DNA from: Isoetes taiwanensis
Taxonomy: Eukaryota; Streptophyta; Lycopodiopsida; Isoetales; Isoetaceae
Reading direction: 5' to 3'
NCBI GenBank assembly: GCA_021234155.1
Contig: JAJEKV010000036.1
Span: 12,289,426 to 12,353,425 of the forward strand
Length of the DNA stretch: 64,000 nt
Of the stretch, positions 1 through 64,000 are shown one piece after another; positions within the stretch are counted from its first letter, which is position 1, and each line of letters begins with the position of its first letter. The notes beneath the pieces are model-generated. The model did no database searches, was not told the origin of the DNA, and was given only the letters and a program-made list of their open reading frames with translations. The translations under genes were made by a program, and so were the position numbers.

Positions 1-140
1 CGGAAAGCCAGCCCACCCTACGAGAGGGGACATCACATCCGGGCGGTGGGAATAGTACTTGCGTGACTCTATGACCCCACCGGGGGCCAGCGTCGCCCAT
101 ACCCCCACGGGATGGCCCCGCATTAGTTTCGTGGGCGAGG

Positions 141-760
141 ATGTTGAAGAGGGCCGCACAACGGTGGGCTAATGGGAAGGCGGTGACCTCGATGGTATCG
201 AGGCCGAAGTTACTCAAATGGGCGAGGCAGCGCTTGTGCGGTCCTCACTACCATTCTCACCGAGCATTGCGGGGAAGGTCTCCCCGACAATGGACCACAA
301 GCGTGGTTGTTCCCATTCACAAGGCGGCGACCCACCTTTGTCAGGCCAATTATCGCGACGATCATGATCGGATTCGGTATTTGCCAAAGCTGGCCGGGCA
401 TTCTCGGCAACAATTGACCAGTGGGCGGAGGCGGAGATGTGCGAGCCCTCACACAGGCAAGGCTTTAGACCCCGCCACTCAGCGATTGACCATATCTTTA
501 CTGCGGGCGATTGAAGGCGGTAGGAATCATCGCGGGACTTGTATTCTTTGCTTTGTGGACTTAGCGAAGGCTTTTGATCTGGTTCCCCCCGGAAAGGCGT
601 AGGCTAGGCTGCGTCAGCCCCGGGGCTCAGCGCCTATGCAGAATGTACAGGTTGTATGAGAGTTGTTTTGGAAGGATGCAGCCGACGGGCCAAGCATCAC
701 CAGTAGTATCGGGGTCCGGGCAACTAGGGTGTAGGCATGAGCGGCATATAGGCATATAGG
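141..760 (+). pseudogene. Non-LTR retrotransposon reverse transcriptase fragment
   Basis: Piece of a reverse transcriptase of a non-LTR element, spread over at least two frames. Visible blocks in RT order are a VVVPIHK block followed by a NYR-like residue run, an AxFRPRHSAIDHIFT-like block in another frame, and FVDLAKAFDLVPP, which is RT motif A with its first catalytic Asp. Downstream blocks, including the YADD box, are not seen. The sequence differs from the L1-type LINEs further right (LDFRRAYDTINW), so it belongs to another non-LTR lineage. GC-rich, with frameshifts and stops. It lies in, or next to, the internal 3' part of the plus-strand chromovirus whose LTR is at 25486. Confidence 0.6.
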
Positions 761-780
761 CACTGTCTCCACGGCCATAA

Positions 781-1236
781 TGGAAGATTCACCCTCTTCC
801 TACGCCGGGAGATTAGCCATGCATCCATGTAGATAGGTGGGGTGGTCACCATATAACCAAAATTTTATTAATAATTAAAATGGTACTAACGTAGTGTCGA
901 CCTGCAGGCCAATAGAGCGCTCCGGAGGGCAAGGAGGTCGAGCTACGAAGACTTGCAACACAAATTTTGTTGGAATGTGTTGCAAGGAATGAAGAGTACC
1001 TCGGACGTTAATTTTAATTTTGATAAACTTAATTGTCATGTTAAGTGAATTATTGAGTAACCTGTTTTAATGATGTTATGAATTGATAAGTTATTTCATA
1101 ATATAATGACGTGATAATGTCCTAAAAAAATATTACCTTAAGGTAATCTTAATAAATGTGTAAGTACTATAGTAGTTATAGCATGTATCAGGTTGATTTT
1201 AGGATGATCCCAAGGTGGGGAGACCCACGATGCTGC
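781..1236 (+). other. 3' internal end of a disrupted plus-strand chromovirus
   Basis: AT-rich sequence without an ORF. It runs up to the GCTGC target duplication (1232-1236) of the next element and resumes at 25453, 33 bases before the LTR at 25486. It is read as the untranslated 3' end of that element. No domain is visible. Confidence 0.45.
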
Positions 1237-2840
1237 TGTGACGCTCCCTGAACATATACGACCCTCGGCCGTATACATACGGGGACTTTTCCCTCCCATG
1301 GCGACCAACTCGCCATGAGCAGGGCCCTCCGTCTATTTCGGGCCATCTATAATATGATGCCCGAAAGAAGGACACGAAGGGGTCATTCGGCCCACGCCTT
1401 CAATGGGGCTCCTACGTCGCGGAAGCGTGAATACAAGGGTTAGCACACAACATAAATCACATATAAATAACCACCACGAAGGGTGGCGCATCCATCCAAA
1501 TACCAACGGCAAAGAATATGCATCTAAACCTAAGAAAACACCCCAAACCCATGGTTCTACCCCGGCTCAGACTCCAGTGAGGATCGACTGACGGCTAGGT
1601 CTCAAGAGATCAGCAGACCGAATCTTGACATGGCGTGGCTGGCATAGAACATTGGCTAGGGTTGTCCACTCCATCCGCCCCTCCTGTGCACACTTTGCAG
1701 ATGGGTCAATTCACGCTATGGCATCGCTATAGCCTTCCGGAGACGCAGGCTCGAGGCATCACCCTGCTGAGCCTACTCCAGGGTTCATGAAGTCCCGGTC
1801 CGATGAGGCAGGTCAGGGAAGCGTCCCCTTCCGAATCCACGGTGGCTCCATGGGCGAGCTAGGGAGAATACGTGCCGCATGGCGACCCCATCCGTGCCTA
1901 ACTTACTGCGCCCTAAATCTACTCAAAGTGCAAGGTGCCCCATCACGGGTCACACCTTCCCACCTGAGGGTCGGACCCATACCCGCCCTCGTGACCCGGC
2001 TATCGAGGTCTAGCTCGCTATAGGAGTCCCGAGGAGCCTTTTATGTTCGGGTGCAAGACTCCACCTCCACTTCACCACTTTGTGTTCCTTGTGCGGTGCT
2101 AAGCCAGTACCATAGCATCTATGACCCGGTGGGCTCTTGTGCACAGGCCGCATTTAACGGGATAATACAGGGCTCTATCTAGGAGCATACTACAATAAAT
2201 AGCCTCAGAGGTCTCTACCCCCCCTTAATTCCCCATTTCCAGAGTAACACTAGGCTAACAACCACCAATCCATCCATTACAAGCAAAACCAGAATCGAAA
2301 TATATAGAGAACCTACCTTTACAATCAAGGGTTAGTTCCTCACAGTAAACGAGAGAGAATAGACCAACAACCCAAATAGGTGCCCGCTATCCTAGAATTC
2401 ACAACTACACTAGCCACCCACCTGTATTTCGGCTCGACCCGTTGTCATTGGGGATCTCCATCTGGTTGGTCTTGGTGTTTAGCTTGTGTGAGATTGTGGT
2501 GGCTTCGGCTCTGGTCACAAGGGTGGGCTCCTTTGCTCAAGGTGAGTTGTGGCTAATATGGGGGTGGTGATCCACCCTATTGACCCCAATTAGCATTATC
2601 ATGCTAACCAATCGAGGGTGGCCACGTGGAAGCTTCCCAAACCATAATTAGATTAATTATGGTTTTTAAATATTAGTTCCTTAATTATAGGTTATTATTG
2701 TCAATAATTAAATTAGCATAGCTAATTTAATCCCTTTTTAAGTGAACCACCTAGGTTCCCATACCCCATGTGGCGTATGTATCCCTGGTGACGTGTCAAC
2801 ATATTTATACTTATACCGTATAAATACTTGGAACGTCACA
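1237..2840 (-). repeat. 3' LTR of the chromovirus
   Basis: 1604 bp, almost the same as 23847-25452. Most differences between the two copies are small changes at CAG, CTG or CCAGG sites. Bounded by GCTGC on the left and the polypurine tract on the right. Confidence 0.93.
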
Positions 2841-2853
2841 TTCTCCCTCCTTA
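2841..2853 (-). other. Polypurine tract of the chromovirus
   Basis: Minus-strand reading TAAGGAGGGAGAA lies directly before the 3' LTR. This is the normal place for plus-strand DNA priming. Confidence 0.8.
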
Positions 2854-3429
2854 GAAATAATCGCCCCTCAAAGATTGGGGTTAGATCTGAGATATAATAA
2901 ATGACATTCTGAAGGAAGGTAATTCCTTATTTCAGATGGTAATATATTAAAGCTTTCAAGTTTACAACAGTTTAAGCAGCAAAAGTACAATTCACATCCT
3001 TATCATAATTAAAAAGTGCAAGGACCAAAGTCCAAGATTAACAACAACAGAACATGTAGATAACATAAAGCGAAGAAATCGGGTCATCAGCAACCCCCTA
3101 ACATGGACAGGTCACGTACCGCTCACTGGCCTGCACATGGTAATATATCAGTTTATATATAGATAAAATAATTAGGTTGTGGTTGAAGGGTCCACCCCCT
3201 ATAAAAAAAATGAAAGAAAATTTATCTAGAAGGAACCTATCATGCCTATGGTTCGCAGTTCATTGTGGCATAAGGAATGGTCAGGTTCCTATTATAGCCA
3301 AGATGAATGCGGCTATGAAGTACATGCTTTACAAGCAGTTCGCGGTCATGTCCACATTGACAGTACACCACGTCCTAAGGAACACAAAGGTGATCCCATC
3401 ATCGGTAATCGTTGTTAATTATGATGCAT
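2854..3429 (-). other. 3' untranslated part of the chromovirus
   Basis: AT-rich, without coding potential, between the chromodomain stop and the polypurine tract. Plus-strand ORFs here have no recognisable content. Confidence 0.5.
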
Positions 3430-4815
3430 CTACCCCCCTACTGATTCTCGGCGAATCAAGTCTTCAAGCTTACCGCCGGGAGCGGGGTTGATAGCATCGT
3501 TGATGGTGCGGCCTTGAGATTCGCGCATGAAATCCGGATAGTGCTTCTCAAGATCTGTTTGCATCACCCACGTAGCATCCTCGACTGGCAAGTGTTTCCA
3601 CTTGACCAAGTATTGTAGCATTTGAGTCCTCCTGGTCTGTTTATAAGCTCGATCAAGAAGAGCTTCAGGTACTATCTCTAGCTGCTCCTCTGTCATTTCC
3701 AGGAGGGTTGGGGTTTCCAAAACCTCCTCTGGATCAGGGGTGTGCTGCTTTAGAAGACTCACATGAAAAACCTTGTGGATCTTTAAGCGGGGTGGCAAGT
3801 CCAGGCGATATGCTTGCTCCCCAATACGTTCAGTGATTTTGAACGGTCCAGCCCATCTGGGTGCCAACTTCTTGCAGTTACCAATCTTAAGCTTGGCTTG
3901 TTTTACCTTAATCTTAAGCCAAACCGATTCACCCACCTGGAAGACTCGTGGGGTCCTGTGCTTATCTGCTGCTACACTCTTTTGGCCCATTGCGTGCATT
4001 AGCAAGTAACCACGTACTTCCTCGACCAAAGCTTGCATCTCCGGGAGGAGTTGTTGAGAAACCTCCACTTCGACCGGGGTTGTGCCATGTGTCGAGTAAG
4101 GCATTGATAACCATAATTTATCATGAAAGGAGACATTTTGGAAGACTCTCATTTTTCATCTTTGTTATAGGCAAACTCTACTAGATAAAAATATAGTGAC
4201 CCATTGGGATTGCTTACTCCACACATAACCGTAGCATATCCTCTATGATACGATTAGTGCGCCTTCTGTCGACCATCAATGCGAGGATGATATCGCGGTA
4301 CTCATAGCAAGCTTGGTGCGGATGGTGGTGAAGAAATCCTTCGAAACGACTTACAAATTTGGGATCTCGCATCGGATACAATAACCCGTGGCATTCCGTG
4401 CAATCTGAAGATCTCCTTTGCAAAAAGCAGAGCAGTATCAAAGGCGGTGTCCGTGGTACGACATGGCAAGAAATGAGCCATCTTCGACAATTTGTCGACC
4501 ACTACCATTAACGCATCATATCCACGAAGAGTGCATTGGAAGGCCCACAATGAAATCCATGGTTATCACTTCCCACTTAGCGTTGGGCACATCCAAAGGT
4601 TGCAATTCTCCTGGAGTCCTTAATTGTTCTGCCTTGGTCTGCTGACATAGTTGACACTGCTTAATGTACCTGGCAATGTCCTTCTTCATCGAAGGCCAAA
4701 AATAACTGGAGCGGATTTTAAAGTAGGTCTTCATAAAACCGGCATGTCGGCTATAGGGCTGTTGTAGCGTGTCATGGAGGATTAACTTACGCACCAGGAA
4801 GTATGAGGTACACAC
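3430..4815 (-). pseudogene. Chromovirus integrase with C-terminal chromodomain
   Basis: Integrase end of pol. The N-terminal zinc finger is seen as HAGFMKTY followed by CQLCQQTK. The core follows with MDFIVGLP (first Asp), VVVDKLSKMAHFLPC and VIVSDAR (second Asp). The last 240 codons (4152-3430) are one open frame. They hold the GPY/F module (RWAGPFKI) and, near the end, a chromodomain with YLVKWKHLPVEDATW. Chromodomains of this family bind modified histone H3 tails and steer integration to heterochromatin. Frameshifts near 4300-4550 break the core, so this copy cannot make a full integrase as written. The final 60 residues after the chromodomain look unconserved. Confidence 0.88.
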
Positions 4816-4951
4816 AACTTGTCCTTGTGATACAACAAATTGCCCTCTTTCTTATATGACCGGAAGCGTCCACGTTCTTTATAAATGCGTGCCTCCTTAT
4901 TTAGACTACTCCAAATTTCATAGAACTCGGGATCGGTGGCTAAAGTTTGTT

Positions 4952-5357
4952 CTATCGTTTTACCAAACTCACTTGTGAGTGTCGAAATCGCATTACAATG
5001 GGTTGGGTTACCAAGGGATGGCGTGATAATGCATCCGCAACCACATTGTGCTTTCTGGGCTTATACATGATCTCAAAATCATATTCTTCAAGAAATTCCA
5101 TCCATCTCCTCTGCTTGGGAGGTTGAGATTGGGTTGGGTGGTTAAATATCGGAGACTTTGGTGATCCGTGTCCAATGGAATCTTCTACCAAGGAGGTAGT
5201 GTCTCCATATTATAAGCCTTGAACTCTGACCGACAACTCCTGGTCATGGATAGGATATCGTTGTTGTCTCATTCATCTTCTTTGAATCATAGCGATAACC
5301 CTCCCTCTGCGCATTAGAACCCCCACCGGTGGCGATTTTTCGCGGCATGCATGGCCA
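4952..5357 (-). pseudogene. Chromovirus RNase H
   Basis: Degraded RNase H domain between RT and integrase. The recognisable end is EEYDFEIMYKPRKHNVVADALSRHP, read here as two adjoining pieces; VVADALSR is the usual closing motif of Ty3 RNase H. The upstream part (5200-5350) is frameshifted and the catalytic TDAS region is not clearly readable. Confidence 0.75.
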
Positions 5358-6290
5358 CTAGTTTATCCTTATCGGGATCGAGACAGCGTGAGAGCGGGTC
5401 TTTGAGGTTAAAGGCATCTTTAAGCTCTTTGGAAACTTCCACTGAACCTTAGTCTTCCAGTGCTCCATCCAATCCTTTACCTTCTCATGCTTGGTCAGAT
5501 TTGTAAGAGGGACTGCAATCTTTGCAAAATCCTTTACAAATTTTCGGTAATATCCTGCTAGCCCCAAGAAACTTCGGACCTCGGAGACATTTTCTGGAAT
5601 AGGCCATTCCCTTACGGCCTCTATTTTTGCTGGATCTGTAGCAATTCCCTCTGCAGAAATGATATGGCCCAAATAGTCAACCTTTGGAGTGGCAAACTTG
5701 CACTTAGAGAACTTGGCAAAAGCTGATGGCGTCTTAACTTTTGTAGGGCCAATTTAAGATGTTTCTCATGCTCTTCTAGAGTCTTACTGTAGATGAGAAT
5801 GTCGTCAAAGAAAATGACAACAAAATCATCCAAGTATTGTCGGAAAACATCGTTCATTAACCGCATAAACGTTGCGGGGGCATTAGTTAATCCGAAAGGC
5901 ATAACGGTAAACTCATAATGCCCATATCTAGTGCGAAAAGCAGATTTATGGATGTCCTCCTCTTTAATCCTTATCTGATGATATCCGGAGCGAAGGTCAA
6001 TCTTTGAAAAATATTTGGCCCCTTGCAACTGATCCATTAGATCATCTGCTCTCGGCAAAGCATAGCGATTTTTGATGGTATGCTTGTTGAGTTGCCGATA
6101 ATCAATACACATTCTCAAGGAGCCGTCCTTTTTCTTCACAAAAAGAATAGGGGCGCCAAAGGGCGAAACGCTAGGTCGAATAAAACCTAGGTTTAGCAGT
6201 TCTTGAAGTTGTTTCTTAAGCTCTGCCAGCTCTGGAAGACTCATACGGTCTGGGCCTTCTTTGGTGGGTTTAGTACGGCTCTAAAGCTAT
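5358..6290 (-). pseudogene. Chromovirus reverse transcriptase
   Basis: Best preserved part of pol. The 207-codon frame 6244-5621 shows, in order, [46 protein letters not shown] (motif A Asp), [18 protein letters not shown] and the active-site box [12 protein letters not shown]. The thumb and connection follow in another frame (5672-5358) with [18 protein letters not shown]. One frameshift near 5640-5700 separates the two frames. The order and motifs are typical of plant chromoviruses. Confidence 0.9.
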
Positions 6291-7130
6291 CTCACATTCT
6301 ACCCCTCTAAAAGGAGGAAGCTTCTGGATCTCGTCTGGGAAAAGATCGCTAAATTCATGGAGAATACTGGCAATCCCCCGTGGCAAGGTGTTGATTACTT
6401 GGTTTTGCTTAGCATCTGACTCAATGGAAATAACGCAGAGGAGCTTTTGCTTGCGTATAGCTTTATCTAACTGTCGAATGGACATAGACTGCATGATAGG
6501 GTTGAATGGTTCACCTTTTATAGTTACGCGGGCTCCATTAGGCTGCGTTGAAGGTAACTTCTCTCTTTCGCGGTCTATGTTGGCTTTTGCGGATGCCAAG
6601 AATTCCATTCCAACAATGAGGTCGTATTTGCCAATATCCATTAACTTCGGCACCCATAGCAACCGGTGCGCTGGCAAGCGTGCATCTTAAGGTTGATGCG
6701 GCGACCATGAGTATGTCTAACCTTACCAGCGGGCTAAAGTGGACAGGCCTCGGTCGTGACCTTAGGGTTTTCGGTTGTAGGACCTGGGCCATTCTAGGAG
6801 AAGCAAAATTATGTGTACTCCCGTATCCATAAAAATTACAAAAGGCTTCTTGTCTACTTGGCCTATGGTGGAAATGACAGCCAGGTGACTTTCGGCATTG
6901 CCGGTTTCTATAGCTGCAAGGATATGAGGCCTTACCCGTGAATGTACTCGGGGGCGTCCCCGTCGGCGGTAATGTTGACTCAATATCGTCCCGGTCAAAG
7001 GTCGGCCATGGCCATTTGGGCGTCGGGTAACATATGGGCAGTGCATGAAGTGTCGGGCCTCATACACTGTAACATGCCTTATCCCGCCAAGTGGTATTTG
7101 TTTCCTCGCCTCTTTAGGAATGGATTGTAA
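6291..7130 (-). pseudogene. Chromovirus protease and zinc-knuckle remnant
   Basis: Sense reading starts with YEARHFMHCP, a frameshifted remnant of a CCHC knuckle at the gag end. The aspartic protease follows, with PFVIFMDTG carrying the catalytic DTG (about 6850-6820). A later frame, 6677-6270, contains DLIVGMEFLA (flap and C-terminal part) and a linker to RT. At least two frameshifts interrupt it. Assigned by motif and by position between gag and RT. Confidence 0.72.
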
Positions 7131-7139
7131 GAGGTTTGA

Positions 7140-8228
7140 ACTTCCTTACCGGCATTGTTACGCTTATCGGGGCGTGCTAAAAGCGACTTTCTTCTCGGGC
7201 GGCCGTAAGAGTTCTGCTAAGAGGGCCCCGGACTTGGAGAGCGGGGTTTGTAAAGGTGTGGGCGGCCCGTGGCTGCGAGTAAGGAGGCGGGGGCGGATAC
7301 CCGATTCCTTGGTATGTCCTCCTCGAGGCTCAATGCTTTAGCCTCAACCGCATGGCCCGATTTGGTCGATGGCCTTAACCATCCGTTTGATCGATGGTGC
7401 CAAACCCTCAATATAGCCCTCCGCGCCCTTTTCTCATTCATACCCGGTACATATAGTCGAGCGCATAAACTCATCCGTGTAAGCTGACGCGGACATACTC
7501 TTCTGCTCCAACTTTTGTAGAAAGTGCGGATCTGTTGGCATTTATGTGCAGGGGCACATAATGCGATTTGAAGGCCTTGGCAAACTTTACGAAGTTGCAT
7601 CTACTCTGCCCGGATGTTTGGCTCGGCATAGCCCTTCCACCAAATATGGGCAGCTCCGTGGGTTTGTGGTGGCAACCTTTCGTATCCTTCTACGTCATAC
7701 CATAGGACTGCGAACTCCTTCATTTCGTCCGGCCGGGATTTGGCATTCAAGCCGCCTCTAGATTTCCCATCAAAGCTGGGCCAATTTCCTATTCTTCCAT
7801 ATACTAGTTACCATTTGTATCAAGCTGTCTTGCGGTACTCCTTATCTCGGGGGCTTTGCATGGCCACCCGGATGATGCGGATGATTCGGATGACAATTGA
7901 AGTGGCGGACTTTGAGGAGGTGGCTTGTCCCTGGAGGAACTCGTTCGGCGTTTAGAGTGGGACCTCTTTCGCGCGGGTAGGGATTTGGTTCGTGGTGGGG
8001 GCGCCTTTGCGCGCCCGGTGGACTAGGCGACAACGGAGGTAACTCCGGTGCATCTGTTGTACATCTTTGTGGTGGGTTAGCATGCAAGGCGTGGGCCACG
8101 CAATTAGCCGCATGTCTTTTCATCGACATCAATTCTTGTTCGGGTGTTAATCGACTTGCATTTGAGGGTGGCTGCCAAGCGGCGGTGCGTGCCCCGTCTA
8201 AATTAAACATAAGATGATATAAGAACAT
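7140..8228 (-). pseudogene. Chromovirus gag
   Basis: gag in its usual place before protease. The start is the frame 8228-7842 (SRLTPEQELMSMKRHAANC, then proline-rich). Around 7600-7350 a capsid-like core can be read in alternating frames: FAKAFKSHYVPLHIN, then YVPGMNEK and EGLAPSIKRMVKAIDQIG, matching the W..F..AF...Y to GL.P.I..V pattern of retrotransposon gag. Several frameshifts. The true start is uncertain; 8228 is the first ATG of the open frame. Confidence 0.65.
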
Positions 8229-8527
8229 TTACAGCGACAATAAGTGTCATACAAGGTCATTTTTAAGTCGTGTCGAGAACAAAGTGAACACGCAAAAACC
8301 CACGGAAAAATTTTAATTACAAGTGAAGTAACGGTTACATCCAAGAGCTTGATACTGACAGTAATTATGACTTATAGCTATATAATACATACATGGACCT
8401 GATACAGGCCATTTCCCTAGCCATAGTGAAGCATAGGAACACACAAAACTGGAAAATGCGGTTTAAGGGTTTGCGTAGGGATACATGACGGCATAGCGCA
8501 CACTCTCGCGCGACGACTCGGCGAGCT

Positions 8528-8869
8528 TTAGCGTGCCCAAGCACGGATAATAGCGGGTTGATAATCCCAAGTGGGGCTAATAATCAGAAGGTTGAAGAGC
8601 CTTCGCAGTGCGTAGAAGATTTGCCAGAGATGATCATTAGCATCCTCAAAAGCTTCATGTGAGGTCATATTCCAATAATCCCAAGTGCGGGAAAGGGTCC
8701 ATTTCAAATCATCGTAAGCTTGCGTTCGAAGGAGAGTAACTATTTCCATCCCCTTGTCGGGATCATAAGGTTGTTCCGGCACCCTAAGCTCCGCTATCTC
8801 ATCGTCAACTTCCCGTTCGGGATACTTTTGTATCGTTCCCCATAGTCTATTCGGGGAGGTCCTGTTCAT
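8528..8869 (-). CDS. Unknown 113-codon ORF upstream of gag
   Basis: Open frame of 113 codons in the sense strand of the chromovirus, about 300 bases before gag. It is acidic at the start (REVDDEIAELRVPE), then rich in W, Y and F in a helical-looking part (TWDYWN, HLWQIFYALRRLF). I do not recognise a family. It may be the 3' exon or last part of the degenerate ORF at 10540-9120, or a remnant of another extra gene. Confidence 0.4.
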   Translation of the reverse strand: MNRTSPNRLWGTIQKYPEREVDDEIAELRVPEQPYDPDKGMEIVTLLRTQAYDDLKWTLSRTWDYWNMTSHEAFEDANDHLWQIFYALRRLFNLLIISPTWDYQPAIIRAWAR

Positions 8870-9119
8870 CTCTCCTTATCCGGAATGTTATCCTATCTTC
8901 GCATACTCATGGCGTTTTCTTACGCAAAGGCGGGAATGAGTATATAATACTAACATTTCCGGGAGGCTTAATAACTTGTCATGGAAGAGGCTTATTCAAA
9001 AATTGTATTGGCATTATGTATTGGGTGATACAATAAAGGGAAATCACATCACAGTAATAACCATTTTTTTTTTAAAACAACAGTGATTTCAAAGGCAAAA
9101 TACATAAGACAATAATTTA

Positions 9120-10540
9120 GGAGCTGAATCCCTCGTCTTCGTCCATTGGCTGAGGAGGTGGACGATAACGCATCAAAGTGGCGCTAGGGCTAGCGAGAAA
9201 GGGCGGCTCGAGCTCTTGCCTCGGTGGTAAGCAAGTAGCCAAAGTATTTGCCACAAAAAGCGCATGTTAGCGCAGCCCGCCATCTCCCAATCTTTGCTAT
9301 AGCCAAATCTCTACGGACGAGTAATAGTGGTGACATGATAATCAATCTTCTTATGGCCCGCTGAAGTAGATATGGCTCGGAGCGCCCACCAAGAAGCTTC
9401 AGAAGATGGCCCTAAATTCTTTGAAAAGAACAGCACCTCTCCTTGGCGGGGCCGAGAGAAAGAATCGGGCCACATGGTTGCCCATGGCCCTAACTTGAGG
9501 GTCGGTGGAGGTCTCAGCTTCCTTCTCCAAGTCGATGGGGAGCTTTTCTTCTTCTTCTTCTTCTCTCTCATCCCTAAGGCTGACCTTGGTGTCCCAAAGG
9601 TCTTCCGCATCTTGATCCCCCTAAGCCCATAGTGATTTGCGAGGCGGATCTCGAAAGAGACCGCGGTCGGGGCGCAAATTGCTCTTCCGGAGGCTGGGGG
9701 TTTCAGCTAGCAAAGTCTTGGGTGGCGACAAAAGAGTCTCAACGGGCTCTTGTTCCTCGGGCCGATATGCCAATAGGCTCTCTACCTGTGTAGGTTGCAC
9801 CACCGGTGTAGTGAAGTCGATGAAGTCATCTTGGCAATATTCCGCCAAGATCATAGAGAACCTCTACTTTCTGCGGCGGACCCAGAAGAACATTATGCGC
9901 CCACATGATATCGTCAAGGATTAGGTACTCTTGGTCATTCAAAGTATGCTGTAGGGGAGAAGGTTTAACCCGCCGGGGTTTGGGGCCTTACGTCGGCGGA
10001 GGAGAGCTTCGTAAGCAAGCTCCTTCCACCTCACAAAATCCTGCTCATCGGCGACCCGTCATCTTACGGGTCGGGGAGGTAGAGGTGTAGAAAGCTCGGC
10101 GGGGATCTCCTCATCCTCTATGTACTGGTCCATAATAATGGCGGTCTTGAATCGAACCTCAAAGCAGGTTTCTCGATCTATTGTGGCAATAGGGAGGTGG
10201 AGTCCCTGTGCCGTCGATGCCCTTGATGGCGTTACGGGCATGATCATCACCCCTAACATCGGTGTAAGGTGTGGAAGTCAAGGTAAAGCTGCTCATCGTC
10301 ATCATTACCAACGCATGCAGGGCACAATCTCCTCTCCATAGAACCGAAGGAAGGCGAGAATAGTGCAGGTGGGCTGCATGTTGGAGATAAGATCTACTGC
10401 TGAGGCGGGTAGGGATGAAGAAGATCAAAGGGAACCGAGGGTCCCAATGCTCTCGATCTACATACCAGCTGCTGCGGGGTTGGGCAAGCCATGAGGAGTG
10501 AAGGCATAAGGAGGAGGAAGAATTTGGAACAAGAAGAAAA
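9120..10540 (-). pseudogene. Degenerate extra ORF of the chromovirus
   Basis: Sense-strand region with coding character in pieces, broken by frameshifts. Readable stretches include CFEVRFKTAIIMDQYIEDEE, DEQDFVRWKELAYEALLRRR, LNDQEYLILDDIMWAHNVLL and a C-terminal YRPPPQPMDEDEGFSS before a stop near 9120. It follows a TATA box and a plant-like leader (10577-10531), so it may have been a separately transcribed gene carried by the element. No family recognised. Confidence 0.4.
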
Positions 10541-10577
10541 AAAATGAAACCCTAATGGCCAAAAAGGGGTTTTATAC
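10531..10577 (-). promoter_or_regulatory. Internal TATA promoter and plant-like leader
   Basis: On the minus strand a clean TATAAAA (10576-10570) is followed about 25-30 bases later by TTAGGGTTTCATTTTT, a leader motif common at plant transcription starts. It lies inside the chromovirus, between ORF1 and the degenerate ORF, away from the LTR. Inference from motif and spacing only. Confidence 0.45.
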
Positions 10578-10833
10578 TTTTGGCACGCGTTTCCCCAAAA
10601 TTATTATTAAAATTATTATTTATTTAATAACATATATATATTTTTTTTCAAAATATATATTTTTTGTATTCTAAAAACCCAAAAATGGGGCTAGTACATC
10701 GATAAATTACAAAATTTATACAACTAGAATCTGGCCTAATCATCTAAGATCCCCTCGGATCCCTTCGTGCCAAGTGAAGGTCCTTGGGCATAATAGTAAC
10801 CCGCCGCATGTATGGCACACAAGTTGGCGTCGC
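10578..10833. other. AT-rich spacer between ORF1 and the next ORF
   Basis: A/T runs with TATATATAT at about 10630-10640 and no coding potential. It could hold the 3' end of ORF1 and the upstream part of the promoter at 10577. Confidence 0.4.
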
Positions 10834-11229
10834 TCAAAGCTCAATCGGGTATGCCTCGGCAGACCTCTTGTAATGCAAGGACCTTAAAGGCTTGAAACCG
10901 CCAAGTCGGTCTTGAATTCTGGCGATCTCCGACGAAGTCATTTGGAAGGGAAGCCGACGGATCAATGGCTCGGTAGTCTTCTGATACTTGCGTATCTCCC
11001 GAAGAGCTACCGTGCCTGGTCGAAACCTATGGGGCTTCCGCGGCTTAAGAGTCGCCTTGAGCGACGGAATGGATTTACCTCCTGTCGAAGGATGCTTTGT
11101 GCGCTCCACGATCAACTCCCTTCTCTGAGCCGAGGTCTTCTTGGCGATCGTAGCATCCTGTTGCAATCGGGTCTTGTAGTTCACCCCACCCCTAACCGGT
11201 CTAGATTTGGTCCTTTTCAGTCTCCGGTT
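10834..11229 (-). CDS. Histone H3-like C-terminus of chromovirus ORF1
   Basis: Second part of ORF1, cut from its start (23131-22290) by the nested Tat-like element. After removing that element and one CGGTT copy the two parts join in frame; the H3-like part then covers about codons 321-410. From 11106 it reads RTK, STGGK, then [19 protein letters not shown] and LIRRLPFQ, and ends AEAYPIEL before a stop. In the 33 residues from the KPH region to LPFQ, 29 match plant H3. The N-tail is shortened and the residue matching K9 is Pro. Helices alphaN, alpha1 and part of alpha2 are represented, but alpha1/alpha2 are diverged and alpha3 is missing. Phe in RFRPG is the plant H3.1-type residue. Upstream are basic residues ([14 protein letters not shown]). 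A complete nucleosomal histone is unlikely; a chromatin-binding or tail-mimic role is an inference. Confidence 0.85.
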
Positions 11230-11804
11230 TGTTTGGGGTCTGGGTTCGGGAACTCCTGGAAGACAGCCCTCTGTGAGGACCCGTGGATCTAACAGGAGAG
11301 TCCGGGGGACTATGTCACGCGGGATTTGCTGAAAGAGAAGAAAAAGAAGAGAACAGAACAAAAGATGATAAGCTTCCTTGATATCAATGATGAAAATACA
11401 TGAGCTCTCGCAATAGAGAGAAAACTGAAAGGAGACAAGACTCAAAACTCATCTAAAAACTTATGAGCTAACTCTACTCATATATATAGTACAATGGCCT
11501 TGGGCCCAATATAGACACTCTGGTGATCTCGGTGCCGACTCACGGAAGGAGGGCGATTCTGAGGAATGTTGGCGGTGCCTCTTGAAGTGCCTAGAATCAC
11601 TTGGCCGACGCGGGCGGTGACGGGCCATCACTTGTCTGAGCGGGCGCCTCTTGTTGATGACCAAAGGCTTTGATTGCGTGGCTTCTTTGCTTAGTCTTCG
11701 TGGAGGCTTGGATGTCGACCCGTGGTTGGCCCGAGGATCTTTGAGCTTGACCTGGTCCGATGTATGCATGAATAGTCCTGTACTGGGAGGCCGCGGGACT
11801 AACA
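11230..11804 (-). repeat. 3' LTR of Tat-like copy 1
   Basis: 575 bp, same family as 21707-22289, 38797-39385 and 61576-62154. Contains the conserved TATATATA region (11480-11490) and ends against CGGTT. Confidence 0.92.
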
Positions 11805-11815
11805 CTCCCCCCACC
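11805..11815 (-). other. Polypurine tract of Tat-like copy 1
   Basis: Minus-strand GGTGGGGGGAG directly before the LTR start TGTTAG. Copy 2 has GGTGGGGAG at the same place. Confidence 0.8.
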
Positions 11816-11904
11816 AATCGACACTCGTGAGTGAAGAAAAGGAGGAAGCGTTTGGGGGGAAGCCATCGGTCTGAAAATGATCCTCACGGAGTGAGGACGG
11901 GCAC

Positions 11905-14777
11905 CATTATGGTAATCGGGCTGATGAGATCTTGGCGTGATTGAAGAGCTTGAGGTGTGTTTTGGCCAAAGGCGGGATCAGCATCAATAAGAAAACGAGG
12001 CGCACCATGTCTTCAAGTGCGGCGTGGGCGTCAAGAAATGTAATCGACACTCCATGAGGAGACAGTCCCAAGGCCAAAGGCACCGACACCGCATTGGGAT
12101 TGCAAGTGAAAAATGGGGTATTTGCCGATTTAAGGAGCTTAGCAAAATGCATTTGAGGGCAGCTTGAGAATCCCGCTTGAAGATGGATGAAGGATCGGGG
12201 GAGGTGGAGGCGCGCAAGAAGGTGGTGAGACCATGAAGCGCATCCGCTGGCTGTTGCCAACCACGCCATTAGCAATGTAGATCCAATTGGTGGTGTTGTC
12301 CAAAGTAGCACCTTCTTCCCAATGTGATCGGGCGAACAAAAGCGTGGATCCCACCGGAGATCCGTCGAGATCCGAGGTGGTGTCCGGCCGCATGACCATC
12401 CATGACCTTGGTCCAAAAAGGAAGGCATGTCCAATCAGAAGGAACACAGGCGTGGAGGTACATGAGGGAAGCATAGGGAGAAGGGACCATGCCCGTAGGG
12501 TGGGGTTCCGAGCGATCTCCACAATTGATCGACAAGATCCGGATCAAGTGCGACACCGGCCGATCCCAAAGAGAAGCGAGAGTCGAGAGTTGACAGGAGG
12601 GCTATCCCATCCGTGGGGACCGTCTTGCTATCCAAAAGAGCACAGAATCGATTGTAACCAGCGAGGTGTCGCGCATATAGACTTGTGCATAGGGAAGATC
12701 TTGGGATGTCCCGGATACTTCCTAATTTGTTGCGGCCTTCCTTAAACCCGAGAGATAAATGATTGGCAAGCTCGGGCATGTACTCGATGAAAAGTTTTGG
12801 TCGGCGGGGATCCCCAAGATATGGATTGTTATCTGAAGCACCCATTGCTTTGATGGGGTCACCACGAAAAAGGCTGGCGTGGCCCATTGCCAAAAGTTTT
12901 CCCTGTGTATCACCCAGATAGAAATCATGAAAGATATAAGCCATGGGCTGAACCACGCGGAAAGTGAGAAAGTCTGGATCGGCACAGTGTATGAGATCAA
13001 AGACAACAAGGGCACAACACAACCCTTTGTCTTCAATGGAGAGTTCCGGCCAAATCCGAGAAAAATCAGCACTGCTCAGTGGGATATCCACAGGGCCATC
13101 AGCTGCGTGCCACTTTGAAAGGAAGAGGTGGCGTCGAGCAACCACATAATCATGATAGCAGGAGGGAGCTGGGAAGTCACCGGCGTGCGTGAAGAATGGA
13201 AGTGCAGGCGTCAAGTTTGGCGTGAGCCTCATAGCCAGTTGAATAGCTTCTTTGCAGTTTGTTGTTCGAGAGATCACGGATCCTATTTTCCTTTTCGAGG
13301 AGGAGGCGTGACTCGGGTCCACGGACCCGTTTCGAGAAGGATTGACACTGGGAGGAAGATTTCCCTGTGTATTGAGGCGGCCACGGCAATCTCAAAAGCG
13401 TCATCGAGTATTTTCTCGTTTCTCGCACCCTCGTAAGTGATCTTGAAGAGAGGTGGCGGGAGAGGTACGTGTAGAAAGCTGAGCCGTCAAGGAGGCGACT
13501 TGAGCGTCAGGGCTGAAAGATTTTTGAACTTGAGTGCTGAAATTTTCACGATTCCGAAAGTACAAGGCATTGAGTTTAGCAATATCTTCGCCCTTGGTAC
13601 TTTTCGGGAGAGGCGGCTTTGGACTTGTTGTGCTCCAATAGAGTCTGAATTTTCGTGCGAGCTGAGCCTCTTGATCCGCAAGTTGGCTGACTTGAGCTTG
13701 TGTACTCTTGAGATCCGCATGAGCCTGTAGGAGAGCTTCATGCTTGTCTTGAAGTTTGGCCTCAAAGTGGCAACTTGGGCGATTGCGGCTTTGAAGGTCT
13801 TGGTGTCTTGCATCGAGGAGGCCTCGAGTGCGTTGAACCCCGCTCATAAAGGCGTCTTGAGATTCCTGTAACTTAAGTGCAGCAGCTTGAGCATCCTGGC
13901 GATCTTGATACAACAATTGCCGAGGGTGTTGTGGTGGTGGAACCGGGCTGTTGCACTGGTGTGGGAGGTTTGGGAAAAATGATGTGAAGTGGATGGTGTA
14001 GCCCGAGGAAGAGGCGGTGACATGAGTGTGACTGTGGTCATGACCGAGGGAAGATGGGCGTGATGTGCCAACTTGGTGATTATTTGGAAGGGGGCCGAGT
14101 GGAAGTATGAGAATTTGGTGGTGTGGGAGGAAGTAATGACGGATGAGGGCTTGAAAGTGCCCTCCCCACAGTAAAAGCAGAAATGGAAGTGGTACCCCGG
14201 CGGTCCATTTCTTGGAGAAGACGATAGAACATCATTTGGGGCCAATCGATGTGGTGCTTGGGTGTGTAGCAGTAAGGACCAGGTTATAGAAAGGCTTATT
14301 GATATGGGTGTTCTTGATAGAATACCCCAGGAATTTGCGCCACAAAAATTTCACAAAGGTCTCATGAGGCTTGTCGATATTGGTCAGACGATGGACATTG
14401 GCGTGATAAGCAGGTGCGCCAAACTCTGTGACATCAATATCCTGTATAGCAGACCATGATACACAAGGAGTGTGCAAGGGAATATGAAATACCTCAGAAA
14501 TCAAATGTTGAGTCAATGAAATAGTGGTGCCATCGACCACAGTGGTGTAACCTTGCGGGCTGTTAACAATATTGGCGATGAAGCTGCACAGAATCGGGCA
14601 GGATTTGGAGCCGGAAGTTCCATTTGAGAGAATTCATTAAAAGCCGGTGTCGTTCGACTTCTTTTTGGGGCCAACAAGGGCTTCACGGAAAGTGGGCGTC
14701 AAGAAGGATACAGATGCAAAAAGGGCCGGATCCTTGGGAGCAGTAGCTTGAAGTGTAGAAAATCTTGGGGCAGCCAT
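11905..14777 (-). pseudogene. Long extra sense ORF of Tat-like copy 1
   Basis: About 950 codons of former coding sequence between integrase and the 3' LTR. Start chosen at 14777 (MAAPRF), because copy 2 also begins MAAP at 58556. Parts in order: an N-terminal domain with DGTTISLTQHLISEVFHIPL and ANVHRLTNIDKPHETFVKFL, which resembles domains found in plant transposon-associated proteins; a Pro/His-rich stretch; a Gln/Leu-rich coiled coil (13916-13400, KLQESQDAF, QAHADLKSTQAQVSQLADQE); and a C-terminal domain in the 295-codon frame 13322-12435 that continues frameshifted to about 11905. The same order is found in copy 2, so it belongs to the family and is not a chance insertion. Function unknown. 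It may be structural or chromatin-related; no membrane segment typical of an envelope protein was noticed. Confidence 0.7.
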
Positions 14778-15242
14778 GGGAATGATTTGCAGAACGAAGA
14801 GAGATGCCAAAGGCGGAAGACGAAAGTCGAGCACGGAGGATGAAGGCGCAGAGGAACGAAAAGGTTTGTTTTAGGGCGCACAACTGGAGGCGAAGAGGTA
14901 TGAAGAGTGCGCGAAACAGAACCGTGGATGATGCCGGTGTCAAGAGATGCGAAGAAGGGGATTGAGAGGCAAAAATTTGGCTAAGTCCCCAAAAACGTAA
15001 GGGAGAAGCAATGGACGGTGAGGATGAGACGTGAAAGAAAGATCGGATGTGACAGATGGCAAAGGACACCCATTAATGTTCGACGGGCGTGGAAAGAAGG
15101 AATGGCATTCAATGCGGCAACTTCGAAGTGGGATATCATTAAAAGGAATGTGTCAAGGTACCATTGCTAGATATGCGGCGGGAATCGTGATTCTCCTTTT
15201 AGAAACAATTTTGCATTGCAAAACCACGTTGGCGATTTATGT

Positions 15243-15288
15243 GATTGGTCCACGCCGACAAAGGAGGTCCTCGGTTGGCTATATAAGG
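15243..15288 (+). promoter_or_regulatory. Antisense CCAAT/TATA promoter in Tat-like copy 1
   Basis: Plus-strand GATTGGTC (inverted CCAAT, 15243-15250) is followed 30 bases later by TATATAAGG (15280-15288). The pair and its spacing are kept in copy 2 (58098-58055, minus strand). It points away from the sense ORF and towards the small antisense ORF. Confidence 0.55.
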
Positions 15289-15355
15289 CGAACCGAGAGA
15301 AACGAAGGCATCCGATGGCGCTTCGGTATGGCTGCTGCTTTGGTTTGAACGAAGA

Positions 15356-15607
15356 TTGCACCATGCCCATTTAACTGCCGAGTGGATCACTTGTAAGATG
15401 AACTATGCGGATCTCGGGCGCTGCCACAACCGTGGCATTCGGATGGGCGGCTGGTGTGCGGGATGGCTGAACATCCCGACCAAGACCAACGGGATGGAGG
15501 TGGTTCTGCACCTTCGGGATCCGGGCGAGAACCTCTACCATCTCTCTCGCATCACCTCTGCTCCGAACCCGAGTAGAGGGTTTTTCCTCTTAGGACTTAG
15601 TAGATAG
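15356..15607 (+). CDS. Small antisense ORF of Tat-like copy 1
   Basis: 83 codons on the strand opposite to gag-pol, about 70 bases after the TATA box. It reads HLTAEWITCKM, then GRCHNRGIRMGGWCAGWLN and TNGMEVVLHLRD. Copy 2 has the same gene at 57994-57736, with matching EWITCKM, RCHNRGI, GWCAG and TNGMEV blocks split over two frames. It contains conserved Cys and His residues. No family recognised. Antisense ORFs between pol and the 3' LTR are known in some Tat-lineage elements such as maize Grande; homology to those was not tested. Confidence 0.5.
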   Translation: MHHAHLTAEWITCKMNYADLGRCHNRGIRMGGWCAGWLNIPTKTNGMEVVLHLRDPGENLYHLSRITSAPNPSRGFFLLGLSR

Positions 15608-15739
15608 GGCTCGAGCCCGTTTTTTATATATAGGCGAGTGCCCATAGCGGAAATAGCTGGCTGCGCCCACATTTTGTAAAAAATCTCCACTATAATATAA
15701 TCTACCGCCTTTCTAGTCACTTTACGTGGTGTTTGATCT

Positions 15740-16970
15740 CGAACTGTCTACGTGTTGGAATGTTCACTTTACGTGTCTTTGAAATGCTTTGAGGCGAAAA
15801 CCATTAACTAATGTAGGTAATGGAGTGCCATCTAATTCAGCAAGTTGGAAAACACTTGGTCTAACCACTTGAACAATTTGATAAGGGCCAAAGCCAACGA
15901 AACTTGAGTTTACCGGAAAATTTTTGTACTGGAATCATAAAGAAGAACCAAATCTCCTTGTTTGAATGTTTTTGTCTTCAAGCGTTTGTCATGTAAAGAT
16001 TTTTGCAAACTGTTGTCCATGAAGAACACGAATATAAGCATCCCTGAAGTTCATCCAAGCTGTTCTAATTGATAGACCCGTTCTTTGAGAGCATTTGGTG
16101 GATTATGAGCGGTAGCTAATTGAAAACGGAGTGTTGGAAGGATGAATTCAAAGGGCATGAGAGCTTCGACCATAAACCAATTTAAAAGGAGTGTGACCGT
16201 AGCAATCTTGAAACAAGTATTGTAGGCCCAAAGAACACGAGGGAAGTTTTATGCGCCAACTCGTGCGGGAAGCGTCACAAATTTTCTTGAGAATGGTGAC
16301 CAGAGTTTTGTTGGTGCTACGCGCCAACCCATTGCCTTGAGGATAGTAAGGTGTGCTCTTGTGATGATGTATCGGGGAGATAATCCGTCCAGCTCTTTGA
16401 TAGTATGATTGATGAAATGAACACCACGGTCCACCAGCTCAGCCCGCGGGGGCAGCCGAATCAAGCGTGATGATTTGTTGATAGAGGACTCGGCCGTGCT
16501 TGCAGCGGTGTTGTGCGAAGTGCACAAGCTTCCGCCCATTTGGTGGCGTAGTCGGTGAGAACGAGAATGTATCGGGCACGAAGTGTGCCGCGAGCAGAGG
16601 GTCTATAGGTCCCACAAAGTCCATTCCCCATTTTTGAAGGGAAGTGGCGCGGGCGATCGGCGTCAAGGGAAGAGCTGCCACGGGCGTGGGGCGCCCCACC
16701 CGCTGGCAAAGCGTCACACGCGTCTGGGCGTGGGCGTGAGCATCTTTGAAGAGCGTGGGCCAATAATACCCTGCGAGAAGGATTTTGCGTGCCGTGGTGT
16801 CACCATGAAAATGACCACCACCCAGAGCCCTTGATGAGCTTCTCGAACAATGTCCGGAACTTCATGAGGTAGAACACGGCGTCGGAAGGATGGTGTCCTT
16901 ACCCTTTTGTAGAGATGTCCGGCAACCATGGTGTAGTCACGGACCTCTCTCGGAGAAATTGATGGCGACA
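15740..16970 (-). pseudogene. Integrase of Tat-like copy 1
   Basis: Degraded integrase. Readable sense blocks are an HH-CC finger remnant (HEVPDIVREAHQG), MDFVGPIDP (first Asp), YATKWAEACAL and DRGVHFINHTIKELDG (second Asp). The C-terminal part (16240-15740) matches the clean copy at 57100-57560, including the GPY/F module, but is out of frame. There is no chromodomain, unlike the outer element. Confidence 0.8.
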
Positions 16971-17089
16971 GGATTGTCGCCTTGGCGAGGAAAGGCGTCT
17001 CATCTTACGGTGGAAGAGCACGTGAGGAGGTGCCGCTGAAAATCATGGAACCAATGTGGTGTTGCCGTGACTAAAAAGTTGAGCATCGG

Positions 17090-17740
17090 GGAAGGCGTCC
17101 CGAGACCCCCTGTTGCGGGATCATCCGTGTGGATCGTGAAAGATAATCCGGAACAACATGAGATTTGCCAGCCTTATGAATGATTTCAAAAGGAGCAAAT
17201 TCTTGGAGAAGAAGGACCCAACGAGCAATGCGGCCCGTGGGCGTGGATTTGTTGATCAAATAGAGAAGTGCTTGGTGGTCCACAAAGAACTTGATTTGAC
17301 TGCCCAAAAGGTAATGGCAGGCGTTGGACACGAGAAAAATGAGACCCAAAGCTTCACGCGCTCAGGTAAGCGAGAATAGTTGCGCGCCAGCGAATTGAGT
17401 TTTAATTTGGCGTAGCGATTTGGTTTATCGATCAAGCGCATCATATTCTTGAGAGAGAACAGCTCAATAGCAAACGCCGAGACATCGACATGAGCGTGAA
17501 AGGGCTTGTCCCATTGAGGAGGAACAAGAACTGGTGCACGAGTAAGCAAAAGCTTCATTTGTTGGAAAGCGACTTCCGCTGGGAATTCCAAGCCCGGTGG
17601 ATTAAATCACCCGTGAGTTTATGAATGGGATGCGCAATGGCTGCCGGTCCAGGTATGAAGGTGGAGTAATAATTGACCTTTCCGGGAAAGAGCGTGTCTC
17701 TTTGATATTGGCTGGTGCTTGAGCTTTGAGCACACAAGCC
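17090..17740 (-). pseudogene. RNase H of Tat-like copy 1
   Basis: Connection and RNase H region. PVLVPPQWDKPFHAHVDVSA gives the first catalytic Asp. IKFFVDHQALLYLINKS, RIARWVLLLQEFAPFEIIHK and HVVPDYLSRS form the rest. This copy is uninterrupted here and shows the empty site of the CACTA insertion found in copy 2 (between WVLLLQ and EFAPFE). Confidence 0.85.
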
Positions 17741-17769
17741 GATTTTGGCGGGATCGGTGGTGATTCTCG

Positions 17770-18560
17770 CTTTGGCGACAACATGGCCTAACAGAACACA
17801 CGAAGTGGCCTAAAAAGGTGCATTTTCGGGATTGAGACTAATGCCGGACTCATCACATTTCTGGAAGGCGAGTTCCAATTTATCCAAATGGTCAGCCATG
17901 GTAATCAGAGGCGAGAAGTCATCTTGAAAAATTTGCAAGAAGGGATTTTCCTTCATGAAATCATGAAAAGCGAGAGCATGATGCGTTGAAATGTTGAAGG
18001 AGAGTTGGATAATCCAAAAGGAACCACCTTGTAGGCAAAAGTGCCCTTGCAGGGGTGGTGAAAGTGGTTTTGAGTTGATCAGATTCTTTGATGGAGATCG
18101 ATTGTAGCGGAAGAAACCATCCATAAAGGAGTACATCTCATGTCCGCCACTTCTTCCGAACTTGGTGCGTGAAGGGAAGTGGAAAATGATCACGCTCCGT
18201 GGCGATTGAGTTTCCGATAGTCTACACGGACGCGGATCTTACCATTGTGCTTAAGGGCAATGGCGATAGGGCTCACCCATTCGGAATGTTTGACCTCATA
18301 GATCAAACTGCGGCAAAAGGAGTTTGTCAATTTCGCCTTGACGAGCGATCCGCGGTAATTAGGGTTGAGCACATGCATCGCCGTTGCTACAGTCGGGTGC
18401 ATCGATTTGGTAGGAATGGTGAGTTCCCCAAGCTTTTGTTGATGCCCGAAGATCTTTGTAACTCGGCGAAAATGTGTTTGAATTTTTTGAACAGCGTGGC
18501 GGCCTGATACGATAAGGGCCGGAAGGTTTGCGGCAATCTTGACGAGGTTGATTGTTGCCA
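17770..18560 (-). pseudogene. Reverse transcriptase of Tat-like copy 1
   Basis: Frameshifted RT. Blocks in order: LIYEVKHSEWVSPIAIALKH, NGKIRVRVDYRKLNRH, a YSFMDGF block (motif A), and FLQIFQDDFS, which is the active-site box with FQDD in place of the usual YVDD. A gap of several frames lies around 18000-18100. The same FQDD is present in copy 2, so it is a family feature. Confidence 0.82.
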
Positions 18561-18899
18561 ACATCCACGATCTCGACCCGGAGTCCGAATATGGGGTATG
18601 ACTTGATTATCTGGACAATGTGTGCGGGGAGGTTGGAGCATATAACGGATCGCGTGGCACTGCTGCGTGGTGAAAAGAGAGGTTGCTCGGTTTCATCTAG
18701 CGGTGGTTGCTTCATGGACGGCGTGTACATCAGCGGGGAGTTGCGAAGTGTCGACATCGGAAAAGTGATCACGCAGCGTTGGATTCGATTGCAAGGAGCG
18801 GTAGGGGTCAAGCAAAGGCGCCACGGCTGGTCCCGATCAAGAGTCATTTCTCCCCAAGGATCAGCATATTCGGGTAGGTAGGGCGGGCGAGGCGGACCC

Positions 18900-19560
18900 G
18901 GTGGAGCCCTGAACTTGATAAATATTCGAGCTTCTTGAGAATCGGTCACCGAGAGAGAGGGTTCCGCATTGTCAACGAAATGATCCCCGCTTTGTTTGCA
19001 AGTCCATGGTGGCATTGAGATGACCATCGTGATGACTAAGCGGTCCGTGGCCCAATAATGGATACTTTGCCCTGGCGGAGAAAGGGTCTTCCCACCAGCA
19101 TTTCATAGTCACCTGGATCTTCGCCAGCTTTCCAAACTCCAAATTCCATGGGAAAGCGGAGATCACCAATGTTGATGTGAAGAATAGGTGTGACGCCTTG
19201 AGGTCTCGTGATATGGCCATTAGCCAATTTGATGTCATATGGGGCTCGAAAGAGTTGTGTGATGCCCATTTGTTTGCGGAGTTTATCCGTGATGAGATTG
19301 ACTGCACTACCTCCATCGATTTGAACATGGTTGACTTGCTGATTTCCCACCGTTGCATGGACCGTGGGTGTAGAGGTATACAGCCCCAACTAAAAGCGGT
19401 TGGGAGGGGTAACTGGTCCTTGAGAGCGGGGACGAGTTTTAAAATGGTAGCCAAGCTTAAAGGAATTTTGATCTTGGCAAGCTCCTCTTGGAGTTCAAGA
19501 GGTACATGAGAAAAAGGATCTGCGGGTTCCACGGGTGCGGGAGTGCGTGGCAGGGAAGCA
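18900..19560 (-). pseudogene. Protease of Tat-like copy 1
   Basis: Retropepsin-like domain with VNHVQIDGGSAVNLI as the active-site block (DGGS instead of DTG/DSG), LANGHITRPQGV, and the closing block YEMLVGRPFL. DGGS is common in the Tat/Athila group. An upstream linker holds a repeated PLELQEELAKIKIPLSL segment. Confidence 0.8.
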
Positions 19561-21670
19561 GCAACTTCTTTGAGTAAGTCAACCTCGGCTGCAATATTGG
19601 GATATGTCTGAGAGCGTGGAGGTTGAGATGTTGAAGGTGTATCTTGTCTTTGTTGAGCTCTAGTGGTGGCATGAACATTTGCCAATGTGCGGCCTTCAGC
19701 AGCTTGCATGAGATTCAAAATGCTTTGGCGAACTTTGGGCATGACATTTGGCATGAGCTTTTCTAAGTCAGGTGCAAAGTGAACCTTTTTTTCGTCCTCA
19801 TGAGGAAGGGTGTCAATGGCAAAGGCAGGTTGCGTGTCCTTCTGAATAATAGTCAAGGGACGTGATGCCTTGGTCTGGCGTGAAACTAGACCAACCCAAT
19901 TTGACGGTTGTACGGGAGGATTAAGGGCCTGAAAAATTTCCTCTTGGGCTTGTTGATCCAGCTGAGGTTGATTTGCTGGAGCTGGTTGATAGCGTGATTG
20001 CTGAGGCGCTCTTGGGGGCTTCTTGAGAACTGGTCGCGGGCCTTGTTTGCCATTAGCTAGCCAGAGTTGGTAAGCCGTGAGGCGGACCGATGTGGTCCGA
20101 TTGGTACCGTGAAGCCGCACACAAACACGTGGAAGTTGAGGGCACGCCGTGGTGGTATGACCCCATTCTTGGCGGTGATAGCACGAGCTTTAGAAGGATC
20201 AAAAAGGAGGGCGTTGGTTGGATCCCCGTGGTTGGTCTGATTGTCGATAGAGTTGCGTGGGCTGCACGAAGAGGTGGTCAGCGATAGTGCGTTTGGGGAC
20301 CGAGGTGTGGTTTGTACTTGATAAACCATTTTGTTCTGAACGGTGTGGGATGAGTGCGAGTGCACTCTTCCGTGGCATGATTGCACATGTTGCATCGCTT
20401 GCAATGAGGCGAGACCATTGGTGGAGTTGCACTCATTGGCCAAATGGCCTTGATATTTACAAATATGGCACCAGATTTGACCGCTTATTTGTGGATTAGC
20501 GTGTTGAGGCTGAAACACCCGTTTGTGGAACCATGACGGGTGGAATGAGCGGGAGCTCTTGAAGAGCCACGCCCGGGAGGAAACATTGACAGAGTGATTG
20601 ACAAGGTCGATAGCCTGCTCCAAAGTTTTTGGGCGGTATTGATCATGAGTCGAATAGCGGGAGGAAGTCCTTGGAGAAACCGGACCAAAAATCGGCTCGT
20701 GTAGGGTACTCCTTGAGCTTACTTTAGCGAATGTGAAGTCGATCCATAAAATCCGGGCGCAGACTCCGTGGGCTCTTGTTGAAGTTCATTGAGTTGCTTG
20801 AGATGAAGTTGATCATCATCCGTGGTCCCGTAATGAGAGAGAAAAGCAGTGCGCATTTCGGACCAGTCTTGTTTCCAATGGCTTTTGTTGGACATGAGCC
20901 ATTGATGAGGAGAGCCACGCAGTGTGGTGGAAAAGATGTGAAATTTCAGTTGAGGTTGCGCGTGCCCATTTAGGACAGCTAGAGCCTCAAATTCTTCCAT
21001 GTGGGCCTGAGCACTTTGGTCTAGCGGTTTGCCTTTCGTGTTGCCAAAGGTGGGATAAGTCAGTTTCAAAGTCTGAAAGGTAGATGTGAAAGTGCTGGGC
21101 TGGACAGGAACAGGATAGTGAGGATATTGAGGTTGAGGTGGATTTGGCATTGTGCCTGACGGACCCTGATGAAGGGGTGACTGCGGTTGAGAAACTGAAG
21201 TAGCCGGAGCATTGGTTTTGAGATCTGTAAGGTTGTAAACAGGAAGAGCAGTGGGAAACGTAGGGAAAGGATATTCCGGGCGGTATAAAGGAGACATGTG
21301 GATAGCCGTGCCCACCCGGGAGAGGATGGTTATGGCGAAGAGGCGTATGGCCTGGAAGAATGATGGATGTAGGCATGTTCGGGGGTATGAAAGTACTGGG
21401 TTGAGAAGGTTGAGCCGGATAAGGCTCCCCGATAGTGATGAGGGGACCGAGGTTGTGAGCAATGTTTGCACGCTTGGGGAACCGGGACGATCGACCGCGG
21501 GGTGGGTGGCGCTGGGGCCCGAGCCCTAGACCGAAGATGGCCTCCCTCTATGTCATAAGCAGATCCATACATGTCGCGAATGGGGTTTCGACGCCGATGG
21601 CTCCTGCCGAGATGCCGCCCGAGAAAGGAGTTCTTCCGGGCGTGGAAATTACTTGGATGCATATGGCTAC
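19560..21670 (-). pseudogene. gag of Tat-like copy 1
   Basis: Same protein as 39433-41040 of copy 2 with more frameshifts. The best stretch (21471-20719) has LKLTYPTFGNTKGKPLDQSA, HMEEFEALAVLNGHAQPQ, SPHQWLMSNKSHWKQDWSEM and FLSHYGTTDDDQLHLKQL, the capsid core. A CCHC knuckle (CHICKYQGHLANEC) is readable at about 20470-20420; the others are out of frame. The frame 20120-18972 carries the C-terminal Gln/Pro-rich linker into protease. Confidence 0.82.
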
Positions 21671-21684
21671 GTAAGAAAGTAGGA

Positions 21685-21706
21685 GAAAATCCGGACCGGG
21701 CGGCGT
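21685..21706 (-). other. Primer binding site of Tat-like copy 1
   Basis: Sense reading after the LTR is ACGCCGCCCGGTCCGG. It resembles a damaged form of the TGGCGCCGTTG-type site for tRNA-Asp used by many Tat/Athila elements. The match is imperfect and the exact tRNA is uncertain. Confidence 0.4.
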
Positions 21707-22289
21707 TGTTTGGGGGTCCGGGTTCGAACTCCCCGAAGACAGCCTCTCTGGAGGACCCGTGGATCTAACGGGGAGAGTCCAGGGGACTATGTCACGCCGG
21801 GATTTGCCGAAAGAGAAGAAAAGAAGAGAACGTAGAACAAAAAGATGATAAGCTTCCTTGATATCAATGATGAAAATACATGAGCTCTCGCAATAGAGAA
21901 AAAACTGAAAGGAGACAAGACTCAAAACTCATCTAAAACTTATGAGCTAACTCTACTCATATATATAGTACAATGGCCTTGGGCCCAATATAGACACTCA
22001 TTGCGGTGCCGACTCACGGAAGGAGGCCCGATTGGTGTGAATGTTGGCGGTGCCTCTTGAAGTGCCTAGAATCACGCGCCGACGCTGACGCTGGTGGCGG
22101 TGGGCGGGCCGTCACTTGTCGAGCGGGCGCCTCTTGTTGACAGACCAAAGGCTTTATTGCGTGGCTTTCGGCCGCTTAGTCTTACGTGGAGGCTTGGATG
22201 TCTGACCCGTGGTTGACTGAGGATCTTTGAGCTTGACCTGGTCTGATGTATGCATGAATAGTCCTGTACCAGGAGGCACAGGACTAACA
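21707..22289 (-). repeat. 5' LTR of Tat-like copy 1
   Basis: 583 bp, starting TGTTAGTCCTGTGCC in the sense direction next to CGGTT. TATATATA near 21960 marks the core promoter. Confidence 0.92.
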
Positions 22290-23131
22290 CGGTTACCCGG
22301 CCCGGTCGGCTGCTGTGGGTTGGCGGCTTGGTTTACATCAACAGGGTTTGTCTGGGATTCGACGTTCGGAGCCGCACCTAGGTCCTGCTGTCTATCATCA
22401 AAATTCTGCTGCTGCTCCTCCTGCTGATGGCCTAGCTGCTCCTCCTGCTCGTGCTCACTTTGCTGGCCATGGGAGTCTTCGCCTTCCTTTAGGAGCCGCT
22501 CTCATTCTTCAGCCCTAGCCTCTCTCTCCAAACGCACTTGAGTACGCCGGCCAATCTCAGTATGACACCGGTCTAGCCGTGCCCGCATATCTTCTTGGAT
22601 GGATTCTAGATGGCACTGTTGAAACCGGGGCGGGACATTTTCAAAAATGAAACTATTGAGGCTTTCATTCCAAGAAAAGGTGGGAAGGTTAAAGTATTCC
22701 TGGTAGGTAAGTACACGACCCCTCCCCAAATAGTAAAAGCGATCCATCCTTAGGTCCGGTGGAGCGCTGGCTATTTGGTGCAAGTCTTCTAGTCGGGCCA
22801 GATGCATGATCCTCTGAGCTTCGTTCCGACTAAGCTCCACAGGGTCTTCATCTGGTCCTGGCGAGGAATAAAACTTAACCACAGCCCATGCACGGTCCGA
22901 CTGCTCCACGAGAGTGTAATCCTGACCGGCTTCATTCAACTTGAGGAGGAAGCGCTCGTTGAAGTGGAAGATAGGGTAGGGGACTCGTCGGCCCTCGACA
23001 AAGTGCTTGACAAAAAAGTTAAGAATGGTATCTATCATAGGGTCTTCCTCAACAAGATGCTCAACTAAGACAGCAAACAACTGATATATATTCAGTTTCT
23101 TCAGATCTACGGTCAGCTTGAAGCGCGGCAT
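22290..23131 (-). CDS. N-terminal part of chromovirus ORF1 (H3-fusion ORF)
   Basis: Starts at the ATG at 23131, the first long ORF after the 5' LTR and leader. 209 open codons: MPRFKLTVDLKKLNIYQLF, then two acidic/aromatic blocks (DYTLVEQSDRAWAVVKFYSS and GRGRVLTYQEYFNLPTFSW), then a charged helix (MRARLDRCHTEIGRR, VRLEREARAEE). An in-frame TGA at 22504-22502 follows, which may be a C-to-T change of CGA since the helix would continue with R and E. Seventy further open codons are Gln/Glu-rich (HEQEEQLGHQQEEQQQ) and reach the nested insertion. Past it the frame continues to the H3-like end. I recognise no family for the first 209 residues. The position would suit a gag-like or nucleic-acid-binding protein, but the normal gag lies near the protease. 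Confidence 0.7.
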
Positions 23132-23833
23132 GTCGTACTTTATAGGGACAACAAGGGAGAAAGGAGAAAGGAGGCTTCAGCAAAGGCGGGGACGGATCTG
23201 CTGAAGGGGTAATCGAGGGCACCGGGGTGTAGGGCAGGTGCAAAGGAAGACGTCGAGGTCGGCTATGGCGGATGTGGAGCTTAGGTCCGTGGCTATGGCG
23301 AAAAAAGGCGCTCAAAAGAAAACACGCCTTAAAAAGACACTTCAAAATTCAATTTTAACTTTTGACTTTTTATTAAAAATTTAAAAAAAATTTTTTTTTA
23401 AAAAAAAAATTTCAAGCAGTAGCAGTATAAAATCGCCAGCGGCAGAGTATGGGGGGGGCCGGCGTGTTTATACGCGTTTTATTTTCAAAAAGAAACACCC
23501 TCGGATACCTCAAGTAGCTTTTTTTTTTTTTTTTTTTGACTGTTATGTTTTTTGCCTCGGGAGACGTGCCCCCTAGGGTATTTGAGAGGTGCCCGATCCA
23601 TTGGAGCCGTTTTCGCCTTCATCCGAGCTACCTACAAAAAGATGGCTCCTCGAAACTTGGGTCCTCCAGGCGGCCTAGACTTCCTTAGAATTTACAGTCT
23701 GTTACCTTAACCTAGCACTAAATCAAACATGAAAGACTTAAACAATCACTCTTGCTTAAACTCTCTCTCCTAACTACCGAACTAGCGAGTTAGGGTTTGG
23801 TCAGTGCTATGATTTCGAGTAACCGAAATCACG
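23132..23833 (-). other. Leader of the chromovirus
   Basis: About 700 bases between primer binding site and ORF1, with poly(A)/poly(T) runs (23380-23410 and 23519-23537). No ORF of note. Confidence 0.5.
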
Positions 23834-23845
23834 GCTCTGATACCA
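23834..23845 (-). other. Primer binding site, initiator tRNA-Met
   Basis: Minus-strand TGGTATCAGAGC, one base after the 5' LTR. This is the exact 12-base complement of the 3' end of plant initiator tRNA-Met and fixes the orientation. Confidence 0.92.
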
Positions 23846-23846
23846 C

Positions 23847-25452
23847 TGTGACGCTCCCTGAACATATACGACCCTCGGCCGTATACATACGGGGACTTTC
23901 CCCTCCCATGGCGACCAACTCGCCATGAGCAGGGCCCTCCGTCTATTTCGGGCCATCTATAATATGATGCCCGAAAAGAAGGTTTCTGAAGGGGTCATTC
24001 GGCCCACGCCTTCAATGGGGCTCCTACGTCGCGGAAGCGTGAATACAAGGGTTAGCACACAGCATAAATCACATATAAATAACCACCACGAAGGGTGGCG
24101 CATCCATCCAAATACCAACGGCAAAGAATATGCATCTAAACCTAAGAAAACACCCCAAACCCATGGTTCTACCCCGGCTCAGACTCCAGTGAGGATCGAC
24201 TGACGGCTAGGTCTCAAGAGATCAGCAGACCGAATCTTGACATGGCGTTGGCTGGCATAGAACATTGGCTAGGGTTGTCCACTCCATCCGCCCCTCCTGT
24301 GCACACTTTGCAGATGGGTCAATTCACGCTATGGCGTCGCTATAGCCTTCCGGAGACGCAGGCTCGAGGCATCACCCTGCTGAGCCTACTCCAGGGTTCA
24401 TGAAGTCCCGGTCCGATGAGGCAGGTCAGGGAAGCGTCCCCTTCCAGAATCACAGTGGCTCCATGGGCGAGCTAGAGAATACGTGCCGCATCAGCGACCC
24501 CCGCATCCGTACCCGACTTACTCGCCCTAAATCTACTCAAAGTGCAAGGTGCCCCATACGGTTCACACCTTCCCATCCAGGGAGTGTCAGACCCATACCC
24601 GGCCCTCTACGTGACCGGCTATCAGGTCTAGCTCGCTATAGGAGTCCCAGGAGCCTTTTATGTTCGTGCAAGACTCCATCTCCACTTCACCACTGTGTTC
24701 CTTGTCTGGTGCTAAGCCAGTACCATAGCATCTATGACCCGGTGGGCTCTTGTGCATAGGCCGCATTTAACGGGATAATACAGGGCTCTATCTAGGAGCA
24801 TACTACAATAAATAGCCTCAGAGGTCTCTACCCCCCTTAATTCCCCATTTCCAGAGTAACACTAGGCTAACAACCACCAATCCATCCATTACAAGCAAAA
24901 CCAGAATCGAAATATATAGAGAACCTATCTTTACAATCAAGGGTTAGTTCCTACGAGTAAACACAGAGAGAATAGACCAACAACCCAAACAGGTGCCCGC
25001 TATCCTAGAATTCACAACTACACTAGCCACCCACCGTATTTGGCCGACCCGTTGTCATTGGGGATCTCCATGCTTGGTCTTGGTGTTTAGCTTGTGTGAG
25101 ATTCGTGGTGGTGGCTCAGCTCTGGTCACAAGGGTGGCGCTCCACTGCTCAAGGTGAGTTGTGGCTGATATGGGGGTGGTGATCCACCCTATTGACCCCA
25201 ATTAGCATTATCATGCTAACCAATCGAGGGTGGCCACGTGGCGCCTTCCCAAACCATAATTAGATTAGTTATGGTTTTTAAATATTAGTTCCTTAATTAT
25301 AGGTTATTATTGTCAATAATTAAATTAGCATAGCTAATTTAATCCCTTTTTAAGTGAACCACCTAGGTTCCCATACCCCATGTGGCGTATGTATCCCTGG
25401 TGACGTGTCAACATATTTATACTTATACCGTATAAATACTTGGAACGTCACA
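23847..25452 (-). repeat. 5' LTR of the chromovirus
   Basis: 1606 bp, pair of 1237-2840. Flanked by GCTGC at 25453-25457. Confidence 0.93.
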
Positions 25453-25472
25453 GCTGCGGACAGCATCATTTC

Positions 25473-25485
25473 AAGGTGGGGAGAA
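25473..25485 (+). other. Polypurine tract of the plus-strand chromovirus
   Basis: AAGGTGGGGAGAA directly before the LTR start TGTGACG at 25486. Confidence 0.65.
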
Positions 25486-27152
25486 TGTGACGTTCCAGTG
25501 AAGAGATAACGGTCCCGGGGCGTATCTTTATCTTTGCCGATCACGCATTACACGCCACCCTCGACCGATTAATGCGCCAACGTAGCTAGGCTAGTAGCCC
25601 TAGGGGGCAACGTGCAAGGAGTGTGCATTTATTAATGTGCACATTAAACAATGTGCACATTCACTTAGGTGCACATTTTCCCATATGGCCACTTCATGCC
25701 AAGTGGGCCACACCCATAGGTGCAATTAATGTGCACATCCTCCAAGGTACACATTAATGTGGGCACACATTTCCATGTGGGCACATTTTGCCACCTATCC
25801 ATTAAAGGCAAGTGGGCCCATTCCCAATTATCCCACATGCCTAAAGGGGATAATTGGAAACCCTAGCCAACCCCTTGTCTATTAAGGGAGGGAAACCCTA
25901 ACTTGTCCAATTTTCGTTTCTAGGGTTTTGGAACTCTGTTTTGGCTGCCTCCACAGCCAAAACCGCCTCCCAGACTCTGCCTGAGAGAATTGCACCCTTA
26001 GTTTCTCTTGATTCGAGCGTTTCAGCAGGATGGTCGAGCTCAGGTCAGGAGGAGTCCCTCAAGGATCAGGTATTTAGGCAATTTAATAGCTTAAACCCTC
26101 TTTTAGCCATCGAATCAGTAGGTTTAGCCTCTTAAATTGCCCATAGCAGCCCTCTAGATCTCTAGATAGCAGATTCTAACTAAAGAACCTAACTCTATGA
26201 TGTAGATTAGATCTAGTTCTTTAGTTCTCTGTGAAGTATATGGATGATGTATCTCTATGAACTCCTTGTATTGGGAAGGGGGGTAGAGACCCAAAGCTTT
26301 GTAGTTGATGCTCCTAGAGTAGCCTCTCTAGCACACTGTAGATTCGGCCTGTGTACAAGAACCACACCTGGTTGTGGGTGAAGGGGCCAGACTGGCTAAG
26401 AAGGGGGTTCATGTCGACTCTTGAAGCGATCCCTACGGTGTGTAAGGCCTACCAGGGATCATTGTGACTAGGTCTAATGGCTCACCACTGAGTGCGGGTG
26501 AGGCATGGACTCGACACCCGTGAAGTGGTGTACACTTTCCGAGGTGGGTTGGTCGAATACGGGCGTTGGCCCTCTAGTCACCTTGAGTCGGCATGTAGAG
26601 ATCCGGAGGGGTGATCCCTTCCCCGCCCCCCATGGAACCGGGAGGATGAAACCCGGGAATAGCCCTTTGGCTATGCATCCGTGGGCTTCTGATCCGGTCG
26701 ACACTTTTCAGCCTACTGCTCGCAAAGTGTGCACGGGGAGGGGCGGATGGAGTGGACAACCCTATGCCATGTTCATATGCCGCCCAAATCCATTGCCATG
26801 AATTGCAATGCGCAGGAACTCACGGAGACCCATACCGTCAGTCATTCCCTTGAGTCGGAGCCTGGGTAGAACTCCCCATATGTATTGTGCTCACCTTGTT
26901 TATGCAGATATGATGGACCACCCTTCGAGGTGGATATATGCTTATGTTATATACTGACATGTATGTTTACGCTTCCGCAGCTAGGTAGGCCCTGAGGGAG
27001 ACGGGGTAAAATGACCCCTTCACTCTTCCCACTGGAACCAGTCACGGTTGCAGTGTTATGTGGAGGGCCCTGTATCGGCATGGAGCTGGTATGGGGGATG
27101 AACTCCTGTTTGTATACGGTGAGTGCACCGTATACGAGTAGGGGACGTCACA
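25486..27152 (+). repeat. 3' LTR of a related plus-strand chromovirus
   Basis: 1667 bp from TGTGACGTTCC to GACGTCACA, with the same ends as the outer chromovirus LTR read in sense. Internal blocks are shared too, for example AAAGTGTGCAC followed by GGAGGGGCGGATGGAGTGG. The rest is diverged, so it is a sister family. With 1-1236 it is the 3' end of an element that extends off the left edge; the outer chromovirus inserted 33 bp upstream of this LTR. Confidence 0.8.
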
Positions 27153-27545
27153 CATGCCACCTAGGCTCCAGTATGCCAAGGTGGTGCAAACATGACACGT
27201 GGGCTCCACCATGCCACCTAGGCTCCAACATGCGACCTACTCTCAAGCATGCCAAGGTGGCTCCAACATGCCACCTAGGCTCCAACATGCGACCTAGTCT
27301 CAAACATGCCAAGGTGGCTCAAACAAGCCACACGGGCTCCAACATGACATCTAAGCTCCAACATGCCAAGGTGGCTCAAACATGCCACGTGGGCTCCAAC
27401 ATGCCACCTAGGCTCCAACATGCCAAGGTGGCTCAAACATGCCACATGGGCTCCAACATGCCACCTAGGCTCAAACATGCCAAGGTGGCTTAAACATGTC
27501 ACCTAGGCTCCAAAATGCCACCTAGATTCCAAAATGCCATCTCGA
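27153..27545 (+). repeat. Minisatellite of about 18-bp units
   Basis: About 20 units of the type GGCTCCAACATGCCACCT and GGCTCAAACATGCCAAGGT, with a higher-order period near 54 bp. It begins where the LTR ends. Similar units occur at 53861-53905. ORFs across it on both strands only reflect the repeat. Confidence 0.85.
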
Positions 27546-27733
27546 ATGATCCCAAACAATCTTTGCTATGCAAAAGGTGCTCTTGACTTCCAATTGCCAC
27601 AACGGAAGGAGAATAGATCCAAAATCCTGTCCGTCAGTTCCTATTGCTTCGCCTCTTCAACTGCAACTTCTCGACCACTTCCCAAGTGCAAATGTCAAAA
27701 ACTCGACCTCCATAATGTAAACCATTCAATAAC

Positions 27734-28330
27734 CTAGCAGAACACAGGATTAGTTGCATGCTCTGCATCCAAGGCGGGATTTGCCTCTGGCACGCCGACA
27801 ATGCGCAAATTCAAGCTTCTGTCCACTGCTGCCTGAGCGAATTCGGTCGCCTGCATGTTCCCAAGATCCTTATCCTGCATGGGACTGTGATCCTGCTCCT
27901 GCTCTTGTGTGCCATCATGATCTTTATCTGTCATCTCCACATTGGCAGTCCCATAGGCCTCTGTTTGCACCCCGTCATCAGTGCATGCGCTCTCGAGGGT
28001 CTGGGTTTGGGCATCAGTGTAGAATTTTGGGCAAGAGGAGGGAGATGACTGCGAAGTACATGCTTCCAAGATGGTGGAGTGAAGCAGATTCAGTATCCGG
28101 AACAGAAGCTTACTGTTTTTGGAAATGGTCAGGCCTGCAAGAGATGTGTTCTGCAAGGTGTCCAGAAGAAGATGCTGATCTGATGAGGGCAAGAGCGGAA
28201 GGATCCGTGCTTGAAGTGAGGCATGCTGATTTATGAGATCAAATTCTGAAAGCGAGAAATGTTCAAGCCATGTGACATGCAGAAGCTCTGCACCAGTGAA
28301 TTTATGGCGGCGTTGACCACGCTTAGCCAT
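27734..28330 (-). pseudogene. LINE ORF1-like protein, 3' truncated
   Basis: 198 codons on the minus strand starting at MAKRGQRRHKF. Ser/Asp/Gln-rich middle, then DRSLNLRIVGVPE near the end, which resembles the RNA-binding start block of LINE ORF1 proteins (NLRIxGxPE). It stops soon after, so the rest of ORF1 and all of ORF2 are absent. The 5' end looks complete, since a leader of about 400 bases precedes it. Another DNA-binding or gag-like origin is possible. Confidence 0.5.
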
Positions 28331-28740
28331 GAGATATGGAAGTAGTGGAGCTTTGGCTTGCGAGTGTGTTGTAAATTCTCAAACAAACAAACGTCCTTTA
28401 AGCTGGTTGTAGAATCTGGGCCTCCGAACTGGGCTGTGGAAACTCAAAGCTCTGTGCTAGTTAGCCGAAAATCAAAGCTACGGCAATAGGCTGTGGAGCA
28501 AAACTGGACACAAAACAATAATCTAAAACCTGATATCTATGGCTGATATGGCAGATGGCAACTTCGGGGCGTCGCTGTAGAACTGAACCAAATCTGAGAT
28601 GCAGAGTCCACGTCGTTATATCTTGCTATTTACTCCTAGCAGGGAGTTACGTGAGCATGGCCTCGAGGCCTTCAGGAACTAGGCGCACAGGGCGGCGCCT
28701 TTAGGGTTCGAGTAAGCACAATACAGAAAGAACGATGCTA
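28331..28740 (-). other. Putative LINE 5' leader
   Basis: Sequence upstream of the LINE ORF1-like start, without ORF; contains CTCGAACCCTAAAGGCGCC on the minus strand. Assigned by position only. Confidence 0.35.
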
Positions 28741-28910
28741 AGGACTATTGGAAGGAATGACTCCAAGAAATTCGATTTCATTTGTGAAGTATTGGCAAAA
28801 TTATTCTCTCACATGTCATTTGTAACCCCAGCAATGCTGGATATCCTTACTAGTATCTTAACATATATAAGGCAGTGCCCATTTCTGTTTGATGCTAATA
28901 TAGGTGTAGC

Positions 28911-28970
28911 CAGGGGTCTAGCCCCGCCACTCACAACCAGGTGGGCTCTTGTACACGGGCCGCATTAATT
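28911..28970 (-). repeat. Short chromovirus LTR fragment
   Basis: Minus strand reads GTGTACAAGAGCCCACCTGG then TTGTGAGTGG. It matches the block around 26352-26385 of the plus-strand chromovirus LTR with few changes. No LTR ends are present. Confidence 0.5.
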
Positions 28971-30648
28971 GCTTGCTTTGCAAGCTATCTGGCCCTGCAG
29001 AGCAAACAGTCCAACCCTGCTCAGTTTCGGCCCTGCTCAACGGCCTCAACTTTCATTGGCAACTTCATTCAATAAGTCTACACATGAATTCATCTCCTCA
29101 AATATACTGGCATCTCTTGGGGCTTTTGTTTTACTTGATGGGCTCGAATGGTCCTCGCCCAGCTTGCTCCATTAGCTCATTTGTGAGCTCCGGTGCCCAA
29201 AATCGGGCCAAATTATATTGCTTGGGACTCCATGAAGGAGTCTGTGATGAAGACACAGGGTATTCTGTTTAGGATTTGGTGCCAAGGTAAATCTTCATCG
29301 TTGTCAGGCTGTTTTTAAAGGAATCTTTCGTTCTAACACCAAAAAATCAAGATTAATCCCAAATAATGAATCCAACAGCTACAAGCAATGCCAGAAGTCT
29401 GGAAGCAATCTGGAAGATCTTTCATCTCATATTGCATGGCGGGGTGAGAAAATCATTGCGTAGGGCAAGAAACGACAAATTTGAAGCCGATTTCGCACTG
29501 CCCAATTGATGAAATCAAATGGGGAGGAAGAAAAACGCAGAAAAATGGATGAAACTGCAGATCAGAGTGTCAAGTCGCTCCCCTCATGCAGAAATCAAAT
29601 GCCTCTTCGAGATAGAATGCCAAGAAATATGACGCTGTTACCATTTCCCTTCCTAGGCTCCAGTTATGAAAATCGCCAGAATAGCTATTTTTCAAAAATA
29701 TTCAAGCTGGAACGCGACCATTACCTGGATAAGAAAGGGAGCTCCTAGACTGCACTTTAACGGCCGCCGAGCACGAACTAAGGCTTCCAATCCAATGGCT
29801 TCTAAGATCAAGCCGATCCAATCCGATGCACAGCCCTAAGTTCAGAGAGAAAAGCCTCCATTGCCGATCAGTTGGAATTTTTTTATTGGGCCAGTGTGGC
29901 ATTTTTGTTCTTAAGATCCTCGATATGTTAATGCTAGGCCGGATTTCCACTAATGGCAAGTTCCGCAATGATGTGGCTCTATAGTTTCCACGTAGTAACA
30001 CCACAAAATATGAAATTGCCGGGATTTTTCACTTCAAAGCCTTCTATTAATGGCAATGCAGAAACATGGTCATGATCAACACGGAGCAAAATGGACGGGC
30101 TGGATGGAGCCAGCTGATGGGGGTCAAATCATGACTGCACGATGCGTGTGTGGACCCCTTGCATGGGCAAGGGAGCTTTACGTTTCACAAGGAATGTTAT
30201 AATGTATTTTTTGCCCCGTCGGATGACACGTTGGATTTGTCGGTTTGCGACGCCACATCTTCAGGCTTCCATGTGCACTGATGCACGTTTATGTTAGATC
30301 TTATTTGTCTAACGTGGGATGTCCCCTAGGGGACAACTTCTCCATTACTATAAATATGTTTATATTCTTTTTGTTCTAGAATAAGTCGTTCAATAAATAA
30401 TCCTATTCGGCAATTTCGCATCCAAGAACTACATCTAGCACAAGTTAAGAGATATCTACTATACCTCTGATTTATCTTCAGAATACACCCATGACTTTTG
30501 ATGTAGGGTCGAAAGAATACACCCATGACTTTTGATGCGGGGTGAGATTATCTGCTCAACTATGATCCCACTAGAAAAAGAGAAATGTTCGGAATAAATC
30601 TATTCACAGGGGGTTTTTATTTAGGATAAGTTCGGAACAGGTAATTCT
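28971..30648. other. No recognisable gene
   Basis: Moderately AT-rich, short ORFs only, no TE domain or repeat pair seen. Probably old degraded repeats. Confidence 0.4.
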
Positions 30649-30734
30649 TGCCGACAGAAAATTTTGGGGCGAAAGCCCTGGCGAGTGGCGGCAGCGGCAA
30701 GCCTGGGTGCACGTTCCAAAATTTTCTGTCGGCA
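30649..30734. repeat. Perfect inverted repeat (fold-back)
   Basis: TGCCGACAGAAAATTTTGG (30649-30667) and its exact complement (30716-30734) enclose a 48-base GC-rich loop. The same PuGxxGxC-type bases continue to about 30790 with further small palindromes. It may be a small MITE-like or fold-back element; no flanking duplication was identified. Confidence 0.7.
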
Positions 30735-32235
30735 GAAATTTCTGGACAAAATATATTTTTGGGGTTCCAAAGTTTTTGCCGGCGACATTCCGGCACCAAA
30801 AAACCAACAAGGCATCGACATAAAGTTTTATGTTTTAACACAAGTCCAAACACCGAAATATGAAGGCGGCGCTTATTTTGAATTAAAAAATGGCCTAAGT
30901 TTGTATTGAAACTTAATATTATGTCTAACTTATCATGGCCATCGAATGAGAGATAGACTAATGGCTTAGATCTTGATCCCCGTCTTTGTATCTCATTGGT
31001 TGCACTTTTTGAGGGTGGGCGGTGGGCTTTTTTGGCGGGCTCGAATCCTCTTCTTCGTTTCTAAATTCTGATTCTGCCCTTTTCTCCGGCCCCCTTCTCT
31101 GCTTCTCTGGCATCAGGCCAGGCCAATTCATCTGTTGTGCCGGATCTGGCTTTGAAACGAGATTTTTTCCTCTGTTATTGGCTGAAGCATGCACAAAACA
31201 GGGCGCCCATGAAGCCAGAAAGCTTTTGAAGATTTTGCTGCCGAAGCCGCCGTCGCTGCCATTATCAACAGTTTCTATTCGGCATCTGTTGCAACGATCA
31301 ATATTTTCTATCTCAGCACAAATTTGGCTATCACGCTCAGGGCCTCCTTCTCTGGTTTTCTTTAAAGATCAAACTTTGATCTCTAAGTTTTTTCAAAAAT
31401 ACTTATTTTGTTCTCTGAGTTTTTGCCTCCGAATTTTCCCCCGGATCTGCCTTTTTTTGCTGGATTCATCCCTGCCCTCTTCCACTATACTCAAGCTATG
31501 CGTGACGCCATAAAAAAACTCTGTTTTGCGCTGTTTTTATATGTCCTTTATGGTGGAACAGAGTCTAGTTTGCGCTTGGATCCGTGGAAAATGGTCGCAG
31601 TTGTCTGCGCTTGCCCAATATGTTTTATTATCATGCTACACAGTAATGCATGGGAATTAGCTATTCACAGCAGAAAACTCATCAGAATCAGTTAAGGAGG
31701 TCAGGCATTGGGTGCATGCAGTCGGAATACAGTGCTGAATGCTAAATGTGAAGCTTTTGTTGCTTCAACTTTTATAGCTGGAATTCAGTGCTGTTGCTTA
31801 AGCACAGACACAAATATGATCACAATAGAGTCCTGCGGTATACCCATTTGTTCAAGCCCGATCTGAAAGGTTTGTTTTGTTCAATCTGATCTGTGAAAAT
31901 TTGGAGCCTTAAATTGGGGCAAATGTTTTGACCTTGGATTCAGGCTTGGCTTGGACATGTTTGGCTTGAATTTGTAATGGAGAGCCTGGGCAAAACACAT
32001 CATTTTTCCTTTTTGGATGGATAACCATAGAACAGTAACAACAATGGCGGTTATGACTTCAAAGGGCCAATATATATCATAAATGAAAACAATTTGCCTG
32101 ACCAACTTTCTTTCATGGTTTGAACGTTTATAATAATGTTGTGAATATTGATGCATGTGCCACAACTATTTGCTTTGGATTTAGCAGCCTTTGATCATTT
32201 ATTGTTTAAAAAAAACAACACCTGCATCTTTTATA
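30735..32235. other. No recognisable gene
   Basis: Only short or low-complexity ORFs (the longest, 31022-31513 plus strand, is Phe/Leu/Ser-rich without motifs). Nothing assigned. Confidence 0.4.
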
Positions 32236-32248
32236 AGAAAAACTTTTC

Positions 32249-32984
32249 TTGGATAAAAACAATGTGGCTTTACATGAAAAAGAAGGAACTCTAGAAATGC
32301 AAGTTAAAGGCATTGAAGAAGTGGAAGCTAGGGCCCTTGCAGTCAGAAGTAAATGTACTTACATTAATTATATGGACAAAGGGAGTTCTGCCTTCTTTTT
32401 TAGAGCATCCAAAAGTAGAATTTTAAATAATGGCATTATGAAGGTTAGGGACCAAAATGATAATTGGATAGAAGGTCAGCAGGGAATTGAGGATTTCTTT
32501 CATAAAGAATATACTAAACTATTTGCTGAGCTGCCAGTAGACCAGATCAAATTACAGGAGTTCTTTGACAAAATCCCACGGGCTGATAAAAACATAGGAG
32601 ATGAGGAGATTCTTAAGACCCCAGTTGAACAGGAGATTCTGGATACTCTTAGGGAAATGGCCACAGGGAAAAGCCCTGGACCAGATGGTTTCCAGCCAGA
32701 ATTCTATGTGGAATTTTGGGAGATCATGAAAGATGACCTGGTTATATTCTTTCAAGGGGCCTGGAAAGCCAAACAGTTGAACCCTGCCATAAATGCTGGC
32801 CATATTGCTTTAATTCCTAAGGTAGATAATGCTGATTGAAGACCAATTACCCTCACTAACTCCACATACAAGGTGTTGGCCAAAATTCTAGCAAACAGAT
32901 TCAAAGGAGCTTTCATGGAGATCAGTAGTTCCTGCCAGTCTGCTTTCCTTCCCAATAGAAATATTCTAGATAATTACAAGATGA
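32249..32984 (+). pseudogene. LINE RT, N-terminal half
   Basis: Open frame with YMDKGSSAFFFRASKSR (the region between endonuclease and RT), KSPGPDGFQPEFYVEFW (RT motif 0/1) and AINAGHIALIPKVDNAD, then a stop (TGA where TGG is expected). After it the frame continues with RPITLTNSTYKVLAKILANR and SAFLPNRNILDNYKM. The gene is cut at 32984 by the next insertion. Confidence 0.88.
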
Positions 32985-32988
32985 TTTT

Positions 32989-33007
32989 GCGGCGGCGTTG
33001 CCGCCGC
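32989..33007. repeat. GC hairpin at the insertion end
   Basis: GCGGCGGC, loop GTT, GCCGCCGC; it starts 4 bases inside the insertion. An 8-bp perfect stem. Confidence 0.7.
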
Positions 33008-34425
33008 TATAGTTCGAAGGGTTTTTTGAAGTAGTGGTATGGGTGAGACTTCGAATTTTGAACAACAATATCTAGTTTTAGAAATTCAGGGAATTGGGCC
33101 GATATCTTAGTCTAGATCCCTCAAAAAGGGAAAAACATGGTTCAAAATTAGAAAGGCATAATAGAGTCGAACTACTAATATCTAATTAAGCCCTAATATT
33201 GAAACAACAATTTTGGGCCTTGATTTTTGTTCTGCACCCTAATGCTTTTAAGAATCTTGAGCACAGGACAATACAAACAATAACAAAGTGTTCACCTATT
33301 GCTAGGTGGGCATTGACACTCGTATAACATGGAGGACCCGTTAGATTTTTGTTCTCTCTGGGGCAAGGCTCGAATTTAGTGGCCCACCGAACTGGGAAAA
33401 ATGCCGCCCACATTTGATATTATTGGATTTTTGGATTTTTTGAAGCCTATTTTCTGGATTTCTTTGGATTTTTTTGCAAAAATGACTAGAAAATGTTGGG
33501 GATTTTTTTTATCTAATCAAAAAATTTTAAGGATAGTTGAATTTTTCGGGGAGAACCCCCTCTATTTTCAAATTCATGCTCGGGGGCATAGACAATATCC
33601 GCATGAATAAAACCTAGTGATGCAATTTTATAAACACACAAGCACTAATAGACAAACCTGTATGGTATATGCCAGTGGCTAGCTGGATCAGGATACCTTT
33701 TTCCCAGGCCGAAATTAATTATATGTGAACCTAGAAAAAGGAAACTTCTGTTTAGGTGACACGTTTGATGGTTCTTATCTAGCATTTGTTGAACATATCA
33801 AATAGCAAACCACCTCTTCTTACCTTCACTTATGTTGAGATAACGATGTTTTGTTTCCTTTTTTATAGACTCGGATGTTTTTCTGATGACACTTACATAC
33901 ACAAGTTGATTTGTAACAAACGATACCAGACATTCAGTTTCACGAGGAATTATGGGGTATGGATGTATTGTTGGTTTAGGTTCATGATTCTGATGCATGC
34001 GAGATTTTAAATCTGGCGCTTGCATATAATGCTTTCCGATCTTTAGACCAGCTTTACGTCCATTACTCTAAAAATTTGGACGATCAAATATTGGTTCATG
34101 ATCATTTGGAAGCACGTGAGTTAAATATTTTTAACCAATGCAGAACTCCAAACAAATACTAGAGAAGCATTAAAACTCCAAACAAATACATGCGGATCTT
34201 TCGGATCATCACACTCATTTTTTGGAGAACTACCCAAATCTGCTTCCATTTTCATAGAATGTTTAGGAAAGAGGTTATTCCATTGATTTCCTGCCTAAAC
34301 ATTGTTGTTATCTATGCCAGACCATACCTCTTGAAGTAAATAGTTCCTACATTCGGTCCCCTAGAAAATGCAGAACAATCCTTTTCTGAACGAAAATTAA
34401 CATTCTTGGAGTTGGACTTGCTGCA

Positions 34426-34573
34426 AATGCAACTGCAGAAAAAGCTGCAGTTCCCAATCTGACGCTCTCAGCGACTTGACATGTTCGAAGAAATCAAAAC
34501 CCAAATTGAGCTTATGTGCCCAAGCCTTGTATCATGTGCTGACATTCTTGCCTTGGTAGCCCAACAACTAGAA
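34426..34573 (+). pseudogene. Class III peroxidase fragment
   Basis: Reads NATAEKAAVPNLTLS, a frameshift, then MFEEIKTQIELMCPSLVSC and ADILALVAQQ. These match the plant secretory peroxidase region EK.A.PNLTLRGF..I..IK...E..CP.VVSCADILALAA. About 50 residues of the usual 300. The distal His-helix and the heme-ligand His are absent, so it is not functional. The gene family oxidises phenolics in the cell wall. Flanking DNA is non-coding. Confidence 0.82.
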
Positions 34574-34744
34574 AAAAATAACCAGCCTGATCACGATTGT
34601 ACCTCTATCTTGAATTGAAACTTTGCTTCAAGACAGAAGCAGTGATTTTTTGCATCCACCAACAGCCGAATAAAAGCATTTCCAATATATTCAGCCACAA
34701 TTAGTTTTCTCAAAAATGCATTGTCATTACCCTTCCTCCTTCAA

Positions 34745-35003
34745 ACTTGTGAACTCAAGATATTTGTCACCCATCCTACATTTGCTTCAATGCCCAAGCA
34801 TTTTCTCTCAGTTCTTCTATTTTGTCTGCATCATGCCATCTATCAATCCTAGCATAAATATTTGACAATAAGCACATAAGGAGCAGAATTCTTTGGATTC
34901 ATACGGACTAGCTGCCAAAAGCATTTAAGTGCAAGTTCCGTTTCTCCATAAACCTTGCAGCCATCAAGCAGAGCTGTCAATGCTTCTTCAACCTTAATGA
35001 TCT
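34745..35003 (-). pseudogene. PPR protein fragment (E domain)
   Basis: Minus-strand reading EEALTALLDGCKVYGETELA, then CFWQLVRMNPKNSAPYVLI, a frameshift, and ARIDRWHDADKIEELREN. It follows the E-domain pattern of PLS-class pentatricopeptide repeat proteins: W..LL..C...G..ELA......L.P.NSAPYVLLSNIYA...RWDDA.K.R. These proteins act in organellar RNA editing. A sequence like a 3' splice site (TCTGCAG) precedes the block. No start or upstream repeats are present. Confidence 0.8.
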
Positions 35004-35819
35004 GCAGAAGCGATTAATCCACTAATTAACAAGCAATGCCAAATCAAATCGATACAGAAGTCCTGAATGAAAAGACAGAACATCAATATCATGCGGAATT
35101 TGAACACCCATCAAGAAGAACAGAGTACAGAGGCCGATTTTAAGCCGCATCAAGCTCGATTTGTAGCTACCAGACCCGATTTGGTGGGTTTTAGGCTGTG
35201 GGCACATCATACAGGCTTCAAATATCTGATTTCATGCCTCTAACTTGGCTAATAGACTCAATTTGTTGCTTTCTAAACTGTGGGCACATCGTTCAGCTAT
35301 AATAGCATGACAAACAGCAGGCAAAACAGAGTTTAGAGGCCGTTTTTTAGACCCATCAAGCAGAACAACCTTTAGATGTCTGATCCGAGGCCAGATTTAT
35401 GGATTTCTAGGCATAGGGTCATCATTCTGACCCTGCAGATGGATAAAGCTCCCTTAAAATTCAAGCAAATTGTTTACTTCATATCTTTTTGTTCTGTCAT
35501 AAGCCCTGAAATCTAAAATCTGCAGCTTGAAACCTATATCATAAGTCTCCACAACTCCTGCGCTTTCTTACTATAATATTCAGGGTAGATAGTCTTCGTT
35601 CATCCCTAAAACATATCTTGCACCGTTGAAGCAAGCATCCCCAAATCGCCACAAGAAGCCGGAGCTGAGCCCCACATCTTGCCGGAATGACCCAAACCCT
35701 ACCTTGCCTAAAGAAATCTTGGCCCTCCATCTCAATCTGATGTGGAATTAATTCCCTCATACACGTCATCTTCTCTTGCCACATCACCAAAAAAACACAT
35801 ACATAATTTTATAAGATGA

Positions 35820-37594
35820 AGAAGATATTGGGGCTACTAAGGGGCTCCATTGGAACAGACTTTCTAATCAAGGTTGTATGCTCCTAAAACTGGACTTTAG
35901 GAGGGCATATGACACCATCAACTGGAGTTTTCTTCAAAAAGCAATGGGACACTTGGGATTTTCAGACATGGTTTATCAAAAGGTATGGGGTATGAATATT
36001 ACTGCATCCTCTGCTCTTTTGATTAATGGTACTCCCTCCAAACTATTTGAGTGCAGAAGGGGTGTGAGGCAAGGATGCCCTTTGGCTCCATATTTGTTTC
36101 TCATTGTTGCTGATATGGTAACCAGGATGGCTCTTAGCCTGCAGGACACCCAAAGGATAAAGTGTTTAAATCTTCCAAAAGATGCAGGAGCTTTTGTATT
36201 GATGCAGTATGCAGATGATACATTTGCTTTCCTGAAACAAGGTGATGATAGTCTCAAAATTTTTTTGGAAGCACTTAGATATTTTGGAGAAGTGTCAGGT
36301 GTGCTCCTAAACAAAGGAAAAAGTGCTATAATTCTTGACACTGTGGAGACAGAATTGGAGGGTATCAGGATTATTGGAAACAAGGAGGCTACCAAGATTC
36401 TTGGCATCCCAATTGCTCTTAATATGTCAATTCAGGGTCTATGGGACTCAATTGTCACAAGGATCAAAAAGTAATTGCTAATGTACCCTTCTTCCCTTTC
36501 TTTGGCTGGGAGAGTGGAAATTGCAAATGCTGTCATTGCAAGCACCCATGTATTCTTCTCCTCAGCTTTGGTGGCAGATAGAGCCTCATATAGAAATATT
36601 GAAATAGCCTTAAGGAAGTTTATTTGGCAGGGATCTCATAAGGTTGCTTGGAGTGATCTTATCAAACCAAAAAAACAAGGGGGGTTGGGGTGCAAGGATC
36701 TGTTTATCCAAGCACAGGCTCTGGCTGCTAAGATGATATGGAGGGAAATCTATGTGAAAAATCCTTCTCCTGCTCTGAAACTTGTTCAGTATTGGATGGA
36801 GGTCTTCCACCCAGTAGGAAGCCACACTCTAAGACATCAATTACCTGACTCTGCCTTCTTTCAATTCTCTCCTTGTGCAGGTACTTCTAATGTGATCAGG
36901 AAAATGATGGCAGCTTGGAATGAGGCAGCATTATGTTATAGACCCCCAGAGATTAATGCCAGATGCAAGGACATTAAAATGTTTTGGCACCCAAATTTGT
37001 TTCTGAAGAAATAGGATGTATGGCCTTTAAGCATCCACAAAAATACATGCAATGGTATAGAGCAGGATTCTGGACTATAGAAGACTTGAGAATGAATGAC
37101 AGATGGATCAGCTGGGAGGAATTGCAGGTTAAGATTAGGGGTTCAGATATTGATAAACAGATATTTAGAAAGTTTATGGAAATAATAAGTGAGCATCAGG
37201 AGTTGGCAAATGTTTCCAACCATTGGAATTTGAACAAAAAGGAAGGATATAGTGTCAAGGACATATATACAGGATTAATGAAACTGAAACCTTCAAGGGC
37301 GAACTCTCTATGGCAGTGTAGGAAAGAACAGTTGGCAGATACATGCAAAAAAGGCTAGAAAACATATCTGGCAAATAAGATAAAGGTCTTCAAATGGCTG
37401 GTCTTACATCAAAGCCTCCATACCAATGCAGTTAGGAGCAAATATGATACCACAATGACTAAAGAATGCCCTATGGACTGTGGCTTCAATAGTTGGAGGA
37501 GTTCTGGACCTGGACCTCACAACTAAATCGAGGGTCCCCAGATTGCTTGAAGAAATTTTTAGATGCTGACTCGAAAATTGTGAATACAACCAGA

Positions 37595-37598
<4 letters not shown>
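35820..37598 (+). pseudogene. LINE RT C-terminal half and zinc-finger region
   Basis: Continues the LINE. QGCMLLKLDFRRAYDTINW is RT motif A, RRGVRQGCPLAPYLFLIVAD is motif B, and FVLMQYADDTFAF carries the YADD active site. After a stop at 36472-36474 the thumb-like part follows in the next frame (ANAVIASTHVFFSSA, GGLGCKDLFIQAQALAAKM), and then KVFKWLVLHQSLHTN and KECPMDC, which resemble the zf-RVT domain at the end of plant L1 proteins. Two to three frameshifts or stops break it. Cut at 37598 by a minus-strand LINE. Confidence 0.88.
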
Positions 37599-37632
<34 letters not shown>

Positions 37633-38525
37633 TAAGGATATGTATTATATTTATTATAATCAGTTATACAATGGATGTCCCCATTAGGAATAGATAAGAA
37701 GAATTATCTCTAAGCAGGGTTATCCCTGGAGTCCAAATCTTGTACTCCATGGTTACAGTTCCTGTCTTCTCCACCCCTGGGTTACTATAGGGGAATTCTC
37801 TTCTTCTCCCAGAGGGGATACTATCTAGTTCTTTTAGCCATTTTCCAAGAGAGATGGATTGAAGGATACCCCCCTTACAAATTAATTTGGACTCAAGATA
37901 AGTCAACCTCTGCTGATAGATGGTAACACTTATCCATCTTGAGAGTAGAACCTGTCAAACTTCCTATCCTGTCCAGTTCTCTATTGTAGTTACGTCCAAA
38001 TTTACGATGATGAGCTAGGGCCATGAGGGCCACCTCTTGGTTAAACTGATTTTTTATTCGGTCTGTTGATGTAACTAAGCCACCAAGAGCTACTCCACAT
38101 CGGTGTTTCCATACACACCAGAGAGATATGTTGGTAAGTGAGAGTTGGATGATATCTTCCCCTAAGCTAAGACCTCCGGCTTCCCTTGGAGCATCATCCA
38201 CTTGAAACAAATCTTGCACTTCTTGCCAAGCTCCCAAAAATTTTCTCATAACCGGGGATGTGCCCGACCCCATTGTGAACTTATAGAAAAGAGACCCAGT
38301 CTCATCCCTAGGGATGGAGGGTTTACCCCTTATCTTGCCTTGTTGGAGCCAAAATCTCACTAGACTAGATCAATTGCTGGTGATCTGTCATTCTGAATAG
38401 CCCGCCAAACAAATTTAGCCGCTAGAGTTCTTGCCTGAACCATTGGGTCCTTACAACCTAGCCCCCCGTCCTTCCTATCACGACACATTTCTGCCCATGC
38501 TACCTTTGCTTTTTTTTCCATATGA
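37599..38525 (-). mobile_element. Second LINE, 5' truncated, minus strand
   Basis: A 29-base poly(T) at 37599-37627 is its poly(A) tail. Reading on the minus strand from about 38525: KVAWAEMCRDRKDGGLGCKD, MVQARTLAAKFVWRAI, then after two stops FWLQQGKIRGKPSIPRDETG, SLWCVWKHRCGVALGG and GRNYNRELDRIGSLTG. These are the same C-terminal domains as the first LINE, at clear protein divergence. Only about 0.9 kb remains. No clear target duplication found. Confidence 0.82.
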
Positions 38526-38796
38526 ACTTACGGATAATTACCAGAATTTGATTATATACATATTTTTTGGAAACATAGGAATTGTGTAGTCGTGGAAAAA
38601 AAGAATCCAAACTTGATTTGGCTAAAAAGTTGCTTTCTGTCCCTTTTGGTTGAGACTGCCATGGCTCACAAACAACAAAAAGGGAAAAAATACGACAGGG
38701 AATGGGACAGGATTGGAACTTATAAAGGTTGTTTCAATTTCTTTTTTCTTATTCTAACTGATGCAAATGGTTTACTCCACAGAGCAGCAGAAGAGG
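38526..38796 (+). pseudogene. LINE C-terminal segment (first LINE continued)
   Basis: Reads FFWKHRNCVVVEKK then ETAMAHKQQKGKKYDREWDR IG-like residues, colinear with WKHRCGVALGG and NYNRELDRIG of the second LINE. Shows that the first LINE runs through both insertions. Ends at the AGAGG duplication of the Tat-like element. Confidence 0.7.
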
Positions 38797-39385
38797 TGTT
38801 AGTCCTGTGCCTCCTGGTACAGGACTATTCATGCATACGACGGACCAAGTCAAGTCCAAGGATCCACAATCAGGCGCGGGTCAGTCGTCAAAGGCCCAGC
38901 AGAAGACCAAGCAGCAGACCACGCAGTCAAAGCCTGGGTCTGCTACCAAGAGGCGCCGCTCAGACAAGTGACGGCACGTCACCGCCCGCGTCAGCGTCAG
39001 CGTGATTTCAGGCACTTCAGGAGGCACCGCCAGCATTCCTGCAAATCAGGCCTCCTTCCAGGAGTCGGCACCGAAATCAGTCAGTGTCTATATTGGGCCA
39101 AAGGCCATTGTACTATATATATGAGTAGAGCTAGCACATGAGTTTTTAGATGAGTTTTGAGTCTTGTCTCACTTCAGTCTTCTCTCGGTTGCGAGAGCTC
39201 ATGTATCATCATCATTGATATCAAGGACGGTTATCATTGTTGTCTCATTGTTCTTCTGTTTTCTTTTCCCTTTCCTTTGTTTTCTTGCAAATCCCGCGTG
39301 ACATAGTCCACGGATTCTCCTGTTAGATCCAAGGGTCCTCACAGAGGGCTGTCTTGCAGGAGTTCCCGAACCCAGACCCCAAACA
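38797..39385 (+). repeat. 5' LTR of Tat-like copy 2
   Basis: 589 bp, from TGTTAGTCCTGTG to CCCCAAACA. Paired with 61576-62154. Confidence 0.94.
39114..39122 (+). promoter_or_regulatory. TATA box of the Tat-like LTR
   Basis: TATATATAT in the middle of the LTR, present at the same place in all four LTRs of the family. Transcription would start about 30 bases further on and define the U3/R border. Confidence 0.6.
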
Positions 39386-39406
39386 CTGTCGCCGCTGTCG
39401 GGTCTG
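39386..39406 (+). other. Primer binding site of Tat-like copy 2
   Basis: CTGTCGCCGCTGTCGGGTC directly after the LTR. It resembles TGGCGCCGTTGCCGGGG, the tRNA-Asp type site of Tat/Athila elements, with several mismatches. Confidence 0.45.
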
Positions 39407-39432
39407 ATTCGATTTTTCTTTCTTCTGTCGCA

Positions 39433-41040
39433 ATGTCTGTCCGCAACTTCACGCCAGAAGAACTCCTTTCCCAGACGGCGTCTCGCTTGGAGCGCCATCA
39501 TAGACGGGAAGCTGTTTGCGACATGTATGGATATGCTTATGACATTGAGGGAGGCCACATTCGGTCTCGGGCTCAGTCGGCGCCACCCACCCCTCGTGTC
39601 CTGTCTCGTCCCAGTTCCCCGCCTCAAGCGTGCAAACATTGCTCACAGCCTCAGTCACCTCATCACTATCAGGAGCCCTATCAGGCTCAACCTTCTCAAC
39701 CTTACTTTCATACCCCCGAACATGCCTACATCCATCATTCTTCTGGCCATACGCCTCTACCTTCACAACCATCATCTCCTACGGGTGGACAGGGATATCC
39801 ACAAGTCTCTTTTGCTCCTCCCCAGGAATTTCCCTTCCCTACATTTCCCACCGCTCTTCCTGTTTACAACCTTACAGACCTCAAAACCAATGCTCAGGCA
39901 CCTCCAGTACCTCCACCTCAGCAACCCCTTCATCAGGGTCTTTCCGGCACCATGCCACCTCCCACTCCACCTCAATATAATCCCTATCCAGTTCCTGTCC
40001 AGCCAAGCACTTTCACCTCTACCTTTCAGACCCTTAAGTTGACTTATCCGACCTTTGGCAACACGAAAGGCAAACCATTAGACCAAAGTGCTCAGGCCCA
40101 CATGGAAGAATTTGAGGCTCTGGCTGTCCTGAATGGTCATGCACAACCTCAACTGAAATTCCACATCTTTTCCACCACACTGCGTGGCTCTCCTCATCAA
40201 TGGCTTATGTCCAACAAAAGCCACTGGAAACAAGATTGGTCAGAAATGAAAACTGCTTTTCTTTCTCACTATGGAACCACGGATGATGATCAACTTCATC
40301 TCAAGCAACTCAATGACCTTCAACAAGAGCCCACGGAGTCCGCCAGGGATTTTGCAGATCGACTTCACATCCTGCTCAGCAAACTCAAAGAGTACCCGAC
40401 ACAGAGCCAGATCTTGGTCTGGTTTCTCCAAGGACTTCCTCCGGCTATCCGACTCATGACTGAATACCTGCGCCCGAAGACTTTGGAGCAGGCTATCGAC
40501 CTTGTCAATCACTCAGTCAATGTTTCCTCCCGGGGTGTGGCTCTTCAGGAGCTCCCTTTCATTCCACCCGTCATGGTTCCACAAACTGCTGTCCAACCTC
40601 AACACGCCAATCCGCAGCGCAGTCAGATCTCGTGCCATATCTGCAAATACCAAGGCCACTTGGCAAATGAATGCAACTCCACCAATGACCCGCCTCATTG
40701 TAAAAGATGCAACATGTGCAATCATGCCACGGAAGAGTGCATTCGCACTCATCCTACACCTTTCCGCAACAAGCTGGTTTATCAAGTGCAAACCACACCT
40801 CAGCAACAATCGCAATATCAGCCGCAACCACTGCAAGCTCAACCCAATCAACTCTATCAGCAACATGAGCAACAACGGGGACCCAACCCACGCCCCCCTT
40901 TTGATCCTTCTAAAGCTCAGTGTTATCACTGTCATGAATGGGGTCATACCACCACGGCCTGTCCTCAACTCCCACAAGTTCAAGTACAGCTTCCTGGCAC
41001 CAATCAGACCAACCGGTCCGCCTCACGGCTTACCAACTTT
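39433..41040 (+). CDS. gag of Tat-like copy 2, three zinc knuckles
   Basis: Starts MSVRNFTPEELLSQ soon after the primer site. An N-terminal Pro/Gln/His-rich part leads to the capsid core at about residues 195-320 (LKLTYPTFGNTKGKPLDQSA, HQWLMSNKSHWKQDWSEMK, FLSHYGTTDDDQLHLKQL). Three CCHC knuckles follow: CHICKYQGHLANEC (about residue 401), CKRCNMCNHATEEC (about 423) and CYHCHEWGHTTTAC (about 497). Most Ty3 gag proteins have one knuckle or two. The frame stays open to 41250, but homology with copy 1 shows that a frameshift near 41035 moves the true frame to the one ending at 41636. Confidence 0.9.
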
Positions 41041-42110
41041 GGATTGCCAATGGCAAACAAGGCCCGCGTCCCATTCTTTGGAAGCCGCCTCGCACACCTC
41101 AGCAATCACGCTATCAACCAGCTCCTGCCAATCAACCTCAAATGGATCAACAAGCACAGGAAGAAATTTTTCAGGCTCTTAATCCTCCAGTCCAGCCGTC
41201 AAACTGGGTTGGTTTGGTTTCACGCCAGACCAGGGCGTCACGTCCCTTAACCATTATTCCTCATGGCACGCAACCTGCCTTTGCAGTGGACACAATCCCT
41301 CATGAAGAGGACAAAAAGGTTCACTTTGCACCTGACCTGGACAAACTCATGCCTCATGTCATGCCTAAAGTACGCCAAAGCATTCTGAACCTCATGCAAG
41401 CTGCTGAAGGCCGCACGTTGGCTAATGTTCATGCCACCACCAGAGCTCAGCAAAGACAAGATGCACCTTCCACATCTCAACCTCCACGCTCTCAGACATT
41501 GCTGCCGAGGTTGACCTTCTCAAAGAAGTTGCTGCTTCATTACCACGCACTCCAGCACCCGTGGATCCAGCAGATCCTTTTTCTCATGTGCCTCTGGAAC
41601 TCCAAGAGGAGCTGGCAAAAATCAAAATTCCCTTAAGTCTGGCAACCATTTTGAAACTATGTCCTGCTCTCAAGGACCAGTTACCACTCCCGACCGTTTT
41701 GGTTGGGGCTGTCGCTACCTCTACACCTACGGTACATGCCACGGTGGGCAATCAACAAGTCAATCATGTTCAAATTGACGGAGGTAGCACTGTCAATCTC
41801 ATCACGGACAAACTCCGCAAACAAATGGGCATCAAACAACTCTATCGTGCCCCATATGACATCAAATTAGCTAATGGCCATATCACGAGACCTCAAGGCG
41901 TCACACCTCTTCTTCACATCAACATTGGTGATCTCCGATTCCCCTTAGAATTTGGTATTTGGAAGGCTGGAGAAGATCCAGGTGATTATGAAATGTTGGT
42001 TGGCAGACCTTTCCTCTGCCAGGCCAAGAGTATCCATTATTGGGCCACGGATCAGTTAGTCATCACAGATGGTCACCTCAATGCCACTATGGACTTGGAA
42101 ATAAGATCAT
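41040..42110 (+). pseudogene. Linker and protease of Tat-like copy 2
   Basis: Gln/Pro-rich linker (SRYQPAPANQPQMDQQAQEE, then KKVHFAPDLDKLMP), a frameshift near 41560, then protease in the frame 41561-42196. The active-site block is VNHVQIDGGSTVNLI (about 41760-41805), then DIKLANGHITRPQGV and the closing YEMLVGRPFL near 41990. Retropepsin fold of the DGGS type. Confidence 0.85.
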
Positions 42111-42724
42111 TTCGGTTGATAATGCTGAACCCTCTCTCTCCGACACTGATTCTGAGGATGCCCAGAATATCTATCAAGTTCAGGCTCCACCTGTGAGTCT
42201 GCCTCTGTCATCCTACCCGAATATCTTTGATCCTTGGGGAGAAATGGCGCTTGATCGAGGACCGGTGTGGCTGCCTTGCTTGACCCCTACGGCTCCTTGC
42301 AATCGCATCCAACGTGTTGATCACTTTTTCGGATCTGCGAGAACTTCCTCCGGATCTGTTCATGTACTTTGTCATGAAGCAACCTTTGCTTGATGACAAT
42401 CGGCAACTCTCTTTTTCACCCGCGAGAGCGCCACTCATCTGTCATGCTTCAACCTCCTGCTCATATTGTCAAGGACACGGAAGTCATCCACATATTCAAA
42501 CTCCTGAAGTCGAGATTGTGGACGTAGGCAACAATCAGCCTGTCCGCATTGCTGCCAATCCGTCACGCTCTTCAAAAAGTTCAAACACATTTTCACGGAG
42601 CTACAGAGACCGGGGGATCAACAAAACCTTGGGGAACTTACCATTCCTACCAAATCCGATGCACGTCGATTATAGCAGCGGCGATACCGGCTCAACCCCA
42701 ATTACCGTGATGGCGTCAAAGGCG

Positions 42725-43375
42725 AGAAATTGACAAACTCCTTGCTGCCCGGTTTGATCTATGAGGTCAAACATTACGAATGGGTGAGCCCCATTGTCAT
42801 TGCACTCAAACACAATGGAAAGATCCGCGTTTGCGTGGACTACAGGAAACTAAATCGGCCCGCGGGCGTGATCATTTTCCACTTCCCTTCACGGACGAGG
42901 TTCCGGAAGAGGTCATTTGGACATGAGATGTACTCCTTCATGGATGGTTTTTCGGCTACAATCGGATCTCAATCAAAGAATCGATCAACTCAAGACAACT
43001 TTCACCACCAGGTGGGGCACTTTTGCCTACAAGGTGGTTCCTTTTGGATTATCAAACTCTCCATCAACGTTTCAACGCATCATGCTCTCGGTTTTCATGA
43101 TTTTATGAAGGAAAATCCCTTCTTGCAAATTTTTCAAGATGACTTCTCCGCCTCTGGTTCCATGGTGACCATTTGGATAAATTGGAACTTCGTCTTTTTG
43201 AAATGTGATGAGTCAGGCATTAGTCTCAATCAGAAATGCACCTTTGCGCGTCGCCGGTGTTTGTTAGGACATGTTGTCAAAAAGCGGTATCACCACCGGA
43301 TCCCCCAAAATGGGTTGTGTGCTCAAGGCTCAAGCACCCGCCAATATCAAGGAGACACGCTCTTTCACGGGTAAG
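42725..43375 (+). pseudogene. Reverse transcriptase of Tat-like copy 2
   Basis: LIYEVKHYEWVSPIVIALKH, GKIRVCVDYRKLNR, then a YSFMDGF block; in another frame TTFTTRWGTFAYKVVPFGLS and SPSTFQRIMLSVF; then PFLQIFQDDFS, the active site. Two or three frameshifts. The region 42110-42725 is a linker with a repeated degenerate frame and no clear domain. Confidence 0.85.
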
Positions 43376-43827
43376 GTAAATTATTACTCCACCTTCATTC
43401 ACGGACTTGCGACCATTGCGGATCCCATTCATCAACTCACGGGTGATGAATCCACTTGAGCTTGGAATTCCCGGCGGATCTTTGCTTTCCAACGGTTGAA
43501 GCTTTTACTTACTCGGGCCCGGTTCTTGTTCCTCCTCAATGGGACAAGCCCTTTCACGTCCATGTAGATGTCGGCGTTAGCTATTGGGCTGTTCTTTCTC
43601 AAGAATATGATCGCGCACCGACAAACCAAGCGGATATGCCGATGAAAACTCAATCTGGCGGCGCAACTACTCGACCCACAGGCGTGAAGCCTTGGGTTTA
43701 ATTTTACGTGTCCAAGCGCTTAGTCACTATCTTTTAGGCGGTCGGATCAAATTCTTTGTTGACCACCAAGCACTCCTTTATTTGATCAACAAAAATCCCC
43801 ACGGGCGCATTGCTCGTTGGGTTCTTC
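43376..43827 (+). pseudogene. RNase H, first part, of Tat-like copy 2
   Basis: VNYYSTFIHGLATIADPIHQ (connection), PPQWDKPFHVHVDVGV with the catalytic Asp, then GGRIKFFVDHQALLYLINKN and GRIARWVLL. The CACTA-like element enters here. The rest (FEIVHKAGK and a frameshifted VVPDYLSR) resumes at 56157. Confidence 0.88.
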
Positions 43828-43830
43828 TTC

Positions 43831-43860
43831 CACAACAAGAGAATGGACATTTAGCGGCGT
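43831..43860 (+). repeat. Left terminal inverted repeat of the CACTA-like element
   Basis: Starts CACAACAAGAGAATGG; four mismatches to the right end in 30 bases. Confidence 0.88.
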
Positions 43861-44125
43861 GGGCTTTGCGGCGTCTATGCGGCGTGGCGTCGCCGCAAAT
43901 CGCGTGACCATGCGGCGTCAATGCGGCGTCGCGTCGCACAACGCGTCGCATGCGGCGTGTGGTGCGACGTCGACAACCGTGGCGTGGCGGATCTGTCCAC
44001 GCCAGTGCACCGCGTCGCATCGGCGTCGCGTCACTTTTGTGCGGCGTGACGTGGCGTCGCGGCGCGGACGTCGCGCGCGGACGGATGTCGCTGGCGGGAC
44101 GTCTATTTGGGCGTCTAGTGTACTT
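43861..44125. repeat. Left subterminal GCGGCGTC/GCGTCGC repeats
   Basis: CpG-dense array of short GCGGCGT, GCGTCGC and GACGTCG units in both directions. In CACTA elements such subterminal motifs are bound by a transposon-coded protein. ORFs read through it are Arg-rich artefacts. Confidence 0.75.
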
Positions 44126-44135
44126 TGTTCTTTTT

Positions 44136-47100
44136 GGAGAACAAGGGTGGTCTTCTGGCCACGAAAGTTGGTCCCCAGGGTAATGTCGATATTCTGAGTC
44201 CATTGGAAGAGTCAAATCATGGTTTTGGAGAGGGGAAATTGCTCGTCCATCGCCAGGGCCTTCGTAAGAGAACTTTTGTGGCAGCATGTGAGCTCTGGAA
44301 GACTCGGAGCTATTTGCACTTTTGGAGAGGTGCCGAGTTTTGGTCCTTTGCACTTGGGACTTGGCTGATAAGATGCAGTTGAGAACGCGAAGCAAGGGGA
44401 ACTGATGGAATGGAGTTTGGATATGTACTCCTCCCGTTGTGGCAGTTAGAAGTAAAGAGCAGCTTTTGCAGTAGCAAGACATTCATAAATTCGTAATGAA
44501 TGCATAGTACGGAATTAAATTCTGATTTTTTGTCAGCAGGCTTCCTAAGTCATCGCCAACATACCTGGTCGGGTTTTCAAAATTTTGGACAAGGTTTAGA
44601 TCAAAGTGTTTGCATTAGAGCGGTCAAGGCGACTGTTGTTAGGTACCGAGAACTGGCACACTTGCCCAAGTCAAATAAGGCCGGGACCTTGCAAGGCCAC
44701 CTCATTAGGGGAGAGTCAGGACCCGGGGCGAGCCCCAAAAAGTTTCGAGGCGACCTTTCTGGCGCTCCCAGGGGGCCGTGCGCTAAAGACCACACTCGGG
44801 ATCTCGGTTCCCCTATCCGGCCAGTTGAATCCTTCGTTCAAGGGCCCTGTCACCGATAAGGTCAAAAAAATCCAACATCCGTCAGGTGAGAACTTATCAA
44901 ACCCGCGAAGCATCTGCGGTCGGCCAGGCTGTAGAAACCAAAGTGTTTTGTCGTTCGGACATTGCGGAGGCTTTCGGAATGGCGATTCGACTTCGCCACA
45001 TCGTCGGGGAGGCGAAATTACCCTAGAGACCAAGTTACGCGGTCGGTTTTGCAAAGAAAGAAACACTTACGCCCTACGTTGCGATTATTGATGACCACCT
45101 CCTAGGCCAATTGACAACGAGTGTGTTGGACATGAGATAGTTTGGCTTACCTCGAGAAGGGGTGGTCTTTTGGCCATGAAACTTGGTCCCGGGGGCAATG
45201 TCGTGGATTCGAGTCCATTGGCGAGCGAATCACGATTCCGGAGAGGGGAAGTTGCTTCGTCGTCGCCCGGGCCCGCCGGGGAGAGGACTTTTGGGGCAAA
45301 AGCTGCTTGGGATGGTTTTAGGGTCCGTGCTCTGGCGTCAACACCCCCCTCACGTCAAGACACGCAAGCAAGGTCCTAGTCGAATCGACAAGGATAGAGC
45401 CTCAAAGCGTAAACCCTATGAGTTGCGGGGTTCTAGCGGGGGTTTGCGTTTTGGGGTGCCGCGTTTTGGTCCTTTGCACTTGGGACTTGGCTGATAAGAT
45501 GCGGTTGAGAACGCGAAGCAAAGGGGCCCGGCGGAATGGAGTTTGGATCGTACTCCTCCGTTGTGGTAGTTAAAAGTAAAAAGGCGACTTTTTGCGGTAG
45601 CAAGACATTCATAAATTCGTAATTAATGCATGATGCGGAATTAAATTCTGATTTTTGTCGGTGAGGGCTTCCTAAGTCATACGCCAACATACAGGCCGGT
45701 TTTCAAAATTTTCGGACAAGGTTTAGATCAAAGTGTTTGCATTAGAGCGGTAGGGGCAGACTGTTGTTGGGTGCCGGGCACACTTGCCCAAGTCAAACAA
45801 GGCGGGGACCTTGCAAGGCCACCTCATTAGAGGGAGAGTCCGGACCCGGGAGGCGAGCCCCAAAAAAAGTTTCGAGGCGACCTTTCTGGCGGCGCTCGGG
45901 GGGGCCGTGCACGCTAAAGACCACACTCCGGATCTCGGTTCCCCTATCCGGCCGTTGAATCGCCGTTCAAGAGCCCTGTCTCGATAAGGTCCAAAAAATC
46001 CAACATCCGTAAGTGAGAACTTATCAAACCATGAAGCGTCTGCGATCGGCCAGGTGTAGAATCCAAAGTGTTTTGTCGTTCGGACATTGCGGAGGCTCGG
46101 AATGGCGATTCGACTTCGCCACATCACCGGGAGGCGAAATTACCCTAGAGACCAAGTTGCACGGTCGGTTTTGCAAAGAAAGAAACACTTACGCCCCACG
46201 TTGCGGTATTAACGACCACCTCCTAGGCCAATTGACTACGAGTGTGTTGGACATGAGATAGTTTGACGCTACCTCGAGAAGGGGTGGTCTTTTGGCCATG
46301 AAACTTGGTCCCAGGGGCAATGTCGATGTTAGAGTCCATTGGCGAGCGAATCACGATTCCGGAGAGGGAAGTTGCCGTCCGTCGCCCGGGCCTTGGGGAG
46401 AGGACTTTTGGGGCAAAAGCTGCTTCGGTGGTTTTAGGGTCCGTGCTCGGCGTCAACACCCCCTCTACTTCAAGACGCGGCGCAAGCTCCTAGTCGAATC
46501 GACAAGGATAGAGCCTCGAAGCGTAAACCCTATGAGTTGTCGAGGGTTCTAGCGGGGTTTGCGTTTTTGGGTGCCGAGTTTTGGTCCTTTGCACTTGGGA
46601 CTTGGCCGATAAGATCTGATTGAGAACGCGAAGCAAGGGGCCCGGCGGAATGGAGTTTGGATCGTACTCCTCCCGTTGTGGCGGTTAGAAGTAAAAGGCG
46701 ACTTTTGCGGTAGCAAGACATTCATAAATTCGTAATTAATGCATAGTACGGAATTAAATTCTGATTTTTTGTCAGCAGGCTTCTTAAGTTATCGCCAACA
46801 TACAGGCCAATTTTCAAAATTTTAGGACAAGGGTTAGATCAAAGTGTTTGCATTAGAAGCGGTCAGGGCAGCTGTTGTTAGGCGCGGAAAGTGGCATACT
46901 TGCCCAAGTCAAATAAGGCGGGACCTTGCAAGGCCACCTCATTAGAGGGGAGAGTCAGGACCCAGGCCCGAGCCCCAAAAAGTTTCAGAAGGCGACCTTT
47001 CTGGCGGCTCCCGGGGGCCGTGCGCTAAAGACCACACTCCGGATCTCGGTTCCCCTATCCGGCCAGTTGAATCCTTCGTTCAAGGGCCCCTGTCTCGATA

Positions 47101-50100
47101 AGGTCCAAAAAATCCAACATCCGTCGGTGAGAACTTATCAAACCATGGCGGCGTCTGCGGTCGGCGGGTGTAGAAATCAAAGTGTTTTGTCGTTCGGACA
47201 TTGCGGAGGCTCGGAATGGCGATTCGACTTCGCCACATCGTCCGGGAGGCGAAATTACCCTAGAGACCAAGTTGCGGTCGGTTTTGCAAAAAGAAACACT
47301 TACGCCCTACGTTGCGGTATTGACGTGACCACCTCCTAGGCCAATTGACTACGAGTGTGTTGGACATGAGATAGTTTGACGCTACCTCGAGAAGGGGTGG
47401 TCTTTTGGCCATGAAACTTGGTCCCCAAGGCAATGTCGGCGTTAAGAGTCCATTGGCGAGCCGAATCCACGATTGGGGAGAGGGAAGTTGCCGTCGTCCG
47501 TCGCCCGGGGCCCGGGGGAGAGGACTTTTGGGGCAAAGCTGCTTCGGATGGTTTTTAGGGTCCGTGCTCGGCGTCAACACCCCCCCTCTACGTCAAGACG
47601 GCGCCAAGGTCCTAGTCGAATCGACAAGGATAGAGCCTCCGGCGTAAACCCATGAGTTGCCGAGGTTCTAGCGGGGGTTTGCGTTTTGGGTGCCGAAGTT
47701 TTGGTCCTTTGCACTTGGGACTTGGCCGATAAGATGCGATTTGAAGCGAAGCAAGTGGGCCCGGCGGAATGGAGTTTGGATCTGTACTCCTCCGTTGTGG
47801 CGGTTAGAAGTAAAGGCGACTTTTGCGGTAGCAAGACATTTATAAATTCGTAATTAATGCATAGTACGGAATTAAATTCTGATTTTTTGTCGGTGGGCTT
47901 CCTAAGTCATCGCCAACATCTGAGCCAGTTTTCAAAATTTCGGACAAGGTTTAGATCAAAGTGTTTGCATTAGAGCGGTCAGGGCGGACTGTTGTTGGGC
48001 AGCCGAGTTGGCACACTTGCCCAAGTCAAATAAGGCGAGGACCTTGCAAGGCCACCTCATTAGAGGGAGAGTCCGGACCCCGAGGCGAGCCCAAAAAAAA
48101 GTTTCGAGGCGACCTTTCTGGCGGGCTCCCAGGGGGCCGTGCGCTAAAGACCACACTCCGGATCTCGGTTCCCCTATCCGGCCCGTTGAATCCGCCGTTC
48201 AAGGGCCCTGTCTCGATAAGGTCCAAAAAAATCCAACATCCGTCCGTGAGAACTTATCAAACCGCGAAGCGTCCTGCGGTCGACCGTGTAGAAACCAAAG
48301 TGTTTTATCGTTCGGACATTGCGGAGGCTCCGGAATGGCGATTCGACTTAGCTACATCGTCAGGGGAGGCGAAATTACCCTAGAGACCAAGTTGCGCGGT
48401 CGGTTTTGCAAAAGAAAGAAACACTTACGCCCTACGTTTGCGGTATTAAACGACCACCTCCTAGGCCAATTGACTATGAGTGTGTTGGACATGAGATAGT
48501 TTGACGCTACCTCGAGAAGGGGTGGTCTTTTGGCCATGAAACTTGGTCCCAGGGCAATGTCGGCGTCCGAGTCCATTGGCGAGCGAATCACGATTAGGAG
48601 AAGGGAAGTTGCCCGTCCGTCGCCGGGGCCCGGGGGAGAGGACTTTTGGGGCAAAGCCGCCCCAGGATGGTTTTAGGGTCAGTGCTCGGCGTCAACACCC
48701 CCTCTACGTCAAGACACGGTGCAAGGTCCTAGTCGAATCGACAAGGATAGAGCCTCGAAGCGTAAACCCTATGAGTTGCCGGGTTCTAGCGGGGTTTTGC
48801 GTTTTGGGTGCCGGTTTTGGTCCTTTGCACTTGGGACTTGGCGATAAGAGATCAGATTGAGAACTTGAAGCAAGGGGCTGGCGGAATGGAGTTTGGATCT
48901 GTACTCCTCCCGTTGTGGCGGTTAAAAGTAAAGGCGGCTTTTGCGGTAGCAAGACATTTATAAATTCGTAATTAATGCATAGTACGAATTAAATTCTGAT
49001 TTTTGTCGGCGAGGCTTCCTAAGTCATCGCCAACATCTGAGGCCGGTTTTCAAAATTTCGGACAAGGTTTAGATCAAAGTGTTTGCATTAGAGCGGTCAG
49101 GGCAGCTGTTGTTGGGCGGCGGCACACTTGCCCAAGTCAAACAAGGCCGAGGACCTTGCAAGGCCACCTCATTTAGGGAGAGTCCAGGACCCGGGGGCGA
49201 GCCCCAAAAAAGTTTCGAGGCGGCCTTTCTGGCGGCAGCTCCCGGGGGCCCGTGCGCTAAAGACCACACTCCGGATCTCGGTTCCCCTATCCAACCGTTG
49301 AATCCGTTCAAGAGCCCCGTCTCGATAAGGTCCAAAAATCCAACATCCGTCCGTGAGAACTTATCAAACCCATGGCGTCCCTACGATCGGCCGTGTAGAA
49401 TCCAAAGTGTTTTGTCGTTCGGACATTGCGGAGGAGGCTCGGAATGGCGATTCGACTTCGCCACATCACCGGGAGGCGAAATTACCCTAGAGACCAAGTT
49501 GCACGGTCGGTTTTGCAAAAGAAAGAAACACTTCGCCCTACGTTGCGGTATTCGACAATGACCACCTCCTAGGCCAATTGACTACGAGTGTGTTGGACAT
49601 GAGATAGTTTGGCGCTACCTCGAGAAGGGGTGGTCTTTTGGCCATGAAACTTGGTCCCGGGGCAATGTCGATGTTAGGAGTCCATTGGCGAGCGAATCAC
49701 GATTAGGAGAGGGGAAGTTGCCCGTCCGTCGCCCGAGAGCCGCCGGGGAGAGGACTTTTGGGGCAAAAGCTGCTTCAGGTGGTTTTAGGGTCCGTGCTCT
49801 GGCGTCAACACCCCCTCTACTTCAAGACACGGCGCAAGGTCCTAGTCGAATCGACAAGGATAGAGCCTCCAAGCGTAAACCCATGAGTTGTCGGGTTCTA
49901 GCGGGGTTTGCGTTTTGGGGTGCCGGAGTTTTGGTCCTTTGCACTTGGGACTTGGCCGATAAGATCTGATTGAGAACGCGAAGCAAAGGGCCTGGCGGAA
50001 TGGAGTTTGGATCTGTACTCCTCCCGTTGTGGCGGTTAAGTAAAAGGCGGCTTTTGCGGTAGCAAGACATTCATAAATTCGTAATTAATGCATAGTACGG

Positions 50101-53100
50101 AATTAAATTCTGATTTTTGTCAGCAGGCTTCCTAAGTTATCGCCAACATACTGGGCCAATTTTCAAAATTTTTAGGACAAGGGTTAGATCAAAGTGTTTG
50201 CATTAGAACGGTCCGGGCAGCCTGTTGTTGGGCAGCCGAGCTGGCATACTTGCCCAAGTCAAATAAGGCCAGGACCTTGCAAGGCCACCTCATTAGAGGG
50301 GAGAGTCCGGACCCGGAGGCGAGCCCCCAAAAAGTTTCCGAGGCGACCTTTCTGGCGGCGCTCCCCGGGGGGGCCGTGCGCTAAAGACCACACTCCGGGA
50401 TCTCGGTTCCCCTATCCGGCCGTTGAATCCTTCGTTCAAGAATTTTGTCTCGATAAGGTCCAAAAAATCCAACATCCGTCCGGTGAGAACTTATCAAACG
50501 CTGGCGTCTAGCGATCGGCCAGGTGTAGAAATCAAAGTGTTTTGTCGTTCGGACATTGCGGAGGCTCAGGAATGGCGATTCGACCGCCACATCGTCAGGG
50601 AGGCGAAATTACCCTAGAGACCAAGTTTGCGGTCGGTTTTGCAAAAGAAAGAAACACTTCGCCCTACGTTTGCGATTATTCGGCTGACCACCTCCTAGGC
50701 CAATTGACTACGAGTGTGTTGGACATGAGATAGTTTGGCCGCTACCTCGAGAAGGGGTGGTCTTTTGGCCATGAAACTTGGTCCCCAAGGCAATGTCGGC
50801 GTTAGGAGTCCATTGGCGAGCGAATCGATTGGGGAGGGGAAGTTGCCCGTCCGTCGCCCGGGGCCGCCGGGGAGAGGACTTTTGGGGCAAGCTGCTTCCG
50901 GATGGTTTTAGGGTCCGTGCTGCGGCGTCAACACCCCCTCTACGTCAAGACACGGCGCCAAGGTCCCTAGTCGAATCGACAAGGATAGAGCCTCAAAGCG
51001 TAAACCCCATGAGTTGCGAGGGTTCTAGCGGGGTTTTGCGTTTTGGGTGCCGAAGTTTTGGTCCTTTGCACTTGGGACTTGGCCGATAAGATGCGATTTG
51101 AAGCGAAGCAAGTGGGCCCGGCGGAATGGAGTTTGGATACGTACTCCTCCCGTTGTGGCGGTTAGAAGTAAAAGGCGACTTTTGCAAGGTAGCAAGACAT
51201 TTATAAATTCGTAATTAATGCATAGTACGGAATTAAATTCTGATTTTTTGTGTGAGGCTTCCTAAGTCATCGCCAACATCTGAGGCCGGTTTTCAAAATT
51301 TCGGACAAGGTTTAGATCAAAGTGTTTGCATTAGAAGCGGTGGGACTGACTGTTGTTGGGCGTAGAGTTGGCACACTTGCCCAAGTCAAATAAGGCCGAG
51401 GACCTTGCAAGGCCACCTCATTAGAGGGGAGAGTCAGGACCCGGGGAGGCGAGCCCCAAAAGTTTTCGAGGCGACCTTTCTGGCGGGCTCCCCGGGGGGA
51501 GCCGCTAAAGACCACACTCGGGATCTCGGTTCCCCTATCCGGCCGTTGAATCCTTCGTTCAAGGGCCCTGTCTCGATAAGGTCCAAAAAATCCAACATCC
51601 GTCAGGTGAGAACTTATCAAACCTTGGCGTCTGCGGTCGGCCGTGTAGAAACCAAAGTGTTTTATCGTTCGGACATTGCGGGAGGCTCAGGAATGGCGAT
51701 TCGACTTAGCTACATCGTCAGGGAGGCCGAAATTACCCTAGAGACCAAGTTGCACGGTCGGTTTTGCAAAAGAAAGAAACACTAAAAGCCCCTACGTTGC
51801 GGTATTAAACGACCACCTCCTAGGCCAATTGACTACGAGTGTGTTGGACATGAGATAGTTTGGCGCTACCTCGAGAAGGGGTGGTCTTTTGGCCATGAAA
51901 CTTGGTCCCCAAGGCAATGTCGGCGTTAGGAGTCCATTGGCGAGCGAATCCACGATTAGGAGAGGGGAAGTTGCCCGTCCCGTCGCCCGGGGCCGGGGGA
52001 GAGGACTTTTTGGGGCAAGCTGCCAGGATGGTTTTAGGGTCCGTGCTCTGGCGTCAACACCCCCCTCTACGTCAAGACCGCGCGCAAGGTCCTAGTCGAA
52101 TCGACAAGGATAGAGCCTCGAAGCGTAAACCCTATGAGTTGCGGGTTCTAGCGGGGTTTTGCGTTTTGGGTGCCGAGTTTTGGTCCTTTGCACTTGGGAC
52201 TTGGCGATAAGATGCAGATTGAGAACGCGAAGCAAGTGGGCCGGCGGAATGGAGTTTGGATCTGTACTCCTCCCGTTGTGGCGGTTAGAAGTAAAAGGCG
52301 ACTTTTGCGGTAGCAAGACATTTATAAATTCGTAATTAATGCATAGTACGGAATTAAATTCTGATTTTTTTGTCGTGAGGCTTCCTAAGTCATCGCCAAC
52401 ATCTGAGGCCAGTTTTCAAAATTTCGGACAAGGTTTAGATCAAAGTGTTTGCATTAGAGCGGTAAGGGCAGCCTGTTGTTGGGCAGCGAGTTGGCACACT
52501 TGCCCAAGTCAAATAAGGCCAGGACCTTGCAAGGCCACCTCATTAGAGGGGAGAGTCCAGGACCCGAGGCGAGCCCCAAAAAGTTTTCGAGGCGACCTTT
52601 CTGGCGGCTCCCAGGGGGCCGTGCGCTAAAGACCACACTCCGGATCTCGGTTCCCCTATCCGGCCGTTGAATCCGCCGTTCAAGGGCCTGTCACCGATAA
52701 GGTCCAAAAAATCCAACATCCGTCCGGTGAGAACTTATCAAACCCCTTGGCGTCTGCGGTCGGCCGGTGTAGAAACCAAAGTGTTTTATCGTTCGGACAT
52801 TGCGGAGGCTCGGAATGGCGATTCGACTTCGCTACATCGTCAGGAGGGCGAAATTACCCTAGAGACCAAGTTGCACGGTCAGTTTTGCAAAAGAAAGAAA
52901 CACTTACGCCCTACGTTGCGGTGATTCGGCTGACCACCTCCTAGGCCAATTGACTATGAGTGTGTTGGACATGAGATAGTTTGGCGCTACCGAGAAGGGG
53001 TGGTCTTTTGGCCATGAAACTTGGTCTCGAGCAATGTCGGCGTTAGAGTCCATTGGCGAGCGAATCACGATTCCGGAGAAGGGAAGTTGCCCGTCCGTCG

Positions 53101-53860
53101 CCGGGGGGCCTTCCGGGAGAGGACTTTTGGGGCAAAGCCATACGGATGGTTTTTAGGGTCCGTGCTCGGCGTCAACACCCCCTCTACGTCAAGACACGGT
53201 GCAAGGTCCTAGTCGAATCGACAAGGATAGAGCCGGCGTAAACCCTATGAGTTGCGAGGGTTCTAGCGGGGTTTTGCGTTTTGGGTGCCGAGTTTTGGTC
53301 CTTTGCACTTGGGACTTGGCGATAAGATGCGATTGAGAAGCGAAGCAAGGGAACCGGCGGAATGGAGTTTGGATCTGTACTCCTCCCGTTGTGGCGGTTA
53401 GAAGTAAAAGGCGCTTTTGCGAGTAGCAAGACATTTATAAATTCGTAATTAATGCATAGTACGGAATTAAATTCTGATTTTTGTCGGCCGAGGCTTCCTA
53501 AGTCATCGCCAACATCTGAGGGCCAGTTTTCAAAATTTCCGGACAAGGTTTAGATCAAAGTGTTTGCATTAGAGCGGTCCGGGCGACTGTTGTTGTTGGC
53601 GAAGGTGGCACACTTGCCCAAGTCAAACAAGGCCAGGACCTTGCAAGGCCACCTCATTAGAGGGAGAGTCCGGACCCGGTGAGGCGAGCCCCAAAAGTTT
53701 CGAGGCTGACCTTTCTGGCGGCTCCCTCGAGGGGGCCGATGCGCTAAAGACCACACTCGGGATCTCGGTTCCCCTATCCGACCGTTGAATCCTTCATTCA
53801 AGGGGCCTCGTTCGATAAGGGCCAAAAAATCCAACATCCGTCGGGAGAACTTATCAAACC
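44136..53860 (+). repeat. Tandem array of about nine 1.12-kb monomers
   Basis: The marker GCAAGACATTNATAAATTCG recurs at 44474, 45600, 46713, 47831, 48949, 50062, 51192, 52313 and 53426, giving spacings of 1113-1130 bp. About 8.7 monomers. The first one (44136-44480) is more diverged in its first third. Monomers share long identical blocks and differ mainly at CAG/CTG/CCAGG sites. Every ORF of 60-160 codons in it repeats from monomer to monomer in changing frames, so I see no conserved protein. Confidence 0.95.
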
Positions 53861-53905
53861 GCCACCCGGGCTCAAACATGCCACCCTGGGCTCAAACATT
53901 CGTAA
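53861..53905 (+). repeat. Short remnant of the 18-bp minisatellite
   Basis: GCCACCCGGGCTCAAACATG is followed by a second GGCTCAAACAT unit, the same units as 27153-27545. It starts exactly where the 1.12-kb array stops. Confidence 0.65.
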
Positions 53906-54095
53906 GTAGTAGCAATAGAAGATTGGTTAAATCGAATGTGATTTTGATTTGCATATATGGCTCGGGAATGTCCAAATTAGCATAAGGACAAACTTTCATG
54001 ACCATCGGATGAAAAAAAGGCACCAAAAATTAAAAAGTGTTAGGCGTCGCTATAACAAAATACGTCAGCGGACCGCCGTCGCATGCGACGTTAAG

Positions 54096-54179
54096 CCGTA
54101 TATCACGATTTTGAAATCGTATATCACGATTTGAAAATCGTATATCACGATTTCAAAATCGTATATACGATTTCAAAAT
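54096..54179. repeat. Palindromic 25-bp repeats
   Basis: About three and a half units of TATATCACGATTT with CGATTTCAAAATCG-type palindromes, next to further GACGTCGC motifs at 54180-54215. Confidence 0.75.
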
Positions 54180-54394
54180 TACGTCGCGATCTTGACGTCG
54201 CTGACGTCGCATCTTTGACGCAGGCCGTGTTTTTCTGATCCCGGGCCGTCTTTTTAGGGACCATTCCTAGGCTTCCTTCTATCGACTATTTTGGGCGATC
54301 TTGGTATCTGACCTTGAGCGACTTGCAAGCACTCTTTTTAAGGTTAGTAGATCATGCTTTTGGATTGAATGGTTTTTGGATTGAATGATTTAGT

Positions 54395-54770
54395 GTAGAT
54401 TTCAAATTTTTTTTTTCTATCTCTTTCCTTCTTTTTCTTCTTCTTGTTTCTGCATTCTTCTTCTTTTTCCTTCTTTCCTCATTTCTTTCTTCGATTCTTC
54501 CCTTATTTCACTCTTCCATTCTTCCATTCTTCCATTCTTCCATTCTTCTATCTTCTTCCATATCATTCTCTTATTTCTTCCATTCTTCTCTTTCTTCCCC
54601 TAATTTCTTTTTTCTCCTCTTTCCCCTTCTCTTCTTTCTCCCACCCTTCTCTTCTTCTTTGATTCATTCATTTTTTTTCTTTCTTGTTTTACTATTTCTT
54701 CATCTTTTTTTTTTTTTTGTTTCTTCTTCGATCTTTTTTTTCCGTTGTTCTTATTCTTCTAACTCTTTGT
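54395..54770. repeat. Long pyrimidine (CTT-rich) tract
   Basis: Nearly pure C/T on the plus strand, including CCATTCTT repeated four times. The ORF there is a Ser/Phe-rich artefact. Confidence 0.85.
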
Positions 54771-54884
54771 TGCTTTCTATTTCGATTTGGACCCTCAGGA
54801 TCTTGTTACACACGTCCTTCTTTTGGTAAGTTGATCGCGCTTGCATTTTATTTTTATAATTTTAAGCAGGTTAAAAAAATTGAT

Positions 54885-55195
54885 GGAGTGGCTTGTTCAA
54901 GGGACGCGGGAATTCGGCTCCACCTAGAGTGGGGAGGACCATGTACCCGGGTTCAAGTCCACTTCACTCACGATCATATATTTTTCCTAGGTTAAGGAGT
55001 GGCTTGTTCAAGGGACGCGGACGGCTCCACCTAGAGTGGAGAGGGCCACGTGCAGTTCAAGTCCACGACCACTTGTTATTTTTAGGTTTAAAATAAAATT
55101 GTAGTGGCTTGTTCAAGGGAACGCGGTAGGCTCCACTACAGTGGAGGCGACCCGGTGTTCGGGTCCAAGTCGACTTTTCTTGTAATTCTTAGGTA
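54885..55195 (+). repeat. Three tandem copies of a hairpin-containing 108-bp unit
   Basis: Units start at 54885, 54996 and 55101 with GTGGCTTGTTCAAGGG. Each has a hairpin (CTCCAC, loop, GTGGAG or GTGGGG) about 25 bases later and then a TTCAAGTCCAC or TCCAAGTCGAC block. The first two contain GTTCAAGTCC, like a Pol III B box. No tRNA fold was found. Confidence 0.6.
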
Positions 55196-55918
55196 GAGGT
55201 GGCCAAATCTGGCTTATAACCCTAAAAGCGTATGTTAGCCAACTCTAGCTTTTAATCCGACTAATCCAGATTTGGAAGGGGCTCATTTCGATGATGGGGG
55301 GAGCTGCTTCGAAAAAGAAGGTACATGACCTAGTCATAGTCTTATTTTTATTCTTTTGTTTTGTGTTAATCTATCGATTTATAGAAAAGGCAAAGAGTGA
55401 TTGCAAAATTGAAGTCGAATGCCAAAAAATTGGGAGGCGATTGGTCAAAGGTCCCTAAACCACTTAATCGTCCATAAGGAAGATATCAAGGTATTTGTTA
55501 TTTGTTGCCATTCGTTCAATTCGAAATAAGACATTTAACTTGTCATGTTGTATTCCTTGCAATCGGATCACTTTCGAGCGTGCAAAGGATTCCAAGAAAA
55601 ACATCGCCTCACTGGTTTGCCAAGGCAACTTCAAGCAAACGAATTCCGTCTCACTTGGGTTCTGGCGGCCGAAATAGATTCGTAAGTGCTATAAACTCTT
55701 AGTTCACGTTAACTTTCAATGTCATTGTCTAATATTGGTCGTATTGTTATAGAATTGGCTATACGGGTTTTCCCCTAACAGGGAACACGTAAAGATAGCC
55801 ACTACTCGCCTCTTGTATATGATATTGTAACTAACTATTAAAATTCTTTCCTTTTTTTATTTTTTTTTTTAATTTTTTTTTTAATTTTTTTTTTTAAATT
55901 TTTTTTTTAATTTTTTTT
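55196..55918 (+). other. Right interior of the CACTA-like element
   Basis: Possible old exons: an AAGAAG/GTACATG junction near 55320 and ATTTATAG/AAAAGGC near 55383 look like splice sites flanking a Lys-rich coding stretch. Not identified. A T/A homopolymer stretch fills 55855-55918. Confidence 0.3.
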
Positions 55919-56123
55919 TCGTCCACCACGCCAGACGCGGCGTCCATTTTCTGCTTGACGTCGGCGGCGACGTCGAGTCGCATTATCGCGGCGTCGGCGG
56001 CGCTGACGGCGTCGCATCGCGGCGCCGCGTCGCATCGCGGCGATGTGCCTGCGAACGACGTCGTGAAGGCGTGCGTGCGACGCCGTCAGACGTCGCATAG
56101 ACGTCGTTCAGACGTCGCTATAG
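55919..56123. repeat. Right subterminal GACGTCGC repeats
   Basis: CpG-dense repeats such as CAGACGTCGC, TAGACGTCGC and GCGTCGCATCGCGGCG. Counterpart of 43861-44125. Confidence 0.75.
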
Positions 56124-56153
56124 ACGTCGCTAAATGACCCTTTTCTTGTTGTG
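56124..56153 (-). repeat. Right terminal inverted repeat of the CACTA-like element
   Basis: Complement reads CACAACAAGAAAAGGG, then TCATTTAGCGACG. Followed by TTC. Confidence 0.88.
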
Positions 56154-56156
56154 TTC

Positions 56157-57645
56157 TGTAAGAATTTGCACCTTTTGAAATTGTTCACAAGGCAGGCAAA
56201 ATCTCATGTTGTCCCGGATTATCTTTCACGCATCCACACAGATGATCCCTCCACGGGAGTCTCGGGGCGCTTTCACGACGCTCAACTCGCCACATTGGTT
56301 CCGCGACTTTCGGCGGTATCTCCTCACCGTAGCTCTTCCACGGAGGGGCGCCCGCTCTCTCGACAAAGCGTCAATCCGTCGACACCAATTTCTCCGCGAG
56401 GTCCGGTGGACTACACCATGGTTGCGGGCCATCTTTACAAAGAGGCAAGGATACCGTCCTTCAACGCCGTGTTCTCCCTCATGAGGTCCCGGATATTGTC
56501 CAGAAGCCCATGAAGGGGCTCGGTGGTGGTCATTTTCACGGTGACACCATGGCGCATAAAATCCTTCTTGCCCGGTTATTTTGGCCCACGCTCTTCAAAG
56601 GCGCCACCACGCCCGCCGCGTGTGATGCTTGTCGGCGTGTGGGAAGGCCCACGCCCGTGGCGCTCTTCCATTAATGCCGGGTTGCCCCCCCGCCACTTCC
56701 TTTCGGCAAATGGGGGATGGACTTTGTGGGACCCATTGATCCTCCTCTGGCGGCACACCCGTGCAGCTACATTCCCAGTTCTCACCGACCACGCTACCAA
56801 ATGGGGGGAAGCTTGCGCACTTCCGGACAACAACTGCGGCAAGCCGCGACCAAGGTCATCTATCAACAAATCATCGCGGCGTTTTGGCTGCCCCATGGGC
56901 GGTCGGTGATCGAGGTGTCCATTTTATCAATCATACCATAAAGGAGCTAACGGATTATTCATCGATCCATCATCACAAGAGCACACCTTACTATCCTCAA
57001 GGGAAGCGGTTTGGTGAAAGCACCAACAAAACTCGGTCACAATTCTCAAGAAAATTTGTGGCGCTTCTCGCACTAAGCGGCAAAACAAGCTTCCCTCTTG
57101 TTCTTTGGGCTTACAATACTTGTTTCAAAATAGCTACTGGTCACACTCCTTTCAAATTGGTTTATGGTCAAGAAGCTCTCATGCCTTTTGAATACATCCT
57201 TCCAACTCTCCGTTTTCAACTGGCTACAGCCCATAATCCGCCAGCTGCACTCAAAGAAAGGGTTTATCAATTGGAACAGTTGGATGAACTTAGGCGTGAT
57301 GCTTATATTCGTGTTCTTCATGGACAACAGTTGCAAAAGTCTTTACATGACAAACGTATTAAGACAAAAACATTCAAAGAAGAAGATTTAGTTCTTTATG
57401 ATTCTCGTTACAAAAATTTTCCGGGCAAGTTAAAGTTTCGATGGCTTGGCCCTTATCAAATAGTTCAAGTGGTGCAACCCAGCGTTTTCAAGCTGGCTGA
57501 ATTAGATGGCACTCCATTACCTACACTGGTTAATGGCTTTCGCCTCAAACAATTTCATACAACAGAAAGTGACAATCATACCACGATCTTTGTTTGGGAC
57601 ACAAACATAATGATAGTGACTAGCTGGCGGCATATTTATATTATA
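56157..57645 (+). pseudogene. RNase H end and integrase of Tat-like copy 2
   Basis: APFEIVHKAGK closes RNase H, and a zinc-finger region follows to 56700, frameshifted. Core: MDFVGPIDPPLAAH, TDHATKWGEACALPD, DRGVHFINHTIKELTD and HHKSTPYYPQ. The long last frame (56761-57648) is clean: GHTPFKLVYGQEALMPFEYI, LRRDAYIRVLHGQQLQKSLH and the GPY/F module KFRWLGPYQIVQVV, ending soon after PLPTLVNGFRLKQFH. No chromodomain. Confidence 0.88.
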
Positions 57646-57735
57646 TAGGTGGAATTTTTACAAAATGTGGGCGAGCCCAGCTATTTCGCTATGGGGCGGT
57701 GCCCTATTTACAAAAGCGGGCTCGAGCCCTATCTA

Positions 57736-57994
57736 CTAAGTCCTAAGGAGAACACCCTCTACTCGGGTTGGAAAGCGAGGTGATACATGAGATGTGGTAC
57801 CGGTTGTTCTCGGGGTCCCAGTAGCGGTGAGAATCACCTCCATCCCGTTGGTATGGGGATCGGCATGCTCGACCATGCCGGCACACCACCCGATCCATGG
57901 CAATGCCACGATTGTGGCACCGCCGAGAGGTCGAACGATCCATTTTACAAGTAATCCACTCCGAGGCGGTTGGATGGCATAGTGCATTTGTCAT
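57736..57994 (-). pseudogene. Small antisense ORF of Tat-like copy 2
   Basis: Counterpart of 15356-15607. Matching blocks EWITCKM and RCHNRGI are in the frame starting at 57994, and GWCAGMVEHADPHTNGMEVI in the frame starting at 57987. One or two single-base changes separate them. Confidence 0.5.
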
Positions 57995-58054
57995 GCAATC
58001 CGGCGGATGATTATCTTGGCGCCATCGGGTGTCTCCGCTTCAACCCCTGTTTCT

Positions 58055-58098
58055 CTTATATAGCCAACTGATGAACTCTCTGTCGACGTGGACCAATC
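58055..58098 (-). promoter_or_regulatory. Antisense CCAAT/TATA promoter in Tat-like copy 2
   Basis: Minus strand: GATTGGTC (58098-58091) then TATATAAG (58062-58055). Same order and spacing as 15243-15288 in copy 1, while nearby bases have diverged. Confidence 0.55.
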
Positions 58099-58555
58099 AA
58101 GAACATTCGCCAACGTGGTTGCAATGCAAGGCTGTTTCTAAATAGAGAATCTTTTCTCCCGCCGCATATCTAGCCATGGTACCTTCTGACACCTTCGTTT
58201 TAATGATATCCCACTTCGAGTTGCCAGCATTAAATGACATTCCTTCTTTTCACGCCCGTCGAACATTAATGTGTGTCCTTTTGCCACCTGTCACATCAGA
58301 TCATTCCCTTACGTCTCATCGCCACCGTTCATTGTTTCTCCCTTTACCATTTGGGGACTTAGCCAAAATTTTGCCCTTCAATCGCCACCTTCGCATCTCT
58401 CGCCACCTGACATCATCAACGGTTGAAGGTTCACCCTCATCATGCCCCTTCACCTACACTTGCGCGCCCTAAAACCTTTTCGTCTATCTGCGCCGCCGTC
58501 TTACGTTCTCTGCTCTCGCCTTCTCGGCCGGTTCTTACGTTAGGCGCTCTTCGCC

Positions 58556-61480
58556 ATGGCTGCCCCAAACTTCCTACACTTCAAGCTTACGCTCTCCCAG
58601 GGATGCGACTCTTTTGGGTCACGTATCTTTTCGGCCCACCTTTCGTAGAGGGCCCTTCTTGGTCAGAGTCGGGAAGTAGCGAAGCATACAAGCTTCACAA
58701 TTCTCACAAATGGAGCTTAGGCCCCAAATCGAACAATTGCGGTGAGTTCGCCGGCTCACATAGTCAACGGCCGGGAAGGATTTGCTCACGGTGGTCGATG
58801 GCACCACCATTTTACTTACTTTCGGCATTTGATTTACGAGGGTATTAAGGTATTCCTTTGCAAAAACCTTACGTCTCTTGGGCTGCTTTTTACGGGACAT
58901 GGGCGTCACTCGATTTGGTGCTCACGCTTATCAAGCCAACCGACATCGCCTCACAAATATTGCCAAGCCACATGACACTTTTGTGAAGTTTACGTGGCAT
59001 AAAATTCTGGGTATTCCATCAAGAACACCCATATTAATAAGTCGTTCTATAATATGGTCATCAGCGCCATCCACTCCAATGCATGTTGATTGGCCACGGT
59101 ATTGTTCTACCACCTTCTTCAAGAAGTAGGCCGCGTGGGCTACCCCCTCCCTCTCTCTGGCGAAGTTTCGATTGGGTGGCCATCTTGAGGGCACTCATCC
59201 GTCATTATCTTCACGTTCTTGAGAGCCCTTCCCTTCCCATGCCTCCACTCAAGTAGCTCTCTGCATTCCCGGCACCAAACCCAGCGTAGCCGTACCTTCA
59301 CGCCCGGACTTCCCACGGTAATGTTCAACACCCGGACCACGCATGTCACCGTCTCCTCTTCCTCCACTTTGAAGCCGCGCCTTCCGGTTCGTCATGCCTC
59401 TCAACACTCTCGGACAAAGGCGACAGCGGGGCCCTGCACCTCCACATCCTCGGCGGCTCTGTACCAATTCCAGCGGGGATGTTCAAGCGGCGCCATGCGG
59501 CTACGCATCACGGGGAGGCTCGATGAATGGTGTTCAGCGTCCCTAGAGGCTTCCGATGCAGTTCAAAGGGACCTTCAAGCCGCAATCGCACAAGTTCAAA
59601 CTTTGGAGGCCCAACTTCAAGAAAAAAGCAGCGGCTCTCATACAGGGCGGTGTAGATCTCAAAAGTGCTTTCGAGGATCGGACAAGCCTACTTGAAGATC
59701 AGAAGGCTCGACTCCAAACCACACGCCGAGGATTTGTTGGAGCAGAACAAATCAAAAGATACCCTCGAAAGTGACAAGGAGAAAGACATTGCTAAGCTAG
59801 AAACCTTGTATTGAGCTTTCTCACAATTACCGCACTCAAGTTCAAGACCTCAGCGGCGTGGCTTTCGACTCACCTCCCTTGAAGCTTCAGTTTCCCGCGG
59901 CCCGACAAATCGGTTAACGTCCATCCGGACTTCGGCTTTGGAGGCTCGAAAAGCGAAGGTCATCGATGGCCAGAGATTGCCACGCCGTCTCAATACTCGG
60001 GGCAATCCTCTTCACACGCCACGCTTCCTAGTAAGCGGGTCCGTGATCGGTCCCGTCTTTTGTTAGAAAAGGAGAATCGGATCCGTGACCTTGAACACCC
60101 GGCTCCACGCAGCGGTTCAATCTGGCGAAGATGCCCAAAACAAGCGGGGAGGGATATATTGACATTGCTACCAACATCCCGGTGGACTTCTCTATTCCTT
60201 CCGGCTATCTTGACTATGTGGTGGCCCGGACGGCACCTTTTCCTTTTGAAGTGGTAATGCGCGACCAATGGCAATGTTCATCAACGACCACTCAAAAGTC
60301 GCGGATTTCCGCCGAATCGGGGCGGATCTTTACGTAGAAGACAAGGGTTTATTTTGTGCCCTCTTAGTCTTTGATCAGCTCATACGAAGATCCGAATTGG
60401 TCATTTTCCGTGTAGTTCACCTATGGCCTATGTTTTCATGACTTCTACCGGGCGGATCTCCATGATAAATTAGGGATGAGGCCCATCGTGTTTTTCGAGG
60501 CAACTCAATCTTTGCTTGGTTGTTATCAACCACCAACAAATATTTCAAGGATCCCTTTCGGTTCCGGACTTTTGAGCAGGGAATACATGCCCGAACTTGC
60601 TTTCGGCACTTACCTGCGTGGCGGGGTTGAAACATTGGAGCAGTAAACAAAAATCCGGGCGCACCACGATGATCTTGAGTTTGCCCAGATTTATATGCAA
60701 AGACTTGGGAGGCTACAATCAACTCCGGTGGCCTTACGGAAAGCAAGACCATCCCCCCGGGTTGGGTCAATCCTCCTGTCTATCAATTACTCTCTACTTC
60801 AGAATGGGACCATTGGTGTCGTGCTCTTGATCAGAATCTTGTTCAAGCATTTAGGGACATGGCTCTGCACCCCACGCACACGGGCATGCTTCCCTCTCCA
60901 TATGCTTCCTTAGGAGTGCCTCCCCGCCCACGGTTCCTCTCTTCTGACTGGCGTCTTCCCTTTTGGACGACGGTCCTGGATGGCCACGCTAGGTCGACTC
61001 CGCCTCAGATCTCCACGGATCTCAGGTGGGATCCCCGTTTTGTCCGACGCTCCGATTGGGAGGATGGTGCCACCTTGGACACTACTACAAATTGGCTCTA
61101 TATTGCTAATGAGCATGGTTGGCAACGCCCTGCTGATGCTCTTCATGGCCTTGACACCTTCTTGCAGAATGCCGCCACCTCACCAGACCCTTGATCCCAC
61201 CGTCATTTGGTTTACGTCTTTGCTCTCAAGTGCATCTGGTCAGCTCCTTAAATCGACAGCGTCCCATCTTTTTCGCGCAACTTAGAATGCGGCGTCGGTG
61301 CCTTCCGGTCTCGGTTGCCTACTCATGGAGTGCCAGTTTGTTTCTTCTGAAGCCCATGCGGCCCTGGAAGATATGGTGCGCTCTCACTTCCTCATTGATG
61401 ATGATCCTGCTCTTGGGCTCAACACTCCTGATGCACTTCAAACACGTCAGGATCTCATAAGCACTTACCATAATGGTGCC
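58556..61480 (+). pseudogene. Long extra sense ORF of Tat-like copy 2
   Basis: Same gene as 14777-11905. Start MAAPNF at 58556. In shifting frames: the domain with ANRHRLTNIAKPHDTFVKFT, a coiled-coil part (59500-59770; DAVQRDLQAAIAQVQTLEAQ), IDIATNIPVDFSIPSGYLDY, and the C-terminal part DGATLDTTTNWLYIANEHGW and RPADALHGLDTFLQN, ending with EDMVRSHFLIDDDPALGLNT. It is more broken than in copy 1 over its first half and better at the C-terminus. Confidence 0.65.
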
Positions 61481-61566
61481 CGTCCTCATTCCCATGAGGA
61501 TAACTTTCAGACTGCTGGATTCCCACCCTCGGAAGCACTTCCTCCTTTCCTTGGTGAGTGTCGTTT

Positions 61567-61575
61567 GGTGGGGAG
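61567..61575 (+). other. Polypurine tract of Tat-like copy 2
   Basis: GGTGGGGAG directly before the 3' LTR. Confidence 0.75.
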
Positions 61576-62154
61576 TGTTAGTCCTATGCCTCTGATGCGG
61601 GACTATTCATGCATCTGACGGACCAAGTCAAGTCCAAGGATCCCTGTCGGTGGTTCGGTCGTCAAAGGCCAATGAGAAGACCAAGCGGCCCGGACCACGC
61701 GATCAAAGCACGGGTACGCTACCAAAGCGCCGCTTCGGACAAGTGGCGACGCGTCTGCCCGCCAGCGTCGGCGTCAGCGTGATTCGGGCGCCGGGGAGGC
61801 GCCCGGCATTCCTGCAAATCGGGCCTCCTTCGAGTCGGCGCGAAATCGGTCGAGTGTCTATATTGGGCCAGAGGCCATTGTACTATATATACGAGTAGAG
61901 CTAGCACATGAGTTTTAGATGAGTTTTGAGTCTTGTCTCACTTCAGTCTTCTCTCGGTTGCGAGAGCTCATGTATCATCATCATTGATATCAAGGACGCT
62001 TATCATTGTTGTCTCATTGTTCTTCTGTTTTCTTTTCCCTTTCCTTTGTTTTCTTGCAAATCCCGCGTGACATAGTCCACGGATTCTCCTGTTAGATCCA
62101 AGGGTCCTCACAGAGGGCTGTCTTGCAGGAGTTCCCGAACCAAGACCCCAAACA
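61576..62154 (+). repeat. 3' LTR of Tat-like copy 2
   Basis: 579 bp, partner of 38797-39385. The last 300 bases are almost identical; the first part differs at CAG/CTG sites. Confidence 0.94.
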
Positions 62155-62159
62155 AGAGG

Positions 62160-62721
62160 CTGGCTAGCCTTGCCCCTTTTGTTCGAGCGGAAGCAGGCGA
62201 GGTCAATGCTATATCCAGGACTATGGTAGTGACACCATGGTCCAGCTTAAACAGGAAGTAGTTCACGCCATGGCCTTACGAAGGATGTTGGATCGAAAGG
62301 AGGTCTGGTACTACAATGACCTAAGGCCATATTTTGAGAACTTATTCCACCAGTGGCAGCAGAAGCGTGAGGCCCATGTATTGCTATTCCTGGACTTCTC
62401 TACATACACCATTAAGCAGCTAGATAAGATGCTGCTTATCTTTGGAAACAGTACTGTAGCAGATTTAACAATACAGGATCTGATTGATGCAGCTGACTAT
62501 GTTTGAAGATCATGCTAGTGAAGTGGCAGACTATTAACACTAAGGTTTATAAGTGGTCCTATAACTTATGGTTTTGGTTAACCTTTGGTCTTACCATGCC
62601 AATGGTTAAGTTTAGGCTTTTATTGTTCATCTTTTATATTCTGATATATCCTCCTGAAAGTGAGTTTTCTCACTTCTTTATCTTATGTAATTTTCTAAAT
62701 GAAATATAAAAAACCAACCTT

Positions 62722-62727
<6 letters not shown>
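62160..62727 (+). pseudogene. 3' end of the first LINE
   Basis: After the AGAGG duplication the sequence continues to a poly(A). An 89-codon frame (62237-62506, MVQLKQEVVHAMALRRMLDR, ending QDLIDAADYV) is open but not recognised; it may be the last part of the LINE protein or an accessory end. The rest is AT-rich 3' UTR with AATATAAAA-like signals. Confidence 0.5.

Positions 62728-62765
<38 letters not shown>
62728..62765 (+). repeat. Poly(A) tail of the first LINE
   Basis: 38 A residues, marking the 3' end of the retrotransposed copy. Confidence 0.85.
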
Positions 62766-62767
<2 letters not shown>

Positions 62768-63420
62768 AAAACAACCCATCATGTTGTTATAAGAAAACAA
62801 CCCATCATGTTGTTTTTAAAGCCACGTCATTTGCTGAAAACATCTATTTTTATAAAACTACATGTGATTTCTATGTAAAACGATATATCAAAATTTGTTC
62901 TCATCAGAAAAAACAATACTAAAAAACAACAATTGTTTTAAGAAATCACATTTTTCTTTTAAAACCACGTATAATTTTTTGTGGAAATCAACACTTGGAA
63001 ACAACATAGTTAAGAGACAAAACCAAAAAACTACGCGTAGTATCTAGCAAAGTCGGACAAAATTCTCTACATGGTTTTTTAGTGTTGTTTTTTTTTCCAA
63101 AACAACAGTTAAAATAACATGTGGATATTTTAGGTTTATTGAAAACAACATGTCTACTTTTTAGGAAAAAAACACTTGAAAACTACAGCTAACTTTAAAA
63201 ACAACATGTAGAAGCACATATTAATTTCTACGCATAGGTAATTTTGACAAAAAGTCTAGTGTAGACTTTTTCCCAAAAAACTACATGTAGAAAAATTTGT
63301 CTAAAAACTACACATCATTTCTAGCAAAATCGGACAAAAATCACCACGTGGTTTTTTAACGTTGTTTTTTGGCAAAAACCACACTGAAAAACAACATGTG
63401 GACCCAGTATTGGGGTTGTT
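62766..63420. repeat. Degenerate AAAACAACATGT-type repeats
   Basis: More than ten variants of AAAACAACATGTGG and AAAACTACATGTAG. Two longer blocks about 276 bp apart (around 63032-63128 and 63308-63408) share CTAGCAAANTCGGACAAAA and TGGTTTTTTANNGTTGTTTT. Perhaps the subterminal part of an unidentified DNA transposon. Confidence 0.6.
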
Positions 63421-64000
63421 GTGTATGCATTGAGATCACTTATAACATCCATCTACCTTAGGGGCACGAGAACTCAATGCAATGACACAAGTTCATACCC
63501 TCTACATTCAATTCATTCAACTCGAACTGTCACACATTCTTTATTAAGCAATACCCAAGGCCGCCGCGATAAATTTCTTGTATAGATAATTACATAAGAC
63601 TTGAGGAGAATCTGATAGAGCAGGCCAATGCCTTTTGTAAATCTTCGTGTTTTGCTTATTGTTGTGACTTAGCAAGGTCAAAATCCAAATACAAAGATGT
63701 CATTGGCCTGCTTTAGGATATCCATTTTATTATTCAAATTTAGCATTGCAAATTTCATTATGCACAGGCGACCTTGTGTGCAGCAGTAACAATAACAAGA
63801 ATTATTGTTGTGAGGTCCAATTACCCAATGCCATAATCTGCACCTTCTGTAAGTTCTATGATGCTTCTTCTGGATACGTGTGAAAGTATTGTTGGCCAGT
63901 TTGATACAATGAAAGACCATGGTTGGAGAATTTACAAGCTACTATTTTGCAGCTAGTTAATTAGATGATCTAATGCATAAAACAACTAAAGTACTTAGAT
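63421..64000. other. No recognisable gene
   Basis: AT-rich, one 80-codon minus ORF (63920-63678) without motifs. Nothing assigned. Confidence 0.4.

Follow-up and report, generated by a model that had tools for sequence, protein, structure and literature searches.

A histone H3 captured by a Ty3/gypsy chromovirus clade of Isoetes taiwanensis, fused to its first open reading frame and under purifying selection

Captured genes and histones in mobile elements and viruses

LTR elements with extra ORFs or captured host domains are already known, and histones have been described in cells and in some DNA viruses. Published accounts provide several points of comparison. Orchid Gypsy elements are large plant Ty3/gypsy elements (25 kb, compared with Ogre) in which a captured host regulatory gene, a 2-ODD (ALKBH-like) m6A demethylase encoded in a separate ORF, is kept over many copies (PMC9289625). 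Tat/Ogre/Retand elements also bear extra ORFs besides gag-pol (PMC7264820, PMC11963269), and the word 'histone' has 0 occurrences in the available portions of these two main texts. Among viruses, the extended N-terminal tail of the bracovirus histone CpBV-H4 changes host gene expression after joining nucleosomes (PMC5423620), and NCLDV encode histones (PMC9145170).

The elements described here, from the lycophyte Isoetes taiwanensis, resemble the orchid elements in having captured a host gene that is kept over many copies. However, the captured sequence is a histone H3 rather than an RNA demethylase, it is fused to an element protein rather than encoded separately, and the elements carry a chromodomain, which is a reader of histone marks. 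With plant chromoviruses they share the RT, the chromodomain and the LTR/PBS/TSD structure, but in this clade of ~13-kb elements pol is preceded by two additions, ORF0-H3 and a further extra ORF. The position of ORF0-H3 between PBS and pol recalls the extra ORF ahead of gag-pol in Tat/Ogre elements; to our knowledge, however, Tat elements have no integrase chromodomain, whereas the H3-bearing element has one. As with CpBV-H4 and the NCLDV histones, a selfish element carries a core histone, although those belong to DNA viruses and this one to an LTR retrotransposon. No retroelement-encoded histone was found in the literature searched, from which preprints and most subscription papers are absent. 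The word 'histone' has 0 occurrences in the available main text of the Isoetes genome paper (PMC8566536), and the available text of a review of viral histones has 'retrotransposon' 0 times and 'transposable' once (PMC9145170).

The interrupted chromovirus of the window

The window, meaning the whole stretch of 64,000 nucleotides analysed here, contains an outer LTR element of ~13 kb on the minus strand (1237-25452), delimited by paired LTRs with TG..CA ends and split by a nested element. Its 3' LTR (1237..2840, TGTGACG...CGTCACA) has 95.5% BLAST identity to the 5' LTR with which it pairs (23847..25452), with 3.8% mismatches between the two, and the TSD GCTGC is present on both flanks (1232-1236 and 25453-25457). 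The primer-binding site TGGTATCAGAGC (23834..23845) begins one base past the 5' LTR and is followed by a leader that extends to ORF0 (23132..23833). Further along the same strand lie the reverse transcriptase (5621..6280, PF00078) and the C-terminal part of the integrase with a chromodomain (3430..4155; PF24626 and PF00385 Chromo, above cut-off). An RVT_1 reverse transcriptase, an integrase with chromodomain, paired LTRs, a 5-bp TSD and a PBS identify the element as a Ty3/gypsy chromovirus. As to gag, the piece 7217-7600 gave no match in Pfam, and a zinc-knuckle-like stretch near 7 kb was seen by eye only. The window RT is 51-73% identical to named plant matches. Its closest database protein, P0125, comes from JGI and lies on a contig of 1088 bp; it shows 89% identity across 85% of the query, so that a close relative of the outer element may occur in a metagenome. 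Further pieces of the window matched nothing in the viral contigs searched.

The original prediction placed an H3-like domain at 10834-11229 on the minus strand, and profile and structure searches agree with it: the piece matches PF00125 Histone above cut-off (37.1 bits, E 4.3e-9) and, among PDB entries, plant H3.1 (E 1.1e-15). A frameshift-tolerant alignment to plant H3 scored 293, against at most 43 in 20 base-shuffles, and the H3 likeness is thus far beyond chance. In this alignment 84 of 128 residues equal plant H3, with six frameshifts, all in the C-terminal half. The sequence AEAYPIEL, which had been read as the diverged end of the H3, is not its end, since the H3 runs on through the six frameshifts to ~10740. 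The stretch 11038..11229 (minus strand), which is in frame with ORF0, encodes a basic linker and a derived H3 tail, and the decayed H3 core, from KPHRF to the stop, occupies 10740..11037 (minus strand).

The domain had also been thought to lie in a single open frame of a chromovirus, fused to an element protein. The chromovirus is confirmed, but the frame in question (10834-11448) begins inside the LTR of the nested element, so that its N-terminal part is accidental and is not the partner of the H3. This nested LTR element (11.1 kb, 11230..22289, minus strand) splits the ORF0-H3 frame; it has LTRs at 11230-11804 and 21706-22289 on the same strand, the TSD CGGTT at 11225-11229 and 22290-22294, and a gag-like domain at 20719-21525 (PF03732, minus strand). 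Its LTR pair differs by 13.1%, compared with the 3.8% of the outer pair, which at face value would make the nested element the older of the two. Location of the H3 within an ORF of the nested element is ruled out, because the nested LTR ends at 11230 with a matching TSD. When the nested element is removed and one TSD is kept, ORF0 reads from 23131 in frame into the H3. The fusion itself therefore stands, with a different partner: ORF0 at 22295..23131 (minus strand), which supplies the opening 279 codons of the ORF0-H3 protein (MPRFKL...). In the window, the copy is disrupted by a TGA at 22502-22504 in ORF0, by the nested insertion and by the H3 frameshifts; uninterrupted copies exist elsewhere. 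Between the H3 and gag/pol (approximately 8600..10480, minus strand) lie the decayed remains of a second extra ORF, which belongs to no known family. The element can be reconstructed in the order 5' LTR, PBS, ORF0-H3, second ORF, gag/pol with chromodomain and 3' LTR.

Elsewhere in the window, a second copy of the nested LTR element lies on the opposite strand (38796-62155) and is split by tandem repeats (44329-53860) whose unit of ~1118 bp recurs about 8.5 times at ~90% likeness. Another tandem array, with a period of 19 bp, is found at 27095-27588.

Copies, histone core and selection

Copies were sought in one Isoetes taiwanensis assembly of 1,658,258,908 bases in 1110 contigs. The genome paper gives 1658.30 Mb in 204 scaffolds and 909 contigs (1113 sequences) for an assembly that combined Illumina, nanopore and Bionano data and was polished with Pilon (PMC8566536). 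Searches with the H3 segment and with ORF0 gave 40 scored matches of 693 candidates and 40 of 364 (39 besides the window), respectively, and 49 non-window copies were fetched, 39 chosen by H3 and 10 by ORF0 alone, the latter absent from the H3 list. ORF0 adjoins H3 in all 49, including all ten picked by ORF0 alone, and none lacks the H3. Furthermore, the copies confirm the fusion without any joining; in locus L013, for example, position 2395 is the last of ORF0 and 2396 the first of the H3 segment. The LTR end was matched in 45 of the 49 copies, the leader in 47 and the region following the H3 in 47, and some of the missing matches may reflect the limits of the fetched stretches. One copy, L021, is rearranged, with a duplicated and inverted ORF0 piece upstream of a normal ORF0-H3. 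Of the 49 copies, 24 yielded an ATG when searched for the start motif and were translated from it; five of these stay open over 442 aa, as far as the stop of a full-length H3. No open reading was observed in the other 44 copies, of which 19 were among those translated. When one ORF0-H3 product was used as a protein query against its own genome, 109 rows were obtained from 95 scored of 12071 first-look candidates, at identities of 100 to 60%, and 26 of them, counting the place of the query itself, extend over residues 1-442 with no intervening stop.

The ORF0-H3 protein (400-452 aa) comprises a conserved N-terminal region of ~220 aa with many invariant residues in the copy alignment, a Q/D-rich linker of variable length, a basic segment with the derived tail, and the H3 core. 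ORF0 matched nothing above cut-off in Pfam and NCBIfam, and its profile reached a best E of 0.026 against the PDB. No homologue reached E <= 0.001 in a set of 1238 proteins that shared words with it and had a matching length, none was found in the viral contigs and prokaryote genomes searched, and the best 120 of 386 H3-bearing proteins (213-679 aa) gave nothing better than E 0.72. A single-sequence structure model of ORF0 has a pLDDT of 38 and was set aside. The second extra ORF is open from stop to stop over 453-470 aa in L024 (3167-4525), L038 (486-1895) and L042 (518-1897); the L038 product has no Pfam or NCBIfam match and that of L024 no Pfam match.

Uninterrupted copies encode a full-length histone fold: the product follows PF00125 to the end of the profile in two of them (E 3.2e-42) and matches H3.3 at E 3.8e-49 in one. 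A canonical H3 query gave 150 scored matches of 9022 candidates, of which 15 are host-like genes at 96-98% identity that contain no stops, and the other 135 are places at 71-86%. Six of the 135 (L074-L079) were fetched and form group B, which is marked by F54, T86, F87, A107, 'DLALARR' and P at the last position. Stops occur upstream of the core within the fetched stretch in L074-L078, and for L079 the listed length of the surrounding frame is 567 aa, so that the evidence for open group B fusions comes from one copy and from listed frame lengths. In this group B copy (L079, L080, L081), the start of ORF0 is homologous to that of a group A ORF0 (36% over 66 aa, E 3e-14), the LTR end (90% over 294 columns) and PBS of the window element are present, and an RT 93% like that of the window lies 4.5 kb downstream of the H3. 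The RT is found ~4.5 kb downstream of the H3 in L024, L031, L038 and L042 as well (compared by eye). As the RT is 93-97% like that of the window in the compared copies of both groups and ORF0 is very different, the 5' module either evolves fast or was exchanged.

A tree of 19 cores (arbitrary root, 4 of 16 inner branches starred) separates host (100/99), group A (98/98) and group B (98/96) sequences. F87 and A107 occur in all 16 element cores sampled and in none of the three host cores, and their presence in both groups suggests, but does not prove, that a single capture may underlie the two. The ten group A, six group B and three host H3s are identical at 71 of 99 core positions. Host H3 has E77, Y41 and L90 in 3/3 cores; the element cores have L90 in 16/16 and E77 in 11/16, and the common L90 and E77 fit capture from the host lineage. 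CENH3 (CENP-A) has a diverged core and a longer loop 1. The element H3 is like it in having a divergent tail on an H3 core, but the element core is of host length and identical to host canonical H3 at 79-88 of 99 positions, and CENH3 identity is ruled out by this host-length core without loop insertion.

Among the positions that we take to contact DNA or to form the H3-H3' face, R40, R42, R49, R63, R69, R72, R83, K115, R116, T118, K122, H113, D123, L126 and I130 are invariant in all 16 element cores. The remaining two are changed, C110 to Y in one element core and K64 to R or Q in group A. The ARKS motif of K9 and K27 is absent from the tail of all ten group A proteins, all of which have R at position 36, before KPHR, and nine of which keep TGGKS. 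The basic segment has 19-21 K/R against 2-5 D/E in 66 residues. The tails of group B are known only in part.

Copies lacking the H3, or its neutral decay in all copies, had been named with the original prediction as outcomes that would refute it, and neither was seen. Pooled pN/pS was 0.18 for ORF0, 0.17 for linker and tail and 0.07 for the H3 core in five gap-free copies, and 0.27, 0.25 and 0.07, respectively, in ten uninterrupted, more diverged group A copies. The bootstrap 95% interval of the core was 0.042-0.109 in group A (10 cores); in group B (6 cores) the core had a pN/pS of 0.04 (0.007-0.081), and three host H3 genes gave 0.087. Shifted-frame controls of the five copies gave 1.4-1.8 for ORF0 and linker and 2.1 and 10.4 for the core; those of the core in the larger sets gave 2.4 and 4.7 in group A (10) and 2.8 and 5.1 in group B (6). 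Across the 14 core pairs printed for the ten-copy set, dS ranged from 0.34 to saturation (above 0.95 or saturated in 11) and dN from 0.022 to 0.059, and a Fisher test of five chosen pairs gave p 9.5e-12 to 4.2e-28. The group A copies were chosen for open frames and are thus a biased sample from which dead copies were removed; this choice would not by itself give a pN/pS of 0.07, and the reading as purifying selection stands. Thus the predicted capture of an H3 coding sequence, with its fusion to an element protein, is upheld by the adjacency of ORF0 and H3 in every fetched copy and by strong purifying selection, and the fusion is widespread.

Possible roles of the fused H3

In this clade of Ty3/gypsy chromoviruses, an H3 captured from the host now forms the C-terminal part of the first ORF. 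The favoured role, to which we give an even chance, is anti-silencing of the element's own chromatin. The ORF0-H3 protein would enter the nucleus, pair with host H4 via the preserved interface, be handled, position 87 being altered, by H3-H4 chaperones, and go into nucleosomes or an (H3-H4)2-like complex, with the ORF0 part supplying targeting. Nucleosomes of this kind could not bear the main repressive marks, because ARKS is missing from the tail at both K9 and K27 and position 36 is R. The conserved H4 and H3' faces and DNA contacts speak for a working histone fold, and the loss of K9, K27 and K36 together with the changes at 86-87 argues for altered marking and chaperone choice; a nucleosome-level role in anti-silencing is favoured by this combination. 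The stronger form of the proposal, drawn from sequence, is that the elements supply their own nucleosome subunit, an H3 variant on element chromatin that could not be methylated at K9, K27 or K36 and would be host-proof against silencing by histone methylation. We hold this form tentatively, at rather less than an even chance. Against the favoured role, the same constraint would arise if the H3 fold served cDNA packaging or integration targeting, and the 280-aa N-terminal addition may hinder nucleosome entry. VANDALs are DNA transposons. Their VANCs are sequence-specific anti-silencing proteins (PMC10398659, PMC5735166), and ORF0-H3 would have the same kind of role if it counters silencing, although VANCs are not histones.

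It is possible, if on the unlikely side, that the fused H3 acts with H4 as a tether, bringing the pre-integration complex to chromatin or to replication-fork H3-H4 chaperones and sharing target choice with the integrase chromodomain. Such a role is consistent with the preserved H3-H4 and chaperone surfaces, the chromodomain in the same element and the place of ORF0-H3 as first ORF on the same strand, but the fusion partner is ORF0 and not the integrase. An unlikely alternative is a structural one, whereby ORF0-H3 condenses the RNA or cDNA, either in particles or inside the nucleus, a role also envisaged for the histones of some DNA viruses. The basic segment and the retained DNA-contact residues would suit condensation; simple condensation, however, needs neither the H3-H4 nor the H3-H3' face, and H3 without H4 is known to wrap no DNA. 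We consider it distinctly improbable that the protein works outside nucleosomes as a decoy, titrating host H4, chaperones or H3 methyltransferases and so weakening silencing generally. The derived tail without K9, K27 and K36 and the altered 86-87 region could be read in this way, yet the DNA-contact residues are conserved, and a decoy could do without them.

Sequence error also bears on these data. Differences between LTR pairs and between satellite units are clustered with small compensating indels (variance/mean 1.6-5.1). They rise with local GC in both inner-element LTR pairs and in two of seven satellite pairs, with no significant trend in the outer LTR pair (p 0.15) or in the other five satellite pairs. 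In the neighbourhood of CpG, both gaps (0.0149 against 0.0097 per site) and transversions (0.060 against 0.033) are more frequent. These bursts look like residual sequencing (nanopore consensus) error, although this is not proven, and such probable assembly errors would inflate the apparent divergence, frameshifts and decay. That the joined frame and the open copies are themselves an assembly artefact is very improbable: small compensating indels do separate the copies in bursts, a pattern of nanopore assemblies with poor polishing, but ORF0 and H3 adjoin at dozens of independent places, residues are conserved, constraint is codon-specific, and errors break frames rather than create them. A one-off transduced host pseudogene without function, as the frameshifted and interrupted window copy might suggest, has a negligible probability and is refuted by the other copies, all 49 of those fetched having the H3 and many listed places being open, and by their constraint.

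Anti-silencing of element chromatin thus remains the favoured role. The H3 is kept under purifying selection in both groups, through synonymous divergence that becomes saturated, and the scored places with element-like identity number 135, with first-look candidates in the thousands; the clade must therefore gain from it. The elements seem to make their own chromatin building block, a natural and long-evolved H3 variant with a replaced tail that offers material for finding which H3 residues matter. A direct test thereby becomes possible of the idea that changes to the nucleosome itself can serve transposons against silencing.
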